28,101 nt of DNA from a virus. The stretch is from the IMG/VR virus record IMGVR_UViG_3300027668_000076, positions 1 to 28,101 of that record. One strand, written 5' to 3'. How positions within the stretch are numbered: position 1 is the stretch's first letter; each line of letters starts with the position of its first letter. This document shows positions 1 to 28,101 of the stretch, in pieces. The translations under genes and the position numbers were made by a program. A model generated the notes under the pieces. The model saw only the letters and a program-made list of their open reading frames with translations. It searched no databases and had not been told where the DNA came from.

Positions 1-147
1 GCATTAGGTAGACCAAATAATGAAAATCAATTTAACAAACAATAAGATGGAAATCAAAAAAAGTAAAGTAAAAAGCAATCAATCAAGTGGTTCATTAGAT
101 TTATCACATGGAACATTCTTTAAGTTTGAAATTAGCTTTGAAGATGG
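1..147. repeat. Terminal direct repeat, left copy (contig overlap)
   Basis: Bases 1-147 match 27955-28101. Positions 22-147 are identical; the only differences are at 9 (T/C), 18 (T/A) and 21 (T/C). This is most simply the overlap left when a circular or permuted genome was assembled, giving a unique length near 27,954 bp. A true short terminal repeat is possible, but the clustered mismatches at the very edge fit strain variation or low-quality contig ends better. Confidence 0.9.
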
Positions 148-547
148 AACAATTGGTGAATACCTTTCAAAAACACAAGATGGTGGAAACAAGAACTTTC
201 CAATTGGAATGGAAAAGGAATTTGAAGTGACAGAAAATAAGTATGGAAAGAAAATCAAACCACATTTTGCACAGAAGTCATTTACACCACAAGCAAGTGG
301 AACAAGTACAAATCCAGACATTCAAAGAATGATTGTGAAGCAGTCATCATTGAAGGTTGCTGCCGATATATGTATTTCAAATAAGAACACATCTTTAACT
401 ATGATTTTTGCAACTGCAAATGAAATTGTTGATTGGGTAATGGATGATAAATCGGTTAAACCAAAACCAATTGCACAAAAGCAATTTGAAGAAAGTACAA
501 CAGATACATATCATAAACCATCAGAAGCAAATGATTTACCATTCTAA
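47..547 (+). CDS. ssb: Single-stranded DNA-binding protein (SSB-like)
   Basis: This 166-residue protein probably coats single-stranded DNA during phage replication. The N-terminal ~110 residues have the alternating hydrophobic/charged pattern of an OB-fold. The C-terminus is an acidic linker ending in NDLPF, which resembles the DDDIPF tip that bacterial SSBs use to recruit partner enzymes. I place the start at ATG 47, two bases after the stop of the preceding small gene (TAA at 43-45, or 27997-27999 in the right copy). An in-frame ATG at 20 exists only in the left repeat copy; the right copy has ACG there. It heads the replication operon, 3 nt before the HTH-like gene. Family membership is inferred from layout and the tail motif rather than from strong core identity. 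Confidence 0.7.
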   Translation: MEIKKSKVKSNQSSGSLDLSHGTFFKFEISFEDGTIGEYLSKTQDGGNKNFPIGMEKEFEVTENKYGKKIKPHFAQKSFTPQASGTSTNPDIQRMIVKQSSLKVAADICISNKNTSLTMIFATANEIVDWVMDDKSVKPKPIAQKQFEESTTDTYHKPSEANDLPF

Positions 548-550
548 AAT

Positions 551-760
551 ATGAACAACTGGATAACCAAAAATAAAGCTGAACAATTGTTCAAGGATTT
601 ATTCGATACAAAAAACAACATGGCAAAAGAATTGAACATTTCAAGAAGCACCTTGAATGTTCATCTTGCTAATGCTGAAAAAATGAATTCACAGATAAAG
701 AAAATAGCAAAATTGAAAAATATCTCTGAACTTTCAGTTTTCAAAGCAATCAACACTTGA
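551..760 (+). CDS. Small HTH-like DNA-binding protein
   Basis: A 69-residue basic protein. Residues ~20-45 (AKELNISRSTLNVHL within them) read as a helix-turn-helix: a first helix, the turn around LNISRS, and a recognition helix. It may regulate the replication operon or act as a replisome accessory. It starts 3 nt after the SSB stop, and its TGA (758-760) overlaps the next ATG (760) by one base, so translation is probably coupled. The exact role is unknown. Confidence 0.6.
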   Translation: MNNWITKNKAEQLFKDLFDTKNNMAKELNISRSTLNVHLANAEKMNSQIKKIAKLKNISELSVFKAINT

Positions 761-1521
761 TGGAATATTCTTTTAACACAGATTATGCACAAGAATTTGG
801 TGTCAATGAAGCTATCATGATTAAGAATTTCCAATTCTGGATTCAAAAGAATTCAGCAAATAAGAATTCAAAGCATGATGACAGAACTTGGACATACAAT
901 TCAGCAGTTGCATTTAAGCAATTGTTTCCTTTCTGGAGCATTGGACAAATTAACAGAACAATAAAGTCATTGATTGAACAAGAAGTTCTGATGGTTGGAA
1001 ATTATAACAAAGCCAAATATGACAGAACAAAATGGTTTGCATTCATTGATGAACAATCATTTGTTGTTTCCGATAAATCCAATTTACGGAAACAGAAAAT
1101 GGATTTGTTGAATCCGACAAATGCAATTGTTGAAAACGGTCAACCTATACCAGATAGTAAACAACAGATAGAAAACAAAGATGATAAACACATATATAAA
1201 ATGTCTATCGACATTTATCACAAATTTTGTTTATCAAATTTTGATGCACCTGCAAAGATTGATGCAGTACAAGGAAAAGCATTGAAGACTATTTTGGTTT
1301 ACTTAAAGAAACTTTGTATTCAAAAAGGTAATCACACACCACAAGATATTTTAAATGCTTTACAATACATCTTTTCAAATTGGAAGAATCTTGAACCATT
1401 TCTTCAGAAGCAAGTAAAACTTTCACAAATAAATTCTAATTTAGTCAACATTATTCAACAACTAAAAAAAGAACAAGCAACAAATTCAATAGCTGATGAC
1501 ATCCTTGCAAAATATAGTTAA
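760..1521 (+). CDS. Phage replication initiator-like protein (winged helix)
   Basis: A 253-residue protein resembling the replication proteins common in phages and prophages of Bacteroidota. The N-terminal ~110 residues carry FNTDYAQEFGVNEAIMIKNF and later PFWSIGQINRTIKSL, a winged-helix arrangement recalling phage replisome organisers and DnaD/O-type proteins. A polar linker with several Asn, Gln and Lys follows at ~120-155. The C-terminal part (~160-253) is helical and could contact a helicase or loader. The start is taken as ATG 760 rather than the TTG just before it, because it overlaps the upstream TGA by one base. The likely role is origin binding and recruitment of host helicase. No phage polymerase or helicase is seen nearby, so host enzymes would be needed. 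Confidence 0.65.
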   Translation: MEYSFNTDYAQEFGVNEAIMIKNFQFWIQKNSANKNSKHDDRTWTYNSAVAFKQLFPFWSIGQINRTIKSLIEQEVLMVGNYNKAKYDRTKWFAFIDEQSFVVSDKSNLRKQKMDLLNPTNAIVENGQPIPDSKQQIENKDDKHIYKMSIDIYHKFCLSNFDAPAKIDAVQGKALKTILVYLKKLCIQKGNHTPQDILNALQYIFSNWKNLEPFLQKQVKLSQINSNLVNIIQQLKKEQATNSIADDILAKYS

Positions 1522-2002
1522 GACAATCACTTCACCAATTGATCCATTGTTCAACAGACAAATTCTGAAAATGAACATGAATGATGTGGTGAAGGTTCAG
1601 TTGAATAATCCACCAGCATCTTTGTATAAATCACATCTGTTGGAAGAAGAAAAGACCATTGACATTTTGATGTTGATGTTCATCAAGTTTCAGGACTTTT
1701 ATAATTGCAAGACCAAGATGTCAAAAGAACAACTTGAAGAAACTGCATATATAATTGTTAATGAACATCGTGGAATCAATTTCATAGATGTTGCAATGTG
1801 TTTGAAACTTGCGAAGACAAAAGAAAAGATATATGACCGAATTGATGGTGGGATGATTCTTGGATGGATCAAAGACTTTGGAAATATTAAAACAGATTTG
1901 ATTGTTCTTGAAAGACAGAAGCAGAAATCAAAACAAAATTCTGAATGGTCTGCACTTGGTGAAAGAACTTCAATTCAAAAATTAAAAGACTTTTTAAAAT
2001 GA
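1496..2002 (+). CDS. Conserved phage protein, possible helicase-loading accessory
   Basis: A 168-residue protein with no domain I can name firmly. A helical core at ~50-130 includes KMSKEQLEETAYIIVNEHRG and DVAMCLKLAKTKEKIYDRID, followed by GGMILGWIKDF, a pattern seen in conserved genes directly after phage replication initiators. The C-terminus is basic. It overlaps the initiator gene by 26 nt with start ATG 1496; a TTG at 1505 or ATG at 1571 are alternatives. Its stop overlaps the next gene as ATGA. Position suggests a replisome accessory or helicase-loader role, which is inference only. Confidence 0.6.
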   Translation: MTSLQNIVKTITSPIDPLFNRQILKMNMNDVVKVQLNNPPASLYKSHLLEEEKTIDILMLMFIKFQDFYNCKTKMSKEQLEETAYIIVNEHRGINFIDVAMCLKLAKTKEKIYDRIDGGMILGWIKDFGNIKTDLIVLERQKQKSKQNSEWSALGERTSIQKLKDFLK

Positions 2003-2262
2003 CAAAAAAAGAACAAACAGAACATCTTCTGGACTTAGTAACAAGAAATCATCCAGACTTTCAGCAAGTTGATGCTTCTATATATTTGGCACTTGATGAA
2101 TATGTACATAATGATGATTTACTTGATGCTGAAGAACAAATAGCAAAATGCAAAATTGATTTGAAGGTTCATCAACTTGCAATTATAACACTTGTAAAAA
2201 GAATTGAAGAAATTGATGCAAAAATTGAAATTACTGGATTGTTTAATAAGAATAATGACTGA
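1999..2262 (+). CDS. Hypothetical small acidic helical protein
   Basis: An 87-residue protein of unknown function. It is rich in Glu, Asp, Leu and Ile, and residues ~40-80 look like a coiled coil. It is joined to both neighbours by ATGA/TGATG overlaps (1999-2002 and 2260-2264), so it is translated with the replication genes. No catalytic motif or membrane segment is visible. Confidence 0.6.
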   Translation: MTKKEQTEHLLDLVTRNHPDFQQVDASIYLALDEYVHNDDLLDAEEQIAKCKIDLKVHQLAIITLVKRIEEIDAKIEITGLFNKNND

Positions 2263-2660
2263 TGAGAAAGCAAAAAGAACAACAACTTCAGAAAGCAATT
2301 GTCAAATACATGAAGCTACAACACAAAGACATCTTGATGAATGGTTCACTTGGTGGTGTTTACATACAGAATGCCAGGCATCGTGATTATAAACAAAGAG
2401 GTTACACTTCAGGATTCCCAGATTTGTTCATCTATTCATCAAGGATTGTTGAAGGTGAAATCATCAACGGTCTTGCTATTGAATTGAAAGTCAAAGGAAA
2501 TTATCCATCAGAAGCACAAAAGAATGTGATTGGTGTATTAAATAAAAACGGATATTTGGCTTGTGTTTGTACTGGACTTGATGAAACACTTGAAAGAATT
2601 GAATGGTATTTGAATTGTACCATTCCAGAAGTTGATGTAAACTATACAATCAAGAAATGA
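2262..2660 (+). CDS. VRR-NUC domain nuclease
   Basis: A 132-residue single-domain nuclease of the PD-(D/E)xK superfamily, VRR-NUC type. The family signature is visible: GFPDLFIY at 51-58 (Asp54), then AIELKVKG at 72-79 (Glu74, Lys76), then Gln86 in SEAQKNVIGVLNKNGY. These are the expected metal-binding and catalytic residues. Length and layout fit stand-alone phage VRR-NUC proteins, proposed to cut branched DNA such as Holliday junctions. It may resolve replication or recombination intermediates before packaging. The ATG shares one base with the TGA of the upstream gene, and the stop overlaps the next small gene. Confidence 0.85.
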   Translation: MRKQKEQQLQKAIVKYMKLQHKDILMNGSLGGVYIQNARHRDYKQRGYTSGFPDLFIYSSRIVEGEIINGLAIELKVKGNYPSEAQKNVIGVLNKNGYLACVCTGLDETLERIEWYLNCTIPEVDVNYTIKK

Positions 2661-2812
2661 AAGCATTTCACTATATTGATAAAAATGATTTAGAGGTGTT
2701 AGACTTAATATCTTTATTAGACCATGCAACAGATTACAAATTATCATATGATGAAATAATTATTGCATTAAGTGTTTTAACAAAACATATTAATATAAAA
2801 CCAAAAAAATGA
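2657..2812 (+). CDS. Hypothetical 51-residue protein
   Basis: A short gene easily missed by length cut-offs. It begins at ATG 2657 in an ATGA overlap with the nuclease stop (2658-2660) and ends at TGA 2810-2812 in an ATGA overlap with the next gene. It fills what would otherwise be the only real gap in this operon. The product is acidic in the middle (DKNDLEVLDLISLLDHATD) with two predicted helices and a Lys-rich end. There is no recognisable domain. Coupled starts and stops at both ends are the main support. Confidence 0.65.
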   Translation: MKAFHYIDKNDLEVLDLISLLDHATDYKLSYDEIIIALSVLTKHINIKPKK

Positions 2813-3675
2813 TATCAGTCAATTCAATTAGTGGTGGACAAACATCTGCATATATTTACGCAAATTATCCATCTGACTTCAATGTTTTTTCATTAGTAAG
2901 AACAAATGATATATCTTGTCTTTATCCAGATTCAAAAGTTAGACAACTTGTAAGTGATAAATTAGGACAAGAATTTATTGGGACACTTGAAGAAGATACA
3001 ATTATTAAAACAATTTTAGATTTAGAGCAAGTTTACGGACATAGAATTGATTGGGTAACTGGAAAAACATTTGATGAATTAGTAAGTAATAAAAATGGAA
3101 AAACATTTCTACCTTCAGCAAAATTTAGAAAATGTTCTTCTGAACTAAAAGTTGTTCCGATTGCAAAATGGTGGTATGATAATATTCGAGAACCTATTGA
3201 TATGCGAATAGGATTCAGAGCAAATGAACAGAGCAGAGCAGATACAATGATTAAAAGATTTGACAAAAATTTAATGCACACAGAAAAAATTTCTATTGGT
3301 AAAGATAAAAATGGTCGAAATATTTATGATTCTTTTCAATGGAGAACTTGTTCATTTCCATTAATTGAAGATAGAATTTTCAAAGATACAATTGTCAAAT
3401 ATTGGAAAGACAAACCAGTTAGATTTGCATACATGAATAATTGTGTAGGTTGCTTTAATAGAAATCCATTATTATTAAAACATCTAAGCACTAAGTTTGA
3501 AAACAAATATGATTGGTTTATGAATAAAGAGCAAAAATCTATTAAAGATTACAACAGACAATGGTACACAGACACAACTAAACCAAACTATTCACAAATT
3601 AAGAATTTAAAAAAACAAATAAAATTGTTTGATGATGATTTCAATGAATGTGATTCTGGACATTGTGGTCTATGA
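2809..3675 (+). CDS. PP-loop ATPase, PAPS reductase-like
   Basis: A 288-residue enzyme of the adenine nucleotide alpha-hydrolase / PAPS reductase superfamily. The PP-loop ISGGQTSAY lies at residues 7-15 (SGGxTS binds ATP pyrophosphate). Cysteines occur as KCSSEL, RTCSF, CVGC (212, 215) and CDSGHC (281, 286); the last four could bind zinc or an iron-sulfur cluster. True sulfate assimilation is unlikely in a phage this small. Superfamily members in mobile elements include DndC-type DNA sulfur-modification enzymes and tRNA-thiolating enzymes, so nucleic acid modification is one possibility. Codon use is richer in ATT, TTA and AAT than in neighbouring genes, which may reflect separate acquisition. 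Start ATG 2809 overlaps the upstream TGA. Confidence 0.75.
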   Translation: MISVNSISGGQTSAYIYANYPSDFNVFSLVRTNDISCLYPDSKVRQLVSDKLGQEFIGTLEEDTIIKTILDLEQVYGHRIDWVTGKTFDELVSNKNGKTFLPSAKFRKCSSELKVVPIAKWWYDNIREPIDMRIGFRANEQSRADTMIKRFDKNLMHTEKISIGKDKNGRNIYDSFQWRTCSFPLIEDRIFKDTIVKYWKDKPVRFAYMNNCVGCFNRNPLLLKHLSTKFENKYDWFMNKEQKSIKDYNRQWYTDTTKPNYSQIKNLKKQIKLFDDDFNECDSGHCGL

Positions 3676-4205
3676 AAAATAAATGGCATCCAATTGAATG
3701 GATATACAAAGACTTTACATATTATCTTGGATTTGCAATCAAACAAACCAAAGATTCTGACTTGTCTGAAGACTTGGTGCAAGAAACATTCCTTCAATTG
3801 ATGTCCATGAATCAACACAAGCTGCTTATCATCATAGATTCAGGAAAAATCAAGACATACATTTGTAAAATTCTGATGGTGAAATACTATTCAAAGAAGT
3901 CACAATTCAACAGAAAATATGTTCAATACAAAAAGAAGAAAATTGAAAGTGATGATTCATTCCTGGAACACTTAGCAAATAAGAATTCAGAAGATGTTGA
4001 AGAAATAAATATACACAACAAAATATTGAATCAAAAGATTGATGATTGTCTTGAATCAATGGATCAATATGATAAAGATTTATTCAAACTTTATTATGAA
4101 GCAGGTCTTTCAATCAGAAAGCTATCAAAAGAAACTGGCATTTCATTCAAAAGTATTCAATACACAATTGATAAAGTAAAAAAACACATTAAAAACCAAA
4201 TATGA
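3672..4205 (+). CDS. RNA polymerase sigma-70-like factor
   Basis: A 177-residue ECF-sized sigma-like protein. SEDLVQETFLQLM (32-44) matches region 2 of sigma factors, which contacts core polymerase. The last ~50 residues (DLFKLYYEAGLSIRKLSKET, then GISFKSIQYTIDKVKKHI) match region 4, the -35-binding helix-turn-helix. A charged Lys/Glu linker of ~50 residues joins them. The start is ATG 3672, overlapping the upstream TGA as ATGA; a TTG at 3663 is possible but unneeded. It probably redirects host RNA polymerase to later phage promoters, or modulates it. It lies just before the terminator that closes the replication operon and ahead of the terminase and structural genes, which suits a late-gene switch. 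Confidence 0.75.
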   Translation: MKNKWHPIEWIYKDFTYYLGFAIKQTKDSDLSEDLVQETFLQLMSMNQHKLLIIIDSGKIKTYICKILMVKYYSKKSQFNRKYVQYKKKKIESDDSFLEHLANKNSEDVEEINIHNKILNQKIDDCLESMDQYDKDLFKLYYEAGLSIRKLSKETGISFKSIQYTIDKVKKHIKNQI

Positions 4206-4609
4206 TTCCATTCAAAGCAGATAGAGAACTTGCACAAAAAAGAATTGCAATTTGTGAATCTTGCAATCACTTCAGAAAGAAATCACGGACTTGTGGTACT
4301 GCAATAATTGGAACTAAAGTTGGAAAGAAAAGAACATGTGGTTGTTTCATGGATGCAAAAACAAAACTTTCATTTAGCAGATGTCCATTTGATAAGTGGA
4401 AAAGCCACCAAGTCACTAAGATTGATTATCTTGCAATCAAGAAATTATTGAATGATGTTGATAACACTATTAATCCAAATCAAAAGTCATTGTTGTATGA
4501 TATGCAAAGAAAATATTTTGGTGGAAAAACAACTTCAAGCAATTGTGTACCTTGTTTAAATTCAGCATTAGTTGAAATGAAACAAATTATTGAAGAATAT
4601 GAAAATTAA
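4202..4609 (+). CDS. Cys-rich putative zinc-binding protein
   Basis: A 135-residue protein. The first ~65 residues contain CESCNHF, RTCGT, TCGCFM and RCPF, giving at least six cysteines spaced like a zinc ribbon or double zinc knuckle. The rest is helical and polar, with one further CVPC near residue 118. It may bind nucleic acid or a polymerase. It follows the sigma-like gene with an ATGA overlap (4202-4205), so the two are co-translated and may cooperate in transcription control; that link is inference. Its last codons overlap the start of a 21-codon mini-ORF. Confidence 0.7.
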   Translation: MIPFKADRELAQKRIAICESCNHFRKKSRTCGTAIIGTKVGKKRTCGCFMDAKTKLSFSRCPFDKWKSHQVTKIDYLAIKKLLNDVDNTINPNQKSLLYDMQRKYFGGKTTSSNCVPCLNSALVEMKQIIEEYEN

Positions 4610-4664
4610 AACACATCCTGAAAGTCATGCCAAGAAACCTGGTTTCAAAATGCTCTATTATTAA
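4599..4664 (+). CDS. Possible leader peptide overlapping a terminator
   Basis: A 21-codon frame starts at ATG 4599 inside the end of the Cys-rich gene and stops at TAA 4662-4664. The product is basic (begins MKIKTHPESH, ends GFKMLYY). The frame runs through the whole 5' arm and loop of the terminator hairpin at 4608-4675, and its stop overlaps the first base of the 3' arm. A terminating ribosome would mask the 3' arm, the geometry of a translation-controlled attenuator. Codons such as CCT, GCC and CTC are unusual here. Without comparative data this could be chance. Confidence 0.35.
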   Translation: MKIKTHPESHAKKPGFKMLYY

Positions 4665-4678
4665 GGATGTGTTTTTTT
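4608..4678 (+). terminator. Long-loop intrinsic terminator with nested hairpin
   Basis: AAAACACATCCT (4608-4619) pairs perfectly with AGGATGTGTTTT (4664-4675), followed by further T's to 4678. The 44-nt loop contains a second hairpin, GAAAC-CTG-GTTTC (4634-4646). It lies directly after the stop of the Cys-rich gene (4607-4609) and 16 nt before the next ATG (4694). It probably ends the replication/sigma operon, perhaps conditionally, given the mini-ORF across it. Confidence 0.75.
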
Positions 4679-4693
4679 ATAAAAACAAAAAGA

Positions 4694-5056
4694 ATGGGAA
4701 AATTAGTATTACCAGTTGGAGTTGAAACAATTGCAACAAGACAAGATTCTTCAGTCAAGATAGTTCTATCAACTTATGAACTGAACACACAATCAGCAGT
4801 CAAGTTGTTTGATTTGAGAAAGACTGAATGCTTGATGTACTTATCAAGTGATAATATATCACAAGAAGAATTGGATGCTTTGGATGGATTCAAACTTTCA
4901 TCTGAACACAATGATGGAAAAACACCTTCGCAAAGATTAAGAAGTGTCTTATATGTTTATTGGAAACAACACAAGCAGAAAGAATTTGAATTTGATATAT
5001 TCTATCTTAGATACATGAATAGTCTGATTGACAAAATCAAAGACAAACTTGAATGA
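4694..5056 (+). CDS. Conserved hypothetical phage protein
   Basis: A 120-residue protein without a recognised domain. The C-terminal half (~75-118) contains TPSQRLRSVLYVYWKQ and FEFDIFYLRYMNSLIDKIK, a helical, aromatic-rich pattern also seen in genes of unknown function beside HNH and terminase genes of Bacteroidota phages. ATG 4694 is chosen because the longer in-frame start at 4667 lies inside the terminator stem. The leader AAACAAAAAGA has no Shine-Dalgarno. The stop overlaps the HNH gene as ATGA. Proximity to the terminase hints at a packaging role, unproven. Confidence 0.65.
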   Translation: MGKLVLPVGVETIATRQDSSVKIVLSTYELNTQSAVKLFDLRKTECLMYLSSDNISQEELDALDGFKLSSEHNDGKTPSQRLRSVLYVYWKQHKQKEFEFDIFYLRYMNSLIDKIKDKLE

Positions 5057-5307
5057 AGAAACACACAAAAACATACATGAATTACTTTGGTTATTTTGGT
5101 GATGAATTTATTCCTTGTGAAATGTGTGGAAAAAAAGCAGTTGATATTCACCACATAGAACCAAGACAATCTGGAGGTTCAAAGTTGAAAGATAATATTG
5201 AAAATTTGATGGCAGTTTGCCGAAGATGTCATCTGAAATATGGTGACAAAGAACAATACAAAAACTTATTACATGAAAGACACAAAGAAAAACTTGAAAG
5301 TTGTTAA
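5053..5307 (+). CDS. HNH endonuclease
   Basis: An 84-residue HNH nuclease. Two zinc-binding pairs are visible, CEMC (22-25) and CRRC (56-59). The catalytic core is DIHHIEPRQSGG (31-42, His33/His34), Asn in DNIENLMAVC (48-51) and His60. Small HNH proteins next to terminase genes often assist DNA cleavage during packaging, and its place ~470 nt before the small terminase gene fits that. A homing-type selfish nuclease is the alternative, but it is neither inserted in another gene nor flanked by intron-like sequence. The start is in an ATGA overlap with the upstream stop. Confidence 0.85.
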   Translation: MKKHTKTYMNYFGYFGDEFIPCEMCGKKAVDIHHIEPRQSGGSKLKDNIENLMAVCRRCHLKYGDKEQYKNLLHERHKEKLESC

Positions 5308-5551
5308 GAAGAAAGAAGAAGATTATCCAAAAACTAAGGATGGCCAGGTTGATTTCATGAAGATGATTGATACAATGTTTGATGGACAAGTTGGAGTTGT
5401 TCAATATGTTCAGCAAATGTGCAAAGGTTATGCACTTGACCAATCTTTAAAGACTGCAAGTAATCTGATGAAGAAATTGGATGCTGGTATCACAGACATA
5501 AAAGTGCAAGATATTATTCCAACTGAAATAATTCCAAATAAAGATATATGA
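5273..5551 (+). CDS. Hypothetical basic protein between HNH and terminase
   Basis: A 92-residue protein from ATG 5273; an earlier ATG at 5240 would give 103 residues and a deeper overlap with the HNH gene. The N-terminus is highly Lys-rich (KDTKKNLKVVKKKEEDYPK). The rest looks helical, with DFMKMIDTMFDG and QSLKTASNLMKKLDAG. There is no known domain. The stop overlaps the next small gene as ATGA. It may be a DNA-binding packaging accessory. Confidence 0.6.
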   Translation: MKDTKKNLKVVKKKEEDYPKTKDGQVDFMKMIDTMFDGQVGVVQYVQQMCKGYALDQSLKTASNLMKKLDAGITDIKVQDIIPTEIIPNKDI

Positions 5552-5733
5552 ATTCATTTGAAATGATGTTTGGAAAACCAGAAATAACAGATACTCACAA
5601 AGGTATATTACCACAATTTATATCTAAGACACCACAAGGTACATTTAAGGCTATTGTAAAAGGAAAGTATCTTGGAACACACAAGAAGATGGAAGTTGCT
5701 TTGGATGTGATTAAGCAATACTTAAAATCTTAA
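5548..5733 (+). CDS. Hypothetical 61-residue protein
   Basis: A small protein starting in an ATGA overlap with the previous stop. The middle segment (GTFKAIVKGKYLGTHKKMEV) followed by ALDVIKQYLKS resembles a beta-beta-alpha unit such as an AP2-like or DNA-arm-binding fold. The match is too short for a firm call. It is the last gene before a stem-loop and the terminase genes. Confidence 0.55.
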   Translation: MNSFEMMFGKPEITDTHKGILPQFISKTPQGTFKAIVKGKYLGTHKKMEVALDVIKQYLKS

Positions 5734-5742
5734 CAAGTCAAA

Positions 5743-5759
5743 GTGACAAATAGTGTCAC
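5743..5759 (+). promoter_or_regulatory. Stem-loop upstream of the terminase genes
   Basis: GTGACA (5743-5748) and TGTCAC (5754-5759) form a perfect 6-bp inverted repeat with loop AATAG. An outer AAGT/ACTT pairing (5735-5738 / 5762-5765) may extend it. It lies in the 44-nt gap before the small terminase gene and has no T-tract, so it is not a standard terminator. It could be a protein-binding site, an RNA processing signal or part of a packaging recognition site. Confidence 0.4.
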
Positions 5760-5777
5760 AACTTTAAAACAAAAAAG

Positions 5778-6065
5778 ATGGCATTTGAAAAAGGAAACAA
5801 ACTTGCTGGAACAAGAAAAGGAATTCCAAATAAAACAACTTTGGAAATCAGAAATGCATTTCAGTTATTGATTGAAAACAACCAAGACAAAATGCAATTG
5901 TGGTTGACAGAAACAGCAATGGAAGAACCAGCAAGAGCATTGGAAATCATTTTGAAGATGTCTGAATATATTGTTCCTAAGCTATCAAGAACAGAAGTAA
6001 AAGCAGAAATTACAGATAAGTCAATTGTTATTAATTTAAGACCATTGGATGTCAACAACAATTGA
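5778..6065 (+). CDS. terS: Terminase small subunit (putative)
   Basis: A 95-residue protein directly upstream of, and overlapping by 17 nt, the large terminase gene. The N-terminus FEKGNKLAGTRKGIPNKTT is a basic leader of a type common in small terminases and related phage DNA-binding proteins. It is followed by helices including IRNAFQLLIENN and PARALEIILKMSEYIVPKL. It would recognise phage DNA and load the large subunit. Identification rests on the N-terminal pattern, size and position. The start ATG 5778 follows an A-rich leader. Confidence 0.7.
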   Translation: MAFEKGNKLAGTRKGIPNKTTLEIRNAFQLLIENNQDKMQLWLTETAMEEPARALEIILKMSEYIVPKLSRTEVKAEITDKSIVINLRPLDVNNN

Positions 6066-7365
6066 TATAGACTTATTTCCAAAGCAAGTTGAATGCTTTC
6101 AATACTTAGAAGATGATTCAACAACTGAAATTCTTTTTGGTGGTGGTGCAGGTGGTTCAAAAACTTTTACTGGTTGCCTTTGGCAAATACACAGAAGACT
6201 TCAATATGCTGGAACAAGAAGTGTGATTGGAAGAAGTAAATTGAAGAATCTAAAGTCAACAACTTTGAACACATTTTTTGAAGTTGCACAAGACTTTTGT
6301 GGTTTGAAACCAAATGAAGATTTCACATACAATGCACAAGATTCAACAATCACTTTCTTCAACGGTTCAATTATATATTTGAAAGATTTGTTTTTATATC
6401 CAAGTGATCCAGACTTCACTTCACTTGGTGGACTTGAAATCACAGATTGTTTCATTGATGAATGTTCTGAAGTTTCACACAAGGCAATCAACATTCTAAA
6501 TTCAAGAATAAGATTCAAGCTGGACAAATACAACTTGATTCCAAAAACATTGATGACTTGCAATCCAACAAAAACTTGGTTGTATTCTGAATTTTACAAA
6601 CCATCAAAAGAAAACAGACTTCAAAGTCACAGACAATTCATTCAATCACTTGTGACAGACAATAAAGCAATTTCAATACATTACATTAACCAGCTTGAAA
6701 AACTGGATAAGGTGTCAAGACAAAGACTTCTTCTTGGTGATTGGGAATACAATGAAGATGATGCATTGCTTTTTGATTATGATGCAATCCATGATATGTT
6801 TACCAATTCAATTGAAAGTGGTTTAGGTTTCATCACTTGTGATGTTGCCAGATTTGGTGCAGATAAAACGGTCTTGATGTTCTGGAATGGAATGTCAGTT
6901 GAAAAGATTGTGATGCTGGACAAATCTTCAATATTTGACACAATAGATGCAATCAAATCAATGGCACTTCAACACAATGTTCAAAGGTCACACATCATTG
7001 TTGATGAAGATGGTGTTGGTGGTGGTGTTAAAGATGGTCTTTCTGGTATCAAAGGATTTGTGAATGGAAGTAAAGCATTAAAGTCAGAAAACTTTCAGAA
7101 CTTAAAAACACAATGCTACTTTAAACTTGGTGAAATGGTGAATGCTGGAAAGCTATCAATTAAAGATTCAAGATATAAACAAACAATCATTGAAGAACTT
7201 GAAATCATCAAGCGTGACAAATTAGATAAGGACACACAAAAGCTTTCAATTGTACCAAAGGACACAATGAAACAATTGCTTGGAAGGTCACCAGATTATG
7301 CTGATGCATTGATGATGAGAATGTGGTATGAAGTCAAAGGAAATTACGGAGTATATGCTTTCTGA
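6049..7365 (+). CDS. terL: Terminase large subunit
   Basis: This 438-residue packaging motor carries an N-terminal ATPase and a C-terminal nuclease. Walker A is GGGAGGSKT (31-39) and Walker B is CFIDE (134-138). The coupling motif is TCNPTKTW, near 173. The RNase H-like nuclease shows Asp265 in TCDVARFGADKT, Asp319/Asp321 in IVDEDGVGGG, and Asp416/Asp419 in SPDYADAL, the expected acidic cluster. Length is normal for phage large terminases. The gene overlaps terS by 17 nt. Portal and capsid genes do not follow as usual; they come ~11-14 kb later, after the tail module. Confidence 0.95.
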   Translation: MSTTIDIDLFPKQVECFQYLEDDSTTEILFGGGAGGSKTFTGCLWQIHRRLQYAGTRSVIGRSKLKNLKSTTLNTFFEVAQDFCGLKPNEDFTYNAQDSTITFFNGSIIYLKDLFLYPSDPDFTSLGGLEITDCFIDECSEVSHKAINILNSRIRFKLDKYNLIPKTLMTCNPTKTWLYSEFYKPSKENRLQSHRQFIQSLVTDNKAISIHYINQLEKLDKVSRQRLLLGDWEYNEDDALLFDYDAIHDMFTNSIESGLGFITCDVARFGADKTVLMFWNGMSVEKIVMLDKSSIFDTIDAIKSMALQHNVQRSHIIVDEDGVGGGVKDGLSGIKGFVNGSKALKSENFQNLKTQCYFKLGEMVNAGKLSIKDSRYKQTIIEELEIIKRDKLDKDTQKLSIVPKDTMKQLLGRSPDYADALMMRMWYEVKGNYGVYAF

Positions 7366-7402
7366 AAGGAAAAAACAAAACAATCAACTTTAAACTATTG
7401 AA

Positions 7403-7975
7403 ATGAAAAAGACTTTTGAAATAGACATTCCTACAATTTGGGATGATGTTAGTATTAAGAAGTATCAAAATTATATTGATGCAATTAAAGACTTAGTTGA
7501 TGAAAGGAAAATCATCATTAAAACAATAAGTGTGTTGTGTTCAATTCCTGAATATGTGGTTGAAGTTATGAAGCTGAAAGACTTGAAGATAATTCAAGAA
7601 AACTTACAGAAATTAATCAATCATCCAGTCAACAAAACCATCATTAACAAGATTGAGATTGATGGAATAAAATATGGCTTCCATCCAAATCTTGATGAAT
7701 TGACACTTGGTGAATTTGTAGATGTTGAAACATTCACAAAGGAAAATGACATTGCAAAGATGATGTCAATTCTTTATAGACCAATAGTCAAAGAAGATGG
7801 AAACAGATATGACATTGAACCATATGATTTTGATGTGCATTCAATTAATAGTGTTAAATTTGAAAGATTATCAATCAATGTAGGAAATGCAATTGTGGTT
7901 TTTTTTTGGACTTTAGGTCAAGAATTATTGAACAATTTTCATCAGTCTTCAAAGGTGGTGGAAAAAAATCAGTAA
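7403..7975 (+). CDS. Tail assembly chaperone, zero-frame product (putative)
   Basis: A 190-residue soluble protein. It begins KKTFEIDIPTIWDDVSIKKY and contains IDGIKYGFHPNLDELTLGEF and MMSILYRPIVKEDG, a pattern common in Bacteroidota phage proteins near tail genes. A canonical -1 slippery heptamer, A AAA AAT (7963-7969), lies two codons before its stop. Slippage would extend it by 62 residues into the next frame, for a 251-residue product. The short/long pair matches lambda gpG/gpGT-type tail assembly chaperones that guide tape-measure assembly. The unusual point is position, next to terL rather than just before the tape measure. Function is inferred from the frameshift plus tail context. Confidence 0.6.
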   Translation: MKKTFEIDIPTIWDDVSIKKYQNYIDAIKDLVDERKIIIKTISVLCSIPEYVVEVMKLKDLKIIQENLQKLINHPVNKTIINKIEIDGIKYGFHPNLDELTLGEFVDVETFTKENDIAKMMSILYRPIVKEDGNRYDIEPYDFDVHSINSVKFERLSINVGNAIVVFFWTLGQELLNNFHQSSKVVEKNQ

Positions 7976-8157
7976 GTTCAAATTATGGATGGTTTGCAAT
8001 TATTGATTCTCTTGCTGGAGGTGATTTATTGAAGATTGATCCAATTACTAATCTACCATTGATGTTGTGTTTGACTAAACTATCACTTGATGCAGATAAA
8101 CAAATTGAAAGAGATAAAGAGGCAAGACAAAAACAAAACAAAACAAAAAGAAGATGA
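7906..8157 (+). CDS. Frameshifted C-terminal part of the tail assembly chaperone
   Basis: This reading frame lies -1 to the preceding gene. Between its upstream limit and the conserved-looking block SNYGWFAIIDSLAGGD it has no ATG, only a TTG at 7906. Expression by -1 frameshifting at 7963-7969 is therefore more likely than independent initiation; the added part would run from 7969 to 8157 (62 residues). The end is highly charged (ERDKEARQKQNKTKRR). The stop overlaps the next gene as ATGA at 8154. A less likely alternative is a separate small protein starting with TTG. Confidence 0.55.
   Translation: MDFRSRIIEQFSSVFKGGGKKSVSSNYGWFAIIDSLAGGDLLKIDPITNLPLMLCLTKLSLDADKQIERDKEARQKQNKTKRR
7963..7969 (+). 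other. Programmed -1 ribosomal frameshift site, A AAA AAT
   Basis: In the zero frame the codons are GAA AAA AAT CAG TAA (7961-7975). The heptamer A AAA AAT fits X XXY YYZ, so both tRNAs can re-pair after slipping back one base. The -1 frame is then open for 62 more codons. No strong downstream hairpin is obvious in the A+T-rich sequence. Confidence 0.65.
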
Positions 8158-9359
8158 TAACTTACAAAGCCATCATTCAGTACTTTGATTCTATAGCAGA
8201 CCAACACCAGCAAATCAATTCATTCACTTATGGTGAAATTGACTTGTTTGACAAAGATAAGTTCACAGAATATCCAGCTTTACACATAACACCAACTGCA
8301 ACATCTATTGATGACCAGGTTGTTGTTTATGGTTTTGATGTTGTTGTTTTTGACAGATACAACATTGAATCAAACAAGATGAGAAATGAAGCAAATTGTC
8401 TGTCTGATTCATTACTAATTCTTCAAGATTTATGTAAAGAAATCACAGATGGAAAGTATTTCATAAATGCAGACACTTTGATTTCAATGGAACTTCCAGT
8501 ATCAGCACAACCATTCATAGACACAGAACCAGATAGTTGTTCAGGATGGGCAACATCATTCAATGTCATCACACCTAATGAAGCATCTGCTTGTCTAATT
8601 CCGTATTTTAATCCAGAAAGACAGAATGCATTAAAATTTACACTTCCAGATTCTGTACCTTCAAGTATTGCGTGGTATTCAAGAGAAAGAATACACAATC
8701 AAACAACATTTAGTGGTCAAGAAATTGAAGAACTTGCACCAGTTGTTGATACAATATCTGGTATCAATGTTTTAAGAATGAATGGATCAAGCGCAACTTG
8801 GTCACCATTAAAGAATGCTTTTCATTTCTCAAATTCTGATCCATCAAATGCAATGTATTTGGAGCATCCAGTAACAACACAAACTGATGCAACTTTCTTT
8901 GTAAGAATTAAAGACTTTTCAAGATATTCAATTGGAAATGGTAGCAATGCAATTTTTTATGTTGGAGGAACTTTAAGCGCTCTTGATGGTTTTGAAGTTT
9001 ATGTTGAATTTTCAACTGGAAAATTAGCATTGTTAGATTATAGTACACCTTCTTCAATGCGTTCAGAAACAATTTGCCCAACTAATGGAAATAGTTTTGA
9101 TACTGCACACAAAAGACTTGAATCATTAACTTTTTGTGTTCAATTAACAACAAGTAAAATAACTTTGTGGTGGGGCAGTACTGCAAATGAAACAGAATCA
9201 ATTTTCACAGCATTTGATTTCACAAATAAAAACTTTGGAATTGGGAATCCAACCGTTAATAATTTATCAGAATTTTATCTTCAAGAATTTATATTTTCAC
9301 CAACTGCAATGACTAATGCAAACATTGAATCAACAATGGAATGGTTAAATTTTAGATAG
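8154..9359 (+). CDS. Neck/tail-terminator-like protein with C-terminal LamG-like domain
   Basis: A 401-residue protein with two parts. Residues ~1-150 (MITYKAIIQYFDSIADQHQQ, then INSFTYGEIDLFD and a beta-rich VVVYGFDVVVFDRYN) resemble the tail-terminator or neck proteins of Bacteroidota phages. Residues ~165-401 are beta-rich, with AFHFSNSDPSNAMYL, DATFFVRIKDFSR, KITLWWGS and a final NIESTMEWLNF, typical of LamG/concanavalin-like sandwich domains that bind glycans. Such a fusion would display a carbohydrate-binding module at the head-tail joint. The start is in an ATGA overlap with the frameshifted gene. The LamG call is by fold pattern and has no catalytic motif to confirm it. Confidence 0.6.
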   Translation: MITYKAIIQYFDSIADQHQQINSFTYGEIDLFDKDKFTEYPALHITPTATSIDDQVVVYGFDVVVFDRYNIESNKMRNEANCLSDSLLILQDLCKEITDGKYFINADTLISMELPVSAQPFIDTEPDSCSGWATSFNVITPNEASACLIPYFNPERQNALKFTLPDSVPSSIAWYSRERIHNQTTFSGQEIEELAPVVDTISGINVLRMNGSSATWSPLKNAFHFSNSDPSNAMYLEHPVTTQTDATFFVRIKDFSRYSIGNGSNAIFYVGGTLSALDGFEVYVEFSTGKLALLDYSTPSSMRSETICPTNGNSFDTAHKRLESLTFCVQLTTSKITLWWGSTANETESIFTAFDFTNKNFGIGNPTVNNLSEFYLQEFIFSPTAMTNANIESTMEWLNFR

Positions 9360-9941
9360 ATGATTCCAACTACTAAACAAGAACTTCAGAAATTTGGAAC
9401 AAGAGTTGTGAAACTTGCAAGAATCAATCTTGGTGCATCCAAAATGATTGATGGAAAGAAACGAGTTACAAATAATACTGGCGCACTTTCTTCATCATTA
9501 GGTTTCAGTCTTAAACAGAAAAGAAGTTCAGGTGGAAAGTTTGCAAGTGGTTTTGATTTGGAATTCACATCATCTGAAGATTATGCATCTTTCATGGAAC
9601 AAGGTGTGAAAGGTTCTGAAAGCACAAAACCATCAGCGAAGAATTCACCATTCAAATTCAAAGGAAAGAATGTTGCAAAGGGTGTGATTATGGAGTGGAT
9701 TGAAACAAAACCAATAAGACTTCGTGAACTTGGAACTGGTAAATTCAAAAAGAATACTGAATCAGCAAGAAAGACACAAGCGTTTTTAATTGGTCGTGGA
9801 ATAGCAACAAAAGGATTGTCTGCAAGAAACTATTTCAAAGATGCAATTGAAATGGCTATTCCAAAAGATGGAACTGATGTTGCACTTTCAATGGCTAATG
9901 ATTTCATCAAGCAAATTATACAAGAAATTAAACTTACATAA
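9360..9941 (+). CDS. HK97 gp10-like head-tail / minor tail protein
   Basis: A 193-residue basic protein. NTGALSSSLGFSLK (residues ~39-52) and YASFMEQGVKGSES (~75-88) match the conserved pattern of HK97 gp10-like neck proteins (strand, then an ExG turn near the middle). Residues 90-110 are Lys-rich, with SPFKFKGKN. It probably forms a ring at the head-tail joint or assists tail completion. It starts at the base directly after the upstream TAG. Its position beside the putative tail-terminator gene agrees. Confidence 0.65.
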   Translation: MIPTTKQELQKFGTRVVKLARINLGASKMIDGKKRVTNNTGALSSSLGFSLKQKRSSGGKFASGFDLEFTSSEDYASFMEQGVKGSESTKPSAKNSPFKFKGKNVAKGVIMEWIETKPIRLRELGTGKFKKNTESARKTQAFLIGRGIATKGLSARNYFKDAIEMAIPKDGTDVALSMANDFIKQIIQEIKLT

Positions 9942-9942
9942 G

Positions 9943-11427
9943 ATGGCTTTAACAATTACCATGAATAATTTAAACTTTAACATAAGTTCTGGAATGAATC
10001 TGGCGTATATGTCAACAGACACACCAATATTTCCAGCAGCTGGTGGTGTTTACAAATTCAGATTCTTGATTGAAGTGAATTATAATATTCAATCAAACCC
10101 CCTTATTACAAAAACTATTTCTTTTACACAACAAATTACGGACGATGGAAAAAGTCTGTTTAATTTCTCAGAAATATATAAATCAATTGTTACTCCACAA
10201 ATTACTGCATCAAGAAATAGTGATGCACCTGGTGGAGCAATTCCTTTGATGAAAGGAAATATTCACACATTGCCTATAAAAGCATCAGGCACAATGAATC
10301 CAATATCAGCAGGATTGCTTAATGAACTTCAAGGTTTAGAATCATTCAAAGGTGTTGCAAATGTCATGACAATTAATTTTTATGAAATGTTTTCAGCAAT
10401 TCCTAATGGTATACCTGCAAAAGATATAACCACTTTAAAAACAAAAAAAGTGTTTATGTTTTGGGGTAGAGGTCAAGAAGAAGAAGGTGTTGTCATAGAC
10501 TTTTCACCTTATGTATTTACCGTTGCTGCACCAGGAAAATTATTATCTTCAAATTATAACATACAAAATAATTTGTCAAAAATAAACATTGGTAAAAATG
10601 AATATCATACTATTTCAATATTAAATAAATGTGAAATTAATACATCATCATTGCCAGAAGTGATAAGAATCAGATATTATGATGGGGCTGATGCTTCTGG
10701 TAGTGTATTAGGTAATATCACCTATAAAAATGTTTCGGCAAATGGTGGTGCTTATCTATCAACAATTGACACAGAATTTTTTTATTTATTTTTTGGAGTT
10801 GGTCTTGAAAATTTACAAAAACTTGTAATTGATGGAACAAATGTAGCTGGAACATTACCAGATTCTGTTGCTGGTGGTCGTGATGCTATTAAATCTTTCA
10901 CATTATTTTTTGAAGAAAATGGTGGTGCAACAATTACTTCAATAACTTATATGTTTAATGTTGTAAATTATTGTGAAGAATATGACCAATCAAGATTGTC
11001 ATACATGAATAGATTTGGCGCTTGGGAATATATTACATTGAACAAAGAAAGAACAGATGAATTGAATGTAAAGAAAGAATATGTTACAACACCAATTACT
11101 ACACAAGATAATAGTAGTTTACTTGCCTTTTTACCAAATGCAATTGATATGGCATATCCTCTTGATGTTGCAAAGCAAGGAAAGTCAACAACATCAGTTT
11201 CATCAGCAATCACAACAACAATGTTTACTGATTACCTGAATGAATCAGAAGTTGAACAAATTAAAGACTTGATGATGTCACCACAGATTCATTTATTGGA
11301 TGGTGAAAATGCCAAAGCTTTAATTCTTGAAACGAGTTCAATGAAATTAAAGCGTGAAAAAAATCGTGGTTTGTATCAATATGAACTAAAGTTTAAATTT
11401 GCAAATCCAAAATTTAGAACTACATAA
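9943..11427 (+). CDS. Distal tail/baseplate structural protein
   Basis: A 494-residue beta-rich protein. I choose ATG 9943, one base after the upstream TAA; a longer frame opens earlier but lies inside the gp10-like gene. The C-terminal ~130 residues include RLSYMNRFGAWEYITL and then VEQIKDLMMSPQIHLLDG, a pattern I associate with baseplate or distal tail proteins of Bacteroidota phages. The middle is Gly/Ser/Thr-rich with several strands. The ATG of the next, very large tail gene overlaps its stop. It would link the tail tube to the hub. Function is from context and pattern, without a catalytic motif. Confidence 0.6.
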   Translation: MALTITMNNLNFNISSGMNLAYMSTDTPIFPAAGGVYKFRFLIEVNYNIQSNPLITKTISFTQQITDDGKSLFNFSEIYKSIVTPQITASRNSDAPGGAIPLMKGNIHTLPIKASGTMNPISAGLLNELQGLESFKGVANVMTINFYEMFSAIPNGIPAKDITTLKTKKVFMFWGRGQEEEGVVIDFSPYVFTVAAPGKLLSSNYNIQNNLSKINIGKNEYHTISILNKCEINTSSLPEVIRIRYYDGADASGSVLGNITYKNVSANGGAYLSTIDTEFFYLFFGVGLENLQKLVIDGTNVAGTLPDSVAGGRDAIKSFTLFFEENGGATITSITYMFNVVNYCEEYDQSRLSYMNRFGAWEYITLNKERTDELNVKKEYVTTPITTQDNSSLLAFLPNAIDMAYPLDVAKQGKSTTSVSSAITTTMFTDYLNESEVEQIKDLMMSPQIHLLDGENAKALILETSSMKLKREKNRGLYQYELKFKFANPKFRTT

Positions 11428-14400
11428 TGAGTACACAAATAAGAGTTCAGACACAAGAAAGTTTAATCAACACATCACAAATTGTATTTTTAGACTTAGC
11501 AGATAATCAACCAATTTCTGCTGATTATCAATTCAAGGACATTCAATCATTTAAAAATACAAAAGGAAATTATACATACAATTTCAGAATTCCATCAACT
11601 ACAAACAACAATGTATTCTTTGGTGATTATTTTGAAGTGACATCATTTGGAAATTATAATCCAAAAATAAAAGTTGAAGCAACTATTACAAAAGACACAA
11701 TTGATGTCTTCAATGGCTATTTACAATTGACAAATGTATTTACTTCAAATAATGAAATAAGTTCATATGAATGTGTGGTCTTCAGTTCTGTTGCTACTAT
11801 TGGACAAATTCTTGATTCTTTAATGCTAAGTGATTTTGATTGGTCTGAATATAATCATATTTTGACACCACAGAATGTTCAAGATTCAATGAATAGGGAT
11901 GCAGTTGGATTGTTTGGTGGTGACATTGTATATTCATTATTTGATTATGGCGCACAATTTATTGGTGGGAACACAACAAGTTCATGCACTAATCAAGATT
12001 CAAGTGGAGTTGCAACAAATCCAATTAATATAAGGAATTTAAAACCACAAATTAAAGTTCAAAAAGTTTTACAAAAGATTATTTTAGATTCAGGATTTAC
12101 ATATGAATCAACTTTCTTTGATACAACAATGGCTGATTTGTATATGGACATCAATTCTGGTGGTGCTGGAAATACAACTTTGACAGATCCAAACTTTTAT
12201 AGAATAGATGTACAAGGTGAATTTAATACTGGTGGAACATTTCCAGCATCAGTTGGCGTTCATACAATAATACCTAATAATTTATTGCCACCTTCAGGTC
12301 AACCAGACTTTATGAATGCATCTGGTCAATTTGACACAACAACTGGAATATATTCACCAAGTGGAAATTGGAACTTGTCTGCATTTGGCGCTCAAGTTGG
12401 GCTAAGTAGTAGTGGTTTACAGATAGAATACACATTTGGATTGTTTAATATTACGGACAATATTTTTACACAATTTGAAACAGATATTCAAACACTTAAC
12501 AATGGTACTCAACAAAGTTTTCTTGGTGGTTTTAATCCTAATTTTATAAACACCTTTGAAAGTGGAAAACAATATAAGTTAATTGTAACTATATTATCAA
12601 CTTCTTCACCTACAAGTACAATCACAATCCTTGAATCAGCATTTAGAAATACACCTGCATCAGATGGATATGTTGGAGTATCACCAAATAGTGGAAATTT
12701 AAATATTACACCATATGATGCAACAACTGAATATTCAGTCAATGCAAATCTTCCAAATGTAAAAGCACTTGATTTTTTAACTTCACTTACAAAAAAGTTT
12801 AATCTGATTATTGTACCAGATGAACTTCAACCAACACATTTATATATTGAACCATATTCAGAATGGATTGAAAAAGGTAATTCAGTAAATTGGACTGAAA
12901 AAATAGATGTTTCAAAAGATATTCAAATAAAGCCAACCGTTGATTTACAAGCTAAGAATTTATCATTTACTGATGCAAGTTCTGAAGACTTCATGAATTC
13001 AATGTTTGAAGCATCAACTGATAGGATTTATGGAACACAAAATATAGACAATACTGAAAATGATTTTGGAAAAGATAAAGAAGAAATAAAAACAATTTTT
13101 AAACCAACAATCACAAGTCAAATTCCTGATACACCAATAAGATATTCAGTTGCTTATAATCAAGAAAATGACAATGTTACTTGTGAACCAGGAATCAGAT
13201 TATCATTCTATTGTGGTTTTATATTAACTGATTCAAATGATGGTGTTCAAATTTATAGTGAAACACCAGAAGCAACATCATCACTTTCTTTGACATCTTA
13301 TGGATTGTTGCAAAACTATAAAGATGCAGTAATACTTCCAGCAACAGAATGTCTGTCATTCATGGGTGAATATACTGGTTCTTTAGCATCACCAATATCA
13401 ATGAATTCTTCATATTTTGTGTACTGGAAAAATTTTATTGATGAAACTTATTCAATTAATGCAAGATTATTAATTGCATCATTTTATCTTTCTTCACTTG
13501 ATATATTATCAATGAATTTTAATGATATTATATTTGTTAAAAACGAATATTTTAGAATTAATAAAATATCAAATTATCCATTAATAGGAACATCAACTTG
13601 TCAAGTTGAATTGATTAAAGTTGCAAGAATTAATAAATTTGACAAAGCTGGAAATGATTGTGCTATTGAGCCAAGTTTTATCACCATCAATGGTGGTGTT
13701 GTTAACTTCATAAGTACAATAGGAGGGTTTGCAGTTATTCCAACACAATCATGTTGTGAAGCATTTGGATATACATATGCAAATGGAGTATGTACACAAG
13801 TCTTTTCTGGTGGAGGTGTTCCAGATAGTGGAGGTGGTGTTTCCGATCCATCTGCTGGTGGTGGTGGAAACAAAGGATTTTCTGGTGATAGTTTGAGTTT
13901 AAATACTTCAAGTTTATTGATTAACAACACTATAAAAGGACTGAATGAAGTTAGTGGTTCATATAATAATGTTCATGGGCCAGGAAACGCAATTCAAACA
14001 AATCATTCAAATGTCAATGGATTCTTTAATTTTATTAAAACTGATTCTCTTGGTAATTCCATAAAAGGTGATTCAAATGCTATTGATTCAAATACTAAAT
14101 ATTCAATTATAGAAGGTAGCAATAATTTATTAAATCCTTATTCACTTAATTATAATTCAACATATCTTGATGTGTATTCAAGACAAAAATTTAAAAACAA
14201 TTCAATTCAAGGTGATTATGCAATTGCACTTGGTAATGGTGAAGAATTCATTTCTGGTGGTGCTGATCCATTATATAACAAGCGTGGAAGAAGTGGTTCT
14301 GGACAATTTGTGAAACATTGCCAGTCAAGGAATAAAGAAGATATAAATATTGGTCAAAATGGTATATTCATTTTTAGCACTTTAATAAATAATGAATTTT

Positions 14401-15515
14401 TTACAGAACAAGCAACAAATTTATTTAGACTTCAATTTCCTTCAATCATTGGTTTTGAAGTTTCAGTTGTTGGTCATGAAAGAGGTGTTGTTGCAAATCG
14501 GTCACAACTTTATTCATTTAGAATCTATAAAGGAGTTATAAATAACACAACCAATTCTGGAAATGTATCAATTAGAAACTTGACACTTGACACGCAAAAA
14601 GAATCATCAGAATTTTCAGCATATAATTTCAATGTTTTGCCTGGACAAGCATATTTTGATGGACAATATGTTGATGATGGAATGTTTTATTTTAATATCA
14701 ACATGACTGGTGCTGATGCTTTAAGTGATGTTGATTGGACAATTGACTTTAAATATACTCTTGTTGGTTTACAAAATATTGATAGACCATCAAATCAAAG
14801 AACATTTTCACCACCTTCAATTTCTGGTTGTTTATTATGGGTTGATTCAAATCAACCAGCAACAATCACACATTCTGGTGGTGCAATTTCTCAATGGGAT
14901 GATTTGTCTGGAAACAACCACCATTTGACACAATCAACATCAGCTTATAAACCAGTTTATTCACAATCAATTGCAGATTCATATGTTTCATTTAGTGGTG
15001 TGAATCAAGTTCTTGGAAATCAAGCATCAACATTGATAAATGCTTCAGATGGTGATAATACTATTTTTGTGGTTTTCAAATCTGATAATACTACAACATC
15101 AACACGAGGTGAAACAATTGCTGGAATTTGTAATCGAGCGCAACAACTATATGGAATAAATATTAACAATTCAGTTTCTGGTGCAGGTGGTTCATCATTT
15201 ATGAACAAATCATCACAAGACTATGGTAATAGAGTTTCAATAATTCCTTCAACAACTAAACAAGTTGTAATTGGAACAAGGTCTTCAGTTACACGAGAAA
15301 TTTTTGACCAAGATGGTAATACAGATTCAGACAATAATTCATCTAATACTGCACAAGACACATTTGTTGTTGGTGCAACATGGGATGGAACTTCAAGGTC
15401 ACCAGTTGCAGACTATTCAGGAAAGGTTTATGAAGTAATAGTTTACGGAGTTAAATTAACAGAAGCACAAAGAAATCAAGTACAAAATTATCTACAAACA
15501 AAATGGAACACATAA
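11427..15515 (+). CDS. Tail hub / receptor-binding protein, multidomain
   Basis: This 1362-residue protein is the largest product here. Residues ~1-560 look like a baseplate hub: an N-terminal beta region (YTYNFRIPSTTNNNVFFGDY) and IKVEATITKDTIDVFNGYLQ, with a later NLPNVKALDFLTSLTKKFNL like tail-hub folds. A Gly-rich linker lies near 795-817. It is followed by ~100 residues of GNxI/GxxN-type repeats (NSIKGDSNAIDSN) suggesting a beta-solenoid fibre. From ~1131 to the end is a LamG-like domain (LLWVDSNQPATITHSGG, QWDDLSGNNHH, and final VYEVIVYGVKLTEAQRNQ). It probably connects the tail tip to the host surface and binds glycans. The start overlaps the upstream stop by one base. Confidence 0.7.
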   Translation: MSTQIRVQTQESLINTSQIVFLDLADNQPISADYQFKDIQSFKNTKGNYTYNFRIPSTTNNNVFFGDYFEVTSFGNYNPKIKVEATITKDTIDVFNGYLQLTNVFTSNNEISSYECVVFSSVATIGQILDSLMLSDFDWSEYNHILTPQNVQDSMNRDAVGLFGGDIVYSLFDYGAQFIGGNTTSSCTNQDSSGVATNPINIRNLKPQIKVQKVLQKIILDSGFTYESTFFDTTMADLYMDINSGGAGNTTLTDPNFYRIDVQGEFNTGGTFPASVGVHTIIPNNLLPPSGQPDFMNASGQFDTTTGIYSPSGNWNLSAFGAQVGLSSSGLQIEYTFGLFNITDNIFTQFETDIQTLNNGTQQSFLGGFNPNFINTFESGKQYKLIVTILSTSSPTSTITILESAFRNTPASDGYVGVSPNSGNLNITPYDATTEYSVNANLPNVKALDFLTSLTKKFNLIIVPDELQPTHLYIEPYSEWIEKGNSVNWTEKIDVSKDIQIKPTVDLQAKNLSFTDASSEDFMNSMFEASTDRIYGTQNIDNTENDFGKDKEEIKTIFKPTITSQIPDTPIRYSVAYNQENDNVTCEPGIRLSFYCGFILTDSNDGVQIYSETPEATSSLSLTSYGLLQNYKDAVILPATECLSFMGEYTGSLASPISMNSSYFVYWKNFIDETYSINARLLIASFYLSSLDILSMNFNDIIFVKNEYFRINKISNYPLIGTSTCQVELIKVARINKFDKAGNDCAIEPSFITINGGVVNFISTIGGFAVIPTQSCCEAFGYTYANGVCTQVFSGGGVPDSGGGVSDPSAGGGGNKGFSGDSLSLNTSSLLINNTIKGLNEVSGSYNNVHGPGNAIQTNHSNVNGFFNFIKTDSLGNSIKGDSNAIDSNTKYSIIEGSNNLLNPYSLNYNSTYLDVYSRQKFKNNSIQGDYAIALGNGEEFISGGADPLYNKRGRSGSGQFVKHCQSRNKEDINIGQNGIFIFSTLINNEFFTEQATNLFRLQFPSIIGFEVSVVGHERGVVANRSQLYSFRIYKGVINNTTNSGNVSIRNLTLDTQKESSEFSAYNFNVLPGQAYFDGQYVDDGMFYFNINMTGADALSDVDWTIDFKYTLVGLQNIDRPSNQRTFSPPSISGCLLWVDSNQPATITHSGGAISQWDDLSGNNHHLTQSTSAYKPVYSQSIADSYVSFSGVNQVLGNQASTLINASDGDNTIFVVFKSDNTTTSTRGETIAGICNRAQQLYGININNSVSGAGGSSFMNKSSQDYGNRVSIIPSTTKQVVIGTRSSVTREIFDQDGNTDSDNNSSNTAQDTFVVGATWDGTSRSPVADYSGKVYEVIVYGVKLTEAQRNQVQNYLQTKWNT

Positions 15516-15745
15516 GAATCACAATTTCCAAAAAAGCAAATTTCACAACATTGAAAAGGCTTGATTTCACACCGATGTTTCAATATTGGAATGGTGCAAT
15601 GAAGTTCATTCCAAAGGTGCTGAAATACCTTCCAAATGACTTGTATGAAAACAACAAGTGTTTGACTTGGTATGAAAGGCAAGTTGTAAAAAACAGAAAG
15701 AAAATGATTGAATTTAAAAATATATTCAGATGGCTGAAAAAATAG
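15503..15745 (+). CDS. Hypothetical small basic protein before the tape measure
   Basis: An 80-residue protein rich in Lys, Arg, Trp and Tyr, with NNKCLTWYERQVVKNRKKMI near its end. It overlaps the hub gene by 13 nt and the tape-measure gene by 16 nt, so it is translated with them. No domain is recognised. It may be a minor tail component or an assembly factor. Confidence 0.6.
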   Translation: MEHIRITISKKANFTTLKRLDFTPMFQYWNGAMKFIPKVLKYLPNDLYENNKCLTWYERQVVKNRKKMIEFKNIFRWLKK

Positions 15746-17496
15746 TTGTAGACATAGAGTTCCAAACTAATGTTTCCAAGATTTCAAAAGATTTGGAATC
15801 AGTAAAAGATGCATTAGCTGATACAAATGAGAATCTTGAAGATATTGCAAAGACTGGAAAATCAACAGATGGTGCTTTGGGAAAAATTGGAAAAGGATTC
15901 AAGGGTGTTGGACTTGCGATGAAAACACTTGGTGTTGGTCTTATAGTTGAAGCATTCAAGTTTTTGAAAGATATCTTGATGCAAAATCAAACGGTTGTTG
16001 ATGGAATTGCTATTGCAACTGAAACACTTGGTGTTGTCTTTAATCAAATCACTTCAGTTGTCACAGATGTATTTGATGCAGTATCAAAATCATCTGAAGG
16101 ATTTGAAGGTTTACAAAAAGTAATTGGTGGCTTGATGACAATTGCAATTTCACCATTAAAACTTGCATTCTTTGGAATTACTAAAGCAGTTCAAGAAGGT
16201 CAATTGGCATGGGAACAATCCTTTTTTGGTGATGGTGATCCAGAAACTATTGCACAACTGAATGAAAAATTAGCTGAAACAAATGCAAATTTAAAAGAAG
16301 TTGTTGAAGATGTTGTTGAAGCAGGAACAGAAATTTCAACTAATATTGCTGAAGCAGTCACAGAAATTGGTTCAGTTGTTTCAATTGCAACTGAAGTTGC
16401 AACAGAAGGAATCAAAGAAATATCAATTGCTGGTGCTTTAGCAACTGGAACTGCTCTTGCTGATGCAAAGAAGAATGAAGAACTTCTTGAAGTCCAAAGA
16501 GCAACACAACAACTACAAGGTCAATTGGATGCAGAAATGCAAAGACAAATCCGTGATGATGTCAGAAAAACATTTGAAGAAAGAATTGCAGCAAATGATG
16601 AACTTGGAAAGGTACTTGAAGAACAGACTGCAAAAGAAAAAGCAGTTGTTGATGAAAAAGTAAGAATTGCAAAACTTGAACTTTCAACAAATGAAACATC
16701 TGTTGAATTGCAAAAGAAACTTTCTGAAGCACTACTTGGTCAACTTGAATTAAAAGAAAGAATTGCAGGTCAAACATCTGAACAATTAACAAATCAAGCA
16801 GCACTTGAAAAAGAATTGTTTGATGCACAAAATGAAATTCAACTTGCAACAATGACTGCAAGAGAACAAGAACTTCTTGCACTTGAACAAGACTACAATG
16901 CTAAATTGGAACTTTCAAGAAAAGCTGGTGAAGATGATGTTGCAATAACAGAACAATACAATGCTCTTGTTCAAGAATCAAATGATAAATTTGCAGATGA
17001 AGACTTAAAAACATTTGAAGAACTTGCAAAAGCAAAAGATGATGCCAGGCAAAATGAAATACAAATGTTGTCAAATACAATTCAGATGGCTGGTGACTTA
17101 TTTGCTGAGGGAACTGCTGCATCAAAAGTATCTGGTGTTGCAACTGCAACAATCAACACTTGGACTGGAGTTACAGAAGCCTTGAAGTTGCCACCACCAT
17201 TTTCTTATATTCAAGCTGGTTTGACTTTAGCATCTGGTTTGAAAAGTGTGAAGAATATAATGGCAGTAAAAACAGAAAAACCAACACCAGAAACAGATAC
17301 TGGTAATATTAATCTTCCATCTGGTGGTGTAGATACACAATCAATCACGGACTTATCAAATATTCCATCAATAACTGAGCAGTTCAATAATCAATTTGTT
17401 CAAGATACACCACCAATTCAAGCATTTGTGGTTGAACAACAAGTCACAAATTCACAACAAATTAACACATTGATTCAACAAAAAGCAACACTTTAA
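15730..17496 (+). CDS. Tail tape measure protein
   Basis: A 588-residue protein. The first ~60 residues are helical and charged. Residues ~50-170 are Gly-rich and hydrophobic (KIGKGFKGVGLAMKTLGVGL, FLKDILMQNQTVVDG, GGLMTIAISPLKLAFFGITK), typical of tape-measure membrane-active regions. Residues ~190-440 are a long Ala/Glu/Lys/Gln coiled coil. Near the end is ATINTWTGVTEALKLPPPFS, then SYIQAGLTLASGLKSVKNIM, a recurrent tape-measure C-terminal pattern. At the usual ~1.5 angstrom per residue this implies a tail near 88 nm, an estimate only. It lies between the hub and protease genes. Confidence 0.8.
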   Translation: MAEKIVVDIEFQTNVSKISKDLESVKDALADTNENLEDIAKTGKSTDGALGKIGKGFKGVGLAMKTLGVGLIVEAFKFLKDILMQNQTVVDGIAIATETLGVVFNQITSVVTDVFDAVSKSSEGFEGLQKVIGGLMTIAISPLKLAFFGITKAVQEGQLAWEQSFFGDGDPETIAQLNEKLAETNANLKEVVEDVVEAGTEISTNIAEAVTEIGSVVSIATEVATEGIKEISIAGALATGTALADAKKNEELLEVQRATQQLQGQLDAEMQRQIRDDVRKTFEERIAANDELGKVLEEQTAKEKAVVDEKVRIAKLELSTNETSVELQKKLSEALLGQLELKERIAGQTSEQLTNQAALEKELFDAQNEIQLATMTAREQELLALEQDYNAKLELSRKAGEDDVAITEQYNALVQESNDKFADEDLKTFEELAKAKDDARQNEIQMLSNTIQMAGDLFAEGTAASKVSGVATATINTWTGVTEALKLPPPFSYIQAGLTLASGLKSVKNIMAVKTEKPTPETDTGNINLPSGGVDTQSITDLSNIPSITEQFNNQFVQDTPPIQAFVVEQQVTNSQQINTLIQQKATL

Positions 17497-17508
17497 AAAC
17501 CAAAAATC

Positions 17509-18366
17509 ATGACTAAAATAGTAGAATTAATTATTTCCGAAGAAGAAAAAGAATCACAAGATGGTGTCTTTGCAATTTCATTAGTTGAAGATCCAGCAAT
17601 AGATGAATATTGGATTGCTTTGAATAAGCAAAAGAAAGAACATATTCAATTTGCAAAAGTAGATGAAGACAAAAGACTATTGATTGCACCAGCTTTGATT
17701 CCAAATAGACAAATTTTTAGACTTGATGATGATGGTTCTGACTACTATGTTTATTTTTCAAAGGATACAATTAAGCAATGTTCTGAATTGTATATGAAAA
17801 GAAATCATCTGCAATCAACAACACTTGAACATGAAGAAGAAGTTGATGGTATGTGTGTAGTTGAATCTTGGGTAAAAGAATTTGAAATTGATAAATCTGT
17901 CAAGTACGGTTTTGAACATTGTCCAGTTGGAACATGGTTTGTTACAATGAAAGTTGAGAATGATGAAATCTGGAACAAAGTCAAAGAAGGTGAAATTCTT
18001 GGATTTAGCATTGAAGGATTTTTTACTGATAAATTAAGCAAATTTGCAAAAGTAAGAAAGAACAATGATTGTTCAGATGGATTTGAACATCAAATGAATG
18101 ATGGATCTTGGATGTGTGGTAAATCAATGGGGTATTCTGAAGAAGAAGGAAATCTTCAAATGATTAAGAACTTAATTGTTGAAGCTGAAACAACATACCT
18201 TGAATCTTATCCTTGGGATGAATGTATTGCAGACCAAATGGCTGAATATGGCAATGAAGAAACTGCAAACAAGATTTGTGCAGCTATTAAAAACAGAACA
18301 ATTGCATCTTCAGTTGTTCCAAAAGTAAAAGCAATCCTTGATGTTGAAAGGAAAAAAAGCAATTAA
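17509..18366 (+). CDS. XkdF-like prohead protease
   Basis: A 285-residue protein matching XkdF-type phage proteins and capsid-maturation proteases. The core (~50-175) includes RLLIAPALIPNRQIFR, YVYFSKDTI, TTLEHEEEVDGMCVVESWV and WNKVKEGEILGFSIEGFF. His108 in LEHEE and Ser167 in FSIEG are candidate catalytic residues by analogy with S78-type prohead proteases. Two add-on modules follow: CSDGFEHQMNDGSWMCG (188-204) and SYPWDECIADQM...NKICAAI (233-260), Cys-containing pieces often appended to phage head proteins. It is followed by a scaffold and capsid gene, the expected order for a maturation protease. Confidence 0.8.
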   Translation: MTKIVELIISEEEKESQDGVFAISLVEDPAIDEYWIALNKQKKEHIQFAKVDEDKRLLIAPALIPNRQIFRLDDDGSDYYVYFSKDTIKQCSELYMKRNHLQSTTLEHEEEVDGMCVVESWVKEFEIDKSVKYGFEHCPVGTWFVTMKVENDEIWNKVKEGEILGFSIEGFFTDKLSKFAKVRKNNDCSDGFEHQMNDGSWMCGKSMGYSEEEGNLQMIKNLIVEAETTYLESYPWDECIADQMAEYGNEETANKICAAIKNRTIASSVVPKVKAILDVERKKSN

Positions 18367-18405
18367 CATCTATTAACTTACGGAAAAACAATTCAAAAAA
18401 CTAAA

Positions 18406-18969
18406 ATGGAGAACATTTACAACAAAATGAAAGACTTGTTTGGTATTACCGAAGAACTTTCAGAAGAAACAAAAATGATGGCTGAAGCTTATCTTGTGGA
18501 TGGTACAACCATCAAAACAGATGCAGACAGATTTGAAGAAGGTTCAATGGTGTTTGTAGTTGGTGAAGATGATGAAAGAATGGCATTACCTTCTGGAACT
18601 TATGAATTGCAAGATGGTGCAGTCATTGAAGTTGTAGATGGTGAAATCACAACACTTCGTTCACCAGAAGCATCTGATGATGCAGTTGAAGAAGATATGT
18701 CTTCAAAAGAAACTGAAGTTGATTTATCAAACTACATGACAAAGTCTGATGGTTTTGAACTTGGTAAAATGATTACTGAAGCAATTGAATTGAAGGTTTC
18801 TGAATTAATGGAAGCACATAATACGGAACTTGAAAAGGTGAAGAAATTATCTGCAGCCAAAACATTCAAATCAACACCAAAACCAGCAAAGAAGTTTGTT
18901 CAAGAGAATCAAACAGACAATGCAGAATCACGAGTATTCGCAATTTTTAACAAAATAAAAAACAAGTAA
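18406..18969 (+). CDS. Capsid scaffolding protein (putative)
   Basis: A 187-residue acidic protein directly before the major capsid gene and after the protease. The N-terminal half is Glu/Asp-rich, with a small beta module (GSMVFVVGEDDERMALPSGT, then YELQDGAVIEVVDGEI). Residues ~118-150 form an amphipathic coiled coil, and the C-terminus is Lys-rich (STPKPAKKF). That layout fits scaffolds that bind capsid protein through a basic tail and are then cleaved. Its start follows the leader AAAAAACTAAA with no Shine-Dalgarno. Confidence 0.7.
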   Translation: MENIYNKMKDLFGITEELSEETKMMAEAYLVDGTTIKTDADRFEEGSMVFVVGEDDERMALPSGTYELQDGAVIEVVDGEITTLRSPEASDDAVEEDMSSKETEVDLSNYMTKSDGFELGKMITEAIELKVSELMEAHNTELEKVKKLSAAKTFKSTPKPAKKFVQENQTDNAESRVFAIFNKIKNK

Positions 18970-18970
18970 A

Positions 18971-19936
18971 ATGGCAAATAGTAGACAACATAATTTAGCA
19001 ACTTCACCAGTTTCTGCTGGTTGGACTTATGCTGGAGAATTAGCACTTCCATACATCCATGCATCAGTAGTATCAGCACCAACACTTCATGGTGGAAATG
19101 TGACACTACTTGATGGAATAAGATACAAAGCAATTATTCCAGTTATGTCAAACACAAGTTTGATTGAAGCTGCTTCATGTGACTTTCAAACAACTGCAAC
19201 AACTACACTTGCAGAAAGAACTTTAAGCGTTACTGACTTAATGGTGAATTTGGAACTTTGTAAAAATTCATTTAATGTTTCAGACACAGATGGTAATTCT
19301 GGACAAGCATGGTGGCAAGGTGATGCATATTCAAATGAACAAGGTGTTCCAGATGACTATGCTGATGCTTTATTGTTATATGTTGCAAAATCAGTTCAAG
19401 CTGATATTGAAAACAATATCTGGATGGGTGGTGCAACTACATCTGGATTTGCTGCATTTGATGGATTCAAGAAAGCTTTAGGGAATACTGCTGGAGCAAC
19501 ATCATTAACATCTTCTATTGTAACACAAGCAGGAGTAATTGCTGGACTTAATGAAATTGTGACTGCAATGCCAGTAGGAATTACTGGTGATTTTGAGAAC
19601 ACAAATATATATGTGAATCCTGCAACTATATCTGCATACAATCTTGCAATTGGTCAAACTGGAAATGGATATAATGATGCATCTGCAAATGGAGGTCAAA
19701 CAAATTTCATTGGATATAAACTTGTATCTGCACCAGGAATTGCAGTTGGTGAAGCATGTCTTGGTCAAAGAGGAAATTTATTTGTAGGAATTGGAACTGC
19801 TGATTCAGATTCACTTGCACAAGCAATTGATATGACACCATTGGATGGTTCAAACAATTACAGAATCACAATGAGATGGGCAATTGGAACGCAAGTTGGT
19901 GTTGTTGCTGATGCAATTTGGTTTGTAGCACCTTAA
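18971..19936 (+). CDS. Major capsid protein
   Basis: A 321-residue protein with the composition and layout of an HK97-fold capsid subunit. The N-terminal part carries GIRYKAIIPVMSNTSLIEAA and TLAERTLSVTDLMVNLELCK. The middle has a long helix (DDYADALLLYVAKSVQADIE) and IWMGGATTSGFAAFDGFKKA. The C-terminal part carries NIYVNPATISAYNLAIG, NFIGYKLVSAPGIAVGEACL and a final RWAIGTQVGVVADAIWF, resembling the A-domain. It lies one base after the scaffold gene, the standard protease-scaffold-capsid order. Confidence 0.85.
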   Translation: MANSRQHNLATSPVSAGWTYAGELALPYIHASVVSAPTLHGGNVTLLDGIRYKAIIPVMSNTSLIEAASCDFQTTATTTLAERTLSVTDLMVNLELCKNSFNVSDTDGNSGQAWWQGDAYSNEQGVPDDYADALLLYVAKSVQADIENNIWMGGATTSGFAAFDGFKKALGNTAGATSLTSSIVTQAGVIAGLNEIVTAMPVGITGDFENTNIYVNPATISAYNLAIGQTGNGYNDASANGGQTNFIGYKLVSAPGIAVGEACLGQRGNLFVGIGTADSDSLAQAIDMTPLDGSNNYRITMRWAIGTQVGVVADAIWFVAP

Positions 19937-19953
19937 TTTCAATAATTGAATAA

Positions 19954-19979
19954 GAAGGAGGTATTGAATTACATCCTTC
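19954..19979 (+). promoter_or_regulatory. Hairpin between capsid and tail-tube candidate
   Basis: GAAGGAGGTA (19954-19963) pairs with TACATCCTTC (19970-19979), with one mismatch and loop TTGAAT. There is only a weak T-tract (CATTCTTT), so it may be a leaky terminator or an RNA-stabilising hairpin that raises capsid mRNA relative to downstream genes. It lies in the 71-nt gap between two highly expressed structural genes. Confidence 0.5.
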
Positions 19980-20007
19980 CATTCTTTAACTTAAAACAAA
20001 AATAACA

Positions 20008-20607
20008 ATGGCAAATTGTTTAATTTCTTCAGGTCGTGGACACTTTTGTCAAGGACAAGTTGGAGGTATAAAAACCATATTTCTTGCAAACTGGTATAGT
20101 GCTAATAAGATTATAAGCGTGACTGCTGCTGCTGATACTGGTATTGTTACTGCATTAACACAAGTTACTACACCAGCACCAACTCAACTTCAATTTTTTC
20201 AGTTTGATTTGGACAGACAAACATCTTCTTTAAATCAAACAATCACAACTGGTGGTGGTGGTGCAATCAATTATGAACAAGCACTTGATGTACATATGTC
20301 ACACGATTCACAGGAATCTTGGGCAAGAATGCAGAATGTGACTGAAGGTGTTTTTCAAGTTATCATCTTAGATAACAATGGAGTGTATTATTTAGCAGGT
20401 GTAGATAATGGAATCAGCGTTACTGGTGGTACTTATGCACATGGTGGTGATGTAGCTTTCACAGACTATGTTGGTTATATTATGCAAATGGTAGGTTCTG
20501 AACCTTTCCCAGCATTCAATTTATCAACGGTTGATCCATTCACAAATGCATTATTTTCAACAGAAATTGGGTTGAATGTAGCTACATACAATGACCCACA
20601 ATTATAG
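20008..20607 (+). CDS. Major tail (tube) protein, putative
   Basis: A 199-residue beta-rich protein. It begins with CLISSGRGHFCQGQVGGIKT, and a long central stretch has SSLNQTITTGGGGAINYEQA then LDVHMSHDSQESWARMQNV. The end contains YYLAGVDNGISVTGGTYAHG and YVGYIMQMVGSEPFPAF, a pattern of tail-tube proteins in many Bacteroidota phages (entity name, ENG/DNG turn, final GxEPFPA). It follows the capsid gene after a hairpin and precedes a strong terminator. A capsid decoration protein is the main alternative. Confidence 0.6.
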   Translation: MANCLISSGRGHFCQGQVGGIKTIFLANWYSANKIISVTAAADTGIVTALTQVTTPAPTQLQFFQFDLDRQTSSLNQTITTGGGGAINYEQALDVHMSHDSQESWARMQNVTEGVFQVIILDNNGVYYLAGVDNGISVTGGTYAHGGDVAFTDYVGYIMQMVGSEPFPAFNLSTVDPFTNALFSTEIGLNVATYNDPQL

Positions 20608-20637
20608 TTGATAGCTTTACATTAATAAAAAAACAAG

Positions 20638-20669
20638 ATGGTGGTGGTTAATTCCATCACCATTTTTTT
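20638..20669 (+). terminator. Strong intrinsic terminator
   Basis: ATGGTGGTGG (20638-20647) pairs with CCATCACCAT (20654-20663) through ten pairs with one G-T wobble, loop TTAATT, followed by six T's (20664-20669). It closes the structural operon after the tail-tube candidate. The ATG that opens a longer in-frame reading of the next gene lies in this stem, so that start is rejected. Confidence 0.9.
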
Positions 20670-20670
20670 A

Positions 20671-20678
20671 TATCTTTA
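20671..20678 (+). promoter_or_regulatory. Possible -7 promoter element, TATCTTTA
   Basis: TATCTTTA differs from the Bacteroidota -7 consensus TAnnTTTG only at the last base. It sits right after the terminator and 5 bp before ATG 20683, which would give a leaderless or very short-leader mRNA. No good TTTG box is seen at the -33 position, so support is moderate. Confidence 0.4.
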
Positions 20679-20682
20679 CTTT

Positions 20683-20850
20683 ATGAGAATTAAAAAAGAA
20701 TTTATTGGAAGCACAATTCACAAAGGTCGTGTGAAAATTCAACTTCGTGAAGTTGTAACAGAAGCAACAATGGAGAGATTGAAAGCTGAATTCCCACAAT
20801 TTTTAGAAGAAGACAAACCAAAGAAGAAAAAGAAAGATGTTACATCTTAG
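20683..20850 (+). CDS. Hypothetical 55-residue protein
   Basis: A short basic protein starting at ATG 20683, after the terminator. It has EFIGSTIHKGRVKIQLREVV (beta-rich), then MERLKAEFPQFLEED and a Lys-rich end (KPKKKKKDVTS). The motif and length recall small proteins between tail and portal genes in Bacteroidota phages. Function is unknown. It overlaps the next gene by 14 nt. Confidence 0.6.
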   Translation: MRIKKEFIGSTIHKGRVKIQLREVVTEATMERLKAEFPQFLEEDKPKKKKKDVTS

Positions 20851-21337
20851 AAGTTCAAATGGTTTTCAGAATGTGTTTTCATTAGATGTATTTTCAAGTG
20901 TCTTTGCAAACACCATTTCCAATTTTGGAAGAGAAATTCCAGAAACAAGACAATACACACCAAACTTTAATTCTGATTATACTGGATTTATTTATTATAT
21001 ACAATTAATTGACCAGCTTACACAAGACATTTATTGGGCTGAATTATATTATAATAATGCAGGTAATAAATATCCAAGAGCAATGCAATTCAAAATATAT
21101 CTTGATGAATTTGTTGGTGATTATCATGTGAATGTTAAAACAACTGGACTTTTTGATTATGAAATTTTTTTTGGTCAACGAGGTGCAACAAATTCAGATG
21201 ATTCATTAATTAATGGAATGGTTGCAAATGGAATGGCACTTGTTCACAATGACAATTTCAAAAATGACTACTTCCAGAATTCACAGAATGGAGTAGAACC
21301 AACTATAATTCCACCTTCAATATCATACAATGGCTAA
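20837..21337 (+). CDS. Hypothetical structural protein upstream of portal
   Basis: A 166-residue beta-rich protein. It includes YTGFIYYIQLIDQLTQDIYW, DYHVNVKTTGLFDYEIFFGQ and MVANGMALVHNDNFKNDYF near the end. The beta pattern and the final ALVHNDNF segment suggest a small virion protein such as a head fibre or neck accessory. It overlaps the upstream gene by 14 nt and the portal gene by 8 nt. No catalytic motif or signal peptide is seen. Confidence 0.6.
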   Translation: MLHLRSSNGFQNVFSLDVFSSVFANTISNFGREIPETRQYTPNFNSDYTGFIYYIQLIDQLTQDIYWAELYYNNAGNKYPRAMQFKIYLDEFVGDYHVNVKTTGLFDYEIFFGQRGATNSDDSLINGMVANGMALVHNDNFKNDYFQNSQNGVEPTIIPPSISYNG

Positions 21338-23399
21338 AAAGACACAACCATCTTCAGAATATATGTTCAATTCTATGGGTTCAAGTTATTCAATGACCGA
21401 TTCACAAGAAATTGAAAAGCGTGGTTCTGATTTCATATGGTATGGGGCAGACAATTTGTTCCCACAGCACACAATAAACTTGTATCAAAATTCAGCAACA
21501 CAAAATGCTTTGGTGAATTCAATTTCAGCTTGGATTTACGGAGGTGGTGTTGATGCAACAAACAAAGATAAACATCCAGAAGATTGGATGAAGTTCAACA
21601 AATTAATAAATCACAAAATTGGAAAGAATGACATCCAATTGATGTGCATGGATTTGAAACTTCATGGTGGTTTTTACATATCATTAAGTTATTCTGTTGA
21701 CAGAACAGAAATTGTTGAAATGGAAGTGTTGCCCTTTGAAACAATGCGTTCAGGTGTTACAAATGAAGATGGTGAAGTTGATTGGTATTATCATTCTTAT
21801 AATTGGGATGCTGGAGCAAGGGCTAAGTCAACACATCATAGAGCATTCAACCCATCTGAAAAAGCTACTTATCCAAATCAAGTGTTGTGTGTGAAGATGA
21901 ATTCTGTTGGTTCATACTATTATCCAAAGCCAGATTATATTGGAGCATGGAATTATATTGAACTTGATGTGAATGTTGCACAATTTCATTTATCACAAAT
22001 TGAGAATGGTCTTGCACCAAGTTTCATCATCAGTTTTGCAAATGGAATTCCACCACGACAAAAGCGTGAAGAAATAAAAAGAACTATTGAAGCTGAACTT
22101 TCTGGTTCAAGAAATGCTGGAAAGTTTCTTTGTACATTTTCTGATGGTAAAGATACAACACCAGAAATCCAAGCAGTTCCATTGTCTGATGCAGACAAAC
22201 AATTCCAATTCTTATCAACTGAAATTACTTCAAAGATAATGGTTGGAAATCGTGTTGTATCACCAAGATTATTCGGTGTCAATACTGATGGTGGTGGACT
22301 TGGAAACAATGCTGAAGAATTACAAATTGCATCTGCAATATTTGAGCAAACCGTTATTGATCCATTTAGGGATGTAATCATTGATGCTTTGAAATTGTTA
22401 ATGGCTGAAAGTGGTGTGAATTTGGACATATTCTTTGAACCATTTGACTTGTTCAAGACTGAATTTACAAACACAGAAGCAGAAGTGATTGATGATGAAA
22501 TTGCAGTTGATGTGATTCCAAATGCCAAAGCAACAATATCAGATGAAGTTGGTGGAGTAGTTGAAGAAGCTGAAACAGAAAAAGTTGATGCATCTTATAA
22601 TGGTGCGCAAATTAGTTCAGCAATTGACATAGTTGCAAAGGTTCAAGAAGGTATCTTGACAGAAGAACAAGCAGTTGTATTCTTGGTTCAATTCTTACAA
22701 CTACCATTGGAAGTTGCACAAGGTTTCTTCAAGGGTGCTGGACAATCACTTCTTGAAACAATGTCAGCAAAAAAAAAAGATGAAAGACCAAATTTAAGTG
22801 ATGAACAAGCAGAATTCTTCTTGTCTAAACTTGAAGGATGTTCAGAAGAAAATGATGGTGAAGTTTGGGAATTAATTTCTGAAGATAAAATTAATACAAA
22901 AGAAGAACTTCACAAGTTTGCAAATAAAATGCCAACTGAATCAATGGCTGATGCAGATGCAAAGTCTTCAAATGATGTTGGTCTTTACAAAGTTAGATAC
23001 GCATATCAAAAGACCAGCAACACACCAAACAAACCAGGTAATAAGTCAAGAAAGTTTTGTGACCAAATGATGCAATGGTCAAGACAAGGTTTAGAATGGA
23101 GGCTTGAAGACATTAATGCAATGTCTGATTCTGGGGTGAATGGTTCATTTGCTGAAAAAGGGCAATCAAATTATCAGATTTTTGAATGGGCTGGAGGCTG
23201 CTATTGTAGACATGGCTGGTTAAGAAGAATCTATTTCAGAAAGTCAAATCCAAATGGAACATTTATGCCAAACAAAGGATTGACAAATGAAACAAGAGTT
23301 GGAAACAATCCATTTATTGTTCAAAAAGGTATAGAATCAATTGCACCTTATGATAAACCAAATCACGGAAAAGTTAATCCACCATTTATGAAATCTTAA
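21330..23399 (+). CDS. Portal protein with fused C-terminal extension
   Basis: A 689-residue protein. Residues ~1-400 show a portal layout: FIWYGADNLFPQHTINLYQN, NALVNSISAWIYGGG, PKPDYIGAWNYIELD, FIISFANGIPPRQKREEIKR, and VVSPRLFGVNTDGGGLGNNA before a long helix. A flexible acidic stretch follows, then an A10 run (22769-22778, residue ~480) coding KKK. The C-terminal ~140 residues (VRYAYQKTS, RKFCDQMMQWSRQG, GGCYCRHGWLRRIYF) form a Cys/His module of the type appended to Mu F-like or head-morphogenesis proteins. The portal gates DNA entry at one capsid vertex. A portal usually ends near 450-500 residues, so the extension is a true fusion or a slippage product. Confidence 0.85.
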   Translation: MAKKTQPSSEYMFNSMGSSYSMTDSQEIEKRGSDFIWYGADNLFPQHTINLYQNSATQNALVNSISAWIYGGGVDATNKDKHPEDWMKFNKLINHKIGKNDIQLMCMDLKLHGGFYISLSYSVDRTEIVEMEVLPFETMRSGVTNEDGEVDWYYHSYNWDAGARAKSTHHRAFNPSEKATYPNQVLCVKMNSVGSYYYPKPDYIGAWNYIELDVNVAQFHLSQIENGLAPSFIISFANGIPPRQKREEIKRTIEAELSGSRNAGKFLCTFSDGKDTTPEIQAVPLSDADKQFQFLSTEITSKIMVGNRVVSPRLFGVNTDGGGLGNNAEELQIASAIFEQTVIDPFRDVIIDALKLLMAESGVNLDIFFEPFDLFKTEFTNTEAEVIDDEIAVDVIPNAKATISDEVGGVVEEAETEKVDASYNGAQISSAIDIVAKVQEGILTEEQAVVFLVQFLQLPLEVAQGFFKGAGQSLLETMSAKKKDERPNLSDEQAEFFLSKLEGCSEENDGEVWELISEDKINTKEELHKFANKMPTESMADADAKSSNDVGLYKVRYAYQKTSNTPNKPGNKSRKFCDQMMQWSRQGLEWRLEDINAMSDSGVNGSFAEKGQSNYQIFEWAGGCYCRHGWLRRIYFRKSNPNGTFMPNKGLTNETRVGNNPFIVQKGIESIAPYDKPNHGKVNPPFMKS

Positions 23400-23402
23400 A
23401 TT

Positions 23403-23963
23403 ATGGCACTACCAACACAAGTCATCTATATTGATGCAACTTATATGAAAGCATATTCACATCTTGATGGATCAATAGATGAAAAGGATTTGTTGCCATC
23501 AATTATACAAGCACAAGATAGTCAAATACAACCAATTCTTGGAACTGATTTGTTCAATGCTTTAAAGACAAAAATTACAGCTGGAACAATTGCTGGTAAT
23601 TATCAAACACTTCTTCAAGACTATGTTCAGATGGCAACATTAAAATGGACATTGGTGAATTTTTATCCATATCTGCAAGGTAAAATTCTGAATGGAACAA
23701 TTGGTTCAAGGAATGTGGACAATATTACAGCACTTTCACAATCTGAAGTGATGAGATTGGTTGACATTGAAAGAGATAATGCACAATTTTACACAGAAAG
23801 ATTGATTCAATACTTGACAAATAACACTACATTGTTTCCAGAATACGCATCAAATACTGGTTCAGACATTTATCCAGAAACACAAACTTATGCAGAAGCT
23901 GGTTTGACAATTTCAGGTTCACAAAGAGGAATCAACAAATTGGCAAATTGGAATTGCAAATAA
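23403..23963 (+). CDS. Head-tail connector / head completion protein (putative)
   Basis: A 186-residue helical protein after the portal gene. It has DEKDLLPSIIQAQDSQIQPI then LGTDLFNALKTKI, and YVQMATLKWTLVNFYPYLQG, the pattern of the DUF6712/gp6-like connector proteins of Bacteroidota phages. It would bind the portal ring as an adaptor. The start lies 3 nt after the portal stop. The family name is from recall of the pattern and is not verified. Confidence 0.6.
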   Translation: MALPTQVIYIDATYMKAYSHLDGSIDEKDLLPSIIQAQDSQIQPILGTDLFNALKTKITAGTIAGNYQTLLQDYVQMATLKWTLVNFYPYLQGKILNGTIGSRNVDNITALSQSEVMRLVDIERDNAQFYTERLIQYLTNNTTLFPEYASNTGSDIYPETQTYAEAGLTISGSQRGINKLANWNCK

Positions 23964-24071
23964 ATGCCTGGCCGTAAAAAAGGTTGCAAAGGAAATCAAG
24001 AAAAAAAGAAAATTAACAAGAAATTGTTGGAACTATACTTGAAAAAAAGAAATGAAATCAACAATAAATGA
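23964..24071 (+). CDS. Very small Lys-rich protein
   Basis: A 35-codon frame starting directly after the connector stop (ATG 23964) and ending at TGA 24069-24071, overlapping the next small gene by 20 nt. About 40% of its residues are Lys or Arg (PGRKKGCKGNQEKKKINKK). It fills the interval between two supported genes, so it may be translated. No homolog is recognised. Confidence 0.45.
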   Translation: MPGRKKGCKGNQEKKKINKKLLELYLKKRNEINNK

Positions 24072-24207
24072 ATTAGCATCATTTAACACTATCAATGTTT
24101 GTGCAATATCAGTTCCATTGATGGATATAGAAAGTGTTCTGACAATACTTGTGTTATGTTCTGTCTTGATATACAATATTAAAAAGATAATGACTAAGAA
24201 TGACTAA
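24052..24207 (+). CDS. Small one-TM protein, lysis cassette (holin candidate)
   Basis: A 51-residue protein from ATG 24052 to TAA 24205-24207, overlapping the endolysin gene by 8 nt. Residues ~26-42 (DIESVLTILVLCSVLIY) form one strong membrane segment followed by a Lys-rich cytoplasmic-type tail (NIKKIMTKND). Its position directly before the endolysin and its size suggest a single-TM holin, antiholin or spanin-like helper. The gene is too short for many gene finders. Confidence 0.6.
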   Translation: MKSTINELASFNTINVCAISVPLMDIESVLTILVLCSVLIYNIKKIMTKND

Positions 24208-24547
24208 ACTGAAGTATTTCAAAGAATCAGAATTTGAATGTGATGGTGTCAATTGTTTTCATGAAATGGATTCAAATCTTCTGGTCATGCTGGAAGAAGC
24301 AAGAAGCATATCAGAAACACCATTCAACATCACTTCTTCATTCAGAACAGAAGAACACAATGCAAAGATTGGTGGTAAAATGAATTCTTCACATTTGCGT
24401 GGATGTGCTGTTGATATTGCTTGTGATAATTCATCAAAAAGATTGGTGATACTTGATGCTTTGATAATTGCAGGATTCACCAGAATTGGAATCAGTAAAT
24501 CCTTCATTCACGCAGACATCGACTTTCAATTCTTCCAGATTTATTGA
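24200..24547 (+). CDS. Endolysin, M15 family peptidase
   Basis: A 115-residue cell wall peptidase. NSSHLRGCAVDIAC carries the M15 zinc motif SxHxxGxAxD (Ser63, His65, Asp72), and FIHADID gives His104 and Asp106, the third metal ligand and partner Asp. SSFRTEEHN (47-54) is the usual upstream conserved loop. It should cleave D-Ala-containing peptide cross-links in the periplasm. There is no signal peptide, so export depends on a holin. It sits between two small membrane proteins. The C-terminus after HADID is short compared with most relatives, yet the catalytic set is complete. Confidence 0.9.
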   Translation: MTKLKYFKESEFECDGVNCFHEMDSNLLVMLEEARSISETPFNITSSFRTEEHNAKIGGKMNSSHLRGCAVDIACDNSSKRLVILDALIIAGFTRIGISKSFIHADIDFQFFQIY

Positions 24548-24723
24548 AAGACAAGAATAAAAAGTGGTCTGCAAAAAGAACAATAAGTGGTGTTCTTGTT
24601 GGTGTGATTTCCACATATCTTCAATCAAATCCAATGTCATGGATGGTGATTGCATTTACTTTAGTTGCAGTTGCACCGTTATGCTTATCCTTTTTTGAAT
24701 CAAAAGATTGTGAATGTAAGTAG
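24544..24723 (+). CDS. Two-TM holin candidate with TTG start
   Basis: A 59-residue protein read from TTG 24544, whose TTGA overlaps the endolysin stop TGA (24545-24547); no ATG is available upstream. The N-terminus KDKNKKWSAKRTISG is a basic pattern frequent in holin-like proteins of Bacteroidota phages. Two hydrophobic segments follow (~14-26, and 31-50 MSWMVIAFTLVAVAPLCLSF). The end is charged and Cys-containing (ESKDCECK). Size and topology suit a class II holin that opens the inner membrane for the endolysin. An endolysin extension by frameshift is a weaker alternative. Confidence 0.65.
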   Translation: MKDKNKKWSAKRTISGVLVGVISTYLQSNPMSWMVIAFTLVAVAPLCLSFFESKDCECK

Positions 24724-24819
24724 TTCAATTTTCTATTCTATATAAATTATTTTTATTTAGATTAACCTAATGAGAATCAATGATTGAAACATTTTCATTA
24801 AAATACTTGTGAATATTAG

Positions 24820-24842
24820 TGTACAATTATTTGTACAATTAA
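24820..24842 (+). promoter_or_regulatory. Operator-like TGTACA pair over the -33 box
   Basis: The 9-mer GTACAATTA occurs twice, 12 bp apart (24821-24829 and 24833-24841). The second copy centres a 16-bp imperfect palindrome (24827-24842, one mismatched pair) that covers the TTTG box. A repressor or activator could bind here. The binding protein is unknown; the small HTH-like products are candidates. Confidence 0.45.
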
Positions 24843-24860
24843 TCAAAAGGTGTATATTTG
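24830..24860 (+). promoter_or_regulatory. Early promoter, Bacteroidota type
   Basis: TTTG (24830-24833) and TATATTTG (24853-24860) are separated by 19 bp, an excellent match to the Bacteroidota -33/-7 consensus TTTG / TAnnTTTG. Transcription should start near 24867, just before the repeated leader, and drive the early genes from 24890 onward. It lies in the genome's largest intergenic gap (24724-24889). I see no convincing terminator after the lysis genes upstream of it. Confidence 0.8.
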
Positions 24861-24866
24861 AAAATC

Positions 24867-24893
24867 AATAACAACTAAAAAACAAGATTATGA
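24867..24893 (+). repeat. Translation leader repeat, copy 1
   Basis: A 27-bp stretch ending in the ATG and first base of the 24890 gene is repeated exactly at 25107-25133 before the next gene. It begins AATAACAACTAAA and ends AAGATTATGA. A partial version occurs before 27778. It probably acts as an A-rich translation enhancer in place of a Shine-Dalgarno. Confidence 0.8.
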
Positions 24894-25108
24894 CTAAGCA
24901 AGAATTAAAAAACAAATTATCAAACATAAAAAATGAATCGTTTGTATTGTACATAAATGATGCTATCAATTTATCATTTTTTTACGATAAAAAAGACAAC
25001 ACAATTAATGTTAAAAATACTGAGCATTATTCTTCTGCTGATTGTTACTTAATTACAGAAAAAAGTATTGAGCAATTATATAATTTTTATAAAGATGATT
25101 GTAAATAA
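24890..25108 (+). CDS. Hypothetical early protein
   Basis: A 72-residue acidic/polar protein, the first gene after the main promoter. It starts TKQELKNKLSNIKNESFVLY and contains a beta-rich AINLSFFYDKKDNTINVKN. There is no known domain. First-position early phage genes often counter host defences or host metabolism, but nothing in the sequence shows a target. Confidence 0.6.
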   Translation: MTKQELKNKLSNIKNESFVLYINDAINLSFFYDKKDNTINVKNTEHYSSADCYLITEKSIEQLYNFYKDDCK

Positions 25109-25133
25109 TAACAACTAAAAAACAAGATTATGA
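25107..25133 (+). repeat. Translation leader repeat, copy 2
   Basis: Exact copy of 24867-24893, spanning the end of the 24890 gene's stop region and the ATG (25130) of the 41-codon gene. Its conservation up to the start codon supports that short gene being translated. Confidence 0.8.
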
Positions 25134-25255
25134 AATCAAGATTTGAAAAAAAGCTAAATGGACACGATATATTTATCAATGACAAATGGGTTGCATGGGT
25201 AATTGGTAGCATTAGGAATGCAAAAAAGGAATTAGAAATCATTTTAAAAAACTAA
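25130..25255 (+). CDS. Hypothetical 41-residue early protein
   Basis: A short basic protein beginning KSRFEKKLNGHDIFINDKW and ending ELEIILKN. It starts at the ATG of the second copy of the 27-bp leader and stops at TAA 25253-25255, 7 nt before the next gene. The repeated leader is strong evidence of expression despite the length. No function is recognised. Confidence 0.65.
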   Translation: MKSRFEKKLNGHDIFINDKWVAWVIGSIRNAKKELEIILKN

Positions 25256-25262
25256 AAAGATT

Positions 25263-25484
25263 ATGACAAATTTAGACCACATTTTTGGGGACATCACAAA
25301 ACAATTGAAATCAATCAAAGCTGATAAGATGTACAAATATAAAGTAGTTGCAAGTTTCAATGGTGGAAAATTCAAAGAAGTTGAACTTTGCAAGACAGAA
25401 GAAGAAGCAATCAAGTCAATACAATCAAACACTTCAAGACATGGTCTTGGATGGGTTGTGACTTACTATAATATCGAAGACTAA
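25263..25484 (+). CDS. Hypothetical early protein
   Basis: A 73-residue protein with a beta-beta-alpha-like C-terminal part: YKYKVVASFNGGKFKEVEL, then KTEEEAIKSIQSN, then GWVVTYYNIED. The leader ACTAAAAAGATT before its ATG is a shortened form of the repeated early leader. The layout recalls small single-domain phage proteins with unknown targets. Its stop overlaps the next short frame by one base (TAATG). Confidence 0.6.
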   Translation: MTNLDHIFGDITKQLKSIKADKMYKYKVVASFNGGKFKEVELCKTEEEAIKSIQSNTSRHGLGWVVTYYNIED

Positions 25485-25648
25485 TGTTTGGTTCATGCTT
25501 AATCAAACAAGTTATTAAACTGGCTAATTTGAAGAATCAAGATTTGTCTATTGTTCAAAGACATCTTGCAATAAACTACAATATTAATGTTTCCGTAAAA
25601 ACTTTAAAGAAAAGAAGATTATGGATGAAGATTTCAAATCAATTATGA
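25484..25648 (+). CDS. Small basic protein, possible HTH, upstream of methyltransferase
   Basis: A 54-codon frame from ATG 25484 (sharing a base with the upstream TAA) to TGA 25646-25648. The product is basic, with IVQRHLAINYNINVSVKTLK, a possible helix-turn-helix, followed by KRRLW. It overlaps the methyltransferase start by 28 nt, or by an ATGA if that enzyme begins at 25645. Without it the 136-nt interval would be empty. It is unconfirmed but plausible. Confidence 0.5.
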   Translation: MFGSCLIKQVIKLANLKNQDLSIVQRHLAINYNINVSVKTLKKRRLWMKISNQL

Positions 25649-26886
25649 TAAAAGTTGGAACAGATTTTAGTGGAGTAGGTTCACCAGAAACTGCATTGAA
25701 AAGACTTGGAATAGAACATGAAGTTGTTTTCGCTTGTGACATTGATAAGTATGCAAGAATGTCATATGGAGTTCTGCATAATCCAAAACAGATGTTTGAA
25801 GACATCACGACAAGACCAATGGAATTTCCACAACTTGACTTATATGTTGCTGGATTTCCATGTCAATCATTTTCAATAGCTGGAAAACGAAAAGGATTTG
25901 AATGTCCAACCAATGGAACATTGTTTCACACCTTATCTGAATTCATCAGAATCAATCAACCAAAGTGTTTCATCTTAGAAAATGTAAAAGGGTTAATCAA
26001 TCACGACAATGGAAGAACATTTCAAATCATCAAAGACAAACTTTCTGGAAGTGGTGGTTCAATTAATGACCAAATGTTCTTGACAGATATAGATGGACTT
26101 GGTTATCATATACACTTCAAAGTATTAAATACAAAATACTTTGGATTGCCACAGAATAGAGAAAGAATATTCATTGTTGGATTCAAAGATGCAAGAGCAT
26201 TTTCATTTCCTAAGAAGATAGAATTGAAGTACAAGTTGAAAGACATTCTTCAAGATAATCCAAATTCAAAGTATCACATAACAGAAAAAGGTGTGGAACT
26301 ATTACTGAACAATCAAAAGTTCAACAAGTTTAAAACATTGAACAAATATTCTGAATTGGTTGATTGTATAACTGCAAGATGTAATAAAGTTTCTAATGAT
26401 AATAATTACATTGAAGTAAAAGAAAAATATTATTTGTCTGAAAATGCAATAAAATCAATAATTGAAAACACAAAGAATCTTCAAACATCAAAAGTAAATC
26501 CAGAAATTTCATCAACACTTCAGTCACCTGGCAATGCTTGTGGAGTTTACAAAGGTGCAACATTTATCAAAGTTCATTCAACACACACAAGAAGTTCAAA
26601 CAGACCATCAGTTCAGAAGAACAAAAATGCTGGTGGTTCTGGACATCTTTCAAAAAGTGATGGATTGACATATTGTCTTGACACGCAAAATTCACAAGCT
26701 ATTGAATCAAACAAAAGAATCAGAAGATTGACACCGTTGGAATGTTTCAGGCTTCAAGGATTTACAGATGAAGAACATTCTATGTGTGAAGAAGTTCAAT
26801 CAGATTCACAACTATACAAACAGATGGGAAACACAATATCAGTTCCAGTCATTCAGGCAATACTTAAAAACATATATCATGCTTAG
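25621..26886 (+). CDS. C5 cytosine DNA methyltransferase
   Basis: A 421-residue enzyme that transfers a methyl group from SAM to cytosine C5 in DNA. Motif I is TDFSGVGSP (residues 14-22), motif IV is GFPCQSFS with catalytic Cys81, motif VI is ENVKGL (Glu120), motif VIII is QNRERIF (178-184). Motifs IX and X are RLTPLECFRLQGF and QMGNTISVPV. The segment between VIII and IX (~200-350) is the target-recognition domain; the target sequence cannot be read from it. No partner restriction enzyme is seen, so it most likely protects phage DNA from host restriction. ATG 25621 follows AAGATT as in other early genes; ATG 25645 (IKVGTDFSG) fits the family N-terminus and is an alternative. Confidence 0.93.
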   Translation: MDEDFKSIMIKVGTDFSGVGSPETALKRLGIEHEVVFACDIDKYARMSYGVLHNPKQMFEDITTRPMEFPQLDLYVAGFPCQSFSIAGKRKGFECPTNGTLFHTLSEFIRINQPKCFILENVKGLINHDNGRTFQIIKDKLSGSGGSINDQMFLTDIDGLGYHIHFKVLNTKYFGLPQNRERIFIVGFKDARAFSFPKKIELKYKLKDILQDNPNSKYHITEKGVELLLNNQKFNKFKTLNKYSELVDCITARCNKVSNDNNYIEVKEKYYLSENAIKSIIENTKNLQTSKVNPEISSTLQSPGNACGVYKGATFIKVHSTHTRSSNRPSVQKNKNAGGSGHLSKSDGLTYCLDTQNSQAIESNKRIRRLTPLECFRLQGFTDEEHSMCEEVQSDSQLYKQMGNTISVPVIQAILKNIYHA

Positions 26887-27223
26887 AAACTTTAATGAAG
26901 AAACTTGCAATTTGTCTGATGATGAATTGAAGATTGCACAAGCAGTCATGAAAGGATTAAAAAAGTATGTTGGAAAAGCAAATGCAATGACTGGTACTAA
27001 GATTTGTTTTGGGTTCAATAATTATACAAAATTCAAATTGCAAGGTGTTAGACTTCGTAAAATCATCAACCACCTAAGAAATGAAGGTGAACCAATATGT
27101 TCAAGTTCAAAAGGATATTATTATCCAGCATCAAAGAAAGAAATTACGGACACTTGTATCTCGATCCAACAAAGAATAGATTCACAAGTTCAGATTATAA
27201 ACCAATTAACAAAACACATATGA
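26879..27223 (+). CDS. Winged-helix-like DNA-binding protein (putative)
   Basis: A 114-residue protein from ATG 26879, overlapping the methyltransferase stop. The core LQGVRLRKIINHLRNEGEPI then CSSSKGYYYPASKKEI matches a small winged-helix family frequent in phages, where RLRKIINxxR is the recognition helix and GYY the wing. The C-terminal coil (CISIQQRIDSQVQIINQL) may dimerise. It could regulate early or middle promoters. The longer upstream frame is rejected because it lies wholly in the methyltransferase gene. Confidence 0.65.
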   Translation: MLRNFNEETCNLSDDELKIAQAVMKGLKKYVGKANAMTGTKICFGFNNYTKFKLQGVRLRKIINHLRNEGEPICSSSKGYYYPASKKEITDTCISIQQRIDSQVQIINQLTKHI

Positions 27224-27492
27224 AAATCAAGATAGACAAATCACAATTGATTACAACAATGGAATCTGATAAAGCATTCGCACTTAAATTCAGCAGAAAT
27301 TCAGTTGATGTTTTATTCCTTCCAAAGAAATTCACAAAGTGGAAAACAATTGAAAACCGAAAAGATGGTTTTTATTGGTCAACTGATTATGAACTTGAAT
27401 TCCCAGATTGGTTATTTGATAAGTTGACTGATCCAAATAAAGTAATAATAAAACTAATTCAAGACCAATGGAAACCAGACAACAATTTATAA
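27220..27492 (+). CDS. Hypothetical protein
   Basis: A 90-residue protein starting in an ATGA overlap with the winged-helix gene (27220-27223). It has a beta-rich middle (AFALKFSRNSVDVLFLPKKF) and an aromatic C-terminal half (YELEFPDWLFDKLTDP). No domain is recognised. It overlaps the next gene by 25 nt. Confidence 0.6.
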   Translation: MKIKIDKSQLITTMESDKAFALKFSRNSVDVLFLPKKFTKWKTIENRKDGFYWSTDYELEFPDWLFDKLTDPNKVIIKLIQDQWKPDNNL

Positions 27493-27719
27493 GCAGAATG
27501 ATTTGGTTGATTGCTGAAGTTAAAAAAAGCAATCATGATGATTCTAATATACTTTCTTTATTGGAATTTGAATTAAAACAAAGGGAAACTAACTTAGTTT
27601 ATAATGTAAAAAATAAAGTTATTACAAAAATGAATCTTAAAAACAATAAGGATGTTAATACTTTGGGCATCATTAATATTGGAATAGAAGAATTTACAAA
27701 AATAATAAGTGATATGTAA
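27468..27719 (+). CDS. Hypothetical protein
   Basis: An 83-residue, Asn/Lys-rich helical protein. The start may be ATG 27468 (overlapping the upstream gene by 25 nt) or ATG 27498, 5 nt after the upstream stop; the latter gives 73 residues. It is the last gene before the second promoter candidate. Function is unknown. Confidence 0.55.
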   Translation: METRQQFISRMIWLIAEVKKSNHDDSNILSLLEFELKQRETNLVYNVKNKVITKMNLKNNKDVNTLGIINIGIEEFTKIISDM

Positions 27720-27725
27720 GAAAAT

Positions 27726-27744
27726 TAATACTATATTTGTATTA
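27726..27744 (+). promoter_or_regulatory. Second promoter candidate with inverted repeat on the -7 box
   Basis: TATATTTG (27732-27739) matches the -7 consensus exactly. It lies in the 58-nt gap before the 27778 gene. TAATAC (27726-27731) and GTATTA (27739-27744) flank it as an inverted repeat, so a regulator could cover the box. No TTTG is found at the usual -33 spacing, suggesting a weak or activator-dependent promoter for the replication operon. Confidence 0.55.
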
Positions 27745-27756
27745 TTAATCACACAC

Positions 27757-27767
27757 TAACAACTAAA
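27757..27767 (+). promoter_or_regulatory. Translation leader motif, partial third copy
   Basis: TAACAACTAAA ends 10 nt before ATG 27778, exactly the spacing seen before the genes at 24890 and 25130. The following bases differ, so the shared 11-mer plus spacing may be the functional part. Confidence 0.55.
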
Positions 27768-27777
27768 TCAAATTATT

Positions 27778-27999
27778 ATGTCAAGATTATTCAATCAATT
27801 TATGGAAAGGGCTTTTAATGGAAATGCATATTGCCAGGAACAAGAACTTTCAATGCAAATGAATGCAGACCATGAGCAATGGACAACTGAAAGAAAGAAA
27901 TGGACTGATGGTGAAATTACTTTATTCAATGGTGGAACCGTTGAACAATGGGTTGCATTAGGCAGACCAAAAAACGAAAATCAATTTAACAAACAATAA
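27778..27999 (+). CDS. Hypothetical protein heading the replication operon
   Basis: A 73-residue polar protein with several Gln, Glu and Trp residues (MQMNADHEQWTTERKKWTDG, then GTVEQWVALGRPK). It starts after a leader resembling the two early genes' leader and ends (TAA 27997-27999) one base before the SSB ATG at 28001, equivalent to ATG 47. In the left contig end its last codons read with N in place of one K. No domain is recognised. Confidence 0.65.
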   Translation: MSRLFNQFMERAFNGNAYCQEQELSMQMNADHEQWTTERKKWTDGEITLFNGGTVEQWVALGRPKNENQFNKQ

Positions 28000-28101
28000 G
28001 ATGGAAATCAAAAAAAGTAAAGTAAAAAGCAATCAATCAAGTGGTTCATTAGATTTATCACATGGAACATTCTTTAAGTTTGAAATTAGCTTTGAAGATG
28101 G
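27955..28101. repeat. Terminal direct repeat, right copy
   Basis: Repeat of 1-147, see the left copy. Of the three differences, two are silent in the 27778 gene and one changes Asn to Lys, which fits variation between related phages rather than random error. This copy has ACG where the left copy has ATG at 20. Confidence 0.9.
28001..28101 (+). CDS. ssb: SSB-like protein, 5' fragment (duplicate by contig overlap)
   Basis: Identical to the first 101 bases of the gene at 47-547, cut off by the end of the window. It is the same gene seen twice because the contig overlaps itself, not a second SSB gene. Confidence 0.8.
   Translation, partial: MEIKKSKVKSNQSSGSLDLSHGTFFKFEISFED

Follow-up and report, generated by a model that had tools for sequence, protein, structure and literature searches.

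The gene immediately downstream of terL in the window (here the whole 28,101-nucleotide stretch analysed, positions 1 to 28,101 of IMG/VR virus record IMGVR_UViG_3300027668_000076) is, on comparison with its relatives, a case of real -1 recoding, in which one gene is predicted to give a short and a long product with a common front and different tails. The two proteins are probably made by RNA polymerase slippage at a run of nine Ts (T9, 7899–7907), which would convert U9 to U10 in part of the mRNA, and they probably serve as tail assembly chaperones or initiation factors. All the support is comparative and drawn from sequence. The features discussed are as follows.

6049..7365, + strand: terminase large subunit (terL), immediate upstream neighbour; Terminase_3, E 1e-13
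7403..7975, + strand: zero-frame ORF, the predicted short product of 190 aa, with its stop within these coordinates; 51-member alignment; AlphaFold2 mean pLDDT 83.6
7899..7907, + strand: T9 run (gTT TTT TTT Tgg), putative recoding site from the zero frame to the -1 frame; nine Ts in 142/142 scored junctions
7900..8157, + strand: -1-frame extension, conserved across 51 diverse relatives; fused at T9 to give the predicted long product of 251 aa
7908..7975, + strand: overlap read in both frames; third-position entropy of -1-frame codons is lower there
7963..7969, + strand: A AAA AAT heptamer, probably unused; kept in 14/113 distinct homologues
15730..17496, + strand: tape-measure candidate, 588 aa; PHROGs virion structural protein (phrog_21537, E 3.7e-13)

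Conservation and position of the junction

Whether polymerase or ribosome is responsible, the T run is almost certainly the junction. In the relatives compared, the frame beyond the run is conserved, and a single inserted base connects it with the upstream frame; in the window, one T more in the run gives a fused protein of 251 aa, with a shared N-terminal domain of approximately 168 residues. The first relatives were 20 sequences from IMG/VR, 62–100 % identical to the window, and later scans of viral contigs, genomes and phage records reached relatives with approximately 20–25 % identity to it. Among the IMG/VR relatives the zero-frame stop shifts, giving 190 to 199 aa, and the invariant residues of the -1 frame are F167 F168 L169 F171 R172 ... 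S181 V182 F183 K184 ... Y195 G196 W197 F198.

Exactly nine Ts are found in all 142 scored junction loci (IMG/VR contigs, genomes and phage records), in all three codon phases: gTT TTT TTT Txx at 124 loci, xxT TTT TTT TTx at 15 and TTT TTT TTT at three. The scoring would also catch runs of 8, 10 or 11 joining the same frames, and a pattern search open to lengths of 7–11 bases at this place picked out 22 stretches, all 22 with the length expected from nine. The 142 loci represent 113 distinct proteins, or 52, 25 and 11 clusters at 90, 70 and 50 % identity; these cluster counts are the safer figures, as the locus counts, mostly from metagenomic contigs of which many are related, overstate independence. 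A single locus (L018:3109-3116) has eight Ts, which join neither frame productively, and reflects either a mutation or an error of assembly. One T9 per 28 kb is unremarkable by composition (1.6 expected under a first-order Markov model), and the related DNA, 762 kb in all, has no more than three T9 runs elsewhere, so that conservation of the run at this one spot is not chance. The cultured Nonlabens (Persicivirga) phages P12024L and P12024S carry an identical T9, and in these genomes the two halves (gp40 and gp41 in P12024L) are annotated as separate hypothetical proteins.

A sequence-only reading of the window had proposed that the frames are joined by canonical -1 ribosomal frameshifting at the A AAA AAT heptamer at 7963–7969. 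The heptamer is indeed present, perfect and in the correct frame (GAA AAA AAT CAG TAA), near the stop, from which it is separated by a single codon (CAG) and not by two; the -1 frame does stay open as far as 8157, and it lacks an initial ATG. Against this site, homologues conserve the -1 frame from the T9 run, approximately 60 bases upstream, so that the heptamer would lie inside sequence already in the -1 frame. In the window the -1 frame is likewise open upstream beyond the run, with a protein-like translation (FFLDFRSRIIEQFSSVFKGGGKKSVSSNYGWF...) well ahead of the A-run. Retention by homologous genomes had been suggested as a check on the heptamer, and A AAA AAN occurs in only 14 of 113 distinct homologues, while T9 is kept in all but one. 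The 14 all fall in the closest clade, part of which retains the heptamer, and there it encodes a conserved -1-frame GKK; because it is confined to these sequences and this motif, the heptamer is best viewed as a probable by-product of lysine codons. In addition, a product made by shifting at A AAA AAT would lose the conserved FRxR...SVFK segment. A shift at this heptamer is thus highly improbable, and the junction peptide predicted from it (SKVVEKK then SVSSNYGW) should give way to LSINVGNAIVVFF followed by LDFR. What is retained of the earlier proposal is the -1 recoding itself; its site is not, and its mechanism probably is not either.

Constraint on both reading frames

Third positions of the -1 frame coincide with second positions of the zero frame, and entropy falls there within the overlap. 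In the window clade (22 sequences) it is 0.67 in the overlap, compared with 0.98 upstream and 0.91 downstream; in the freshwater clade (69 sequences) the corresponding values are 0.66, 1.17 and 1.08. This argues for constraint on both frames within the overlap, and because of this dual constraint both the short (190 aa) and the long (251 aa) products look functional. In 61 of the 69 freshwater-clade sequences the zero-frame tail extends for 64 residues from the run.

An internal start for the second frame was considered and rejected on the absence of ATG in homologues. None of 113 distinct homologues has a -1-frame ATG closer than about 12 codons to the run, or anywhere in the open stretch that precedes it; a clear ATG of this kind is what the sequence-only reading had named as contrary to recoding. 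The window has a TTG at 7906, which is TTA in many relatives. Given both observations, separate initiation of the second frame is very unlikely.

These data also bear on the view that no programmed recoding takes place, the two frames being either separately translated genes or the result of a sequencing or assembly indel in the homopolymer. Homopolymers are error-prone, and P12024L and P12024S are annotated with two separate genes. However, the same T9 recurs in two isolate genomes and, across many metagenomes, in more than 140 contigs, on which ground assembly error was rejected as its origin; constraint acts on both frames; and the second frame lacks a plausible start, with ATG near the run in 0/113 homologues and the TTG at 7906 often TTA. 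An explanation of this type has very little probability.

Transcriptional slippage or ribosomal frameshifting

If RNA polymerase slippage operates, most transcripts would carry U9 and direct synthesis of the 190-aa short protein, while slippage on T9 would supply a fraction of transcripts with one extra U (U10), on which the ribosome would proceed in the -1 frame to give the 251-aa long protein. The ratio of short to long protein would be set by the frequency of slippage, and the products would share their N-terminal domain and have two C-termini encoded by the same DNA. The predicted peptides from the window are LSINVGNAIVVFFLDFR for the long form and LSINVGNAIVVFFWTLGQELLNNFHQSSK for the short form; in P12024L they would be MLEAPLIAYSSCILFFLSFR for the long form, with the short form continuing ...ILFFYHLGNDLGIYTQNSTPPQADSK.

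The comparison suggests that programmed slippage by RNA polymerase fits T9 better than ribosomal frameshifting does, because the length of the run is fixed independently of codon phase and is not accompanied by a conserved RNA structure. A run of nine As or Ts with its length conserved in all homologues has been considered very likely to reflect purposeful slippage (Baranov et al. 2005, PMC1088944), and this is the pattern seen here, with one locus excepted. Escherichia coli RNA polymerase slips on runs of at least seven Ts and favours poly(T) (PMC6260861). Against slippage, most positions of the run are also fixed by the amino acids of one or both frames.

Programmed -1 ribosomal frameshifting, by tandem slip of two Phe tRNAs, would yield the same products, because a slippery U UUU UUU lies in frame within T9 in each of the three codon phases, and it is how phage tail chaperones are usually recoded (PMC5009743). 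This route seems less likely than slippage, though not far-fetched. It gives no reason for a constant length of nine across the phases, where 7, 8 or 10 Ts with altered ends are never seen, and it would have to act without a conserved stimulatory structure. Among pseudoknot-free structures, none that is conserved was found upstream or downstream of the run in either clade, and single-sequence RNA-folding z-scores around the run scatter about zero. A stimulatory structure is not present at every ribosomal frameshift site. The last position of the heptamer is, in addition, never C. In the commonest phase this change, T7906C, would be doubly silent (TTT to TTC in the zero frame, TTG to CTG in the -1 frame), and TTC makes up 19 % of Phe codons in these genes. 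Its absence by chance would have a probability of 0.8^21, about 1 %, if the 21 clusters in this phase at 70 % identity are taken as independent, and this argues only moderately against a chance origin.

Slippage by RNA polymerase may also occur at a second site. The portal gene (21330-23399) contains an in-frame run of ten As at 22769-22778 (GCA AAA AAA AAA GAT), where the portal core meets an extra C-terminal domain of approximately 200 residues. One added base gives AGA TGA and one lost base leads to a stop a few codons on; because both other frames stop so soon, slippage here would yield a truncated portal, some 480 residues long, lacking the C-terminal domain, a truncated outcome like that of slippage in Thermus dnaX. 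The run is A10 in nearly all window-clade portals examined and A11 in L164; in L158/L165 (contig of L020) it is A9 with a broken frame, and there is no such run in L169 or in distant portals. The portal A10 run is a candidate second slippage site and is offered as a lead only.

Relation to tail assembly chaperones and to known recoded genes

The sequence-only reading had likened the gene to tail assembly chaperones of the lambda gpG/gpGT type, and a remote family signal does agree with this; no curated chaperone family is matched at its cut-off, and the gene does not stand in the canonical position. The PHROG 'tail protein' family phrog_166 matches 18 of 51 members (best 7.8e-6). Among Pfam families, Phage_TAC_7 is the most frequent match, a weak one that lies below the cut-off (5 of 51 members, best E 0.022), and no NCBIfam chaperone model is matched. 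The window protein was folded as two separate halves. The shared domain is predicted to be mostly helical, with a mean pLDDT of about 84, and gave no PDB match by sequence or fold search. In BFVD, the proteins nearest to it in fold are uncharacterised ones from Caudovirales; weaker BFVD matches with a functional name include three tail assembly chaperones (E 0.016, 0.11 and 0.31). Two products with a common N-terminus by -1 recoding, a feature of the G/GT type, are indicated here by sequence conservation alone. On these profiles and models, it is reasonably likely that the protein is tail-assembly-chaperone-like, and by analogy with lambda gpG/gpGT the pair would most likely act as tail assembly chaperones or tail-initiation factors.

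The position of the gene is atypical, as had been remarked from the sequence. It follows terL (Terminase_3), and is not found between the major tail protein and the tape measure; the tape-measure candidate lies 7.75 kb downstream in the window, and approximately 4.7 and 7.8 kb away, by coordinates, in two related records. This candidate (15730..17496), read as a tape measure both in the sequence-only reading and by us, is present in 15 of 23 related records. The module order across 6049-23963 is itself unusual: terL, the recoded gene, tail-type genes, the tape-measure candidate, a protease, a capsid candidate and, last, the portal. The best phage relatives of the window TerL are those of Flavobacterium phage 11b and Cellulophaga phage phi10:1; together with the P12024 phages and two MAG contigs, they point to Bacteroidota as the probable hosts.

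Lambda gpG/gpGT and the P2-type E proteins (Pfam Phage_TAC_7) resemble the window family in that -1 recoding late in the first frame gives one gene both a short and a long protein with a common N-terminal domain; the weak Phage_TAC_7 and PHROG 'tail protein' matches are a further likeness. In contrast to them, the window family shifts at an invariant T9, probably in transcription; its alternative C-termini overlap, being dual-coded over up to 64 codons; and its gene follows terL, with several genes between it and the tape-measure candidate, and scores below the family cut-offs.

Programmed transcriptional slippage is documented in type III secretion genes and Shigella mxiE and spa13, IS elements with A9, Citrobacter tssM (PMC4256274) and Thermus dnaX, at runs of 9–11 As or Ts (PMC5009743, PMC1088944, PMC4256274). 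As in the window family, an A or T run of conserved length leads in these genes to a pair of products, of which one is extended or truncated. None of them is a phage assembly gene, however, whereas in the present case conservation is family-wide and spans three codon phases. The open-access literature searched describes no phage assembly gene that uses slippage, which is not proof of absence.

Only the N-terminal domain is credibly related to the gp017-type protein of the Duneviridae (Flavobacterium phage laban6-1 and Cellulophaga phage Ingeline; phrog_25418), in an alignment that reaches the FF motif (hhalign probability 94 %, E 1e-7). The gp017-type protein differs in that a single ORF of 301 aa, with no shift, encodes it, lying two genes ahead of the tape measure in Ingeline; beyond the N-terminal domain, the C-terminal parts fail to align. 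Flavobacterium phage 6H, a fold match, was rejected as a T9 example: it has no T9 and its frames are unclear, and in its relatives laban6-1 and Ingeline the gene is a single ORF. The 6H counterpart (L190:10021-10927) is 191 aa and annotated alone, with coding-like sequence continuing in other frames past its stop; it seems to be cut short relative to the 301-aa ORF of laban6-1.

Two further candidates were set aside. Bacteroides phage BS-TP3 gp55 occupies the same place after terL, but its likeness is by eye only and hhalign gives it no support. The small gene pair of Cellulophaga phage phi10:1, with an A8 overlap ahead of a large structural gene, is unrelated to the window gene. In that phage, whose terminase is related to that of the window, an unannotated ORF (L023:25889-26580; the gene numbering passes over gp085) ends at an A8 run which also opens gp086, just ahead of the large structural gene; this looks like a classical frameshifting tail chaperone pair.

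In the literature, recoding in phage tail chaperones is ribosomal -1 frameshifting (reviewed in PMC5009743). On balance, we favour the view that in a widespread family of phages of Bacteroidota, programmed RNA polymerase slippage at an invariant T9 determines the ratio between two dual-coded assembly proteins, and that the window clade may repeat the trick at the portal A10. The comparison also exposes a gap in annotation, in that two 'hypothetical proteins' of P12024L and P12024S appear to be one recoded gene. The occurrence of the same run in three codon phases offers a natural contrast between transcriptional and translational recoding in Bacteroidota. If slippage at T9 is confirmed, transcription would do in these phages what ribosomal frameshifting does in other tailed phages; and if slippage sets the ratio of short to long protein, evolution would have kept the ratio and not the mechanism, as in dnaX of E. 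coli compared with that of Thermus.
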